A stretch of DNA of 64,000 bases, from assembly GCA_963924555.1 (NCBI GenBank), contig OZ004581.1, positions 3,720,001 to 3,784,000 of the forward strand, read 5' to 3'. Position 1 is the first letter of the stretch; each line of letters opens with the position of its first letter. Made by a program: the position numbers and the translations under genes. Of the stretch, positions 1 to 64,000 are shown piece after piece. Origin of the DNA: Crambe crambe (lineage: Eukaryota > Porifera > Demospongiae > Poecilosclerida > Crambeidae). The notes beneath the pieces are model-generated. The model was not told where the DNA came from. It ran no database searches and saw nothing but the letters and a program-made list of their open reading frames with translations.

Positions 1-248
1 AGTAAGGAAACAAGAAGGATGGAAATGGGATCAATCTTTGTTCTGTATATCCAGCTAACAATCCCTACATATACGTCGGGTAGCTTCAGATTATAGTGCA
101 GTAATATACGTATATGTAGGGATTGTTGGCTGGATATACAGAACAAAGATTGATCCCATTTCCATCCTTCTTGTTTCCTTACTTTTTTGAGCAGTGGTCA
201 TCCCTACATCTTTTTTCATTTCACGAAATGCTTTTTCCCTTACTTGTT
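1..248. repeat. Foldback MITE, family A, copy 1 (left end cut by window)
   Basis: The right arm (about 105-248) is the reverse complement of the left arm, which begins before base 1. A complete copy lies at 39127-39425. The arms carry the motif TGTAGGGATTGTT near the centre and CATCCCTACAT further out. It is non-coding. Confidence 0.85.
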
Positions 249-925
249 CCTGGTCTTTTTCCCTCTCTTTTATGGTTTTAGCTATGTATAGAGTTCATTC
301 TTCTATGCAGGGACAGATGGAATAAGAATAGTTCTCCAATAGCATAGCAACGAGTCAAGGTGTTGTGTTATTGTTGAGCTATACTTAGAGGTCGAATATG
401 CTAAAATAGAGTCTACCGGTAGCTGGATTGGTGAATCTAAAATCCCCAAATCGATAGTGTAGTCATTATCTAGAGATAGCTGAGTAACATTATAATTTCG
501 AATAATTAGATATCAAATACATGCGCATGCGTATTATAGGCTTCATAATTGAACTAGTCGAGTGCTGTGCTCCGTAGTGTCTCCTTTTTTCATCGACTCT
601 TTCGAGGATCAACGAGTAGAGTGGTTCAAGAGATATGGTTGTCTAAGAAGAATAATAATAAGAAGAAGAATAATAATAGTAGAGAAGAAGAAGAATCTAG
701 CGATTTACCTGCTTGCCGTATTTCAGAAACGGTAAGCTTCCTGGTCCTGAAACTTGGTCTGCACATTGTAGTAGGCTCTAGTAGGCTGGATAATCATTCA
801 CAGTAGCTTTTGTTAGGTCTAAGTGGGGGAACTAGAATTTCACTTTTGTATTAGTCTAAAGGCAGCGCGCGCGGCCGTCCGAGTCATCCCTACATAGAGA
901 GTGCTACTGCACTCTCTAATATATG
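249..925. repeat. Dispersed repeat, second copy at about 39430-40222
   Basis: This stretch matches 39430-40222 in the same orientation with small indels, including an AAT-rich purine tract (about 650-700). It ends in the hairpin GAGAGTGC..GCACTCTC at 897-923, which also ends the copy at 40222 and recurs near 20050. The open frame at 567-806 is part of the repeat, recurs at 39907-40107, and looks non-genic. Confidence 0.7.
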
Positions 926-1376
926 TTTGTGGCAGAAAATTTTAAAATATGCACTTATTCGACACTAGCTTATTTCATACTTGCAACATTTTCTTGAAGC
1001 CATAATGCTGATTTGAATTCCTGTTGGCTTCGCCTCCAAGGCTATCAGTTAAATCGATCATGCCTGGATATATAGATTGCATGTGAGTTTAAAATTAATG
1101 ATCCATCGATTGATCCATCAATTGATCCATTGATTGAACTCTGTGAGCTTTAGTGAATTTTTGAACACAAACATTGTTCCTTATAATTATAGGAGCAAAT
1201 CTGAAATGGTTATAAGCAAAGAGAGTGCAAGCAAAATCTTTTGGTGACTACACCCACTATGTGATCAACAGTTATACTATGGTAACATAGTACTTACCAT
1301 CAATGATCATGTACCATGAGAGTATACTATTTTACGGTCACGCTGTCACATTTTGCATTTTTTTTGATGTATTCAG
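926..1376. other. Sequence upstream of the Ig exon; nothing recognised
   Basis: AT-rich. It ends in a T-rich tract and the AG acceptor at 1375-1376. No convincing first exon or signal peptide was found, so the 5' end of the NLR gene probably lies before the window. Confidence 0.4.
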
Positions 1377-1697
1377 AACCAAAACTCAAAGCTACTTTAT
1401 CTCTTCATCCAAAAGATGGTAACCTAGTTCTGGGGAAAAAATATGAACTGAAATGCAACCCTGAATTGGATATTCCAGGAATGGATATTGATTGTTCCAA
1501 ACTTGATTGTACCTACAAGTGGCACAAAAAAGGAAAAGAAGAACCCATAGACATTACAACAAAAGGAATCCTTAGCTTGAAATCTTTTGAATTTTCTGAT
1601 GCTGGATGCTATACTTGTACAGTTACTGTTAAAAAAAATAATCTTCTTGATAGTGACCTAACGGTCACAGAAGAAAGAGATGTGGAAGCAGTACTAG
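1377..1697 (+). CDS. Exon: immunoglobulin domain (phase 1-1)
   Basis: The exon opens after TTCAG at 1372-1376 and closes at GTAAGA (1698). It encodes about 107 residues with the Ig hallmarks: first cysteine in YELKCNP, core tryptophan in TYKWHKKG, and the D-x-G-x-Y-x-C signature as SDAGCYTC. Both boundaries fall in phase 1, the usual phase for shuffled Ig exons. A close relative lies at 51964-52254, where an in-frame stop interrupts it. There are two extra cysteines (IDCSKLDC) between the core cysteines. A membrane or secreted location would be normal for Ig; none is shown here. Confidence 0.8.
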
Positions 1698-4600
1698 GTA
1701 AGACAAGATATGTTTTGTCTGTTCAAAGGAATGCATTGTGTAAAGCAAGGATTTGTGCAATAATATTATTATGAGGGATGGAGCCTGATGTTGGATAAAT
1801 GGGGGGAAGGAGGGGGGGTGGGGGCAGGAGATCCCTCAGAGGATATTCCTAATCCCGAGTCTTGAGTGCTTTTATGCTCAGCACTTACCAACTCTATATT
1901 CCAATTATTGCAGCAGAAAAATGCCGGGAAGAAATGAAGGAGAAGTATAAAACGATGCAGTTTGACCCCATTGATAACAATTGGACAAGGAGGCATGTGA
2001 TCAAACTCTCACTTGAGAATCATGGTAAGGGAAAACCTGGAGATGGAAATAAAGGGACTCTAAAAGTTTCAGAGATTTACAAATGCTCTAAGCATATCAC
2101 AGTACTTAAGGGAAAACCTGGAGCTGGAAAAACTACACTTATGAGAACAATTAGTCGTGACTGGTCACTTGGAGATATTGAAGAGTTTTCAGAAAAGATA
2201 CTCATTCTGGTTATAATCAGAAATCATCGAGACTACAGTCTAAAAAACATCATATATCAATCATGCCCGTGGTTGAGCAGCAGAAAGTATGAATACCTTC
2301 TTCAATGCCTTGACAGTGGTCAAGGAGAGGGCTTTGTGTTTTTATTGGATGGATTAGATGAATATCACGAGTCACCCCAAGACATCCAGCCCAATGCTTC
2401 ACAGCTAACATCTGCCGTTGAAAATATTCTAAGTGCGAATATTTTAAAGAAAGCCACAATAATTGCTACATCCAGATACTCTGCCTACTTACTCGATAAA
2501 ATTAACCATGATAATGCATGCTCTTTTGAAATCAAAGGTTTTCTTGAAGATGAAGTATTTGATTACTTTAAAGAACGTTTTAAGGGGGACGATGACAAAT
2601 ATAGAGAAGTGGAAAGATATTTAACAGACAATCCAAACATGGTGAAGTTATGTTATATACCCTTACACTGTGCTATTATGGCAAATATATTATTTGAAAA
2701 GCATAAGGAAGATCCACCTAAGACCGAAACAAAGTTTTTCGAGATGCATACAAGATGTAGAATTGTCCGATCAGTATGTAGACAAGGTAATCGTCTTTTT
2801 TTTCTACGAAAGCTTGATAAACTTGAGGGTGAAAACAAAAGACTATTTAAAGATATTTGCAAGTTAGCATACCATGCAACAATGGAAAGAAAACAGAGTT
2901 TAGATGAGATGGAACTAGAGAAGTTCGAACTTAAGTGTGACAGTTTCCATTCACATCAGGGTAATATAAATGGAGGCCTAGGGTTACTTGTTATCACCCC
3001 CAGTATAACACGAGAAGGTTTACCTAACAGCACATACAGTTTCACTCATCTTGCTGTTCAAGAATTCTGTGCGGCGTTCCACATTGCTAAACTGCCACAG
3101 CCACATATAACCAAGATCATCGAGGATGAGAAATGCCGTAATCACCTCAATTCGGCATGGAAGTTTATTTGTGGACTACTAGACTTCACTAACAACCTTA
3201 ATGGTGCATTGGAAGTATTTCGTACCTTGATGGAAAAATATACAAATGAAGGAAAAAAATTGCTTTTCAAGATTCAGTGTGCTCATGAGACTCAGGAACA
3301 AGAGCCATGTATAGTCCTTTATAAATCCCTCAAAGAAATTACGATTTTGGGCATGACACCACCAGAACTTTCACTTTTCATGGATACGATGAAAATATTA
3401 GGGAGTGCGAACACCGAACTTCCAGATCTTGAAAGTATCATGTGAGTGTCATTGATATGGCTGGTATGTACAGCAAGCATAATCATATAGTACAATGCGG
3501 TTTTATTATGCTCTAGCCAAATCACAGCTGTAAGGTCATAGGGTAGTTGTAAATAAATCTTGTAGTGAAATTTTTGCAGAAAGTGTAAATAGCAGTGCAT
3601 GCACAGAAGTACTTAATTGAACAACAATTCTTCCAGTGTTTACTAAATACAATCCATTTGTATAGTGTACTAATTATATAATATGTAAGCAAAATAGTAT
3701 ATCCTTTCAAGTTTGTAGTGAAGATGAGATTTACTCTCCATATCCCTACACAGCCTTGATTGCAACCAGATTGAAGATGAAGGAGCCGAGATTCTCTCTG
3801 GAGCCTTGAGGAAGATGCCCAATCTTCAGGTTTTAAAGTAAGTTGACCTATGTACAGCCATAGATATACTAGACTACGTACACAGGATTGGAAACAGGTC
3901 ACGTGTGCCCATAACGACAATACTGACAATCCGTGTAGGCAGCTGTTCGTGCTAAATTGCCCCAAACAAACAGGGGAGGAGAAGTAGTGTGCCAAATTTC
4001 TGCTAAACTATAGCCAATTGGTAAATTTAAAGAATGCAAAGAGTGGGCTAGTATAGTGCTAAACAAGCATAGTTCTTAAAAAGGCTGGTTTCTCAAGTGT
4101 TAGAGGCTATAATTGCGAGTAACAATGGTAGTTCGACTTTGTGGACCTCTGGAGCTTGGATATTAAAAGTATAGTCTCTTTTTTTCCACTAATCTGTTAG
4201 GCAGTGATCATTCCATAGTTCCCAACTTTGAGAAACTAACTTCAGGGACACTAAATTTTACCACAAGTCACACCTACTTTTGAAGTCCCGCCCATGTACC
4301 ACGCCTATATTCTGGCCACTGACTGAAGACAGAAGGACTGTGGAGAAGAACAGTTTTCATCAACTGAACATCGAATTATTTGACCTTGTGCACTGTTGAT
4401 TGATACATGCAGCTGTCTTAGCTTACTGCATTGTCTGAATGATGTCGTGCATTCATTAGTGGCTCTGATTATGCTGTTAAGTAAACAAACTACCGTAGTC
4501 AGTAGTGCTAAAAAGAAGCTTCCGGGACAAACAATAGGCAGTTTACACTTCCGTGGCGGGACGGGACAGAGCTGATAAATCCGGGACTGTCCCGGACGTT

Positions 4601-7600
4601 TCGGGACAGTTGGGAACTATGTCATTCATATGTACATATGTACTTTTTAAAGGTGCCTGTAAAAAAATCATGTCAATGTTACTGTTTCTTCAGATTACCC
4701 ATGGCTGGCTGTCAAGAAAAGCTATAGTAAAGAAGGATACTATAATGTAACAACTAATACTGTCACTTTACACATATTTCCTTTCATGTTATAATAAAAA
4801 AATGATAATAACAAGTACTGATAGTGCACTGCTGAACATCCAATTCATCGAGAGATTTGTTGTGATATACTTGTTTTGGGGGATCAAGATGAAGAGTAAA
4901 GCTGCCCCAGTGTATCCTTTCCTGCCCCTGATACAAGAAGGTATCTCATCTCCTCACATAAGAACAACAACATAATGAAATGGCTTCTCACACAAAAATT
5001 AAAACTACTTGAGTACATATGGTCAACTAGTATCTTTCATTTTATACCAAAAATAAGGCAGCTAGGCTTCTATTTTAGTAGTAGGAGTGCTTTCAGTCAC
5101 CTGTTTCCACGTTTTTCTTCCATAGCAACAGTAAATAGACTAAACTGACATGATAAACTACTACAGCTATAAGTCATTGAGCCTTTTCACTTATAATCAT
5201 AATTATTGCTGCGCTAAATACCTTGCCTTTCACCCTCTTTCTTATTTTGTGTAAGATTTCTCTGTTCGCCAGGTACCTACACGGATGGTCTATAAATTCT
5301 ACGCGCGCATGCCCTGTTTCCAATCCTGTGTACGTAGTCTAGTATATCTATGGTACAGCTAACTACAACAGAACTCAGTGTCCAACTTACACCGATTAAT
5401 ATTCATGTTGCTGATACAATATAACAAGTAAGCTAATTACATGTCAGCTGTAACTACATGAGGGAAAAAACATTGAAAAAAAATCGTAGGGATGACCATT
5501 GTTCAAAAAAAGTAAGCAAACAAGGGTAGAGGGATGAAGGGGGGTTAATCTTTGTTCTGTATATCCAACCTACATAATACATCACAGGTACTGATAATGT
5601 ATTGTTGGCTGGATTTAGAACATAGTTCAGTGGTTTTACAATATTTCTAACTGACTTCGAAAGACAGCAGGTTTTCTAAGTGCCTAACAGTAGATTTTCT
5701 AAGTGCCGCAGGCTCTTAGAAAACCTACTGTTAGGCACTTAGAAAACCTACTGTTAGGCATTATCTTGTATATGTTACTATAGCTACTAATGTGATCACC
5801 AAGGAGATGCGAAAAGAAGTGTTTCTTTTTGTGTTTTGTATAAGTAAATATAATCATGATCATGGAATGATTAAGATAGCTAGATTTAGCTACATACATA
5901 GCTAAAATATGATCGAAGTGTTTGTTCTATCGAAGTTACTGAGCTGATCCAGCATTAAAAAGTGAAAGATCCTGTTTTTGAGGCCAAGCTATTTGGGAGA
6001 GAGAGTGTGTGTTGGTGATGGCATAAGAGCACTTATTGCCATCTGATCTTCTTTTGGCTCTGTAAGTGCAACATCTGTGCATTTCTTTTGGGGGTTGTTC
6101 AAAATATCAGAAACTGCTTCCTGTTGGTCACTGGATGTGCGCTTGTATGAACGTAGACCTTCAATGCTTCTATGTCCCGTTCTCTCCATTACAAGCTTTT
6201 CATCAATTCCTGATGAATATAGGCGAGTAGCCGCTGTGGCACGAAGGAAATAATTAGTTTAAATCCCTGAATTCCACAAGCCTTGAACATATTTGAAACA
6301 GCATTAACTAGCTTATTTCTTTCCACTGGTGAGATTGAGTACCAGCAGTCTTTTTTGGTTTCTTGAGTGGTACTAAATAAAAAGCATTAGCTGGAGCTTC
6401 TAGAGGGCAGAGTGATAGGTATAGTTTGAAGAGTCGAACAAAGCATGTTGGCATAGTGACATACTACTTTTGGTTTTACTTTTCGACCTTTGATTCTTCC
6501 TGGACCGTTTTTGGAAATATCTTCTGTGTACAACAGGTAGGACTTCTCACCTGGTTTTTTCAATAACTTGAATCTGACATGGGTGGTGTCGTAAATTTCT
6601 GTGCTCGTCCCCACTGCGTAGAGCAAAATACAGGCCGTTCTTGTAGATGATGGTATTAAGAGGACTGTGGTCACCTAAAATCTTCTCTTTCCACAATAAT
6701 TCCTCCTCGTCTTCAGTGATTGCCTCAGCTTACCTGTGCACAGACCCCAGTCCTTTTGATTGCAACCGCTTCATTTCTGCATCTAGACTTCCACAAAATC
6801 CAAAATGTCAACAGTCTTTCTGCAACCTAGACCGGAAGTCCATCAACGTAATACAAATTTTATTTTTCGGTATAATATTGCGCACTCAACCCGCGAATTA
6901 ATTCTAATTCTGGGTAAATGGCGGATTTTACAGGCTATTACAGGAATCACGCTAAAACATAGAAACCATCGACAGCCCTCAGGCCTTTAGTAGCACCCTC
7001 GCTTCGAGGCCTTCGGGTGTCTAAATTACTTAGATCCCTTGGTCTCACTGTCTAACTATTATATACAGAACAAAGATTGACCCCCTTCTACCCTTGTTAG
7101 TTCATTCATTAGTAAGTACATTTGGCAATGGAAAGAGGGTTGGGGAAGCTGCAATAGTTGTGGGTTGACTGCTCACCGGATGGTTCGTGGAGACTTGAGA
7201 CAATTGAGAGAAACTATATATCATGTCGGCCATTGATGTTGATGGCATTGTAGTGTAGGTATACTATACAAGAACCATCATAAGGCTGCTGTAGTGGTTT
7301 CCTGACAGCATTATGTCAAATGGAGACATGCATGGAAAAGGCTAGAGCATGTGGCTTCATCCTGACTGAGTTAAACTGAAGCATTCACTGGGAGATATAG
7401 ACTAGTGCAAAACACCAACTCAGCAGCAGTATTTTTGAGTGCTGTACGAACACCCAGGAGTACCATGGGTAGGGTATCTGTCAAGTGTTCTGGATTGGGG
7501 TGTGCTTTCAGAGATGCTTTCAGTTGAAATCGCTCTATGAGTCTATTTGCAATGAGGTGATATGATGTAGTGTGAAGATTTTTTGCTTAAGAGATGAATG

Positions 7601-10600
7601 AGTTTCTCCCTATGTAAGTGTGCACTCAAAAATTGATGTCCACAATCAGTATTTCCAACCATTTATGAATGCTTGAGCAACAGTCTCTTCTGTGATATCT
7701 GCCATTGGAATGGCTTCCAGCCAACATATGAAAAGATCAATACAGGTGATGATATAGCTAGGTACAGCTAGCTGATGGATGGACCTATGATAGTGAGATG
7801 AATCTTATCAAAGTGGACATTGGGGGTAGCAGTAGTGAGTGGGGTAACTGTATATCTCTGCACCTTTGATTGTTGACATTGTAGATAAGATCAAGTCCAT
7901 TGTCTAATATCAGCATTGATGCTGGGCATACAAACCGGGTGAGTGTGGAGAGTCAAAATTGCATGGTGAAAACTAATTGGAACAAACTGCCTTAAGTTTG
8001 AGTGAGGGCAGCAAGGCTTGCAAATGTGTAAGTTCAGGATCATGAGAAGTTCACAAAGGCCAAAGAATTTATGTTACTGGTTCAAAATGGCTTGAACTTT
8101 GTCCTCTAGTAGACGAATTCCATCACTGTTAATGTGGTGGCCAAGGGGAGATGTATATGCTACTTGTGCTCTTTTGGGCTGGAACTAGTGATCATAGCAG
8201 AAGTGGAGGCTATACAGCACCTGTTCCGTGAATTGCTGAAACATTAATTTGGGCAGCATTCAAGAAAGGAATGGTTATGTCTTGGAGATATCAGGAGGCT
8301 CCACTGGGATTTAGTGATATGTAGATGAGATGAAAGTTGGCTTGGGTGTTATGGCCTGATGACTTTCAGCATGAGCAAACAAGTTTCAAAAGTTGCTATT
8401 GTAGTTGCTTGAAGGCTGAAATTTTCCTTTGTGAAGGAGGTATCACACTGACTTCCGCACCAGTAACAATAAGGAAATGGAGCAGTGATTGTTAACATGG
8501 ACAACTAGTTGTAGGCCAGTAGACTTGACCACTTCCTGGAGACACATAACCTCAAATCGAAGCTGCCCCACTTCTGTGTCGTGTGTGGCTGTTACAGTGG
8601 GGATGAAGTAACCACTTTCACCACCCTGTCAGCTATTTCTGCCAGGCTTCTAGGCGGACAGTGTCAGCAGTAGAGGCTCAAACCATACGGAGCATCAGAC
8701 ATTAGCTGGGAGGCATTGGAGGAATAGCTCTCAGAGGAAAGCACCATCAGTGATTTCCAGCTGACAAAGCAATTGTCAGATGCAGCTATAGCTCTTCTGT
8801 AGTGCCCTGTAGTGTAGATATGAAATCTTGGATGTGAGATAATGATCAGGAATAGTAGGGCACGGTAGTCATGTGGAGAGGTTATTGCCACTAGTTACTG
8901 CATGAAAATCTGGCTGAAAACTATTAGCTCGCATTGCAAAACTGGTAAGAGAAATTGATAGCAAGTTTTGTCGAGATAGGTTCCTCCTAGTGTAGATTTA
9001 TGTTCTTTTGCTCTGTGCATTTTTTAGACCTGATCCATCTGATTTTAGTGATGTATTAGCAGGATACAAAACCTGGGTCATCCCTATATAATATCATACT
9101 CTATCCAAAAAATTTCCATCTGAGGGTCAGCTCATTCACTTCACTCCCTCACTGAATTAACTTGAACATTTTGCATTATTCCCAAACTACAGTAGCCATA
9201 CTCCATCAGGAAGTCCCTGATCATGACCTGGTCTAATGAGATTGTACCTTATGTTTAGAATAGAAAATACTATTAATTTTGTATATCATAAGACTTTAAT
9301 CATCCCATAGACAAGCCATTGAACAAATCCCATGATTTCATGGAATATTGAGCACTCTATTAACTTCTACAGAAGACTCTATGAACATCTAAGATGTATT
9401 GTCATCAGCTGTGAGTTATTACAGCTGTTACAGCTGTGAGTTATTACAGTTGTTACAGCTGTGAGTTATTACAGCTGTGAGTTATTACAGCTTATTATTA
9501 CATTATAAATCACTTATTACAAGCCACAAGTCAGCATGAGATATGGCAATAAATTTCATGAGCTGAAGGCAAGTGATGCTGACAAGTATAATAAGTGATT
9601 TATTCACTCATGCACAGCTGATAACAATACATATTCATGGAGTCTTATGCAGAAGTAACATTTATAAAATGCTCAGTATGCCATGAAATATAACTGTTGA
9701 GTATGTCTATGGGACAAATTTACTAGTGGGTGTGATTTATAAGAATAGCTTGGAACAACAATTTGGAACTCATGCATGCTTCAGTGGCACGATTGTTTTG
9801 CATTGCCCTTTTGTTCTTCAGTCAGTGGTACTCTGATGACTCTACCTTACATACGTAATCATCTCTGGCTATGTTTCTTGTGCAGTGGCTCCTTTATACA
9901 AAGGAGCTATGAAAAATATTCAAAATGGTTTAACTTTTGAAGTCTTGCATGTGTCAATTGATTTTCAAGGTCTTGTAGGTCAAGCTAGTGCTTGCTATAC
10001 TTGAAGCACAGGATGAAAGAGTTTTTTCTTCTGTTGAGCAGCCATCATGGTTAAGATCGAGATCTTTCCAAAGGCAAGAAAGTCAGACTGTGAAGAATGG
10101 GACTCAAATATGAAGAACAGAGGACGAAGCACTATCATTTTACAGTGACTTCTAAAATCGCTGTTTTCATCTGGTCGTTCATCATCATCATCGTCATCAT
10201 CAAACAACATATTTCATAAAAAAAGCTATAATTCTTATACCAGTCTACTCAGAAATGACTGCACTACAATCCTACTCAACATGTTCAACAACAGCACATC
10301 ACTTCCAACCTAGCTTTCAACCTACAGTACAGTGCAGTATGCAGATGGCGGGTATTCTGAGATCTTGGTTATTAAGCTCAATCGAATCAAGCTAGTTCTC
10401 TATCTCGTTAGCTGTGTTAGTTCATAGCTAATTATTTCAAGCACATATAAGCTTGAAACCCTACCTTAGTTCTGGTGATTTTCCAACTCTCTGCTCCGTG
10501 CACAAAGCTTTCATGGCTGACTAACTACCTTTCTACTTTAGTCTAAGCCCTAAAACTTCGTCAGAGTTTTGTTTAAGGATCATAGTTTTGATTTATAAGC

Positions 10601-13600
10601 TTACAGAAAACTCTATGACTACTCCTACAGATACATCATACCAAATAGTAAGCAAACAAAGACAAATTGAAGCTAACAAAATTAACCATCGATGGATGGA
10701 TAATTTCGTCCATGGCTCCATTTCTATCATTTAGCTATTCAGGTGTATAAAATGTCTGCTACAATAGGATCATTTCAGTACAGTCTCTTGAAGTCAACTT
10801 CAGCACTGATTTTATCTGGCAGGGGGGATTTGTAGGTAGCATAAAATTAAGCAGATAGAAGGACACAAAGAATTATAGACAAACTCAAGATCTATGCACA
10901 GGTACTAAAAAACTGGCAAACAACTAAAAAAATCAGCATATGTGACAGTCGAGGGTAGAAATCAAACTTTATTCACGTTTTAGTCAAAGTTTACCTTTGT
11001 CAGCCTGATGCTGTAGCTACAATAAAAATTTCTGCCTTTCAAAAAAATTTTTCAAAAGTAGAAAGCGTGAATAAAGTTTGATTTCTACCTCCAACTGTCA
11101 CATATATAGTTATGTGTGCACATGACTAATCAATTCTTTTGATATGGAGGTAGAGTCTTGTGAGCTCCGACCTCTTAGGACTTAGTCTCTGGCATGAGCT
11201 GTACATGTTTGTTAGTAAGTTGTATTGAGGGGCATATCTTATTTATGTACTCTAAATATCTTTCACAGCCTTGGAAAGAACCAGATTGGAGATGAAGGAA
11301 ATAGATCTCTATTTGGAGCCTTGGAGAGTATGACCAGTCTTCAGGAGTTAGAGTGAGTTGCTATGTAGAACATAAGTGGGAGAATGATTAAGGAGGGGAG
11401 AGGGGGGGATGAAACAAAGTAGGGATGTGGTCCCTCCTAGCTAGTTTGATCATGGGGGTGTGGTCTGAAAACTCAAATTAGGTCACAGTCCACATCACAT
11501 TTTTCCCAGGCTACTCTTCCAATTGCCGCTGTGTCGATCCCCCTCCTACACCTCCCCTCTTGCCACCATTGGCCTTTTGCCATGCAGTATGTACAATGCA
11601 TGTAACTATAATCTCTCCTCACAGGCTTTATTCCAATGAGATTGGACCTAAAGGAATTGAGGCTGTCTCTGAAAAAATCTCGGGGAAGATGCTCAAACTT
11701 AAAAGATTAGAGTAAGTTAGTATTCACATTGAAGGTGCAACAAAATTAATGGCGCACCATTTCAAGACAAGAGACTATACTATTATCATAATACCAACAC
11801 ATCAAGGTCTACCATTTGAAAAAAAAGTACATATCAAGTGGAAAAAAAGCAACAATAATGAAATGACGTAATTAATCTAAATAATGTGAAGTTCCACTGA
11901 TTCTCAGAACTAGCTATGGGTCTTATTCTTTCACAGCTGCACTCTGCTATGGCTACTTACCTTTATAAGTCTTTGTCTTCAATGCAGAGTCCTGTGGAAA
12001 ATCACTAAATACTAAGGTAGGCTTTCAAGCTTTCTCTAGATAATTCTTTTTACATCCAACGTTTCAGCCTGGTGCTCAGGCCTTCCTCAGGGGATACAAT
12101 CACAAAACTGAAAAAACACACATGGTGAGGTGACTTATAAAGGCTTAGTCAGATGTGATGTGTGACAGCTAGTTTTACATAGCATATGCAGCTAGCTTTC
12201 AAGCTGACAACTAAGGCATAGACTTTCCAGCACAAATCAACTACGTACCTTTGTTGTTCTTCCCAGGCTTAGTCTACGCTTCATAGCATGAACTAGCTTC
12301 TCTCTAGCTAGCTCTGACCATGGAAGGAAACCCCACCCCTTGTGCGTCTAAAACATTATCTTTATTTGATATGCAGTTGGCTCTTGGACGAAAAAAAAAA
12401 ACAGAACAAGAAGTTAGGATTTGGACCCAGATGTTTTTTTAAAAGTGGCTCTACAGGTTGTATAATGGAAGGATAAAGCGAAATTGTGGCAAATTTCTTT
12501 TGGGGTACTGTGATACGTAATTATGATAATAATAGATTCATGTGTGTAGCTACAGTTCTGTTCAGTTAGAACTTACATGCCCAGGCATAATAGTTAAATG
12601 GAGTGCTTATTATATTGGAGTTCGCAGGGCCTGGGGTGACAATCCACCTAAAACATGATTAAAATTTATGATACTATAACATCATCTTTTAATGCCTGAA
12701 TTGATCACTCCTACATTATTTTTAAGAATTGCATAATGTTTCAATCTTCACAAAAATACTTATAAATGGATAATAATAAGGAAATGGAGGCTGGTACAGT
12801 GATCGTTAACATAATGGACAACTAGTTGTAGGCCAGTGGACTTGACCACTTCCTAGAGACGCATAACCTCAAATCGAAGCTGCTCCACTTCTGTGTCGTG
12901 TTTGGCTGTTACAGTGGGAATGAAGTAACCACTTTCACCACCCTGTCAGCTAGTTCTGCGCTGGGAGGCATTGGAGGAATAGCTCTCAGAGGAAAGCACC
13001 ATTAGTGATTCCAGCTCAGTCTCCTAATAACTGCTGCATCTGACAAAGCAATTGTGTTGGCTCGCATTCCCCTATATAGCTCTTCTGTAGCGCCCTGTAG
13101 TGTAGATATGATGTGAGGTAATGATCAGGAATAATCGCTTTGTTCAGTCATGTGGAGAAGTTATTACCAGTTGCTGCATGAAAATCTGGCTGAAAACCAT
13201 TGCAAAACTGGTAAGAGAAATTGATAGCAAGTTTTGTCGAGATAGGTTCCTCCTCGCTCCCTCACTGAATTAACTTGAACATTTTGCATTATTCCCAGCC
13301 ATACTCCATCAGCTTTCATGGCTGACTAACTAGCTTTAGCTAGTTAGCTAGATCTCAAAAGTATCGAGTGAGTGTCATTGATATGGCTGGTATGTACAGC
13401 AAGCATAATCATATAGTACAATGCAGTTTTATTATGCTCTAGCCAAATCACAGCTGTAAGGTCATAGGGTAGTTGTAAATAAATCTTGTAGTGAAATTTT
13501 TTCAGAAAGTGTAAATAGCAGTGCATGCACAGAAGTACTTAATTTAACAACAATTCTTCCAGTGTTTACCATGGTTCTACTAATTTGTATAGTGTACTAA

Positions 13601-16600
13601 TTACATGGTATGTAAACAAAATAGTATATCCTTTGTAGTGAGGATGAGATTTACTCTCCATATCCCTACACAGCCTTAATAACAACAAGATTGGAGAAGA
13701 AGGAGCTAAGGTTCTCTCTGGAGCCTTGGGGAAGATGCCCAAGCTTCAGTATTTAAAGTAAGTTGACCTATGTATAGCTAACTACAACAGCACTCAGTGT
13801 CCAACTTACACTGATTAATATTCATGTTGCTGATACAATATAACAAGTAAGCTAATTACATGTGAGCTGTAACTACACGAGGGAAAAAACATTTCTGTGA
13901 AATAAATTTAAAAATGTAGGGATGACCATTCAAAAAGTAAGCAAACAAGGTTAGGGTCTTTGTTCTGTATATCCAACCTACATAATACGTCACAGGTATT
14001 GATAGTGTATTGTAAGGATTGTTGGCTGGATATAGAGAACAAAGATTGACCCCCTTCACATCATCCCTACCCTTGTTTGCTTACTTTTTTGAACAATGGT
14101 CATCCATACATTTCCCTCGCTTGTTCCTGGTCTTTTTTGTTTAATGTAGGTATAAATGCAGGAGTTCATTCTTTTATGAGTATGCAACTGTCTGGTGATG
14201 GATTAATGGTCCACCACATCAGTGAACTGGTCTAGTGAATGTAATCTACAAGGTGTGTCAGCCACACCTGAGTCTGTAGTTCATTCACTAGTAGGTACAT
14301 TTGGCAATGGAAAGAGGGTTGGGGAAGCTGCAATGGTTGTGGGTTGACTGCTCACTGGATAATTGTGGAGGCTTGAGACAATTGAGAGAAACTATATATC
14401 ATGTCGGCCATTGATGTTGATGGCATTGTAGTGTATATAAGAACCGTCATAAGGCTGCTGTAGTGGTATCCTGACAGCATTATATCAAATGGAGACATGC
14501 ATGGAAAAGGCTAGAGCATATGGCTTCATCCTGACTGAGTTGAACTGAAACATTCACTGGGACATATAGACTAGTGCAAAACACCAACTCAGCAGCAATA
14601 TTTTGAGTGCTGTACAAACACCCAGGAGTACCATGGGTAGGGTATCTGTCAAGTGTTCTGGATTGGGGTGTGCTGCTTTCAATTCAAATCACTCTATGAG
14701 TCTATTTGCAATGAGGTGATATGATGTAGTGTGAAGATATTTTGCTCCCTATGTAAGTGTGCACTCAAAAATTCAGTTAGTAGTTCCAACCATTTATGAA
14801 TGCTTGAGCAACAGTCTCTTCTGTGATATCTGCCATTGGAATGGCTTTCATATGAAAAGATCAATACAGGTGATGATATAGCTAGGTACAGCTAGCTGAT
14901 GGATGGACCTATGATAGTGAGATGAATCCTATCAAAGTGGACATTGGGGGTAGCAGTAGTGAGTGGGGTAACTGTATATCTCTGCACCTTTGATTGTTGA
15001 CATTGTAGATAGGATCAAGTCCATTGTCTAATATCAGCATTGATGCTGGGCATACAAACCGGGTCAGTGTAGGGAGTCAAAATTGCATGGTGAAAACTAA
15101 TTGGAACAAACTGCCTTAAGTTTGAGTGAGGGCAGCAAGGCTTGCAAATGTGTAAGTTCAGGATCATGAGAAGTTCACAAAGGCCAAAGAATTTATGATA
15201 TTTCTGTTACTGGTTCAAAATGGCTTGAACTTTGTCCTCTAGTAGACGAATTCCATCACTGTTAATGTGGTGGCCAAGGGGAGATGTATATGCTACTTGT
15301 GCTCTTTTGGGCTGGAACTAGTGATCATAGCAGAAGTGGAGGCTATACAGCACCTGTTCCATGAATTGTTGAAACATTAATTTGGGCAGCATTCAAAAAA
15401 GGAATGGTTATGTCTTGGAGATATCAGGAGGCTCCACTGGGATTTAGTGGTATGTAGATGAGATGAAAGTTGGCTTGGGTGTTATGGCCTGATGACTTTC
15501 AGCATGAGCAAACAAGTTTCAAAAGTTGCTATTGTAGTTGCTTGAAGGCTGAAGTTTTCCTTTGTGAAGGAGGTATCACACTGACTTCCGCACCAGTAAC
15601 AATAAGGAAATGGAGCAGTGATTGTTAACATGGACAACTAGTTGTAGGCCAGTAGACTTGACCACTTCCTGGAGACGCATGACCTCAAATCGAAGCTGCC
15701 CCACTTCTGTGTCGTGTGTGGCTGTTACAGTGGGGATGAAGTAACCACTTTCACCACCCTGTCAGCTACTTCTGCCAGGCTTCTAGGTGGACAGTGTCAG
15801 CAGTAGAGGCTCAAACCATACGGAGCATCAGACATTAGCTGGGAGGCATTGGAGGAATAGCTCTCAGAGGAAAGCACCATCAGTGATTTCCAGCTCAGTC
15901 TCCTAATAACTGCTGCATCTGATAAAGCAATTGTCAGATGCAGCTATAGCTCTTCTGTAGTGCCCTGTAGTGTAGATATGAAATCTTGGATGTGAGGTAA
16001 TGATCAGGAATTGTAGCATTGTTCAGGGCACGGTAGTCATGTGGAGAGATTATTGCCACTAGTTACTGCATAATAATCTGGCTGAAAACTATTAGCTAAC
16101 ATTGCAAAACTGGTAAGAGAAATTGATAGCAAGTTTTGTCCTTGATCATGACCTGGTCTAATGAGATTGTATCCCAAACTTAGTTATATTTAAAATAGAA
16201 AATACTGTTGTAACTATTTGTATATCATAAGACTTTAAGTGCTGCATGCACAGAGCTAGTGAATCATTCAGTAATATCTTTCACAGCCTTGGAAGGAACA
16301 AGATTGGATATGGAGGAGTTAAGGCTCTATCTAAAGTCTTGAAGAGCATGAAAGAACTTCAAGATTTAAAGTGAGTTACAATTATATATTCTTACAAGCT
16401 CACACCCACTAGTTTACGTATAAATAAAACTAGTAAAACTAGTAAGAGATATAGATAACAAGTTTTGTCAAGATAGGTAGTCTAGGTTTATGTCCTCTTG
16501 CTCTGTGCATTTTTTTTTTTTTAGAGCTGATCCGTGTTGCTTGGGTGGTTTTAGTGATGTATTAGCAGGATACAAAACCTATATAATACTGTACTCTATT

Positions 16601-19600
16601 ATATATCCAAACAATTTCAATAGTCATCATCTGAGAGTCAGCTCATTCACTTCGCTCCCTCACTGAATTAACTTGAACATTTTGCATTATTCCTAAACTA
16701 CAGTAGCCATACTCCATCAGGAAGTCCCTGATCATGACCTAGTCTAATGAGATTGTATCCCAAACTTAGTTATGTTTAGAATAGAAAATACTGTTGTAAC
16801 TATTTGTATATCATAAGACTTTTAAGTGCTGCATGCACAGAACTACAGTAGTGAATCATTCAAATATCCTTTCACAGCCTTGCAGGGAACGAGATTGGAG
16901 ATGGAGGAGTTAAGGCTCTATCTACAGTCTTGAAGAGCATGAAAGAACTTGAACGCTTAAAGTGAGTTGCAATGATATATTCTTACAAGCCACACCCACT
17001 AGTATACACTCATTAGTGTATTTATCCCATAGACAAGCCATTGAATAAATCCCCATATTCAATGATTTCATGGAATACTGACCACTCTATAAACTTTATT
17101 AGGCCACTATTAATAGAATCCTAGTTTCCTGTCCAAGAAGACATCCACAAGTGCTGCGGGCAGGAGGTTATCATAATTATTCTTATTAGCTTCATTATTT
17201 GTCTCAAAGGTCCTGTCTTCATCATTCACCACGGGCTTTCTCAAAAGAGCTGTATGATGCCAATATTTTCCAACGCCTGCGCTCATGAGCAGTATTTAGC
17301 AGTATTTTTTGATGCGGTGATTTATTTGCTCGTGCACAGCTGACAACAATACATTGGAATTAATTTGATTAGGCGGTAGAATGGTGCTATGACAAGCACA
17401 TTAATTAGACTGGTATGGCACTAAGCATATGAGATAGTTGGTGGTATGCGGGTAGTTTCCTGCTGTTTACTAGTCATTCTCCAACTGTACCCTTACCAAG
17501 CTTGAAACAATAATCTGGAAACTCGTGCATGCTTCTGTTGCATTGCCCTAGTGTACTAAATTGCAAGCTTTTCTCTTGCTCTTCAATTAGTGTTCTTTTA
17601 CAGTTATAGTGTGTACTCTGATGACTCTACATACGTAATCATCTCTGGCTATGTTTCTTGTGCAGTGGCTCCTTTATACAAAGGAGCTATAAAAAATATT
17701 CTAACTTTTGAAGTCTTGCATGTGTCAATTGATTTTCAAGGTCTTGTAGGTCAAGCTAGTGCTTGCTATACTTGAAGCACAGGATGAAAGAGTTTTTCCT
17801 TCTGTTGAGCAGCCATCATGGTTAAGATCGAGATCTTTCCAAAACCAAGAAAGTTAGACTGTGAAGAATGGGACTCAAATATGAAGAACAGAAGACGAAG
17901 CACTATCATTTTACAGTGACTTCTAAAATCACTGTTTTCATCTGGTCATTCATCATCATCATCATCATCAAACGACATATTTCAGAAATGGTTCATAAAA
18001 AGCTATAACTCTTATACCAATCTACTCAGAAATGACAGCACTACAATCCTTCACCTTTAACTCAACATGTTCAACAATATCACATCACTTCCAACCTAGC
18101 TTTCAACCTACAGTACAGTGCAGGGCAGGTAAAGGGGCACTTATGTAGTGAGGCCCCGCCCCTTGATTCTGAGTAAATAGTGATCTTGGTTATTAAGCTC
18201 CATCAAATTTATCTTGGTTAACTTAGTTAGTTCATAAGCATATAAGTTAGAAAGCCTACCTTAGTTCTGGTGATTTTCCAACTCTCTGCTCTGTGCACAA
18301 AGCTTTCATGGCTGACCAAGCTTTAGCGCCTCTCTACTTTAGTTTTTTATAAGCTTTGTTACCTTAAGGTGGGTATTATTGGCGGCTACTAATTTTAGCG
18401 TTTTAAAGGGATACTGTATTTGGCAGGTATTAATTTTAGCTTTGAGTGTCTATTTTTAAATGTAATTTCATATGAAGTTGCTTCAAGAATATCAGGCACA
18501 AACAATACAATGCATTATTGTGTCAGTAACTATCATTGGAGAGTTAATTTTTGTAGATTGAACAAAAAGGATCTTCACTGGTGATACTTCAATCTATCAC
18601 ACCTGTCACTCCTGCCTTTTTCCACCCTACTGCTGCCATTCTTGAGTCCATAGAATCAGAAGTATCCAAAACAGACTCTGATGAAGACAACAGTGACCTA
18701 GCTAGCTAGCTAACTCCACCAGGACACTCAAACAGTAGCACTGTTTTTGTTCAATATTACTTCTAATTATACGAAATTTTATTATTAGCGCATGTGCTTA
18801 TATTAGCGAATAAAGGCCTACTCGCTAAATTAACAAGTCGCCAATAATACCCACCTTAAGGTAAATCATGACTCATTAAAATTACTCCTCATACCAAATA
18901 GCAAACAAAGACAAATTGAAGCTAACAAAATTGATGGATAATTTCGTCCATGGCTCCATTTCTATCATTTATTCAGGTGTATGAAATGACTTCAAGAGTC
19001 TGCTACAATTGGATCATTTCAATACAGACTCTTGGAAGTCATTTCAGTACTGCGAAACCGGGTCCACCATGACATTTAGCTAGGCCACAGGATAAAATGC
19101 TATTTTAATAACAATTGTGTGTTGCTTCTGCCAACTTGAGTGTCTTGATTTTAATGCCAGCTAGAAACATGGACTCCACCATACCTTATCACTACCTGCA
19201 TCATAACGAAAAAGTAGATGAACAAGTAAAGGAAAAAATAGACAAGTAATGATGGCTAATAGCTATGTACGATTTGAAAAAGTCCAGCAACAAGTAAGTC
19301 AAAACACCTTACCCGTACCCACCAACAAACTCAAGAACTACACCAATTATTACCAAACTAGCTACAAACTAACTATTCCTACTTCACTCCTAGCCCTCCT
19401 AATTTCAATAACCACACCCATATCACCCAACTATCCCTACTTCACTCCCCCCATGAGAGGCCAGATAATTACTGAGAACACAACAGGGGGAGTGAAGTAG
19501 GGATATCAGTTAGCTGTTAAGTTGGGAGATAGGAGTGGTTATTAAATTATGAGGGCTAGGAGTGAAGTAGGAATAGCTAGTTTGGTTGGCACATGCGTAC

Positions 19601-21785
19601 GTGCACGTGATAGTGACAGACGTACGCGCATGACAAATGATGTCATTTTTTAATGGCTGACATGGTTATATAATGAAAAGTCGTTCGATATGAGTGATTA
19701 TTTTGAAGGGAAACTGTGGATATAACGATGGTAAAAGCACATTGTGTGGTTATAACTGCACAAGTTGATATGAATTTCATTATCGTATGTGAAAGGATCA
19801 TGGAGTTACAGCCCTCAAAGAAGAAGAAGATGATGATGATGATGAACGAATCATAAAAATTTTAGATTTAGGCGGCGGCTGGTGCCGATTGTTGACGCTG
19901 TTCTGGAGGAGTTTGAGCGGTCATATCATCTTCTGCATTGTTTTCCAGATATAAGAAGTTTAGTTGAGCCTGTAGCAAGAATAGAAGAGATACAGAGAGT
20001 CCAGTTTGTATAGTTCTAATGAGAGAAGCCATGCCCATTCCGTACTAACCCTACATAGAGAGTGCTACCGCACTCTCTGATGAGAGTAAAAAAAATTTTT
20101 TTTTAAACATAAAAAGATGTAGCTACGTATGTAGGATGACTATACTATCAATGTTAAAAATAAGGATTGCCAAGTTGATCAACGTACTTCCTTACATCTG
20201 ATCAATGTCCTTCCCTACATGATCAAACCACTGGAAGGATGGCTTGACATCTTATACAGTGTTATGTACAATCATTCAGTGTCCTGAAACTTTCTGATGG
20301 AGCTGCTTAACTCTTACTCCACCCATCCAGCGGCTTGATGTAGGGAAGAACATTGATCCCTAGAAATTGAAATCTAGACAGAGCCTAGGTATAGCTAATA
20401 ACCTGAGCATGTGTTGGCAGTGCTTTAGTCAGTTCTTTATAGCTAGCAAAAAGCCTACATAACAAACTCAAAGCAGCATGTTCATTGTTGTAGACTTGAG
20501 AATTGTAGGGCATGGCAACGGCATTGGAAATTATGGCTCAATAACTTTGGGCCAGCATCCTCAGAATTGGCAGTTTATTAGCCATAATTAGAACAGAAAA
20601 ATCTAGGGAAAGCTAGTATAATCATATTTTGGGGGGCTGCATTATTTCTGACATTTATGCCATGCTGTTGCTATATTGCGTACTGGCACTGGTGCTGCAG
20701 CCACAGCATATAATGTATCCAGACTGGCTGCATATTGTGGCAATTTTACTAAGTACATAAAATGTAGATACGTACATTACAGCTCAATAGTAAGTCCCTG
20801 CTATAGTACCTGCTATAGTAATGACACAATGATACTGCATTTTGTTGTTGTTGGGAATTTTGTCTGGCAGGGGATTTGTAGGAAGCATAAAATTATTAAG
20901 TAGATAGAAGGACACAAAAAAGAACTGGCACGAAACTGAAAAAATCAGCATCATAATTATAGTTGTGTGTGCACATGACTAATCAGCACTACACAATTCT
21001 TTTGATATGGAGGTAGAGTCTAAGTCTTCTTACCTCTTCAAACTTGGTCTCTGGCATGATCTGTGCATGGTTGTTAATTAGTTGTATTGGGAGGGGGGGC
21101 ATGTCTCCAACAGTTGTAGATTCAAGCATTAAATTTATGTACTCTTCTTTCACAGCCTTGAAAGGAATGAGATTGGAGTTGAAGGAATTAAGGATCTCTT
21201 GAAGAATATGGACCATCTTCAGGTTTTAGTGTAAGTTGCTACATACATATACTACAGATTCAAGAATTTTTATTTATGTACTCTCAATATCTCACAGCCT
21301 TAGAGAGAACAAGATTGGAGTTGAAGGAGTTAGCTCTCTATTGGGAGCTTTGGACAGTATGACCAGTCTTCAAAAGTTATTGTAAGTTGCTATGTACATC
21401 TAGAACATCAATAGGAGAATGATTTGGGGGGGGGGGGGGGGGGGGGGTGAAACAAAATAGGGGGTGTGGTCTGAAACTCAAATTAGGTCAGAGTCCACAT
21501 CACATTTCCCAGGCTACTTCATAAAGAGAGGCCTATCACCATTCATTTATGACCACTGCTTTCAGTGTGCTGCAACCCTCACTCAGCTATAATCTGATCA
21601 GTGGAATAAATATCTTCACTCTGCTGCAAAATAAAGGAGCAATCCAGTATTTTAGGTTTCTTTAACATTATATTCACTTACTTTTAATCTTCATTAACAG
21701 CTTAAATGACAATGGCTTTAGTGAGGAGGAAGCAGATGAGATTCGTAGTTGGAGTTGGCCAAATACTCCTAGAGTATGGATATAG
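1377..21785 (+). CDS. NLR-like gene: Ig domain, NACHT NTPase, RI-type leucine-rich repeats (multi-exon; 5' end not in window)
   Basis: The gene is read as an Ig exon (1377-1697), a NACHT exon (1914-3441) and nine LRR exons ending at a TAG at 21783-21785. Phases agree throughout: Ig to NACHT is phase 1, and every LRR junction is phase 2. The assembled part is roughly 870 residues. NLR proteins are intracellular pattern sensors; the NACHT module binds ATP/GTP and oligomerises, and the LRRs sense ligand. No DEATH or CARD exon is visible; the N-terminal domain here is an immunoglobulin fold, which is usually extracellular, and no membrane segment was seen between Ig and NACHT. Introns of 50 bp to about 7.4 kb are loaded with transposons. 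It could be an intact gene or a recent pseudogene: no stop interrupts the chosen exons, but an alternative NACHT acceptor would give a frameshift. Confidence 0.65.
1914..3441 (+). CDS. Exon: NACHT NTPase domain
   Basis: This 1528-bp exon carries Walker A GKPGAGKTTLM (about 2111-2143), Walker B FVFLLDGLDEY (about 2333-2365), a sensor-like ATSR (about 2467) and a C-terminal helical part with SFTHLAVQEFCAAFH (about 3038-3085) as in animal NLRs. The end AT at 3440-3441 precedes GTGAGT, giving phase 2 into the first LRR. The acceptor TTATTGCAG at 1905-1913 gives phase 1 and matches the Ig exon. An upstream acceptor near 1827, usable in the 52.8-kb copy, would here run into TGA because of a 2-bp difference at about 1864, so the later acceptor is preferred. 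Known family role: nucleotide-driven oligomerisation. Confidence 0.8.
3754..3837 (+). CDS. Exon: leucine-rich repeat 1
   Basis: 84 bp, phase 2-2, 28 residues of RI-type LRR (LDCNQIEDEGAEILSGAL). Acceptor CACAG at 3749-3753 and donor GTAAGT at 3838. It is the duplication partner of the exon at 13674-13757. Confidence 0.8.
3859..5352. mobile_element. 1494-bp TIR element (CATAGATAT family), 7-bp TSD
   Basis: The termini are inverted repeats of about 40 bp starting CATAGATATACTAGAC and including GGATTGGAAAC. It is flanked by exact 7-bp direct repeats GTACAGC (3852-3858 and 5353-5359). The paralogous intron at 13772-13778 has the unoccupied site GTATAGC, so the insertion is directly visible. No long open frame, hence non-autonomous. 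Termini related to the element at 25118-26223. Confidence 0.9.
5455..5632. repeat. MITE family A, copy 2, left part (rest at about 7058-7095)
   Basis: It matches the family A arm at 13868 onward and breaks off near 5632. The remaining arm (ACAGAACAAAGATTGACCCC) is found at 7063-7082. The 1.4 kb between the two parts, including the Crypton-type remnant, appears to have been inserted into this MITE. Confidence 0.6.
5665..5762. repeat. Hairpin of repeated TTTTCTAAGTGCC units
   Basis: Two forward units (TTTTCTAAGTGCCTAACAG type) are followed by inverted units, giving an obvious stem. Related sequence lies at about 52415-52505 near the second NLR copy. Confidence 0.6.
5989..6674 (-). pseudogene. 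Crypton-type tyrosine recombinase (DUF3504-like) remnant
   Basis: Reading the minus strand, 6674-6387 encodes a stretch with FKLLKKPGEKSYLLYTEDIS and KGRKVKPKVV, and 6189-5989 encodes ERTGHRSIEGLRSYKRTS. Between them the frame shifts, but KKDCWYS and an LRAT-A-TRLY block can be followed. The pattern arginine, then TGHRS, then a tyrosine about nine residues on is the C-terminal catalytic signature of tyrosine recombinases as found in Crypton transposons and domesticated DUF3504 proteins. At least one frameshift (about 6255) breaks the Arg-containing block, so it is inactive. No N-terminal half was recognised. It lies inside a disrupted MITE within an NLR intron, so a transposon origin is more likely than a host gene. 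Confidence 0.7.
6965..7057. repeat. Part of a hairpin repeat also found at 52615-52738
   Basis: The sequence CCTTCGGGTGTCTAAAT..ACTTAGATC..TTGGTCTCA matches one arm of the palindrome at 52615-52738. Confidence 0.5.
7090..8990 (-). pseudogene. Ty3/gypsy pol remnant, copy I (RT and integrase pieces)
   Basis: On the minus strand, 8146-8087 encodes GHHINSDGIRLLEDKVQAIL, typical of the end of gypsy-type reverse transcriptase, with a broken TEQVLYSL block upstream at about 8230. Further on, 7745-7662 encodes DLFICWLEAIPM followed by ADITEETVAQAFINGW, the integrase core, with an IIGP-like block at about 7790. The order is RT then integrase, normal for Ty3/gypsy. Many stops and shifts show it is dead. 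The stretch 8440-8990 also belongs to the repeat but was not assigned to a domain. Near-identical copies are at 14281-16140 and, in part, 12775-13300. Confidence 0.75.
9400..9500. repeat. Short tandem repeat of about 22-25 bp units
   Basis: Four to five copies of TTACAGCTGTGAGTTATTAC follow each other. The unit contains the palindrome CAGCTG. Confidence 0.8.
9501..10938. other. Intron sequence duplicated at about 17000-18300; no gene seen
   Basis: It is similar to 17020-18300, including a shared stretch CTCCTTTATACAAAGGAGCT and a TCATCATC run (about 10178-10200). The minus-strand frame at 9995-10210 comes from that run and was not accepted. Confidence 0.5.
10941..11102. mobile_element. 162-bp MITE with TA target duplication
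   Basis: Its inverted termini of about 37 bp begin TGTGACAGT and pair with ACTGTCACA at the right end. It is bounded by TA on both sides (10939-10940, 11103-11104). The duplicated intron near 20950 lacks it, giving an unoccupied site. TA duplications suggest mobilisation by a Tc1/mariner-type transposase. Confidence 0.85.
11269..11352 (+). CDS. Exon: leucine-rich repeat 2
   Basis: 84 bp, phase 2-2 (LGKNQIGDEGNRSLFGALES..). Acceptor TTCACAG, donor GTGAGT. It resembles the exons at 21156 and 21298, in line with the tandem duplication. Confidence 0.8.
11625..11711 (+). CDS. Exon: leucine-rich repeat 3
   Basis: 87 bp, phase 2-2 (LYSNEIGPKGIEAVSEKI..). One codon longer than the standard 28-residue unit. 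Acceptor CTCACAG, donor GTAAGT. Confidence 0.75.
11712..13349. repeat. Intron with partial Ty3/gypsy remnant (12775-13300)
   Basis: 12775-13330 matches 8470-9200 with internal deletions and is the third copy of the gypsy-derived repeat. The remainder (11712-12774) holds simple A runs and AT-rich sequence in which nothing was recognised. Confidence 0.6.
13350..13372 (+). pseudogene. Remnant of the 3' end of the NACHT exon
   Basis: This short piece (GATCTC..AGTATCGAGTGAGTG) matches the last codons and donor of the NACHT exon at 3425-3450, and the following 300 bp match its downstream intron. It marks the left border of the second tandem block. Confidence 0.75.
13674..13757 (+). CDS. Exon: leucine-rich repeat 4
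   Basis: 84 bp, phase 2-2 (LNNNKIGEEGAKVLSGALGK..). Paralogue of the exon at 3754-3837, with similar flanking intron. Confidence 0.8.
13868..14130. repeat. MITE family A, copy 3
   Basis: The arms ACGAGGGAAAAAACATT and TTTCCCTCGCTTGTTCCTGG are outermost, with TGTAGGGATGACC and its complement inside. It lies at the position of the split copy at 5455/7058 in the first block. Confidence 0.8.
14281..16140 (-). pseudogene. Ty3/gypsy pol remnant, copy II
   Basis: It is colinear with 7090-8990 and shares the RT-end block (about 15215-15280) and integrase core (about 14800-14950) on the minus strand, with different small deletions. The deletion in the integrase region near 14840 removes part of the block kept in copy I. 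It was carried here by the intragenic tandem duplication and is inactive. Confidence 0.75.
16287..16370 (+). CDS. Exon: leucine-rich repeat 5
   Basis: 84 bp, phase 2-2 (LGRNKIGYGGVKALSKVLKS..). It forms a pair with the next exon; both share KVLKSM or TVLKSM and flanking intron, suggesting a local 0.6-kb duplication. Confidence 0.8.
16878..16961 (+). CDS. Exon: leucine-rich repeat 6
   Basis: 84 bp, phase 2-2 (LAGNEIGDGGVKALSTVLKS..). The flanks 16640-16877 repeat 16140-16286, supporting a recent exon duplication. Confidence 0.8.
16962..18359. other. Intron sequence; no gene seen
   Basis: Copy of 9300-10600. The open frame at 17590-17775 lies in this duplicated intron and has no matching features. 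Confidence 0.5.
18360..18865. mobile_element. About 505-bp TIR element, TACCTTAAGGTGGG termini
   Basis: The left end TACCTTAAGGTGGGTATTAT is matched by its reverse complement at the right end (18841-18865), with about 26 bp of terminal inversion. The interior is AT-rich with no transposase. The equivalent place in the first block (about 10590) appears empty. Confidence 0.75.
19210..19590. repeat. MITE family D, copy 1
   Basis: Inverted arms contain CCTACTTCACTCCTAGCCCT and its complement, and the left part shares AGCAACAAG..CCTTACCCGTACCCA with the copies at 29890 and 54962. The frame at 19249-19500 is an arm of the palindrome. Confidence 0.7.
19591..21155. other. Intron sequence with repeat fragments; no gene seen
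   Basis: It holds a GATGATGATGAT run (19833), the GAGAGTGC hairpin also seen at 897 and 40193 (20055-20080), and a stretch from 20840 matching 10780-11150 of the first block. Confidence 0.5.
21156..21230 (+). CDS. Exon: leucine-rich repeat 7 (short)
   Basis: 75 bp, phase 2-2 (LERNEIGVEGIKDLLKNM..). Three codons shorter than standard, within the helix-forming half of the repeat. Confidence 0.75.
21298..21381 (+). CDS. Exon: leucine-rich repeat 8
   Basis: 84 bp, phase 2-2 (LRENKIGVEGVSSLLGALDS..). Separated from the previous LRR exon by a 67-bp intron. Confidence 0.8.
21427..21447. repeat. Poly-G tract
   Basis: An uninterrupted run of about 21 G follows LRR 8 in the intron. Confidence 0.9.
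21701..21785 (+). CDS. Exon: last leucine-rich repeat and stop codon
   Basis: After acceptor AACAG the frame reads LNDNGFSEEEADEIRSW and ends at TAG (21783-21785). The half repeat caps the LRR domain, as in other RI-type NLR genes. Confidence 0.75.
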
Positions 21786-23294
21786 TAAGTTGAGTTGATG
21801 ACAATACTAGGGTATGTTCATATAACATATTCAATTGGCGAGCGAACCAAATTTCAACTTCTTAGGCTAAGATATTGCTGTCAGGATCCATGAAGTTGTG
21901 GTGGCAGCTGCATACATAGGAGGCTGTATAAATCCTTTCCATATATGCAAGCTGTTAGAAACCCAATCAGTATAATCCACCTAGTGCCTCTATGACAAAA
22001 TGCTATAGAAAGCAATTTTAAGCTCTAGCTATTCGTTGTGAACGTATTAATTTGGGTCAAAGGTCAAAACGAACATATGCACATGCATGTTAAATATAGA
22101 TATCTCAATTTGTATGAATAGGGGGTTTGCTTCACTCACCAATTATTTCAATGCATAAAATATCAAGAATTCAGCAAACTGATTGGTCAGTTTCTATTAT
22201 GTAATCTCCAAATTATAATAATCATCATAAACGCGCACCCAACCCGGGTTGAGATTTAATCCGGATTCCAACCCACCTAATTGATGTGGGTCAGGCTACC
22301 CGGATCGTGGCACCGTTCACACTCAAAGCGAATCTGGGTCGAATCCGGTTTAGAACCCCTGTGTAAACGGAGCTGTTTCAGTAATGGATACTACCACAGC
22401 ATAAAGCACTTTGCCACTTGGGAGGTTATAGTGAAGTGATATAGTTACATTCATGAATATCGTTTGAATATGACACATGTACATAACATGTGACATCATT
22501 GGCAAGTGTTCTGTACGATATATATTATTATTTTGTCATACAGGTGATGATGGGACTCTTACCATGCATTGATAGATACATTTCACTTTAGCTGTTCATA
22601 ATTATTGTTGTAGTGAAACACTACATGCACACACACTAATTATTACTATAGCTAGCAACTTACAAACAATACAACTATTTCTTATTGTCAAAAAAGTTTA
22701 GCCTGTATGACTGTGTTATCACTATGAATTTGAAATGTGATGGCGAGGTTTCATTCGGCCCTTGTATAGCGCTTTATTTTCGAGGCACTTTATTTTCGAG
22801 GTTTTCGCGGATTTTGCTCAAAACACGAAAATGGGCCCTATCCCTTTGGCTTCCAAAACCGTGCATTTTTGCACATCCAGTTATCCGGGAGAAAAACGGG
22901 AAATATCCTGCTGATGAATATTCATTGTCGGCATGTCGGCACTATCAGTAAATACAGATCTCAGTGAACAATAGAAAGATCGATAAGCGCTTTGATTCAA
23001 GTGCTTTTGCTTTGAAGAAGCTTTGATGTTTGCTTTCATCACTCTTTTTTTTTTTTTTTTTCCCAAAGGAATGACTAGACATGCATGCCTCTACTTGCCT
23101 ACGTAGCCCATAGTTGTTTGGAGGTGTTAGCAGGAGAAGAAGCGGTGGAAAGGAGTGGCTTGTGCAGCTCGAGCTGCAAGTCAGGTTGCCATGGGGAGCA
23201 TTGATGACGTAAGATTGGCCGTCCAATTTGCCACTGGTGTGTCGATCCTTTCTCAAGAGAAGAAGACAGCACTACTGAAGGTAAAGGGTTAAAG
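21786..23294. other. Between NLR and piggyBac genes; repeats only
   Basis: No gene was recognised. 22240-22330 is a patch of imperfect CCGG-rich inverted sequence. 22762-22815 (TATAGCGC..TATTTTCGAGG) is inverted relative to 29530-29583. A poly-T run lies at 23044-23061. Confidence 0.5.
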
Positions 23295-23574
23295 ATGGAG
23301 CTGTGCGAGGCTGACAGGCAGGAGCTGGGTCACCCAAGTGACGAGTGGAGCCCGTACAACGGTAAGGAAGTCTTGTCCACCAAAGTTTGAACTGTAGCTA
23401 ACTATTACAGTGCTCACAATAACAGTCAGTCACAGGACATTTTCCAGTCAATTTATTCATATTATTATAGTTATACTCTTAAATTGCTATTAGATAATCA
23501 TGTCCGGACAATACTAGAGTGTTACTGCGAGCCCTGTAATTAGCCCTGTAACTAGAACTGTGACCTCTGTGAGG

Positions 23575-24840
23575 GGTGCATGGGAGCTTATTAGAGGGGT
23601 GTGGCCTTTATATTGAGCTGTGGGGATGGGTGTGGCTGCTTTTAATGTCCTCAGTGAAGCCGTAGGATGGGTGCGGCCATTCAATTGCCCTTGATAAAGC
23701 CACAGGACTGTCTGATTGCTCCTACGAAGTTGTAGGATGGGTGTGGCTGTTTAATGAAGTGGGTGTGGTTGTCTATTTGCTCTTAATGAAGCCATAGAGT
23801 GGGTGTGGCTGTTTAATCGCCCTGCATGACTGTTTAATTGCCCTTAAACAGACACACCCACTCAATTAAGGAGCAATTAAACAGTCATGCGGCTTCATTA
23901 AGGGCGATTAAACAGCCACACCCACCCTGTGGCTTCATTAAGCTTAAGGGCGATTAAATGACCACACCCACCCTGTGGCTTAATTAAGGAGCAATTAAAC
24001 AGTCATTCAGCTTCAGGGCGATTAAACAGCCACACCCACCCTGTGGCTTCATTAAGGGCGATTAAATGGCCACACCCACCCTGTGGCTTCATTAAGGGCG
24101 ATTAAATGGCCACACCCACCCTGTGGCTTAATTAAGGAGCAATTAAACAGTCATTCAGCTTCATTAAACAGCCACACCCACCCTGTGGCTTAATTAAGGA
24201 GCAATTAAACAGTCATGCGGCTTCATTAAGGGCAATTAAACAACCACACCCAGTCTGTGGCTTCATTAAGGACGATTAAACAGTCACACCCAGTCTGTGG
24301 CTTCATTAAGGGCGATTAAACAGCCACACCCAGTCTGTGGCTTCATTAAGGGCGATTAAACGGCCACACCCACCCTGTGGCTTCATTAAGGGCAATTAAA
24401 CGGCTGCACCCACCCTATGGTTTAATTAAGGAGCAATTAAACAGTCATGCAGCTTCATTAAGGGACGTAAATGGCCACACCCACCCTGTGGCTTCATTAA
24501 TGAAGCTGCATGACTGTTTAATTGCCCTTAATGACGCCAGAGAGTGGGTGTGACTGCTTAATGAACCCACAGGGTGGGTGTGGCTATTTACGTCCCTTAA
24601 TGAAGCCGCATGACTGCCTTGATGAAGTCACAGGGTGGCTTTGGCCCTTAATGAAGCCGCAAGGTGGGTATTTCTGTTTAATTGCCCTTAATTACCCTTA
24701 ATGAAGTCATAGAACTGTTTAAATTCAGCCATAAGATGGGTGTGGCTGTTTGCTGTTTTTTGGCCTTAATTAAGCTGGAAAAGGGGTGTGGCTTTCTGCA
24801 GTACAAAGGGTTGTCCTTCATTAAGGGGTGTGGCTGTCTT
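23575..24840. repeat. Minisatellite with inverted blocks inside the piggyBac intron
   Basis: Units of about 35-41 bp, core GGCTTCATTAAGGGCGATTA plus CAGCCACACCCACCC. About 23575-23850 reads in one orientation, 23850-24500 in the opposite and 24500-24840 in the first again, so the block could fold into long stems. Units in the middle block are most alike; the flanks are degenerate. Confidence 0.9.
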
Positions 24841-25117
24841 ATGAAACCATACAGCTATAGGGGAGGGGCATAGAGGGGTGTGGTATTATCATGTGATATT
24901 TTTTTGTAGAACTTTCTAGTGATGATGACAACAGTTTGGAAGAAGAAGAAGAAGAAGAAGATGATGATGATGATGATGAAGAAGAAGAAGAAGAAGAAGA
25001 CCTAGATGGTGCACTACCTACCCCCAAGCGTCGGCGGTTAGCTAGTGTCATTGGACTTGGCCTGTCTCTCACCTCTGGTCGTTATCCTAAGTATAGGTAT
25101 TGTGGTGTTATTGGCCC

Positions 25118-26223
25118 CATAGATATGAGGTTTTACGGGATTGGAAACGCCCAATGAACTGCACAACCAAGGCGCGTTGACAGATGCGCACGCGCATGCA
25201 GCATTAATTATATTAATCGTTGTGAAAAGAGATCAATATTCACTCCTTTCAAGGCAGCTAAAGTGATATTTTGCCCCTACAGCTCACAGAATAGTACAAG
25301 TAAGCTAAGGGGAAGGTATTGAAGAAGTGAAGAGTCAATGAGTTGAAGTTGGAGAGTCTGAGGAAGGAAGTTATTAATTATTCATAACTTTTTTTCTTGT
25401 AATTATAACTATGAGTACCTATCATTGCTCATTATACATTAATTTTATGTGATTGATTTGAAAGAAAGGTCAGAATGACTTTTGGTATTAAAATTAGACA
25501 TAAATTCATTATTATTATAGCTAGATAATTTTGCCCCAAAGTTATCCGCCAGTTTCTGCTCAGTTCTCCCTCATCAGCATTATTGCAATACTTCCAGCTT
25601 TTGGCTGTTGGGTTTTGACACCATCCACCTTAAGAATTCGGCTCAGTCAGCTGTCCTGTGGACCCTATGGATATTAGGGGGGAAATATAGTAAGCTTGCC
25701 ATCTCCATAGGATGACTATTGTATAGAAAACGAATGCACCAATTCCATTTACTGTTCTATCCTTTCCCTGAAATAACTAATACAGTTGCAATATTGTTAA
25801 TCTATTTCTTGGGAGAGGGATTACAGTTTTAACACCACTTGCAAATGCTAGAGACAATATATGTCAGCTAATACAAAAACTAACATTACTATTCCATGTA
25901 GCTAAAGTTTACATGCCTTTTGATCAGAAAATGGGCAACAGCAATTGATTCCATCAAGCGTGAGAGGGATTACAGTCCCATTAACCACTACAGTAGTATT
26001 TGTAGGAATAAACTTGAAAATCTGAGCTAAAATTTATTTCATACAGTAAATCTATGACCTAGTGTATTATAGTATCATTGGCATAAGTCTTACCTCACGG
26101 ATCTTGTCAGAACAGCAACTTTGACAAAGTGCTATGTCATTCAGCTGTCAACGCACCTCGGTTGTTAGTTGCTAACGAGAGCACGTGATCCGTTTCCAAT
26201 CCCGTAAACCTCTTATATCTATG
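25118..26223. mobile_element. 1106-bp TIR element inserted in the piggyBac exon, 7-bp TSD
   Basis: Termini CATAGATAT and GGATTGGAAAC are inverted at the two ends over about 30 bp. Exact direct repeats TTGGCCC flank it (25111-25117 and 26224-26230). Same terminal sequence and TSD length as the element at 3859-5352. There is no transposase frame inside. Confidence 0.92.
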
Positions 26224-27657
26224 TTGGCCCTTATCAGCATCTGGACCCTGCAGAGCATACCCCATTAGATTATTTGAGTTTATTGTGGCCAGATTCCTTG
26301 AATGATTTGATTGTGACAGAGAGCAATAGGTATGCCGGGAGGAAGAATCGGTCAGGATGGGTTGATATTACTAAGAGTGAATTCTTGGGTTCAACTAGTG
26401 ATGGGGATACACCGCCTGCCCAGAATTAATGATGCATGGAGTAAGGATAAGTTATTGGGAGTAGAGGGAATCCAGAGGTGTATATCTAGGACTAGATTCT
26501 GGGATATTAGGTCCAATTTGCATTTGGTAGATGATGCGGCCCTTCCTCCTGGTGGTAGCAGCCTGACCCGTAAAATTAAGCCACTGTTAGATACACTTGG
26601 TGATAAATTTTTCTTGAATTATAGTCCTGGCCAAGAGCTGGCGGTTGATGAAGCCATGATTAAGTATAAGGGTCGTGCGAAGGGTAAAGTGGTGATGCCC
26701 AAGAAGCCAATAAAGAAGGGTTTTAAGATTTGGTGTTGTTGTTGTTCCTGTTGTGGATACCTCTGCACTTTTCAAGTGTATGAGGGAAAGCCTATCAACC
26801 TGGTAACTGGCGAGCGGGAAGCAGAGAAGGGTATGGTTATGAGAGTGGTCACAGATCTCCTTAGACCCTTTGTAGATATGAATCATGTTGTTTATTGTGA
26901 TAACTTTTTTTCCAGTGGGCCTCTTGTGGAATCGTTGGCTAAGGATAAGATTTATTATGTTGGCACCATCAAACAGAGAGCATTAGGATTTCCTGCAAAT
27001 TTGAAGGGTGTTAAGCCTCCTAGGGGAAGCTATGTTGTAGAGAGAGTGGGAGATGTGTGTTACTATGTTTTTAATGATCGTAAGGTGGTGTCCTTTGTGA
27101 GTAATGTGTTTCCTGAGCATATGGAAGATGAAGTGCCACGGGTTCAGAGAGGTGGTAGAATAGGGTATCAGTCAGTCCCCCCACTATTGCCGGCCTATAA
27201 TAAGTACATGGGTGGAGTTGATCGCGTTAGTCAGCTTAGAAAGAGTTATGGTTATGATAAGAAATCTAAGAGGTATTGGTTGCGTGCCTTTTTCCAGTTC
27301 CTTGACTATGCAGTAGATAATGCCTTTATTTTGTACAAGCATAATTGTAAGTATTATAGAGTGAAAGCATGTAAGCTGCTGGATTTTAGATTGGATTTGG
27401 TTCGCCTTCTGTTAAAGGATAAGAGGTATAGGGAAAGGTCTCCTTCTAGTAGTAGTAGTAGTGGTGGTGCAATGGATGATGTCAGTGTTGAATGTAGTCT
27501 GGTTAAGTCCACTGACGCTGGCTTGCCGCGGGGTAGGTGTGAACAGTGCTTAATCAAGAGGGCGAAACGAGTTCGATTTACATCCTACGCCTGTTCCATC
27601 TGCAGGAAACGACTGTGTAAAATTCCTTGCTTTAGAGACTTTCATAGATTACAATAA

Positions 27658-28832
27658 TTATCATTATTAGCTGTTTCTGATCACCACCATAATCATAATC
27701 ACAATAATTATCATGATAATAATCCTATTAAATACTTATATGAATGAGATGAAGAGTGACTGTAGGGGAGTGTGGTGATGTCATCTGAGGTGTATGAGGC
27801 AGTTCACATGAGGGTATATAGGTTATCTCAGTAGGTAGTTATCTCAGTGAGTATTATAAGAGCAGGTACGGTGTGCAGCTAGTGTGACTAGGATGCACAG
27901 AACTGATCAGATGAAGAGAATGTGATGGAACAGTGGGTTGGGTGACGTGTTGGGTGTATTAGTGGTATAGTATGAGGGAGTTCACATGTGGATCTAATGA
28001 GGGTATTATAGTAGTTATCTCAGTTAGATGAAGGAGCTGAGGGGATATCAGGGGCGCCGGAACCGGCCCGGCAGACCCGGCAGCTGCCGGACCAATATTG
28101 AAAAGTTACTAAAGCCTAAAGTAATCTTATAATGTTGTAAACCTGAGCTAAGTCGCAGTGTCGCAGCTTTCTAGTTCTACAGTGCTTCAGAGCGATCTCT
28201 AATTAACGCACACCAACTCGCTGCCGCGCCCATAATGATTGAAGGCTGAAAAGAGATTTAGCAAAGAAAAAAGGACAGTGGATTTAGCTAGCTAGATAAC
28301 TGAAAAATAAAAGCTTAGTTAAGCAGGCAAAATCATGCTTCTTAGGCCATAGCTACAGTGGAACAATTGAACCATTTTATGACTCTATAAAAAAGCAGAG
28401 AAGTTAGACTTTAATGTAGAGTGGGGATGAGCACCGAATGAGAAGTCAGCATTGCAAAAAAAAAAAAAAAAAAAAATTGTATTCAGGCTTCAAATAATAT
28501 GGCTTGCAATAAAATCTCTAGCTAATTCATGCATGGTTTTTGCCTGACCAATGAAAATTTGCTTCCTCCACCTCTGGATATAGTAGTTATCGAAGGAGCT
28601 GAGCTCAAGATCAATAGGTCAACCTTATGTCAGTGGAATGTTAAGCATAATAAAATCTCCAAATAACGCACACTGTCTTTTCTAAATGACGCACACTTAC
28701 GCGAATGTACCAGGAACCATTTGGGGTAATGACCTGACAACCGCAGAGCTTATAAACTGTCAATTTTGAACAGCTGCTGCACGTGAGCTATGTGCTAAAT
28801 AACCACAGACAGAGCCTAGCAACAGCAAGACA
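27658..28832. other. Downstream of piggyBac; no gene seen
   Basis: AT-rich, with a GC-rich patch at 28048-28095 (GGCGCCGGAACCGGCCCGG) that resembles the start of a dispersed repeat, and a poly-A run at 28456-28476. Confidence 0.5.
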
Positions 28833-28985
28833 AAACCTTGTACTGCAGATTTCACTTGCGTTTGAAAATTGCGTGGGCTACTGCGCATGTTTTGTATTGC
28901 AATTTTATACAGTGGTAATGAGGGTCAAAGGTCATACGCAAAACTCAATGTTCAAACGGAAGTGAAATTTGCAGTACAAGTTTCG
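28833..28985. repeat. Short inverted-repeat element
   Basis: The arms AAACCTTGTACTGCAGATTT and AAATTTGCAGTACAAGTTT are inverted over about 35 bp at the two ends. No target duplication was identified. Confidence 0.6.
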
Positions 28986-29226
28986 AATATTTTTACCTGC
29001 TACGTGTTATGTACGCGCGTGCGCAATGCGTACAGTGCAGCTGTCATGTCTCTCTGCTCTATTGTTATTTTAGCTCTAAACCACACTGTCACTGACAGTT
29101 CCCTCCTCTTCTATAGAAGCAGCGAATTCGAAAGTTTCTACCACGCTAAAGCAGGGATCTACCAGAGGGCCATACTCTAGGTTTTCTTGGCTGAATTGCA
29201 AGAAAAGCAGCAGAATATGGCCCACG

Positions 29227-29412
29227 ATGCTAGCTACAGGCCACAGCAAACGGGTCATAACTAGCTATTTCCTGGTTCTTTTCTGCACAGCAGTTCTTCC
29301 CCCAACACTGGGAGTCCAGAGTCCAAATACTTTTTTGATAGCCACGAACGATCGACTCCACACTAAAAGCAACCATTGCGTTAGTGCTGGCAGCTGCAAA
29401 AATGTGCGTACG
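29227..29412 (+). CDS. Possible first exon with signal peptide, unknown gene
   Basis: An ATG at 29227 opens a frame with a basic stretch (HSKR), a hydrophobic core (TSYFLVLFCTAVLPPTLG) and then a polar, cysteine-containing segment ending near CVSAGSCKN at 29402. A possible donor GTGCGT follows at 29404. This is what a signal-peptide exon looks like, but no partner exon could be joined with certainty. A terminal membrane exon lies 0.7 kb downstream at 30102; the phase at this donor does not match it directly, so at least one intermediate exon would be needed. Not recognised as a family. The frame could be chance. Confidence 0.3.
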
Positions 29413-29424
29413 CTATATTCATTT

Positions 29425-29469
29425 TAGTCTGGCGTCGCCAGCCCAGGCTGGGCTGGCGACGCCAGACTA
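29425..29469. mobile_element. 45-bp perfect palindrome with 9-bp target duplication
   Basis: Twenty-two bases starting TAGTCTGGCGTCGCC are followed by one central base and their exact reverse complement. The palindrome is bounded by TATTCATTT on both sides (29416-29424 and 29470-29478). Ends match the 117-bp element at 33136-33252 and resemble the longer TAGTCT elements. Confidence 0.88.
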
Positions 29470-29503
29470 TATTCATTTTAGGCGGAGTTTATAATTTTAA
29501 TGA

Positions 29504-29583
29504 TCCTCGAAAATTATTCCGTGAAATAATTTCGAAATAGCTATCCTCGAAATATTAGTGCCTCGAAAATAGCGCTATACGGT
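29504..29583. repeat. CCTCGAAAAT repeat, inverted copy of 22762-22815
   Basis: TATTTCGTG/TTCGAGG-type blocks end in GTGCCTCGAAAATAGCGCTA, the complement of sequence left of the piggyBac gene. Confidence 0.65.
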
Positions 29584-29889
29584 AGTCATTACACAAGATT
29601 ATGATACATTAAATAGAGGCATTCATTGTTCATAGCAGGTCCCTGTCTTTATCCTAGCTAGTCCCACACTGCCTCTCACGCTCAACCAGCTGCTCTGGGG
29701 TTGGAGTACTAAGGTCCAAGGACATTGTCACAATAGGGATATCTATAGTCCTAGTACACACACACACACAATCAGAGAGCACTCTCTAGAGCAGCTGCAT
29801 GGGGAGGGATCACATGCTTTTGTATGTCTAAAGTTGTACTAAAAAGTCTCAAAAAATTATTCTGAATATTTTTAAAAAGCAAGTAGGGA

Positions 29890-30060
29890 TAGCTAACATG
29901 TATGGTTCAAAAAATTTCAGCAACAAGAGAGTCAAGTAACCCCTTACCCGTACCCAGCACCAAATTCTCAAGAACTACATTAATATTACCAAACTACATC
30001 CTACTTCATGGCCCATCATGTGAGTGAAGTAGGAATAGTTAGCATGTAGTTTGGTAATTA
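29890..30060. repeat. MITE family D, copy 2
   Basis: It begins with the family sequence TTCAGCAACAAGAGAGTCAA and has inverted ACCAAACTACAT..ATGTAGTTTGGTAAT arms. Confidence 0.65.
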
Positions 30061-30101
30061 TAACTGGTGTGAAATATGTTGGCATACATCTTGACTTTTA
30101 G

Positions 30102-30310
30102 GTAGCAGAAAGCACCAAATGTTATGGGGTTATAAACCCAAATTTGCTGACAATGTCACAGATTTGGTTGAGAGCCATTATTATTTATCTTCTAGCTGTG
30201 AGTTGTGGTACTTGGTTGTCACATCAGTAGTTGGAATTCTTGGAACTATTTTTTTCTCTGTTGGTGCTTTGAGGTACAAGAATAGAAAGCAATCCATTTT
30301 CACAGGCTGA
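30102..30310 (+). CDS. Possible last exon of a membrane protein, unknown gene
   Basis: After the acceptor TTGACTTTTAG (30091-30101) the phase-1 frame reads 69 residues to TGA at 30308-30310. It has one possible N-glycosylation site (NVTD), a hydrophobic segment (LWYLVVTSVVGILGTIFFSV) and a short basic tail (RYKNRKQS). This fits the C-terminal exon of a single-pass receptor with a short cytoplasmic tail, like the last exons of the 2A gene at 49.5 kb though not similar in sequence. Upstream exons were not identified. It could be an orphan exon left after repeat insertion. Confidence 0.4.
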
Positions 30311-30753
30311 TATTGAGGACATCGTAACTAGGAATATCGAACATGTGACACTTTCACTTTCATGTGTGTTTATTGTCATTTTCTGCATGGCACAGGAATG
30401 TAATTCGGACCTTTGTTATTTACTTGCATTGTTTTCTAGAATCAAGCTGGAAGTGAAAGTCTCTTGAATAATGCAGAACAATAAAATGTTGCTGCACTAG
30501 TGAATAGAAACATTACAACTGACATTCAGGACAATACTATTTCCAGAGAATATATAGATATGTGTATAACTAGTAAATACACCTACATACCTCAAAACAG
30601 CATCCAGCTTGGTCTCGTCACATGCATGTGATTACCACACACTAGCTGCTAGTAATATTCACACAGGACATGTGGTATTGCTTTACTTCGTATAGATAGG
30701 ACCTGATAGTTAACTCGATGCATATACAAAAAAAAAGGAACACTTCTCCAAAT

Positions 30754-30958
30754 ACCTTAGCACTCATCCACAAAGTTCTAATATTGGGGTCACAAAATAA
30801 GTCAAGTGATCTCTGGAAGTAAGCATCAGATGCTTGTACCATAGCATCTACGTAATATCTAACCAGTTCATTTGCATAACTGCTGTTGCACATCACTGCT
30901 CCTAGCAGCTCTGGAGTTATAGTTCCATAGCAACCATGCATGTGTGTGAGGAGCTTTA
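30754..30958 (-). CDS. Possible exon on the minus strand, unrecognised protein
   Basis: On the minus strand the frame reads about 68 residues (..ELLGAVMCNSSYANELVR..LDLFCDPNIRTLWMSAK) with balanced composition, unlike the surrounding repeats, and ends at GTATTTG (30753). A possible acceptor TTTAAAG lies at about 30959. The segment looks helical and soluble. I do not recognise the family. No neighbouring exon was joined, and the sequence just upstream recurs at 54690-54730, so it may be a duplicated fragment. Confidence 0.35.
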
Positions 30959-32285
30959 AATCAAGAGCTCCCTAGTGTAATCAAGATCATTTATGTAGGT
31001 CACCATTTTGATGACCCTAACCTCATTCAACATGGCATCCCAGTAGTGTGATGTGCGGTTTGTGGGTGAAAAAAAAGGCTGGGAGCTTCCATGAGCCCCA
31101 TTGATTTTTCACTCCATTTAGACTTTTCCATTGCTAGTCTATAGTGGCAAAAAAATCTACCCTACATAATTATGATGTTCCTCTAGTTTATATTATCTAT
31201 AGGTAGCTACTACCTTAAAACACAAGTTGTCAAAAGAGTATCAGTGCACAAACATTTTAATTTTAGAGCTATAACACAAGGTTGAATGGGGTGTAACAAA
31301 GATTATGCAGTCCAATTAATTTAGAGACATCTACCGTAAAGTGGACAAAGGTCATACAACCTTTTTGTCTTTGTCCAAGGTGGAATTCCTAGATGAAATC
31401 TTGTAGGGAGCCTCACCTAGCTAGATAGCTATTTTGTGGTAGAAGTATCCAATTGTGGACCAAGATGTAGCACAGCTAGAGTTTCACCACACTTCTTCCA
31501 CACTTCTTCCAAGGTGATTTTCATAGCTAGACTGGAGAAAACCACCAATCTCTTTCTTGCATCCATGCAGTACGTGACAATTCTTTATTTCATTATTCAC
31601 TGAGGGGGGACATTATTCACCAGTGAATTATGTCTTAGGGGAAGACATTATTCAGGGGAAGATCATAATTATTATGCAGGTTAGCTAATTTCACCACTAT
31701 AGAAATGGATAAGTCTACTGACCAATATCTAGAGTTAGAAAGGCTTCAAATATAGCACTAAAGCTAGCTAGTCAGCCATGAAAGCTTTGTGCACAGAGAA
31801 TCCAGCAGCAGAGTTGTGTGGAAAATCCAAATCACCAACTATATAAGGTAGGTTTTCCAGCTTATAAACTAAGCTATATGCTACCTTCCGTACCTTGTTG
31901 CTCTTCCCTAGGCTTCAGTTGGTGTTCTTCATATAGTGTGTTCATAGCAGCTTCTCTCTAGCTCTAGATGGAAACCCCACCACACTCCTCCCTTGCCATA
32001 TCATGAATGTTACAACGACAACCTTCACTGAAAATTTCATGATTCAAGATTTAGGTAGGCTATAAGTTTAGGATTGAGTTAAGGGAGCTGATGAACAAGG
32101 GTCTTAATCAGGCATTCAAGTAATTTCACATAACATGATGCAGCCACCTCTAGTGAATGGGTCTTTTTTTTCCAAGGGCCAACTGCATAGCTACCAAGTA
32201 GAAAATTATATAAACAAACAAGAATAGTGACCTTCATCTGTTACCCTGTATCCTATATGCCACTCTTATTCCAATTGCAGCTGTT

Positions 32286-32286
<1 letters not shown>
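30959..32286. other. No gene seen
   Basis: AT-rich. 30960-31010 recurs near 54700-54760. 31770-31990 is related to intron sequence at 10490-10560 and 12290-12340. Confidence 0.4.

Positions 32287-32349
<63 letters not shown>
32287..32349. repeat. (CT)n microsatellite
   Basis: About 31 uninterrupted CT units. Confidence 0.97.
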
Positions 32350-32353
<4 letters not shown>

Positions 32354-32502
32354 CATTACAAAAAATGCTCTAGCTGATTTGCTTAATTTCTTGATACATT
32401 GACATAATAATAATATGGTCATTGTTTTTAACCAACACCTATAACAAAAATAATGTCTCAACCCATCTTGCCAGTTAGAAGACAATAAAACAACAATAAT
32501 TA

Positions 32503-33070
32503 GTGCACCAGCTTTTTCAAAGGCCACACTTTTACGAGCATATTCAGCATCGGTTCAAAAGAAACACTGGTATGATGTTTACGAAGGTGAACTCGTGGGT
32601 GACAAGAATATGTGCACAAGACCTCAGACTGAGCAGGGAGCCAGAATCTGGAAAACTCATCCAGGTGGAGTGGATGGAAAGTCCAATCAAAACAAGATAG
32701 GGCAGTTTGAACAAAATACCTCAAATTGTAATCCTTTCGGACTGGAGTGGGTTACTGACCGATTAGTGTTCAAAATGCCTTTGCGATAAAGATCCTGTCT
32801 ACTGAGTCCCAGTTTGGCTCACATACAACTTGGGTGAATACCATCAACTCTCTTATGAAAAATATGGCATTAACTGCAGGGTTGGGTGTTACGAACAAGC
32901 AAATTTACAAATCACTTTATAATGTGCAAAGGTTAAAAAAAAGCTGGAGTGAGTGTAGGAGTATCAATTCATGGCCATAACAGGCCACAAAAACCAGCAG
33001 CTTATCAGACCATAGTTAATGACCACCACAAACTCACAAGTAAAATTGAAAATCCTTCCAGCTCCAGCTC
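32503..33070 (+). pseudogene. Second Crypton-type tyrosine recombinase remnant
   Basis: Plus-strand frames give LRLSREPESGKLIQVEW with PIKTR (about 32622-32700), then VNTINSLMKNMALTAGLGVT (about 32850-32910), VQRLKK, and, after a shift, MAITGHKNQQ (about 32972). The order of these blocks is that of the C-terminal half of DUF3504/Crypton tyrosine recombinases, where the motif TGHKN precedes the catalytic tyrosine. The arginine-bearing helix region is mutated and at least two frameshifts occur, so it is inactive. It is on the opposite strand to, and clearly diverged from, the remnant at 5989-6674. A Ser-rich tail (PSSSSSDPSS) follows. I first considered a different transposase family and rejected it. 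Confidence 0.6.
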
Positions 33071-33135
33071 TGATCCCAGTTCATGCACTTCTCTTTCTAG
33101 CACGATCTCTCATCCCAGTCCATGCATTTCCAGCC

Positions 33136-33252
33136 TAGTCTGGCGTCGCCAGCCCAGCTTTTCTTCTCTTTTTTTTTGGGACGGGGAAGAAAAACTTTTC
33201 TTCCCCGTCCCCCCCAAAAAAGAAGAAAAGCTGGGCTGGCGACGCCAGACTA
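33136..33252. mobile_element. 117-bp palindromic element with 9-bp target duplication
   Basis: Each arm begins TAGTCTGGCGTCGCCAGCCC, followed by pyrimidine-rich sequence and its complement, so almost the whole element can form one hairpin. Exact direct repeats TTTCCAGCC flank it (33127-33135 and 33253-33261). Same ends as the 45-bp palindrome at 29425. Confidence 0.92.
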
Positions 33253-33261
33253 TTTCCAGCC

Positions 33262-34539
33262 ATGCATGTGCAAATCCCATTACTAATCAAAGTACTAATC
33301 AAAGTACTAATCAAAGTGGTGCCAGGGGCCAGTATTTAATTTCAGTAACTCTATATGTTGTTCTTTGGCACATCGATACAAATACACTGAACTAGAGTTA
33401 TAATATAATCTGGAGCAATTTTCCGCATTCGATCTTATCCTCTAGCACGTGCACGCGCACGCGCACTTGCAAGAAACATGCCCCGCCCCATCGATTCTTG
33501 CAGTCGTGCACGTGGCAGGTGAAAGTAGAGACAGTCTTGTCCAGGGTGTTGTACGATTGATTGGTCAAAAAGATCTATAAGGCAGAACTAAACCGTTGGA
33601 TTGACAAATTTACTAACTTGCTGGTAAGTGTATTAGACGAATGTAGGGCATTTAGGGCATTGTGCAGATAACTGTATGATGCATGTTCCCTTAGCAGGGA
33701 TAAAAGAGTGAGATGTGTGATTGAAGCTAGTGAGTTGGTGTAGAAAAGTTTCATTGAGATCTAACTATTAATCAGAGAGTGCTAGCAAGTAAGGATGGCA
33801 GGTCAAAGACCGTATAAACTAAAAACTCTTCTTTCTCCTTTAGGCCAAACCAATTAAATTTCCTGTTTCTCATCAGCTCCCTCATTGATTTTTGCCAAAA
33901 TTGAAGAACGCAAACAAAACTTTATCTTTGCTGTGCCAGTCTAATAATAAATAATAGAGAGACTCATTGTGAGTAATTTGTGACAGCTGCTTAAGTTAGG
34001 CAACAAAAAAATGCTCCTTTTAATAGCACACACACTAGTTAGTTAGCAGCTTTATGTAGACCTAGGCTGGCTAGCTATCAAAATAATCTAGCTACATAAC
34101 TCTGTGCAGTTGGAAAGTCCTTGTGTTTTTGTTTTTGTTTTCGCACGCAGCATTGGATATTTCATATTTTTGTGATGAGAAACAGGAAATTTAATTGGTT
34201 TGGCCTTACCCTACTCTACAGGTTCTCAGAAGGCTACAATGAATTATTACATCTACATAAAAGAGAGAAGAATATTCAAAAATCTAAAATTCATTTGCTA
34301 ACAAGAAAAAACTATTTAAAATTGACTTTAGTTGTTCTTTATAATAATAAGGATTTTTTCCTTCTTTATAACTTTATAATTATAGCATCAAAGTGGACAC
34401 AAGGTGAACCCACTAGCCACTGGCTAATGCTAAGGCTGTCTATATGACAACATAATGAATCAAATAAAACAAAACATAATAGCTACTATACACTATTGTG
34501 GTGAACAATTCCAGTTTTAATTGTTTCTTTTAAAAGCCT
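33262..34539. other. Repeat-derived sequence; no gene accepted
   Basis: 33595-33700 recurs at 57655-57750. 33770-34350 recurs in shortened form at 38540-38790. The open frame at 34121-34447 lies within this repeat. Confidence 0.5.
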
Positions 34540-35950
34540 GGTGAGATATTAGGCTCACAATTTCATCTGGGACTTTGTTCTAGAGAATAGGAGCCATGAC
34601 AATAGTTTGTTCTCACTCGAGGGAGAAATATTGGTGGGAGTTGGTGAATACCGCTAAGTGAAAACCTTCCATGGAGTATTCGCTTGCGTAGGCAGAGCTT
34701 CACCAAGCTCCTGTACCTGCTCCAGTTTACAAATGCGTGATGTGGATCCCAGATACAGTGTAACCTCAGTTATCCGCACCTCATTTATTCAGAACCTCAA
34801 CATCGTTTATCCAGCAACTGCATAACAATAATCAGCAGTATCTACACTGTTAGTACTGGCCCATAAAATTAAACAACACAGCATAACCGCAACATTATTA
34901 TTTCAATGCACTTCACTAATTCACTTATTGGGCAGCTTGGAAAAGAAGCTTGGACAAAAGTGTCCAGATAGTCTTGCTAGCCAGACTCCTTTTTCCCTCA
35001 CTATCTTTGCACATACACTTGCACGCGCGCGCGCAGAAGGAAGGGAGGACGAAAGAAAGAAGACGGGAAAAGGAGTCTGGTGTAAATGGACAGGTTATCT
35101 GGATCCCAGCTGCGGGAATGTAGGCAGACCCAATCAGATCCCTTGCTATAAATAAGTCACATGACTGTTGATGTCGTTACAAATTGTCACATGAAATTCT
35201 TCTCCGCGAATTTGGCGCGGTATTTCAATGTCAAGAGGCTACACCATAGTAAGTGCTAGCTACAGAGAAACTAGGTTATCATCAGCTACCCTCTGCTTGA
35301 CTTCATCTTACAAGCATCATTTTGTTATGTCATCCAATCCTTTGATTATCGAAAACAACCGCCTAGCAAAATAAGCTGATCTAGCTACTTAAACTGCCTC
35401 GGGGCTGTGTACTCACTCATCTCGCGTAGCCAGACCCTCACTACACCAAAGAGATCTGCCTCGAATTGTTCTTAGCATTGCACGCGCTACACAAATTACC
35501 ACGTGGAAGAGACACGTTCATCCTCGTGATTGTCAGCTCTTTTATCACATGCATCTCTGACCGCTAACATTCCAGAGGGTCTAGAAAACCTGTCCATTTA
35601 CACCAGACTCCTTTTCCCGTCTTCTTTCTTTCTTCCTCCCTTCCTTCTGCGCGCACGTGCAAGTAAGTGTATGTGCAAAGATAGAGGGAAAAAGGAGTCT
35701 GGCTAGCGAGACTAGTGTCCAGATAGGTTTGAGTGTATTGGCACTGGGACTACCAGTGATGCGTTTGGCCTGACAGCAAGTTGCGTTGATGTGAGCAGAC
35801 CAGGAGAGATCATTAGAAAGGATGATTCCTAGATATTTGATGGAGGACACAGTCTCAATGGCCTTCTTTCCGAGGTCTAAATTTAGGACAAGTGACTTCT
35901 TCCTTGTCACCAGCATTGCTTTAGTTTTGGTGGCATTCAGTCACAGATAC
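34540..35950 (-). pseudogene. LINE reverse-transcriptase C-terminal remnant, split by a MITE
   Basis: Minus-strand 35950-35724 encodes LNATKTKAMLVTRKKS, then SIKYLGIILSNDLSWSAHI, the thumb region of jockey/CR1-type LINE reverse transcriptases. The frame is interrupted by the 746-bp TAGTCT element (34969-35714). Beyond it, 34755-34540 continues with WDPHHAFVNWSRYRSL and LCLRKRILHGRF, followed by RVRTNY, the usual C-terminal tail. The N-terminal palm is missing. Stops and the insertion show that it is dead. LINEs move by target-primed reverse transcription. Confidence 0.7.
34969..35714. mobile_element. 746-bp TAGTCT element, 9-bp target duplication
   Basis: Inverted termini of about 120 bp start TAGTCT(T/C)GCTAGCCAGACTCC and carry GCGCGCGCAGAAGG-type sequence. 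Exact 9-bp repeats GTGTCCAGA flank it (34960-34968 and 35715-35723). The interior has no transposase. A related copy in the other orientation occupies 57843-58221. The 9-bp duplication suggests a Mutator-like transposase in trans (inference). Confidence 0.92.
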
Positions 35951-36540
35951 CTTGGGTTTCAGTCCATAAATATAAGATTGACTTACTGCCTATAGTCATC
36001 AAATTCTGTTTGACCATCTGTTAGAGGGCACCTAGAGACTGATCTTTTGCTATTAGTTTTGACTAAGCTTTTACTTCACAATTCAGTGATATCGACTAGC
36101 TAATCTTTCTCTGCCATTTTTTGAAGCTGTGCACATGCTACTAGGTCTTCATTTAGCAAGCTGTTTATTCTTTTCTGATGGTGTTCCAGTTTCTCCTTAT
36201 TGCACTACAGTACAGATGCTCATCCTATTATAGCCAGTACTTGGCTGTAGTGTAGTCAGCTCACTCTTCACCATGCCATGCACATGTCATTTACATTGCT
36301 GTTGCTGTAAAGTTTGATATTACAACTGATAGCAAAAAAAATCACCGTACGTACCTACAAAAGAAAAAGATAAAGATCAGGTTTATGATGTAGCTAGAAC
36401 TGACTGTAGACTCATGTCAAATAACTACTGCATGCTCTCAGTTGAAGTGACAGTCAATACTGCCACCCTCAATTCTTTACATACACAAACTTTTAACTTC
36501 ACAGTTATTTAAAGAAAAAGCACTAAGAAAAAGGATAGAA

Positions 36541-36745
36541 ACAAGTGAGCGCAAAAAAATTTTTTTTCTAGGGTTAGGTAGGGATAGCCTAAAATTACTG
36601 CGGCCTTATATGAAAACATTCCCTACATTTACGACTTCCATTAGCTAGCTATAGGCAGTGGATGTGAATGTAGGGATTGTTTTCATATGAGGCTGCAGTA
36701 AATTTTAGGCTATCCCTACTTTAAAAAAATTTCGCGATCACTTGT
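36541..36745. repeat. MITE family B, copy 1
   Basis: Terminal ACAAGTGAGCGC is inverted at the two ends (imperfect at the right). Internal GGTAGGGATAGCC and TGTAGGGATTGTTTTCATATG arms. Confidence 0.8.
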
Positions 36746-36751
36746 ATATCA

Positions 36752-36998
36752 TACAAGAAAAAACATTAATTTTATTTAAATAAATGAAGGTGATGTAGGG
36801 ATGACTAGTCAAAAAAGAGTTGGAACAAGAGCTGAATAGATGAAATCATGCAAGGATGAAGTCGAATGTGGGTACGTCAGACCTAGTGACAGCACCCGAA
36901 TCCGACTTCATCCTTGCATAATTTCAATCTTGTTCCAACTCTTTTTTGAGTAGTCATCCCTACATCATCTTCATTTATTTAAATGTTTTTTCTTGTTT
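36752..36998. repeat. MITE family C
   Basis: The arms ACAAGAAAAAACATTAATTT..GATGTAGGGATGACTAGTC are inverted at the right end, with a longer second stem around TTGCAAGGATGAAGTCG-type sequence. Confidence 0.8.
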
Positions 36999-37502
36999 CT
37001 TTCGATTTTTTTTTCTTTGCAGGTTATTATTTTTGTGATTTCCTATACATACCACTGCCAATAAGACTGGTAGTGAGAGAGAGGGAAATTGAAGTTTAAT
37101 TAATTCTTGCTTCATGAAATTCATAGCTCTTGTGTATCAATGTGTGGATCACAATCAAGCCTGGCAAACAATTTAGTGAGACTAAATTTCAGATACTGCT
37201 GAGCTACTCAATTAGCCTGCTAGCTTTCATTTCTAACTAATGCACACCTCATGGGCACTCAAGCGTTCCCATTCAAAGTTTAAATGTTGTCCTTAGTACA
37301 GCTACAGTTAATAATCTTAGAGCTGATTAGTTCTGACCTCAGCTTTATTAGTTTTGTAAGTGATCGAGAGTCATGGCAAATTCGTTGTTTATGCATGCAC
37401 GTTATGTTTAATGGCTATAGTCTATTGTACTAAGACAGCGGCTTTTTTCTGAGTGAATTAGAGGCTAAACTGATGGGACATGGACCTGGTCTGAGTAAAA
37501 TG

Positions 37503-37702
37503 TTATGAGCACAAAAAATTTCTTCTAAATTTAAAGGTTAAGTAGGGTGTACTGTAGCCTCGTACGAAAACAATCCCTACATTTAATCCACTGCCTATAG
37601 CCAGTCGTAAATATAGGGATTGTTTCTGCAGTACATTTATACAGCCAAGCTAGATTCCTACTTAACCTTTTTATTTAGAAGAAATTTTTTGCGCTCACTT
37701 GT
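37503..37702. repeat. MITE family B, copy 2
   Basis: Inverted AAAAAATTTCTTCTAAAT ends and internal ATAGGGATTGTTT. The left terminus is diverged. Confidence 0.75.
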
Positions 37703-37794
37703 TTCCATCCTTTTTCTTTGCAAAATGTAAAGAGCTAGCTTAGCTAGCTAAACTGAAGAGAAGAGCAAGGAGAAGAGCTAGCTAGCTCGTACAC

Positions 37795-37945
37795 AAGGGA
37801 TGACCATTGCTCAAAAAAGTAAGGAAACAAGGATAGGGATGAAGGGATCAATCTTTGTTCTGTATAACAATCCCTACATATACGTCCATTACTGCACTAT
37901 AATCTGAAGCTACCTGACGTATATGTAGGGATTGTTGCAATGATT
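37795..37945. repeat. MITE family A, copy 4 (partial)
   Basis: It keeps AGGGATGACCATTGCTCAAA and the central CCTACATATACGTC stem but lacks most of the right arm. Confidence 0.7.
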
Positions 37946-38539
37946 ATTTATCAGCCAGTCAAGGCTTGACTATATTGGAGGTCCAGGATGCAGATGAATC
38001 TGAAATAGTCTAAAATCCCCGAGTAGTCTACCATGATCTAGCCCGCACATATACGTAGAGCTTGAGCTTAGCTAGCTGAGTGATATTATAATTTCGGATA
38101 TCAAATACATGTGCATGCGTATTATCGACAACATGGCTTCCAATAATTAAATTAGTCGAGTACTGTGCTCTGTAGTGTCTCATTTTTCTTGAAGAGCCAT
38201 CCTTTCGAAGGAAGAGAGAGCAAGCAGCTGAAATTCTCCTGTGGACGTGTCCGACAATTGTAGACATCCTAATAACAGCAACAACATAGGGATCGCTACT
38301 GTTATCAGCCTCTCTCTCCTACAGTCCAATTCTTCTCCAAGAGTTGGAGTCCCTGTATAATATAATTCCCGTCAATATTTCCAGCTATATGGTATTTGTT
38401 TGCTAACTACCTACTAAAAGTAAAAGTGCTAACTGATGAATAAAACTTACTGACAGTATCATGTATTAGCATCATGTACTATTAAGTCTGTCTGAGTGAC
38501 TCTAAAGAAATGCTGGTCTCTGACCGCCTTGTCTATATG

Positions 38540-39947
38540 TATCAGAGAGTGCGCTAGCACTCTCTAAGTAGGGATGGCGGGTCAAAGGTCATAAGACTGT
38601 ATAAACTAAAAGCTCTTCTTTCTCTTCTACCCTTACTCTACAGGTTTTCAGAAGGCTACAGTGAATTATTACATCTACAAAGAAGAGAGGAGAATGTTCC
38701 AAAACCAAAAATTCATTTGCTAACATAAGAAAAAAACGATGTCTAAAATTAACTTTTGTTCTATTTCTTTATAATAATAATAATAAGGATAATAATAAGA
38801 TCGACGTACCGACTTACTGGCTATAATCATCAAAATTCTGCTTTGGCCATCTGTTAGAGCGGCACCTAGAGGCTGATCTTTTGCTATTAGTTTTGACTAA
38901 GGCTCTACTTCACTATTCGAGCACTCGGAACACTAGCTAATCTTTCGACGCCATTTTGAAGCGCACATCGGTAGGGGGCGTGGCTTATGGGCGGGGCCAC
39001 GTATAAGTGCACGTGTACAGTACAGCCTAATCAGTTCAGTAGCTAACGCTATTTATTCTTGTCTGATGATGTTCCTGACACTCCTTGCTACATTGCAGTA
39101 TAGATGCTCATCCTATAGTACTATTATAACAAGTAAGGGAAAAAGCATTTCGTGAAATGAAAAAAGATGTAGGGATGACCACTGCTCAAAAAAGTAAGGA
39201 AACAAGAAGGATGGAATCTTTGTTCTGTATATCCAGCCAACAATCCCTACATATACATCGGGTAGCTTCAGATTATAGTGTAGTAATGTACGTATATGTA
39301 GGGATTGTTGGCTGGATATACAGAACAAAGATTCCATCCTTCTTGTTTCCTTACTTTTTTGAGCAGTGGTCATCCCTACATCTTTTTTCATTTCACGAAA
39401 TGCTTTTTCCCTTACTTGTTCCTGGTCTTTTTTCCTCTCTTTTATGGTTTTAGCTATGTATAGAGTTCATTCTTCTATGTGTATGCAGGGACAGATGAAA
39501 GAAGAATACGGTAGTTCTCCAATAGCATACCAGCCCAATCATTATCAACGAGTCAAGGTGGAGGTAGAAGATGTTGAAATAGAGTCTACCTTGTTGAATC
39601 TAAATCCCCGAGTCGATACAGTAGTCTATCATCATCATCATTATTCTAGCTACATATACCTATACCTAGGACCTAGCTAGCTAGCTAGCTAGAGGCAGCT
39701 GAGTAATATTATAATTTCGAATAATTGGATATCAAATACATGCGCATGCGTATTATAGAAAAGATGGCTTCCTAATTGAATTAGTCGAGTGCTGTGCTCC
39801 TTAGTGTCTCCTTTTTCATCGACTCTTTTGAGGATCAACGAGTAGAAAAGATCGTAGTTCGTAGAATTTGGAGTGGATTTGTCCAGAAATCATAGCTGTA
39901 GCTTGAGTGGTTCGAGAGATATGGTTGTCTAAGAAGAATAATAATAA

Positions 39948-39982
<35 letters not shown>

Positions 39983-40222
39983 GAGAAGAAGAAGAATATA
40001 GCGGTTTACCTGCTCGCCGTATTTCTGAAACGGTAAGCTCCCTGGTCCTGAAACTTGGTCTGCACATTGTAGTAGGCTCTAGTAGGCTGGATAATCATTC
40101 ACAGTAGCTTTTGTTAGGTCTAAGTGGGGGAACTGGAATTTCACTTTTGTATTAGTCTATAGGCGGCGCGTGTGGCCGTCCGAGTCATCCCTACATAGAG
40201 AGTGCTACCGCACTCTCTGATA
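38540..40222. repeat. Composite repeat bounded by TATCAGAGAGTGC hairpins, with nested MITE
   Basis: Left end TATCAGAGAGTGCGCTAGC and right end GCACTCTCTGATA are inverted copies, suggesting element termini about 1.7 kb apart. MITE A copy 5 lies inside. Parts recur at 1-925 and 33770-36300. An AAT run is at 39938-39985. No target duplication was identified. Confidence 0.5.
39127..39425. repeat. MITE family A, copy 5 (complete foldback)
   Basis: Almost perfect palindrome: AACAAGTAAGGGAAAAAGC at the left and GCTTTTTCCCTTACTTGTT at the right, about 130-bp arms. Both strands therefore show the same open frame, which is an artefact of the symmetry. Confidence 0.9.
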
Positions 40223-40354
40223 CTTTGCTGTAGTGTAGTCAACTCACTTCACTATGCCATGTACATGTCATTTACATTGCTGTTGTTAGATAAAACTAAA
40301 TAAATTCTTCCAGAGACTGTATGTCAACTTCAAGCACTAAGAAAAAGAATAGAA

Positions 40355-40615
40355 ACAAGTGAGCGCAAAAAATTCCTTCTGAATAAAAAGGTTAAGTAGG
40401 GATGGCCTAAAATCTAGCTGGGCTGTATAATGTACTGCAGCCTCATATGAAAACAATCTCTACTTTTACAACGGCCCATAGCTAGCTATAGGTAGTGGAT
40501 GTAAATGTAGGGATTGTTTTCATATGAGGCTGCAGTACATTATACAGCCCAGCTAGATTTTAGGCCATCCCTACTTAACCTTTTTATTCAGAAGGAATTT
40601 TTTGCGCTCACTTGT
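40355..40615. repeat. MITE family B, copy 3 (complete)
   Basis: ACAAGTGAGCGCAAAAAATT at the left is inverted exactly at the right. The arms, about 110 bp, include AAGTAGGGATGGCC and TGTAGGGATTG. Confidence 0.9.
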
Positions 40616-41651
40616 GTATATACTATTATGCCTGCAACTGAAACTTGAATAATTTTTTTTTCCACTAGCATTTGTCAACCCTTGATAATGTGAATTGCAA
40701 CCTGAGCTGTACACGTGCATGGACGCTGACAAGTCGTATATCTGCATATCAAACTCATTCTACAGGAATATTACAACCGACGGTGATAATTGACATCACA
40801 ATAAATCAGTAGTGCACATTAGGTATGAGCTAGCTTGTGGTAGCTAGCTATCTATGGTTGAGAGTATTTCTGCTTGGGCTCCAGGATTGACTTGGCCTCC
40901 TCCTTGGTGAAGGTTAGACTCTGATTCCAAAGGATATCCTGAGCCTATGGGACGTATTTTAATGGTGTGGTCTCACGGTATGCAATAATTACTTGCACTA
41001 CTTGCACCACTAGAAACAAGTTTACTATGCAAATGCCCTTTCCCAATATAAAGTATAAAAGAGGTAAAGGGTCAGGTGCTAGTTAGGTGGGCCCAATTGT
41101 ATGGGCATGGCAGGACCTAGAAATGAATGTGCCATATGTGGCAAATCTTACTAGGCCTTCCTCTTGTGATCGCTTAAGTTTTCTTCTTCATCCTCGCCAT
41201 GTGGAGTTAAATTCAAGAGATCAAGATAGCAAGAGAGGAAAGGCCTGGGAGGACAACCGACAAAGCCATAGTAGTAAATGGTTGGGAAAAAATGATTTTA
41301 TGTTCATCTCTTCCTCCATTTCTTGAACATGAAGCCATGTATCATCTCCAATGCTCAAATTTTTGTCTACAAGTTAAGTTGGTTTTTTAATCACCAGCTT
41401 CAAGAATAGCTTCTTCAGTGTATGCATTTGAAGTATAAACTTTTACAAGCCTTATGATCATTGTTATCAAGCTACCCCAATGTAATTGCTTAACTCCTTG
41501 CTGTGCATGCACATGAAATCCTGCAATGACATCATCATGATAATTATTCATTCCAATATTCCAATTTTTTTAATAGTTGTCTACTACATAACTAAAAATA
41601 ATCTGAAGTAATTGGAAAATGAAGGGGAAAACTTATGCTCAATAAAATCAA
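40616..41651. repeat. Dispersed repeat, diverged relative of 54108-54579 and 63187-64000
   Basis: 40690-40975 matches those two copies at lower identity, and 40985-41460 matches 63663-63950. The open frame at 41087-41326 is inside it and was not accepted. Confidence 0.6.
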
Positions 41652-41857
41652 TGTAGGGTTAGTCTGTACTTGTACCTGTAGTGAACAGATATGCTGCCTT
41701 CAACTACCTCACATTACTGCCTAAACCAAGCAGAACACTTTTACACTGACATGAACAATTAAAGCAGCTTGGTGAGAGGCAGTGATGTAGGGATCGTTAT
41801 TGGCAGCATAATTTGTTTACAGAAACTGCTATAGGTGAAGTACAGACTAACCCTACA
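41652..41857. mobile_element. 206-bp MITE with exact 19-bp terminal inverted repeats
   Basis: It starts TGTAGGGTTAGTCTGTACT and ends with the exact complement. TGTAGGGATCG occurs inside. No clear target duplication. Confidence 0.85.
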
Positions 41858-42040
41858 ACAGTGCTCCCATTAAGTATTCAAAGTTGTTCAGACATGATGT
41901 GGGAGAGCTTTGGCTGACAACATATTTTTTGACCACACAACTATATTTTTAATAAATAAAAAAAAACTTTCAAGTTTGTATGAAAATGTATGAAATGTTT
42001 TAGTGTATGTAAATGTTTTGTTGGGTTTTTCTTGCATGAG

Positions 42041-43990
42041 TTAGGTGATCCAATTTTCCCAATCTTCCAAAGAAAAGCGAGCTTCATCCTCGGACTCTGA
42101 ATTAGACATTACAGTAGACTTCTCACAACGCTCACGGTACTCATCTTTGTGATTGAGTCTCCGTACCTTTTCTTTAGTCCACAGCTCCAATGCACCACCT
42201 GCATCCCATTCTGAGAGAGGAGGACCTTCTACATTAATTCTGATGAGCTGATCGAGGGTGTCTTCTCCAAGGCAAGTTCGCCGATCAGTTTGAGCCGAGA
42301 AATACCCATTCCAAGTGTCCATTTGACATAGGAAGACAAAACAATAACTCTATGACAGGTAGTATATTACTGCATCAACTGCTTCCACTAAATTACTTTA
42401 TAATCTTCTTGTACAATGTTCACGTATTTTCTTGCATACTCCACTATGTCGTCCCATTCATCTTGAAGCATTCTCCAGAGGGATTTTAAACCTTTGATAG
42501 ATTGCTTGAAGAGGTACATGTGCTGTATCACTTCTCTCCCAACCATTTGTAGCCAGAATGGTCACTGCATGGGTGAGCAACTCAAGTGTCCTCAAACTAC
42601 ACAAATCTCATCTTCCTGGAGAATTTTGCAAAGTATTTCACAAGGTTTAAGAAGGTCATGGAAGAAGGCACAGCCTAATAATATTTTGGAGTTCTACCAC
42701 TTCAGTCTGTAACCTTTAGCTTTCTGTGTATCTGTGGATTTCATTCTGGAATCTTCTACAATAGCTGTCAAGTGAGTGAAGTATGCCCCAATTCTATTTA
42801 TCACATTCGCTCCAGGGCAGCCACTTTATGACCAAGTTCCACATGCACGCAGAGGGCGAATGCCTCCTCCAGGGGTTTGTGAAGGTTCCAGGCAGGCTTT
42901 CAGCTCGATCACAATATCTTCTAATTCATGGCACTTCTTGAATGATTTTTTATACATGTAGTACATGCGTAAAAGAAGCTCATCAATGTCAGAAAAAAGG
43001 TTTGAGTTCAAGGCATCCTTCACGGAAAGTTCGAGCCGATGAGCCAAACACCAAAACATGAAAATCCATGGCACCTCATTCTTAAGGAGCCTCTTTAAAC
43101 CACCTTCAGCCATGTTGGCACTATACATCCATCGCAACCAAAGCCAATCATTTTTTCCTTCCATTGATCTTCAAATCCCATTATATGCTACAGCTTCTTT
43201 AAGAGACTTGAAAAGACGTTCACCTGTTGCACTACTAAGTGTCTTGCACTGAAAAATCTGCTTCTCACTTGAACTTTTCCATCTTCAGAGAAGGGATCAA
43301 AGTGAAGGACCAAGTACATTTCCACTAACACATTGACAGAATCTGTGCTTGCATCAGCTTGAATGCTAAAAAAGTTTGACTTTGATAGGGTTGCTATAAG
43401 TAAATTTTGCTGCTCACAAGCAATAAACTTAACAAAAGTGGAACAGGCTTGGTCATTTTTATACCCATCTTCTAAATTAACACCATGCTGTTCTTCCAGC
43501 TCGCTTATGGACTTCATCTTGGTGAATGCCAGGTTTTCCTTCACTATCGTGTATGCTATATCGAATTTCCTTTTAGTCCTTTCAATAGTGGCAGAATCCA
43601 TGGAAGACTGAGCCAGACACTTAGCGATAGGTATGTAGTCACATACATTGGACGATTGGTGCTTCTTAAATAGTGTCCATTCCTGCATGCTCCTTAACCG
43701 ATGGTTAGTAGTGCCATCGATGAAAGCAGACCTGAAATTTCTCATAGATTCAAGTTTATCCTTGAATTGACAGCAGACCGAGCACCTTAATGTTGCTACA
43801 TGATCGCGATCGGCCATATCGAACTTGAACCAAACTGTAGTATTCAGTTCTTTGTTGTTTTCTCTCACCCATTTCTCAACTGTGCGCTGCTCTTTTCTTT
43901 GATAGTGGCTGAAAACAAGGACTAGTAGCACTAGAACTACAAGATTCACTAGAAGATAGCCTCTTTCTACCTTGATTGGAGATTTTGTCT
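42041..43990 (-). pseudogene. hAT-like (ZNF862/KIAA1586-type) transposase remnant
   Basis: Minus strand, N- to C-terminus: a serine/lysine-rich start (43985-43900, one frame off), a TTF-type zinc finger (LRCSVCCQFKDK with GTTNHR), a DDE-like core segment with QADASTDS, then WCLAHRLELSVKDAL (about 43064-43020) and MYKKSFKKCHELEDI. After a degenerate stretch (42825-42325) the hAT dimerisation tail follows (INVEGPPLSEWDAGG, then SLEDWENW). At least three frameshifts separate the pieces. It belongs to the same family as the + strand copy at 45.2-47.6 kb but is clearly diverged. Terminal repeats were not identified. Confidence 0.75.
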
Positions 43991-44458
43991 GATCAAGAGC
44001 AATTTTACCCAGTCACGTGCAATGAATAACCGGAAATTGACCGTTATTTCTAGCACTGCTACAAGGATTTTATTTAGCATTTTTTCCCCTTCACTTGTCA
44101 TAATTATTGGCCTTCTGAACTGCTAGTACATGCATGAATAACATCTTTCTAGATTGTAGTGTGTTTTCAACTGTTTCACAGCTATACTTCATACTGGCAG
44201 GTATTGTGATATTTCCATACTTTGAAGTGCAAAAGGTTTCTGATAAACGAAGCGTGGATAATCAAGGTTCTACCAATACGTAGCTGTAGCTGTCATACTG
44301 CTTGTATTAGAAGGTATGGTTTATAGCTAATTATTGATTTGACTTACCAATGAAAATTTCATTCCTGTAATATTCTAGATGCCTCTTTCTTGTGTCCAAG
44401 AGTGGCGGGCTCGTACTGGCTCCTGCTGGTGTGTTCTTGGCCGACCTGCTAAATGTAG

Positions 44459-47400
44459 GTCTCCCTTTCGTGGAAAGGAGAGTCAGCCATCTCAAACCTC
44501 GTCTTTCACTACCTTTTTCCTGATACTACTTTCAGCAATGAATTTTGGGATGATATTGGATCTCATAAATGCAACTTGCCATCTTCTGAATTGGAGTAAG
44601 TACAGTTTATTGAAAAATGTGATGATATTGCCACAAGGAATAATTACCTACACTAGTATAATTGTACATGCATCTTTACATAGGTGTGAATACGTTGATA
44701 TTGTTGGTCACATGACTTGTGACCAATTTAGATCCTCTGAAAAATGTGCTTTAAATAACACTTCTCAGTGTTTATTTGAAGGTACATAGAAACCTAGCCT
44801 CGTTCCCCGGCTCTAAAATTTTGCGGAGGTGGACAAAAGAGCCTGGTACCCACTGTTTGCACATGCGCCAATTCCCCCTAATTGGGGGAAATTGTAATCT
44901 CTCAGTAATCTTCTGTGACGCATGACACAATACTGGTGAATCAGCACTGGAGCAGACTAGCTCTAGTTCACCAGTTCTTCTTTGCAGACGGAGTCAGTGT
45001 GTTTTGTTTCCACCTAGTACTGAACAAGGAGCAGCAGCAAGCAATTCTCTCCGTTCGTTTGTTCGTTGGGGAATAGTGCAGAGCTGAGGCTGTGATCATC
45101 TCTGGATTTAAGGGAGAGCGGCTTTCTTGCCACCATGAATAGTTTTCAGTGCTTATTATAGCGGTCGGAAAACGGCCCTTTTCCTATCAAATGAGATCAC
45201 ATGCCGCTCAAACTCGATTTAGCCAGGCCAAAATGGCCGAACAAGCTAGGAAGCGTTTGTTTAGCAGTTCTTCTGTTAGCTCTAGTGAAGGAGAATCTTC
45301 TGCGGGAACAAAAAAGAAGCCTAAAAGGCAAGCTAAAGTGGCAACGTTCGAAAAGTGGAAGCGAGAATTCAATCCTAGGCACCGCTGCTTGGAGTGGCTC
45401 AGGTGTGATCGAGAAAAGTCTGATAAAAATTCGGTTTCTACGTTATGGTGTGAAGTTTGTAGAAAATACAAGGACAAGATTCAAGGAATGAGAAACTACA
45501 CTGGTGTTTGGGTTGTTGGCTCCACCAACCACAAGACAAGTAACATCGTGGATCACGCAACAAGTGATCAGCACATCACCTCGATGCAGCGCTTTGATTC
45601 TGATTGTGAAAAAGCTAGGGGGAGTCCTCTTGAAGATTACGCTCCTATCGTTCGGTCTCTGGTAGTGCTAGATGAAGGTGAGAAGGCTAAACTGAAGAGT
45701 AAGTTCGAAATTTGCTATGTACTAGCAAGGGAAAGCTTGGCCTTTGTCAAGTATCCAACTTTTCATGCCTTGTCAGAGCACCATGGAGTGCATCTAGGAC
45801 ACTCCTACAAGACAACTGATTCTGCCAAAGTGTTTACTCACTTCATTGCTGAGGCTCAAAGAAAGCTTTTCCTGCATGGTCTTGCCCGCGTCAAGTTTGT
45901 TAGCTTTCTCATGGATGGATCCACTGATGCTGGCAACCTTGAACAGGAGGTAATTTTCGTAGTTTACTGTGAAAAAGATGAGGTTGCTCACCAAATTAGA
46001 TCTGCTACACGCTATTTAGCAATTGTTAGTCCTCAGCATAGCACAGCTGAGGGTTTAGTAGATTGTTTGCAAGAAGCATTGAGCAGGCTTTGTATTGATA
46101 TTCACCAAGATGAAGATAATGATGTGGATATTATCTTCAGTGATGGAAAACCAGTACTAGTAGGTGGGGGTACGGATGGGGCCTCTGTCAACATTGGTTG
46201 TCATAATGGTGTTAAAGAGAAATTACAGTCTATGTTCCCTTGGCTCTTTTGGGCTTGGTGTTTCTCGCACAGACTTGAGTTAGCATGCAAAGATTCTTTT
46301 ACCAGTCCTCTTTTCAATGAAGTCACTATTTGTACAAGAAATCCCCAAAAAAGTCACGTGAGCTTGAATCTATTGCTGAAGATTTAAGGGAGTTTTTTGA
46401 TATCCCTAAAGGAGGTAACTTGCCCATTAAATGCCAAGGAACACGATGGATAAATTATAAAAGAAGAGCTCTTCAGCGGGTTATTGATCGATATGGAGCA
46501 TATATAACTCACCTTACCACTTTAGCAGAAGATAGTACTCTAAAATCAGCTGACAGAGCACAACTTAAAGGATACCTGAAGAAGTGGTCTTGTGGAAAGT
46601 TCATTATTGCTTGTGCTTTGTATGTTGATGCTCTTAAGCCACCTTCCCTTCTGAGCTTGGTTCTCCAAGATGACAAAAGAGTTGATATAGTACAAGGAAT
46701 TAAAAGCATCCTTAAGTCTGTGAGTACCCTTCAGGCTATGGTCCAGCAAGACCCTCTTCAGTGGCCAACGGTGAAACTTGTTTTATCCAGGATTTCGACC
46801 GACGGTAGTGGTGGAAAGCTTTATCAAGGTAGTGTTCTTGCCCAATATACAGATAGCATGCTCACTAGATGCATTTCTGTGGCTGTATCTGACCTGAAGA
46901 AACTTGATTGTAAGATTAGGGACAGGTTAGCTTGGTCTGATGCTGAGTTGTTGAGGTCTATTTTGGCTTTCCTAGACACTCGGAGTTGGGCTGCACCAGC
47001 AAAGGTATCTATGGTTGTGGAAGGATGTGATAGTTCTGATACCGAAAAAGTTCAGGAGGAAGCTGATGATAAAGCTGAAATTAGGGCAGCTATGCACTAC
47101 ATAACTTCTGTTTTTCGAAAGCCACTGGAACTGAAAGGAACAAGCTTGTTTTTATGTGATGATGAGTTGGATGACATGATCGACTATTGCAGAAACTATC
47201 TTGATTGTAAGCTAGAAGACTACAGAAGGATCTGGTATACCTTGCACACCACTCAAGATGCAGTGAGATGGCCAAATCTTCTTATTGTAAGTGAGCTTCT
47301 TTTTAGCTTACCTTTTACCAATAGCAAGGTAAAGAAGTCTTTTTCACATCTGAAGGTTATTAAGTCTGAACATTGTACCAGTCTCCATACTAGTACACTG

Positions 47401-49776
47401 GATGATTTGCTTGAGATTAATATTGAAGGACCCCCATTTGAATCTTTTTCTGCTGGCTCTGCAGTTGGACCTATGGTGGGCACAAACAGTTCGCAGGCCT
47501 AACCAGAAGTCAAGGAAAGACTATAGACTCAGAGAAGGAAGCAGTAGCAGCACTGACGATGATTCTCAGTTTTATAAACCCACTGATGAGTATTCACTTG
47601 ATGATTGGGACCAGTGGTTCAATAATAACTCAGAATGAAATGAACATTTTCTTTCATATGAACTTTTTCAGATATTTTCAGACACATTTTCATGCAATAA
47701 TTTTGATTGAGTGTATGTATGTCATTTTCATGGAATAATTATGATTGAGTGTTGAAATGTGTGTATGTGGACAGTACTTATCAGCTTGAACTTATGTCCT
47801 GCAGAGATCATAAAATGTCCTATCAATATTTGAATTGACCTGACTTTTGTCAGATTATCTCAAAAATGTTATAATTAGCACTGGTTTTAGAAGTGCCAGT
47901 CTTGTCTTCCCTTCTCCTTGGTGTCTTATGCGCATGCTCATACACGTAGTTACATGCTGTGACATCACACACTGTCATAAAGTATAATAGGCGGGACACT
48001 CACGTGAATTTTTTGGCGCCTGCGCAAACAGTGGGTACCAGGCTCTATTTTCCACCTCCACATAATTTTAGAGCCTGGGTATGAGGCTACATAGGAGCCT
48101 AGTGAAAGTTCCGCTGGAACTATGACCTTCCAGCCTCAGTCCCAAGTGCTTACAGTAAGATAGGAACTGAAAGTCTTCTTTTTATAACTTCATGGCAACA
48201 TTTATTTTGGTTACCTCTAAGAGTGGCCAACCTCTGAACAAGACACAGATAGAGCTGACTGTATTGTTATTTAATACTTTGACTGGATATGTAGATTGCT
48301 CGTACTGTGGCTTGAATTTTCTTGTGCAGGTTGCAGTTGTAGCCAGCTTAACTACCTGGGCCCAATTGTGTGGGCAGAAATGGATATGCTCATGGCCATG
48401 CCCCATTAAAGTTTTTTTCTGCCTTTCTTCTTCTTCATTTTCCCCTCTACATGGGGTCAGAGTGCAAATAAGGGGTCAAGATAGTGCAAGAGAGTGTAAA
48501 CAAAAAAGCCTGAGAATGAGGTTGTGGTATTCTTCAAGCACAGTTAGCAGAGTATATACTCCACAGCCGTTTCTAGGGGCAGCCTATGACTGAATTGACT
48601 CTGTACTACTCCCATAGAAGCCAGGGAAACACGAGTCATATTACTGGAAATTTATGGTGCAGTAATACCATTCATTGCCACCCTTAAGGTAGCTTCCTAC
48701 TCCGAAGAAGTATTATCATATCATAAACTCAAACTGAATATACTGTTCATTTCGAATGGATCTTAAAACCATCTACATGAACATGCTTTTGCTACTTGTA
48801 TTCAGTGATAGTGGCTATTTGGTAGACTATAGGTACAGCATAGTCTCATGCGCATGAGACTAGGTGCAGCTCTAGATGTATGGACCTTATGATGCTTACC
48901 TTTCTACAGAATTTTTCTGGGCCCATGTGTACCTTCAACCATTGGAAACCCTTCTTATTGTATGTGTGAGTCAGAAGCTAATTTCTAAAGGTGAGACTCA
49001 TGACAGCTAAATGCAATTAATGTGACTTCACTTTCTGTAATACAGTAAAGAGTACCTACAAATTATCTCATCAAAAAATATCGTGGTATTGTCAAGAAGT
49101 GTTTGACTGTCATACAAGCCAGATATTTCCATTGAACTACACAGTGAAGACTGTACATATAAAAGTAGCTACAGCTGTGGTTTCCGTAGCATTTATTGCT
49201 GCCAGCATCATCTTCTATCTACTATTGCTCTCTGGGGATGTGGAATTGAACCCTGGGCCAACCATTTTCTCTGGTAAGGACTGTAGTTAAATTCTTGAAT
49301 TGTATATGCATGAGATAGCTACTATTTCCTTTTGTAGTTTCATTCTTCCTTTGCTTCATCGGGATGACTTCTGTCCACCTAGTGCATGCACTACCAGTCA
49401 TTCGTCAAGTGATGAGTGACAACAGCACTACAGGAGATGGTGCAACTGGTAGCACATCCCTCCCTCCATCCCTCTCTGGTACGTGGTATTCTATAATAAT
49501 TATTATGTAACATTATCCAAAAAATTGTAATGTTAACTCAGGTGGTGACATTGCCGGAATTGTAACAGGTGTCTTTGGAATGTTTACTGGCCTCATTGGA
49601 GCTCTCATTGCTATTGCTGTCTTTTGCTTCAATGTGTGTAAACATTGCCATCAACCAGGTATAACGCTAACAGGATAATTAATTTACTTGTGCATGATGA
49701 TGTTTCTTAAGATCAAAAGGCTATACCGCCATATATGAACAAACACTGCAGAGAACAGCCTGGACATTGGCACTAA
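44459..49776 (+). CDS. Membrane-protein gene with internal 2A ribosome-skipping motif (7 exons read; 5' end uncertain)
   Basis: Exons: 44459-44595, 44684-44781, 48910-48990, 49046-49273, 49338-49478, 49542-49658 and 49712-49776 (TAA 49774-49776). Junction phases agree: 2 at the first join and 1 at all others. The early exons are cysteine-bearing (CEYVDIVGHMTCDQF.., two NxT/S sites) and may be ectodomain. Exon 4 ends in a hydrophobic segment and the 2A motif, exon 5 has a second signal-like segment, exon 6 a membrane span. The expected outcome of 2A is two chains from one mRNA. A 3.3-kb hAT-like element sits in the third intron. The ectodomain family is not recognised; no start codon was assigned. 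Exons 4-7 are more certain than exons 1-3. Confidence 0.55.
44795..48089 (+). mobile_element. hAT-like DNA transposon, 3295 bp, about 76-bp terminal inverted repeats
   Basis: The left end TAGCCTCGTTCCCCGGCTCT and the right end (reverse complement TAGCCTCATACCCAGGCTCT) stay similar for about 76 bp, up to TTTGC(A/G)CA(T/G)GCGCCA. The flanks CATAGAAACC (44785-44794) and CATAGGAGCC (48090-48099) look like a 10-bp target duplication with two differences; hAT elements normally give 8 bp. It lies three bases downstream of a donor GT in the 2A gene intron, in the same orientation. Confidence 0.85.
45191..47638 (+). pseudogene. hAT-like transposase, two frameshifts
   Basis: The likely start is ATG at 45191 or 45233 (MAEQARKRLF). 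It reads a Ser/Lys-rich nuclear-type N-terminus, a TTF-type zinc finger (LWCEVCRKYKDK, GSTNHK, then HATSDQH), a core with FLMDGSTDAG and GGGTDGASVNIGCHNGV, then WCFSHRLELACKDSF. A small deletion near 46325 shifts the frame; the second frame (46330-47502) continues with YKKSPKKSRELESI and the dimerisation region (ELLFSLPFTNSKVKKSFS, EINIEGPPFES). A second shift near 47460 leads into the tail (EYSLDDWDQWFNNNSE, ending 47638). Closest in type to ZNF862/KIAA1586-like proteins. A short upstream frame with strong initiation context starts at 45135. Confidence 0.85.
49046..49273 (+). CDS. Exon with hydrophobic segment and 2A motif
   Basis: The exon opens after TAATACAG and closes at GTAAGG, phase 1-1. 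It reads a polar part with two cysteines (WYCQEVFDC), a possible glycosylation site (NYTV), a hydrophobic stretch of about 25 residues (ATAVVSVAFIAASIIFYLLLL) and then SGDVELNPGP followed by TIFSG. D-V-E-x-N-P-G-P is the exact 2A consensus, in which the ribosome skips the Gly-Pro bond (49259/49260). The hydrophobic run just before it is typical of animal 2A signals described at the N-termini of sea urchin NLRs and in LINE ORFs. Here it is in a spliced exon with no adjacent RT, so a host gene is favoured. Confidence 0.75.
49234..49263 (+). promoter_or_regulatory. 2A translational recoding site
   Basis: Codons for SGDVELNPGP. The skip would fall between the final glycine and proline, leaving the upstream chain with a C-terminal 2A tail and starting the downstream chain with proline. 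Confidence 0.75.
49338..49776 (+). CDS. Downstream chain: signal-like segment, Ser/Thr stalk, transmembrane span, short tail
   Basis: Exon 5 (49338-49478) encodes FFLCFIGMTSVHLVHALP, which would lie some 7 residues from the new N-terminal proline and so could act as a signal peptide, then a Ser/Thr/Gly-rich stalk. Exon 6 (49542-49658) encodes a glycine-rich span (GIVTGVFGMFTGLIGALIAI, AVFCF) and CKHCHQ. Exon 7 gives a 21-residue tail (..KAIPPYMNKHCREQPGHWH) and stop. The mature downstream product would be a tiny type I membrane protein of about 80-100 residues. The CxxC after the span is notable. No domain family was recognised. Confidence 0.6.
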
Positions 49777-49784
49777 TTAAATAT

Positions 49785-51036
49785 AAAGCGCAAGGGACAC
49801 ATGCAGCGAATCCACCACAAAAATCACTCAACATCGGACAATCTCATTGATTATCGCTACTACAATCGTTCAGCAATTCAACTTCCCAGCTGCAAACTGG
49901 GAAGAGCTAATAGAATTTAAAATGAACACGTCAGCAACTTGATATTCGGACTGCGAACGATCCATCGACTCTTCCTGGCCATTACAAAGCATTAGAAGTA
50001 AGTTTTGGAGCATTTTTAAGTTGAAAAATAGCACATCCGACATATTTAGCCTAAGCTAAGGTTAATCTCACGTGCCAGACGTATTTTTATGAGGAGGGGA
50101 AGGGAAAAATATGTCTGGTAACAATCGCCAGGTTTCCGTTCTTTCAAAGAATGTACATTACGTGACTTGTAGGATAATAATTTACCACATGCATGTGTGC
50201 ACACAATTAAAATCAGATCTAAACTTTGAGATGGCTTCGCTGTTCAGAGCTTGCATGTTCTGTGCTGCAACATCCAAACTCAGGCATAACATGGCCGACT
50301 CAAGCGCCAAGAAAGGTCTTGTAGTCCAACTAGTCTATAGCTAGCTATTCTGACCTATCTGTTGGAAGGCACACAATCCTTTCCCAAAACAAAGCTCTTT
50401 ATGTTGGAAGGCACGCAATCCTTTCCCGAAACAAAGCTCTTTATCTTGCTTGATTGCCGAGCTTATTGGCAGCAGCAGAGATTGCTGCACTGACAGAACT
50501 CTCTGAGTAGACAGCTAGCTGGCCAGATAATTTTGAGCCGCGCGCACATGCGCGTTATCAAATTTTTTGTCATAATTATGTCAAGAAAACCTGGCAATTG
50601 TTACCAGACATACTTTTTTTTATCCTCCCTCGCAAAAAAAAAGTGTGCCTGGCTAGCGAGACTACGATAATACCAATCTTAGAATAAAAGTACGCTAGCT
50701 AGATCTTTCTAAATATGTCGGATGTACTATTTATGCAACTTTGTAATGGCCGGAAGAGTCAGTGGATCGTTCACAGTCCGAATATCAAGTTGCTGGCGTG
50801 TTCATTTTAAATTCTATTAGCTCTGCCCAGTTTGCAGCTGGGAAGTTGAATTATTGAACGATTGTAGTAGCAGCTTGGTGCTACCAGTTAGTCTGTAGTC
50901 TTGGTTGGTATCGTATAAAGTGTGATTTCTACTAGGAGGTATCCGATTATCAATGAGATTGATGTTGAGTGATTTTCGGACGTTTCATTTGTGGTCGATT
51001 CTCTGCACGGTATTATTCCGTTGATCCCTTGCGCTT
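49785..51036. repeat. Foldback element downstream of the 2A gene
   Basis: The arms of about 250 bp (49785-50040 and 50700-51036) are inverted copies, for example CAGCTGCAAACTGGGAAGAG at the left and its near-complement at 50825. The right arm holds an extra stretch of about 75 bp. The element starts 8 bp after the stop codon of the 2A gene, so it may form its 3' UTR. Confidence 0.75.
50063..50664. mobile_element. TAGTCT-type element nested in the foldback
   Basis: Right end GCCTGGCTAGCGAGACTA and left end TAATCTCACGTGCCAGAC are inverted over about 70 bp, extending to GTCTGGTAACAATCGCCAGG. The flanks show no clear 9-bp duplication. Confidence 0.7.
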
Positions 51037-52614
51037 CATGTTTAATTAGTGCAGGTTTGCCCTATCTTTCCATCGTGGAATTTTATTTTATACTGTCCTC
51101 TGTAGTGTCCGTTCATATATGGCGGTCGATAATTGAAAATCTACTCTACTACGTTGGCTTATCACAGAGCCAAGTATCCAATAACCATTTGTAGATAGGC
51201 TTAATTCTTATTTCCAATAAACCCTCCGGCCTTAGTATAGCATCCTTTCTGCACTGGGATGCTACAGCTCAGGATCCATGGGATTCTAAACACTATAGAT
51301 CCCTCTTGGTTTTAGAGCCTGTACAGATCTCCTAGGAAGCATGCAGGAAGTCATTATATATCGTGTCCATTCTGGTGTCTTTCCTCCTTTAGTTCGTCTC
51401 GAAATTGAACCTAATGGTACCAACGTCATTGGAAAAGATTACTCTCTAACATGTACTGCCATGACTGATATTCCTGGGGACACATTTGAATTTTCTTGGT
51501 ACCATATTATCAACACTGATAATAAAAAAAAGGTTGGTGCAACAAGCGAACTGTCATTCAGACCCCTGAAAAGTTCTGATAAAGGAAAGTACACTTGTGA
51601 ATGTTCGCTAAAGCAGAGACGTGGATGCTTTTCAAGGAAATTGCTTCCAAACATAGACAATTCGAAATCATACCCCTTGGATGTAACTGGTAAGCACCAC
51701 CATGCACCTGAAATAACGTCATTTACCCTTACTTCCAGACCCTATCATTTCCGCTACTATCAAGGATGATAAGTATCCAATAGTTGAAGAAAGTTATAAA
51801 CTGCGGGAGGCCGGTATTACAGTTAATGTCCAGCCCTCCTATGGGAGTAAATGTACTAGGTGCAATTATCTTGCGTTTTGGCCGGAGTGTGTGTGTGAAA
51901 TTAATTTTTCGATATGATTTTTTAACGTGAATATTACTGTCATGATATTTCGGATTTTTTCAGTTCCAAAACTTGAAGCTCCTTTATCTCTTGATCCAAA
52001 GGATGATAACCTAGTTCTGGGGAAAGATTATAAACTGCAGTGCAAGCCTGAATTGAATATTCCAGGAATTGATTTTACCTACAAGTGGTGCAAAGAAGGA
52101 GAACCCACAGATGTTACAAAAGGAACTTTTACCTTGGAATCTTTTAAATTTTCTGATGCTGGACACTATACTTGTACAGTTACTGTTTAAAAAAATGATC
52201 TACTTGATGGTGTCCTCACGGTCACAGGAGAACAAGATGTGAATCCAAGACTAGGTAAGACACTATGTAAGTTATGTTCTGTCCAGCATTGTGTAAAGCA
52301 GGCAAATAAAGGGATGTTTTATGGCAGAGCCTGATGTAGACATCCCAAAGGCATAGGCATAAATAGTTTCGACTATAGCTGTGCAATCTGACTAATTCAG
52401 TGGTTTTACAGTGTTTCTAACTGACTTAGAAAACAGTAGGGTGCTTAACAGTTTTTCTAAGAGCCTAGGGCACTTAGAATACCTACTTATTGGCACTTAA
52501 AACCCTAGCTCTCAGGGCATAGTTACTACATGCTGTCATGTGGTAAATCCCCAGATATGCCCGCACACTATAAAAATTGAACAGTAAAATATATATGCTA
52601 CATAATAGTGAGAC

Positions 52615-52738
52615 AACGAGACCAAATGATCTAAGTTATTTAGAGACCCGAAGGCCCTGGGCTGTAGTGACCCAAGTGTAGCAAGGGCACTACTAAGGGC
52701 CTGAGGCTCTCCAAATAACTTAGATCACATTGGTCATA
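52615..52738. repeat. Hairpin element
   Basis: GATCTAAGTTATTTAGAGA at the left is inverted as TCTCCAAATAACTTAGATC at the right. Part of it recurs at 6965-7057. Confidence 0.75.
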
Positions 52739-52747
52739 AATGGTATC

Positions 52748-52770
52748 TGTGTGTGTGTGTGTGTGTGTGT
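52748..52770. repeat. (GT)n microsatellite followed by G run
   Basis: About 11 GT units, then a G-rich tract just before the possible NACHT acceptor at 52792. Confidence 0.95.
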
Positions 52771-54107
52771 TGGGGAGGGGGGGGGGGGGCAGGAGATCCC
52801 TCAGAAGATATTCGTGATCCTGAGTCTTGTGCTTCTATGCTCAGCAATTACCAAATCTATATCCCAATTATTGCAGCGAAAACATGCTGGAAAGAAATGA
52901 AGGAGAAGTATAAAATTATGCAGACATTGGATGTGATCAAACTTTCACTTGAGAATCGGGATGGTAAGGGAAAACCTGGAGATGGACATAAAGAGACTCT
53001 AGAAGTTTCAGAGATTTACAAATCCTCTAAGCACATCAGAGTAATTATGGGAAAACCTGGAGCTGGAAAAACTACACTTATGAGAACAATTGGTCATAAG
53101 TGGTCATCTGGAGAGATCAAAGAGTTTTAAAAAAAGATACTCATTCTTGTTACAATCAGAGATCTTCATCAAAACTACAATGTAGAAAACATCATATATC
53201 AATCATGCCCATATTTGAGCGAAGAAGAGCGTGAATACCTTCTTCAATGCCTTGACAGTGGTAGAGGAGAGGGCTTTGTGTTTTTATTGGATGGATTAGA
53301 TGAATATCAAGATCAAAAAGACACAGATGCAACATACATTGAAAATATTCTAAGTGAGAATAAGTTGAAGAAAGCCATAATTATTGCTACATCCAGAGAC
53401 TCTGCCTACTTACTCAACAAAATTACCAATGATAATAATACATGCTATTTTGAAATCAAAGGTTTTCAGGAAGATGAAGTATTTGATTACTTTGAAAAAC
53501 CTTTTCCAGGGGACAAAAAAGTGAAAGATTATTTAACAAGCAATCCAAACATAATGAAGTTATGCTATGTACCCTTACACTGTGATATTATGGCAAATAT
53601 ATTATTTAAAGAATTTGAAGATCCACCTCCTGAGACGGAAACTGAGATTTTCAAGATGTATACGAGACATAGAATTGTCAGATCTGTACATAGACAGGGT
53701 AATATTTTTCAACCACTAATGTTTGATGAACTTAAGAGTAAAGACAGAGAACTATTTGATGATATTTGCGAGTTAGCATACCATGCAACAATGAAAAATA
53801 CACAAAGTTTAGATGAGAAGGATCTAAAGGGGCTCAAACTTAAGTGTGACAATTTCCGTTCACATCAGGCTAATATAAATAAAGGCCAAGACATGCTAGG
53901 GTTACTTGTTATCACCCACGTTGAAACACGGGAAGATTTACTTAACAAATACAGTTTTACTCATCTCACCGTTCAAGAATTCTGTGCAGCGTTTCACATT
54001 GCTAAACTGCCACAGCAAAGTATAACTGAGATCATCGAGGATGAGGAACGCCGTAATCACCTCAATTCTGTGTGGAAGTTTATTTGTGGACTACTAGACT
54101 TCACTAC

Positions 54108-54579
54108 AACAACACAACAATATGAAAAATCATGTGATTCCATGCATCATCCATTGTGTATGCACGTGACTATGACCTATGATGACTAATCAGCACTATT
54201 GTTCTTTATGAGGTAGTCTTGCGAACTGAGCTGTACACGTGCATGGGTGCTAACAAGTTGTGTTGGTGGCGTATCTCCAACAGGTGGTTGAATTAATATA
54301 TCAAAAGAAAAGAGGAGGGGGTTGTCACAACCAACAGTGATATATAAATCTGACGTCACAATAAATCAGTAATAAAGCAAGTGCATTAGGTATGAGCTAG
54401 CTTGCTATCTATGGCTGGGAGTATTTTCTGCTTGGGCTGCAGGATTGACTTAGCCTCTTTAGTTAAGAATCTTGGCTCCAAAAGATGTCCTGAGCCTAGG
54501 GAACGTGTTGTAATGGTGAGGTTTTAGGAAAACAAAGGTTGGGGTCTTCCAGGATCCAAGAAATTGTGTAGGAAAAATG
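54108..54579. repeat. 472-bp direct repeat, near-identical to 63187-63662
   Basis: Starts AACAACACAACAATATG and ends GTAGGAAAAATG. Only a handful of differences from the second copy. Its left edge is exactly where the NACHT pseudogene breaks off. Confidence 0.9.
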
Positions 54580-55700
54580 CTTTTGCAACTTTTGACAAGT
54601 TTTATAACTATACAATCAACTATGAATTGGCAGGAATGATGTATTACATAGTGCCATTGATTAGTTAATGAACCATGGTATGCATAACTGCGTGAGGAGA
54701 AAGAGTACCTTTAAATCAAGAGTTCCCTAGTGTAATCAATACAGTCATTTAGCTATTGGTCGCATTCTATATATATACCAAAGGTCAACTCGGCTGTATA
54801 CCTATCTAACAAATATTTCCCAATTTACGGTAGATAACTTATTTATTGAATAGAAACATGTGGAACATCATATGTAGGCTAGCTACTATAGCAATGGAAA
54901 AGTCTACTAACCATCTATAAAAAGCAAAGGAAAAAATATTTATCCTAAATGAAAAAGAAATGGCTGTGTGCAGTTCAAAAAAGTTCAGCAACAAGAGAGT
55001 CGAGTAACCCCTTAGCTACCCATCACCAATATTACCAAACTACGAGTTACTTCACTCCCATGACAGGCCAAGATGAGATATTGCTCGTAGTTTGGTGATG
55101 GGTAGAGTTCACTCTCTTGTTGCTGAACTTTTTTTGAACTGCACACAGCCATCCCTACTTTTCTTTTTTATTTGTGAATAAATATTTTTTCTTGATGTAG
55201 CTAATGGTCTATCATTTTATTATAGGAAACTGGATGATGTAATCCTGCTATCCAAGTTAAAGTTCACATATCATAGCTATGTAGCTAGCTAGTTCATTGG
55301 AGGTCTCATAATATTGCATGAGCCGAAATGAATATCTGGAAGGACTAATGCTGATGAAGCTGGTATCTATACAGTCTAATAATTTTTAAGGCCTTTACTG
55401 ATTAATGTTGCATCAAGGGCTTGATTCATAACCAGACTAGTGCCTAGGGTTTATGCTCTGAGCATCAAGAGGATGTTATATCGATGGTGTGGTACACACA
55501 CATGGTGAAAAACTGCTCATGCGCAATATAGTGCACAGTAGAATAATTACCAATTACCCGGCACTTTTTCTGGCATCTGGTTTATAGCTACCAGTACCTA
55601 TGATTTAGGTATCAAAAGATAGCCCATTGAAAACTGATTCAGAATCCTGACTTTTAGTCATGGCTGTTAATTCATATAGCTAGATTTTATACATCATTAA
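54580..55700. repeat. Repeat-rich stretch with MITE family D copy 3 (54962-55175)
   Basis: The MITE has inverted GGCTGTGTGCAGTTCAAAAA ends and the family sequence AGCAACAAGAGAGTCGAGTA. The rest is AT-rich with nothing recognised. Confidence 0.65.
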
Positions 55701-56318
55701 AGCAGGTGACCAATAATCAGAATATTTCAGACAGCTACAGCAGAGTTTTCTAGGTATGATTGTCAAAGTTGGAAGACAGGAAGTTCTATCCTTCCCCTAT
55801 CTGTATCTCTATCTATAGAAGTCAAGCTTCCAATACAAACCTGAACTTTAGGTAATCAATCTTCAGACAGCAAAAAATGGATTGAGTTGTAATTTTGACC
55901 ATTCACTCTGAATATAAGCCAATCAGCACCTGCTGAATGTAGCTAATATACCCAAAGTTTCAAGTCCCGAAAATAAATGGTAGCATTGTTACTCTCATCT
56001 GTAGGTGTCAGCTCTCAATACCATAGCCATGTAAAAATTGAAAATGTGAGCTATTATTTATAATAGGTAAAAAGGGGATGCTGATACCACTCATAGTGTT
56101 AAATGTAGTTAATAGTGTGGTCAAACTAAACATTTCTTGTGGTCTGAATAATTATTGGTTACCTAAGTGTCTTAAATTCAGGTTTTTATTGCAGCAGTAT
56201 TTGAAGCTTGACTTCTATGAATGAAAAACACAGGGGAAGGATGTTTTCCAACTTTGATAATCATACCTAGAAAACTGCCATTGGTAATTGATCCGTCTGA
56301 TAATTGATCACCTACTGC
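55701..56318. mobile_element. About 618-bp TIR element
   Basis: Inverted blocks include GCAGGTGACCAATAATCAGA at the left and its near-complement at the right, GTTTTCTAGGTATGATTGTC with complement at 56250-56275, and GAAGTCAAGCTTC. No coding sequence, no sure target duplication. Confidence 0.65.
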
Positions 56319-56354
56319 TGACGAATGTAAGTGAAAAAATTGGGAAAGTGTAAA

Positions 56355-56475
56355 AGCTGGACTCTGGACTGGACTCTGGACTGGACTATGGACTGGACTC
56401 TGGACTGGACTCTGGACTGGACTATGGACTGGACTATGGACTGGACTATCATGGACTGGACTATATGGACTGGAA
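56355..56475. repeat. Tandem repeat of CTGGACTGGA units
   Basis: Units of 12 and 18 bp (GGACTGGACTCT or GGACTGGACTAT) run for about 120 bp. The Trp-Thr-Leu-Asp-rich frame over it is a by-product of the repeat. Confidence 0.9.
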
Positions 56476-56639
56476 CATGGAGCCAGGACTCAATTGTTCA
56501 AACTTCTAGTTATGGTGATTCTACAGCAGCCCTTACACATTTTCAGGTGTCAGCAGAGCTTTCCACTTCTTGTACAGATCTCCCTCCCCCTATATAGCTA
56601 TAGTCTTGATGCCAAGATTTCTTCTCCATGCCCCCCATG

Positions 56640-57497
56640 TGGAGAGGGGCAAAATTAGGTGCTATTAGTCTCGATCCTAGCCCCTAACACTGGAGAAATG
56701 ATATAAAGCACCAATGATGGAGCTATGGTACCTGCTCCCACAACACTGAACTTCTTGCTCGGTAGCTTGCTCAATAACATAATTATATGTACACGCTGTA
56801 TCCACTACCAACAAGCTAGCTGGCGGCTCTCCTGTGTTATTACTAGCCTCAGCACTGCTCTTAGCCAAGTCCTCACTTGCTACCACAGCTAAAAGCTCAG
56901 TCCGTCCGTAGTCAGTCAACAACTCTGGGTTATGGGGAGGCCGCCTTGAGCGTACATACTTTGATGTGAGGGTTTTTAACCCACATGCCCCCTCCAACAG
57001 GCACACTACTCCCTCTGCATGCTACCGCAAACATGAGAACCTGAAGAAGCGTGCTTATCAACAAAGAATCAGAGAAATAGAGCACTCTTCCTTTTCTCTA
57101 CTGGTGTTATCCTCAACAGGAGGTCTAGGACCTGCAGCCACCTCAACGTACAAGCGTCTGGGAAATCTATTATCCATCAAGTTGGATCAATCTTATAGTT
57201 CAACAATGAGTTGGCTGAGGTGCCGCCTATCGTTTTCACTACTGAGATCCTCAATCCAAGCCATCAGAGGAGCTAGATCAGCTGCTGGCAGAGCTACAAA
57301 ATCACCTATACCTCCAATAGACCTTGTGACTAGTGAATCACAAGTTACTCAGCTCTCTGAAGCATGAACTGACTCCTTCACCAAACACCATAAGGGAAGA
57401 AGTCCCACTCTACTTTATCATTGTGAACTCCCCCTATTATTATGTATCTATATATAAAAAATATTTAATTGCAAAAAAAAAAAAAAAAAAAAAAAAC
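56640..57497 (+). pseudogene. 5'-truncated LINE-type element: C-terminal ORF piece and poly-A tail
   Basis: From about 56900 the + strand reads SGLWGGRLERTYFDVRVFNP, then HAPSNR, KRAYQQRIREIEHSSF and, near the end, WLRCRLSFSLLRSSIQAIRG, stopping at 57367. These blocks form the C-terminal tail, probably a PD-(D/E)XK-like nuclease, of a reverse-transcriptase-linked ORF common in marine invertebrate genomes (family recalled, not searched). A stop occurs upstream at about 56920. About 100 bp of 3' sequence lead into an A run at 57472-57496, as expected for a retrotransposed 3' end. The RT itself is absent, consistent with 5' truncation. Confidence 0.7.
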
Positions 57498-57535
57498 AAC
57501 TCTGCAGATCTGGGACGTAGTACGCATGCGCAAGC

Positions 57536-57600
57536 AAAGCCGGAGCCCGCGGCGCGCCGGCCGGAGCTCGAGGGGGCCCGGGCCGGGGTGGAACGAGGGC
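57536..57600. other. Isolated GC-rich patch with clustered restriction-type palindromes
   Basis: CCGCGG, GGCGCGCC, GAGCTC, CTCGAG, GGGCCC and GCCCGGGC lie within about 50 bp in an otherwise AT-rich contig, followed by short GGGGGTGGAACGAGG-type tandem units. Confidence 0.7.
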
Positions 57601-57842
57601 TATAAAGGGGGTGGAACAAGGCTAAAAAGGGGGTGGAACGAGAGGTAAAAGGAGATGGATTGACAAATTCACTACATTGCTGGTAAGTGTCTAGATGAAT
57701 GCAGGGCATTTATAGGGCAAATGAGATAACTGTGTGTGCATGTTCTTTATGATGACTCTGACTCATGTAGCTAGTAAGTATTAAAGCGAACCACTAATTA
57801 ATCATTGGGAAAAAGTATACATAACATGCATATGTACGTGGA

Positions 57843-58221
57843 TAGTCCCGCTCCCCTTAGTATGCTATACTTTGCACGCACGCTTAGTTGCACGCATGAA
57901 GAGAAGAGGAGAAGAAGAAGAGTCTGGTGTTGAGGCCTCTGGAATGTTAGCGGTCAGAGATACGTGTGATAAAAGGGCTGGCAATCACGAGGATGAGGTG
58001 TGTATCTTCCACGTGGCTCTTGTGTAGCGTGATGGCTAACAGAAATGTTTATTCGATTGCTATTACAGAGAAGAAAGACTCGCAGATCTTGAGTGATTGC
58101 TCAGCCTGCTTCCAAATTCGCGATGAAGAATGTGATGCGACAATTTGTAATGACATCAACAGTCATATGGCAAGGGATCTGATTGGTTCTGCCTACTCTT
58201 ACAGGGATGTCTATTTACACC
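57843..58221. repeat. TAGTCT element fragment (relative of 34969-35714), interrupted
   Basis: Starts TAGTCCCGCTCC and follows the interior of the 746-bp element in opposite orientation (GGAATGTTAGCGGTCAGAGA). It is split at 58222 by another element and resumes for a few bases at 58865. Confidence 0.7.
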
Positions 58222-58855
58222 TAGTCTCATGTAGCCAGACCCAATTCTTTCCTTTTTCTTGGGGGCGGGGGAAAGAAAGGGTCTGGTCAAACTTGCATGA
58301 ACGTTTCGTTTCACCAGGTCCTGGATTTTTGACCGACCGGAAGGGGTGTGGTTACACGAATTTAAGTCTCGCGAAAGAAAAGTATGTATGGTCACAGCTA
58401 GCTCAGTGCTCCTTTTTCATTTTGACGGCTGGTTGCTAGCACTATAACAGTAGGATGGCTGCAAGCAATTCTTCTGTGGGTACCCGTATTGAAATAACAA
58501 GCTAAGTCTGTGCAGTTAGTTAGTTAATAATGATCATCTTGTCAAATTCACCAAGCAAAAGTGAAGACTTTCCATAGCCAGTAGGTAAAGACGCGTGACC
58601 CTACACAAAAAAGAATATGGCCTCGGCTTGCTTGGCCTTCAACTCCAATCCACAGGCTCTGGATTTACTAGTATCTCTATTTGATGCGCATTAATAGTAC
58701 TAATGCGTGCGTAAAATATTACTTGATATTATTGCCCGCATTTAAAAATAATTGCTGACTGTGCAAAATGAAACGTTCATGCAAGTTTGACCAGACCCTT
58801 TCTTTCCCCCACCCCCAAGAAAAAGGAAAGAATCGTGTCTGGTTACGTGAGACTA
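58222..58855. mobile_element. 634-bp TAGTCT element nested in another, 9-bp target duplication
   Basis: Inverted termini of about 95 bp begin TAGTCTCATGTAGCCAGACC. Exact direct repeats ATTTACACC flank it (58213-58221 and 58856-58864). No transposase frame. Confidence 0.92.
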
Positions 58856-58864
58856 ATTTACACC

Positions 58865-60189
58865 AGACTCAGTCTCAGGCACTAACTGCTTTAAAGCTTC
58901 TGTTTTAAAGTCTAATGCTACAGTATAATTATTATAAAAGGGGGAGGGGGGATGAGGCTCAACACTGAGCCACATGCTGCTACATAACTGAATTCTGGTT
59001 ACTTTCTTCTTGTACCTTTCCTTTTCTTCTTGGGGAAGGGCAGCATTATTCGCGAGCAATCCAGTGTATGCAAACAGCAAGAGCAAATTCTACCAACATA
59101 GCTATTAGCATTGCATAGGCGTTAGCCTCCATAGGCGTAGGAAGGTGGGGGGTGGAGGTGCTTGAGCACCCCCAGTATTTAAGCACCCCAATATTTGAAC
59201 CTTTATTTAATCACATCCTCACAAATATTTAACTGATTTTCTTGATTTAACAGAAATTGCGAAAGAATTTATTGCTGCAAATCCCGAGAGACAATCCTAT
59301 TTTAAAACAACAATAATCTAATAATTAATTATCATGGGAGTATGATCTTCATTAAGGCCAGTAGTTTTAAGGTTACGAATTTGATTATTTCATAGCTAAT
59401 ACACTAGATTGCTTCTAGCAGACAAAATTTCTTGGGGGGGGGGGGGGGGGCATGCCCCCAGACCTGCGCTTAGCTGTTAAGCACCTTCATGCACCTATGC
59501 ATCGTAGAACATTTCTAAGAAGTGGAGCCTAGATTCATGTTATAGTTCTTGGCTAAGTTGACTACTTTAAGCTGGCTCTGTAGCTCTATAGGAGACTTTA
59601 GGAAATAAGCAATGCAGCCTATCCACTATGTATGATCAGAGAATTAAAGTAAAGTCACATGCATAGTTGTCAACTTCATTTCATCCCCAGCCTATTTCTT
59701 TTATTCTTACTTGCACTTTAACCCTGCATGGGAGGAAAAAAGGAAGGAGAAGAAAAGTTAGAGAAGGCACTATGCACATGCCTGGTAAAACTTACCATGC
59801 GACTGTCATGCACGGATTGTGTAGCATGCAAAGCACAAACTGTGTGCGTACCATGGTGATATTTGATGACGTCATGTGTCAATGGGTGCCTAGTATATAT
59901 ACAGTGCCTAGCAACTGTGCATTGTTTTGCCACACTTGGTACATCCCAGGAAAATTGCTTCTGTTCAAAAACTGCCACCATACTTGTATGATCATTTATA
60001 GCTAGCTACAGTGTAGATCATTAACTAGTCAGGTAGATATGCAGGGACGGATCTATGATTTCTGGAAGGGAGGTTCTATTGTTATCCATGTCCTTGCGTG
60101 TGGGGAACCCACTATTATTAAACCACATCCATTTGATTTTTATCATGCAGCATTCTGAGACCATATGTAGCTATATAATGTGATGTATT
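58865..60189. other. No gene seen
   Basis: Contains a repeat start GGCGTAGGAAGG (59131) with a CACCCCC region and a G run at 59434-59450. The open frames at 59667-60005 on both strands show no protein features. Confidence 0.45.
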
Positions 60190-61395
60190 GTAATGATCTT
60201 GAAAGTCCTTGCTTAACTGCATTCACAACAGCCAAGCACTCCTTCTCTCTGTTGTAGTGTATCTCGTTTCTCGTGAGATAAGTTTCCTAGAATAGAATGC
60301 AAGAGGTCTCTTATTGGCTGAGTGCAGCCTGTTGCCTGCTAAATGAAGGAATAATCTGACATTCTTGGTGAGTGGCTACTTGAAGTCTCAAATAGCTTGT
60401 GACTTGCACTCTTCTGATTTAAATTCTCCTCGCTTGATAACGCATTCAAGAAAAGTGCACTCTGCTTTAGCAAACTGACATTCAGTCCGGCTGTAGTCAA
60501 TCGCTAGAAGATGTCCTCTAAGTCCTTCAGATGTTGGTCCGCTGCTGTGTAGCCATCTGTTCCAGCCAGCACCTCGTCTTGGAAGGTAGATGTAGCACCT
60601 TTAAGTCCGAAAGGCATCTTATTGAACTCGAATTTTCCAAATAGTGCTGTTCTAGGCTTGTCTTCTTCAGCAACACCTGGTAGTAACCTTTTCTGAGATC
60701 CAGGGTAGAAATGTACTTTGCTCATCCAATGGTCTCCACAAGTTTGTCTGTCCTGGGCATCTGGTAAGGATTATCCACTGCCTCTGGTAGTCGATATACG
60801 CTTTCTTAAAGTACTGTCTTTCTTACTCACTGTGACAATTGGTGAGTTCAACGGGCTCATCAACTGATTACCCCAAGCTCCAGCAACTGCTGGATTTTTT
60901 CTTGAACCTCATTTTGCCAGGCAAGTGGGATTTGATATGCCGGGTGGACTACTAGATCGAATGTTCCAGTAACGTGGTGTGTCCCAGTGGTTCATTGAAT
61001 GTCCTCTTGGAATTCTCCTCAAGTCTGTGGGGGTAGATCTTGCTGTTCCTACGGTATGTCGTCTTCTCCTGGCTTAGTCTCCACATTATGTAATGGTAAT
61101 TCGTCCACTTCATGTTGATCTTCTGTAGCAAACGGCTGCCATAATATCCGTAGGTTCATTCCACTACTTCAAGCCATTGAGACAGAATTATCATATCATT
61201 TTCTTCTTATCAGGTAAGTTGAGTTTGTAAGATACAGGTTGATGTCTTCTCCATAGAGTCTTCTGGTAGTAGCACCAAGACTTTGCCTCCAACTGCAAAC
61301 TCTCTCTTCTGGTCATAGTACGTCTTAGATTTCTCCTTGATGTGTGCTTGAGCTTCCACAGCTAACTCTGTCATCTTCTCCATCCGGGTCTTCAT
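60190..61395 (-). pseudogene. Ty3/gypsy-type remnant with integrase piece upstream of RT and RNase H
   Basis: Read on the minus strand: 61395-61210 encodes AQAHIKEKSKTYYDQKREF and GGKVLVLLPEDS, the C-terminal part of a gypsy integrase. Then 61050-60780 has EHSI and PLAWQNEVQEKIQQLLELG, the region before RT. 60725-60504 encodes KFEFNKMPFGLKGATSTFQ, the RT core, and 60340-60250 encodes KLISRETRYTT, the start of RNase H. Frameshifts and stops are frequent. The order integrase, RT, RNase H is reversed relative to normal Ty3/gypsy and matches the rarer Gmr1-type layout, or else reflects rearrangement. Confidence 0.65.
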
Positions 61396-62806
61396 CTCGC
61401 TAACAAAGTCCAGAACTGTCGGTGATGCTATCTCGTCTATAACCCACTGTTCATCATCTTGTCGGTGCTGTCTCCATGGTTGGTCTCCCGATCTCTTCTG
61501 TCTTCCAAAGTAGCTAGACTTCTCCTCTCTCTACTGGTAGCTCTTCTTGTTGATCTAGCTGTAATCATTCAGTGATGATTATGGTTAAAAAAAAGTAGAA
61601 ATCAGCTAGTCTAGCTGCCTCAGCTGCCTCCTTGGGTGCTTTGTCCCAAACAAAAGTAGCCACTGGTCCTGGAAGATAAATATAACTTGTTGGATTCCTT
61701 CAATGTCTCCACTCCTTTCAGGAATCTTGTTTGTAGCCTTTGTAACTTCAACTTCACCAGTTAGAATAAGCTCCTCCCGGCCTGGCATGCCTACTATTCC
61801 AGGGTCGAATCCCATGACAGCATTTCAGCACTCTTTGTTGTTGAATAGTGGTTGAAGGTAGTTGAGCCACCTCTCCCTGTCCAGTTGGAGGCTCTGTCAA
61901 GTGTATGTATTTATATGCAAAAATGATCAATATGCAAGTATATATGCAAATCTTCTTCAAAATATGCAATATTGCTGGGCAAAAAATTCCACTGTGGTAT
62001 ACTATGCTGAATGATCCTATATTATCACCTGATAATCATGTGTTATACCCATGTCCACAGTTCTGATTCTTCTGAATAAAAATTCTAGCTAGCCTTTAGT
62101 GTGTTTAACATGCAAAAATATGCAGATCTGGGTATATTAGTATTCTACTTGGAGGCTCTGCTCTGTACACAAGTCTCGAAATGCTCCAAATAATCTTCTC
62201 CTTTCTCCATCAGCATCTTTGGTATGTCCCATCTCAAAGTCTCCAATCTTCTCTCCTCTTCTCTCCTGTCATGTTCTCCTCTTGGTTCAGCTTCTTCATC
62301 CTGCTTCCTTTTCTCTCTCTCCTAATGGACTGTTTGAACATAATCTTCTGCATTTGCAACATCTACTGCCTTTTCTGATTCTCTGACTCCAGCCTTGCTT
62401 TCTCTCTCTGTTCCTCTTGGGCCCATTTCTCATACATATTCCTATTGCAGCTTCTCTTTCTTCCACTCCAAGATCATGTGGTCCTGGTGCTTCATGTAAG
62501 CCATGAGGTGAGTGTTGGATAAACGATCCTCCTCATGCTCATCTCGATAACAAGATGATGGTGTCTCTACTCTCACAGACTCATCATAATATTGAGATTA
62601 ACTTCCTTCTTCCTGGTGGGCATCTCATTTTGATACCCCTTGTATAACTGCTCCAGTTGTAGATGTAGTTAGAAGTACTTGTAGAAGTCTTCACATTCCT
62701 CATAAATTCACCACTTCAGAACTTTCCCCAGGGTACAATGCTCCTCTCCTACAAACTACTTGCTCTTAGAGTAGCATTTCTCCACAGTAGTTACAAGGGT
62801 GTATCC
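61396..62806 (-). pseudogene. Probable upstream part of the same retroelement
   Basis: On the minus strand, 62800-62180 reads a highly charged, coiled-coil-like stretch with RWDIPKMLMEKGEDYLEHF (about 62240-62185), similar in kind to Ty3-type gag starts. 61815-61606 is an open stretch I could not assign. Protease and integrase core were not recognised. Low certainty. Confidence 0.3.
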
Positions 62807-63186
62807 ACCACTCCGGTTGGTCCGGTTTTCACCGGACCACTTTCATTATCCAATTTTATCCCACCTATGAAACACCATGACCCAAGCATGCCTTAATCTT
62901 AATTTTCATCAAGATCTCACAGACGGTTGAACATAGAAGTTATAGCTTTATCAAAATTCCTTATAAAGTGGGTGTGGTGATAAAGGGTAAAGTGGGCATG
63001 GCCATCCAAAAATTTTCCACACACAAGCACACTGAACCACTCAAAGTTCTGTGGATACACTCCTGAGCTACTACAACAAGCCACTTCTCTCTCTAAGTGC
63101 TTGCTGTTCTTGAAGTTGATCCTTGTACGATCTTTAGAGTACCAGTGCCACCAGTATTGGGGTGATTTGTAGGTAGTGGTAAATAG
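62807..63186. other. No gene accepted
   Basis: It contains GGTCCGGTTTTCACCGGACC, a short perfect inverted repeat (62820-62839). The minus-strand frame at 62917-63222 shows no domain features. Confidence 0.4.
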
Positions 63187-63662
63187 AACAACACAACAAT
63201 ATGAAAAATCACGTGATTCCATGCATCATCCATTGTGTATGCACATGACTATGACCTATGATGACTAATCAGCACTATTGTTCTTTATGAGGTAGTCTTG
63301 CGAACTGAGCTGTACACGTGCATGGGTGCTAACAAGTTGTGTTGGTGGCGTATCTCCAACAGGTGGTTGAATTAATATATCAAAAGAAAAGAGGAGGGGG
63401 TTGTCACAACCAACAGTGATAATTATATAAATCTGACGTCACAATAAATCAGTAATAAAGCAAGTGCATTAGGTATGAGCTAGCTTGCTATCTATGGCTG
63501 GGAGTATTTTCTGCTTGGGCTGCAGGATTGACTTAGCCTCTTTAGTTAAGAATCTTGGCTCCAAAGGATGTCCTGAGCCTAGGGAACGTGTTGTAATGGT
63601 GAGGTTTTAGGAAAACAAAGGTTGGGGTCTTCCAGGATCCAAGAAATTGTGTAGGAAAAATG
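63187..63662. repeat. 476-bp direct repeat, near-identical to 54108-54579
   Basis: Same start and end as the copy at 54108. Differences include a 4-bp insertion in AGTGATAATTATATAA. After 63662 it continues into sequence related to 40985-41460, so this copy is the longer form. Confidence 0.9.
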
Positions 63663-64000
63663 ATTACTTGCTGGCGCTAGAACAAGTTTGCTATGCAAAT
63701 GTGACAAGATCTCCTCCTCCCCCCCCCCCCCCCCCCCCCCCCCCATCCCACCATAGTAAATAGCTGGAAAAAAATGATTTTGTGTTTATCTATTCCTCCA
63801 TTTCTGGAACATGAAGGCCAGGCATCATTTCCACCGCTCAAATCTTTGTCTGGTTCTAAAGTAAAGTTCTAGTAAATCTTATCACCAGCTTCAAGTATAG
63901 CTTCTTCAGTGCATGTTTTTGAAGTATAAGCTTTTTAGCCTTATGATGTCATTATTTTTTTTTTTTTTTAGCTCACATGCGATCTTGAGTGTGTATGTAT
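63663..64000. repeat. Continuation of dispersed repeat, with poly-C tract
   Basis: Related to 40985-41460. It contains an uninterrupted C run at about 63719-63744 and a T run near 63955-63970. No gene seen. Confidence 0.6.

Follow-up and report, generated by a model that had tools for sequence, protein, structure and literature searches.

A putative leader-StopGo (2A) exon at the front of an Ig-NACHT-LRR-type immune-receptor gene family in the sponge Crambe crambe

Results

The window analyzed here is a 64,000-nucleotide stretch of the Crambe crambe genome (contig OZ004581.1), and all positions are counted from its first letter. The predicted gene parts lie on the + strand. The putative first coding exon (48876 to 48990), which encodes leader sequence (MYGPYDAYLSTEFFWAHVYLQPLETLLIVCVSQKLISK), ends at a phase-1 donor, GTGAGA, and is open and aligned in all nine copies of the family described below. 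An in-frame ATG at 48876 is present in 9 of 9 copies and is the candidate start; alternatively, an acceptor-like TTTCTACAG ending at 48909 likewise keeps the phase. The exon that carries the 2A motif (49046 to 49273) has an open frame between the acceptor TAATACAG and the phase-1 donor GTAAGG. It encodes about 35 weakly constrained amino acids, a hydrophobic span recognized by hydropathy and found again in the sibling unit u2 (VHIKVATAVVSVAFIAASIIFY, 49153 to 49218), and, at its 3' end, a match to the StopGo/2A core, LLLLSG-DVELNPG/P (49219 to 49260). The translated sequence agrees with the earlier note, which had placed SGDVELNPGP after a hydrophobic run inside an exon with good splice sites: VHIKVATAVVSVAFIAASIIFYLLLL immediately precedes the motif, the octet codons occupy 49237 to 49260, and the predicted break falls between the Gly and the final Pro (codon 49258 to 49260).

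Two phase 1-1 exons are predicted to follow. The first (49338 to 49478) encodes a signal-peptide-like segment, judged by eye (VSFFLCFIGMTSVHLVHA), and a Ser/Thr-rich stalk, and a genome search at an E value of ≤10 returned matches to it only at the nine units of the family. The second (49542 to 49658) encodes a membrane span (IAGIVTGVFGMFTGLIGALIAIAVFCFNVCKHC) and has counterparts in u6 and u2. The junctions from 49273 to 49338 and on to 49542 are in phase 1, so the splice sites proposed earlier at 49273/49338 fit the predicted exon borders. The order proposed for the region downstream of the 2A, in which another signal-like segment leads to a stalk and then a membrane span, fits as well. The chain of 48910 to 49776 suggested at the same time holds in its junctions but needs correction in its extent: the coding chain probably starts further upstream and continues to a NACHT exon whose homology ends near 54110. 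According to comparison with sibling units, the sequence before 49776 consists of intron followed by one end of an inverted-repeat (foldback) element. This element has inverted arms, runs from 49725 to 51126, separates the membrane exon from Ig exon 1, is also present in u7, and is unaligned in the other seven units.

Downstream of this element lies the receptor part. Ig exon 1 (51393 to 51689, phase 1-1) matches Pfam Ig_3 above its cut-off (E = 1e-7). Alignment to sibling units identifies a remnant of a second Ig exon at 51739 to 51803; the window copy lacks the remainder of that exon, along with whatever other middle Ig exons there may have been. The last Ig-type exon (51964 to 52254) contains an in-frame TAA at 52188 to 52190. 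The NACHT exon (52793 to 54110, the latter being the 3' end of homology) is 75% identical to its family and has one in-frame TAA, at 53128 to 53130. No exon with a leucine-rich-repeat (LRR) pattern was found in the window copy (u4). The window copy has retained its leader-2A part while its receptor part has decayed, showing stops in the NACHT exon and the last Ig exon, loss of Ig exons, and two transposon insertions. Broken units also include u5 and u6, the latter in its last Ig exon.

The leader-2A exon occurs in nine copies on one contig, including that of the window, over a span of 435 kb. The octet DVELNPGP is identical in 9 of 9 copies, each with the hexapeptide LLLLSG before it, and the leader is 105 to 109 amino acids long in the nine copies if ATG 48876 is taken as the start. 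Each of the nine exons is followed by one NACHT exon of a single family; conversely, that family comprises nine loci at ≥75% identity, each downstream of one 2A exon, and the next best match has 32% identity and 172 bits, versus 637 to 982 bits for the best match at each family locus. In u2, at 3610234 to 3621192 of the contig, nine predicted exons join in frame over 1,055 codons with 0 stops, leaving the frame open on both sides of the motif under the predicted splicing. Their order is leader, 2A, signal-peptide-like exon, membrane exon, three Ig-type exons, NACHT, and one LRR-pattern exon. Pfam recognizes NACHT (E = 1.6e-17), Ig_3, and I-set in this model, the third Ig exon being not clearly above its cut-off, and by sequence the best solved chains for the NACHT exon are NLRP3 and then NLRC4, among others. 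No further hydrophobic segment was found between Ig and NACHT in a u2 model that omits the first Ig exon.

Exons with a 29-amino-acid repeat of LRR pattern were found in three of the nine units (one in u2, two each in u5 and u6) and in neither u4 nor u7, and the stretches of u1, u3, u8, and u9 end too early to cover such an exon; the LRR call is one of pattern, as Pfam gave no LRR match for one such repeat. In place of the N-terminal DEATH or CARD domain of other NLRs, the chain of this family begins with a leader and continues through signal-like, membrane, and Ig exons, and Pfam found no DEATH match in the u2 model at an E value of 0.01. Pfam likewise gave no match for the leader-to-membrane part, and a sequence search of the PDB with the leader returned a single match at E = 0.78.

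The most constrained stretch of the leader-to-membrane part is the membrane span plus the 2A. Among the nine copies, pN/pS is 0.03 for span plus 2A, 0.90 upstream of it, and 0.6 downstream. By hand count, the variable codons in span plus 2A comprise 7 synonymous and 1 amino-acid-changing, against 11 synonymous and 39 amino-acid-changing in the rest of the three exons (Fisher P = 0.0007), with the limit that these codon counts are not independent, given the kinship of the nine copies and the chance of gene conversion among them. The barely constrained residues before the span suggest that the leader's own function may be small. Selection on the octet is also visible more widely: 78 sites in the genome (77 by hand tally) lie within three mismatches of one octet DNA sequence, and the octet peptide is broken in 1 of them; third codon positions hold 24 of the 30 mismatches among distinct octet variants (P = 3e-8).

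In the 143-Mb genome, DVExNPGP written as a degenerate DNA pattern matches 167 times and the reversed pattern 0 times, on which basis a chance match was rejected. With D(V/I)ExNPGP the genome holds at least 186 sites, many of them clustered, and reversed-pattern controls again gave 0. DEATH-type or NACHT matches lie downstream on the same strand at no fewer than 55 of these 186 sites. The DEATH part of this association leans on a single query, one DEATH-like exon from a 2A locus, which has a match within 2 kb downstream on the same strand at 39 of the 186 sites; a set of ten matches picked by eye from the Pfam list gives 4, and DEATH is above the Pfam cut-off in 3 of 10 tested exons. Among 28 sampled loci, nine of which are the window family, Gly precedes Asp in all 28, and 25 have a phase-1 GT donor no more than 31 nucleotides from where the last Pro codon begins, a figure that has no chance control. 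The leaders of 20 sampled loci fall into 12 BLASTP groups (at least 10, as L042 and L045 are too short to compare) that share the leader end and the octet. In several other sampled loci the next recognized exon is DEATH-like, and leader-2A exons of the same kind precede DEATH-like, NACHT, Ig, and ankyrin exons elsewhere in the genome.

Discussion

The arrangement of exons at this locus suggests that the 2A exon forms the front of a gene for an immune receptor of the Ig-NACHT-LRR type. In the reading that we consider probable, a leader-StopGo exon would release a small membrane leader during translation, and the exon is best read as portable through its phase-1 donor. The ribosome would skip the Gly-Pro bond, so that one mRNA would give a leader and a receptor. 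The leader, of 105 to 109 amino acids with its membrane span at the extreme C terminus, would be released with the span still in the exit tunnel and would be inserted afterwards, like tail-anchored proteins. The receptor half would begin with Pro, use its own signal segment, and be anchored by one span, its Ig-NACHT-LRR part facing the cytosol. If no skipping occurred, a single chain would retain three hydrophobic segments, and the number of membrane passes would change, which would probably change the side of the membrane on which Ig-NACHT lies. Since the receptor of the window family brings a signal-like segment and a membrane segment of its own, an effect of skipping on membrane topology is expected as well. 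Cytosolic Ig domains, as the model requires, are unusual.

N-terminal 2A sequences on NLRs have already been demonstrated in sea urchins (Roulston 2016, PMC4981915). SpNLR2A has D(V/I)ExNPGP after a hydrophobic run in the N-terminal region of genes of a large NLR family; the tabled cases are 26-amino-acid 2A sequences at the very N terminus that act as signal sequences. Skipping by one sea-urchin NLR 2A is estimated at about 80% in vitro, and in reporters skipping at such a 2A chooses between a cytosolic and a membrane form. The predicted sponge gene resembles SpNLR2A in having its 2A in the N-terminal region of an NLR and differs from what is described there in several ways. The sponge leader is much longer than a whole leader of about 26 amino acids and includes a membrane span; it closes a phase-1 exon, after which come another signal-like exon, a membrane exon, and Ig domains; and other 2A leaders in this genome precede DEATH-like and ankyrin exons. 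At loci of this genome whose receptor has no signal of its own, skipping would determine whether the cytosolic or the membrane form is made, as in the sea-urchin reporters. Dual targeting of this kind, in which the unskipped receptor enters the membrane or exocytic pathway and the skipped one stays in the cytosol, is a possible though unlikely account of the window family. The shared layout of an N-terminal 2A and a hydrophobic run before an NLR, as in PMC4981915, argues for it, as do the DEATH-like exons that come next at several other sampled loci, but the window-family receptor half has a signal-like segment and a membrane exon of its own, so both forms should reach the membrane.

The earlier note had proposed a gene for two membrane proteins lying next door to an NLR. 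The predicted exon chain supports an intron-bearing gene from which skipping would yield two membrane proteins; the Ig and NACHT exons, however, appear to continue this gene at its 3' side, because the chain is in phase 1, the copy numbers are 1:1, and u2 is free of stops. A short gene of its own for the 2A exon, ending near 49776 with the NLR as its neighbor, seems improbable to us. In its favor, a stop comes soon after the membrane exon of the window copy when the intron is read through (open reading frame 49511 to 49678), and the NACHT part of this copy is broken. Against it, the 2A exon and the NACHT family pair 9:9, the u2 chain runs in frame and stop-free through the Ig exons to NACHT, and the siblings indicate that the sequence up to 49776 belongs to an intron and the foldback element.

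Somewhat less probable still is that the conserved peptide is a membrane or signal segment and that the octet skips negligibly or never in this animal. The octet directly adjoins a hydrophobic span that is itself constrained, and a 2026 PNAS paper states that StopGo is never or only rarely used by cellular organisms (PMC12846837). Yet 12 leader groups (at least 10) among the 20 sampled loci share the leader end and octet, the peptide is kept through synonymous changes, and the hexapeptide before the octet belongs to a class in which a tested example proved active. This class, as PMC12846837 presents it, comprises the L-rich viral motifs 2 and 6, which like the sponge motif combine the core octet, a Gly before the Asp, and an L-rich (A/S/C)G hexapeptide; a motif-6 example is active in vitro, and LLLLSG of the window falls in its LLLLSG-like group. 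The viral examples there lie in viral reading frames, in contrast to the predicted intron-bearing cellular genes here. Derivation from, or current residence in, a 2A-bearing non-LTR retrotransposon or viral polyprotein is very improbable: non-LTR retrotransposons and RNA viruses do carry 2A peptides, but this exon sits among phase-matched receptor exons, Ig and NACHT rather than an in-frame reverse transcriptase follow it in the u2 model, and a search of viral contigs found nothing related to the leader. A LINE or virus as its current identity was rejected on these grounds, and the LINE option raised earlier finds no support in the window family. The exon may nevertheless have an ancient retroelement or viral origin.

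The composition of the receptor also has partial parallels. AjNLRC4 of a sea cucumber (PMC8699970) likewise unites Ig, NACHT, and membrane spans in one NLR-like receptor, with two outside Ig-type domains, a span at 483 to 503, NACHT, a second span at 776 to 795, and no LRR. By contrast, the sponge span precedes the Ig exons, so that the order of Ig outside the cell before the span is not seen, and LRR-pattern exons follow NACHT in three units; the available part of PMC8699970 makes no mention of a 2A. Demosponge NLRs, as described in the available part of PMC12909245, which credits work on A. queenslandica, share expanded NACHT families, local near-identical duplicates, and some transmembrane segments; neither a 2A nor an Ig-NACHT form was found in that partial account. 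A term search of the text of PMC8623073 found no mention of sponge, urchin, or NLR. Titles and abstract openings of the open-licence literature yielded no report of a 2A in sponges. Such cases may already be listed by Rao et al. 2025 (Cell Rep 44:115822), who reportedly surveyed the 2As of eukaryotes and viruses.

One genome with at least 186 intact core motifs, and with selection visible on the peptide, contrasts with the view that cells never or only rarely use StopGo. More tentatively, StopGo may be a routine, exon-shuffled regulatory module of innate immunity in this genome: its 2A sites, at least 186 in number and often found in tandem arrays of receptor genes, would set during translation whether receptors are tethered to a membrane leader. 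For the window family, this tentative reading implies that skipping changes whether the number of membrane passes is odd or even, and with it the side of the Ig-NACHT-LRR body, as a translational topology switch for an NLR. The genome offers many natural 2A variants for tests. Sponges and sea urchins are distant from each other among animals, and N-terminal StopGo on NLRs in both would reflect either common descent or convergence; this raises the question of what advantage co-translational release of a leader may give to immune receptors.

Results

The octet DVELNPGP is encoded on the + strand at 49237-49260, at the 3' end of the exon at 49046-49273, and LLLLSG preceded by a hydrophobic span stands immediately before it, which bears out the earlier note's claim of a 2A (StopGo) motif following a hydrophobic run within an exon. 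The window occupies C1:3720001-3784000, and nine copies of this leader-2A exon, the window's own included, fall within 3.55-3.99 Mb of that contig (identity to the window query, 85-100%; next genome match, E 0.0096). They define nine sibling units, u1 to u9, the window copy being u4. In genome searches, the signal-like and membrane exons had no match outside these nine units. Nine loci carry the family's NACHT exon at ≥75% identity (next best match, 32%), each ~3.8-17.3 kb downstream of one 2A exon on the same strand. In u2, nine predicted exons run in frame over 1055 codons with 0 stops, in the order leader, 2A, signal, membrane, three Ig-type, NACHT, and LRR-pattern, with predicted junctions in phase 1 as far as NACHT and the last in phase 2; Pfam recognized Ig_3 in two stretches, I-set, and NACHT. 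LRR-pattern exons with plausible splice sites on either side lie 3' of NACHT in u2, u5, and u6; none was found in the stretches of u4 and u7 examined, and the stretches of u1, u3, u8, and u9 end before the relevant region. Together, the pairing of exons across the nine units, the in-frame chain of u2, the Pfam matches, and the LRR-pattern exons make it most likely that the leader-2A exon is the front of an Ig-NACHT-LRR-type receptor gene. The earlier note had placed the 2A gene merely beside an NLR locus, a reading made unlikely by the nine-to-nine pairing of NACHT and 2A exons and by the in-frame chain of u2.

The receptor part of the window copy has decayed downstream of the leader-2A region: some Ig exons are lost, the last Ig exon and the NACHT exon carry in-frame TAA codons (52188-52190 and 53128-53130), and a foldback element sits between the membrane and Ig exons. 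Upstream lies a hAT-like DNA transposon (45147-47883) with two overlapping ORFs, a Pfam zf-C17orf113 match, and a below-threshold hAT dimerization match; its inverted ends start CAGTGC, GTTTT flanks both sides, and u2 provides the empty site. Damage is also seen in u5 (a TGA and a NACHT match split in two) and in u6, where five Ig-type exons are readable and the last is out of frame; u2 is free of such damage over the part read. Window positions 41459-54874 are 98.8% identical to C1:3885937-3899351 (u7); they represent a recent segmental duplication, and both copies contain the same insertions. The window also holds the last Ig-type and NACHT exons of the preceding unit, u3 (1307-3445), the leader-2A exon of which falls upstream of the window, and, by eye, a putative piggyBac-type transposase (446-aa open frame, 26317-27657) and a putative gypsy-type reverse transcriptase fragment (60504-60770, - strand). 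The stretch at 57528-57600, after a poly(A) run, looks by eye like a cloning linker, GC-rich and dense in restriction sites; a stretch upstream of u8 that aligns at 97.5% from 57497 on speaks for a genomic origin.

With the near-identical u3 and u7 left out, pN/pS over three exons (exon 1, 2A, and signal) was 0.03 in the membrane span and 2A, 0.90 upstream of the span, and 0.60 after the 2A. Hand counts over all nine copies gave 7 synonymous and 1 changing variable codons in the span and 2A versus 11 and 39 elsewhere in those exons (Fisher P 0.0007), events that are not independent because the copies are related and able to convert one another. Gaps within the 2A and signal exons are multiples of three (DNA alignment, by eye). 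Two observations weigh on the other side. The part of the leader ahead of the span shows hardly any constraint, and the short intron that precedes the 2A exon (48991-49045) is almost invariant across the nine copies, its conservation equal to that of the exons.

The octet does not occur by chance in this genome (143 Mb, 119 contigs), since a degenerate DVExNPGP DNA pattern had 167 matches and the reversed pattern 0. Searches split by codon class, Ile being permitted in one, gave 57, 62, and 63 places, and four extra places with an ATT codon came from an octet-DNA mismatch search, for a total of at least 186 2A sites, a lower bound given that the ATT and ATG classes had no search of their own. 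One octet DNA with ≤3 mismatches matched 78 sites, 1 with a broken peptide, and third codon positions hold 24 of the 30 mismatches among distinct octet variants (P 3e-8). Many sites form clusters confined to a single strand, as on C1, C5, C6, C8, C9, C10, and C11. One such cluster, G000 (C9:306738-572049, - strand), comprises 23 leader-2A sites, 22 of them with a DEATH-like exon match <1 kb downstream among the matches listed.

We read the flanks of 19 other 2A loci, a nonrandom sample (L010-L020, L038-L045) in which the first 11 are the best matches to the window exon outside the family and 8 were chosen from other clusters. Inspection by eye showed DEATH-like or NACHT exons downstream of 12 of them and ankyrin repeats downstream of 2 (L016, the sole one of the two tested, confirmed by Pfam at E 1.4e-51; L020 by eye), and nothing was recognized downstream at 5 (L011, L015, L043-L045). 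Pfam DEATH was above cutoff in 3 of 10 tested exons, weak in a fourth, and not confirmed in 6. A common leader is seen at L011, L015, L016, and L020 (C16, C6); it contains MERTMSLPQSGLAVFGFVLL and, ahead of the 2A, a second hydrophobic run. Among the matches listed, at least 39 of 186 sites have a DEATH-type match on their own strand and ≤2 kb downstream; the other three strand and side arrangements give 0 each. Widening the distance to 18 kb gives equal numbers upstream and downstream on the site's own strand (at least 43 each), as expected of tandem arrays. Of the 177 sites whose contig size is known, at least 38 have a same-strand DEATH-type match ≤2 kb downstream, versus a mean of 0.39 and a maximum of 3 in 500 random placements. 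These proximity counts depend on a genome query that itself came from a 2A locus; a subset of the Pfam DEATH list, picked by hand, gave 4 sites by itself. NACHT matches ≤18 kb away on the same strand lie downstream of at least 23 sites versus upstream of at least 9, and DEATH ≤5 kb or NACHT ≤18 kb downstream was found at at least 55 of 186 sites.

Under a loose donor rule, 25 of 28 sampled loci (raw count; nine are the window family) have a phase-1 GT donor ≤31 nt from where the last Pro codon begins; the exceptions are L003 and L004, both with a GC donor there, and L045. BLASTP sorted the leaders of 20 loci into 12 groups, or at least 10, as the leaders of L042 and L045 are too short for comparison. 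At 13 of these 20 loci, the 30 residues leading up to the octet include a strongly hydrophobic stretch (mean over 15 residues >1.6); the other 7 lack one.

Discussion

StopGo works via the nascent chain in the exit tunnel, and L-rich hexapeptides ending in (A/S/C)G before the core are a described class, with one LLLLSG-like group and a motif-6 example active in vitro (PMC12846837). In the window family, skipping would free a leader carrying the membrane span at its C-terminal end, and the receptor half would begin with Pro; the signal-like segment of this half, by eye, ends VHA, followed by LPV. Because this half carries a signal-like segment of its own and one membrane exon, skipping should leave Ig-NACHT-LRR on the cytosolic side. 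Without skipping, the chain keeps three hydrophobic segments and would probably adopt a different topology.

As in the window family, an N-terminal 2A is already known in sea urchin NLRs. PMC4981915 puts it on about 35% of them (85/241), or, in a later database state, as a 26-aa N-terminal 2A in 14 of 87 entries, and reports that one such 2A skipped at an estimated 80% in vitro, with the form produced without skipping entering the exocytic pathway. The sea cucumber Ig-NACHT membrane receptor AjNLRC4 differs from the window family in the order of its parts, and membrane-bound NLRs have been noted in sponges (PMC8699970 and PMC12909245, respectively). Our searches of the open-licence literature brought up no report of 2A in sponge receptors. 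Since N-terminal 2A on NLRs, Ig-NACHT, and membrane-bound sponge NLRs are all known, the novelty lies in the arrangement: a leader-2A that ends a phase-1 exon ahead of several receptor types and, in the window family, a 2A placed between two proteins that both appear to be membrane directed.
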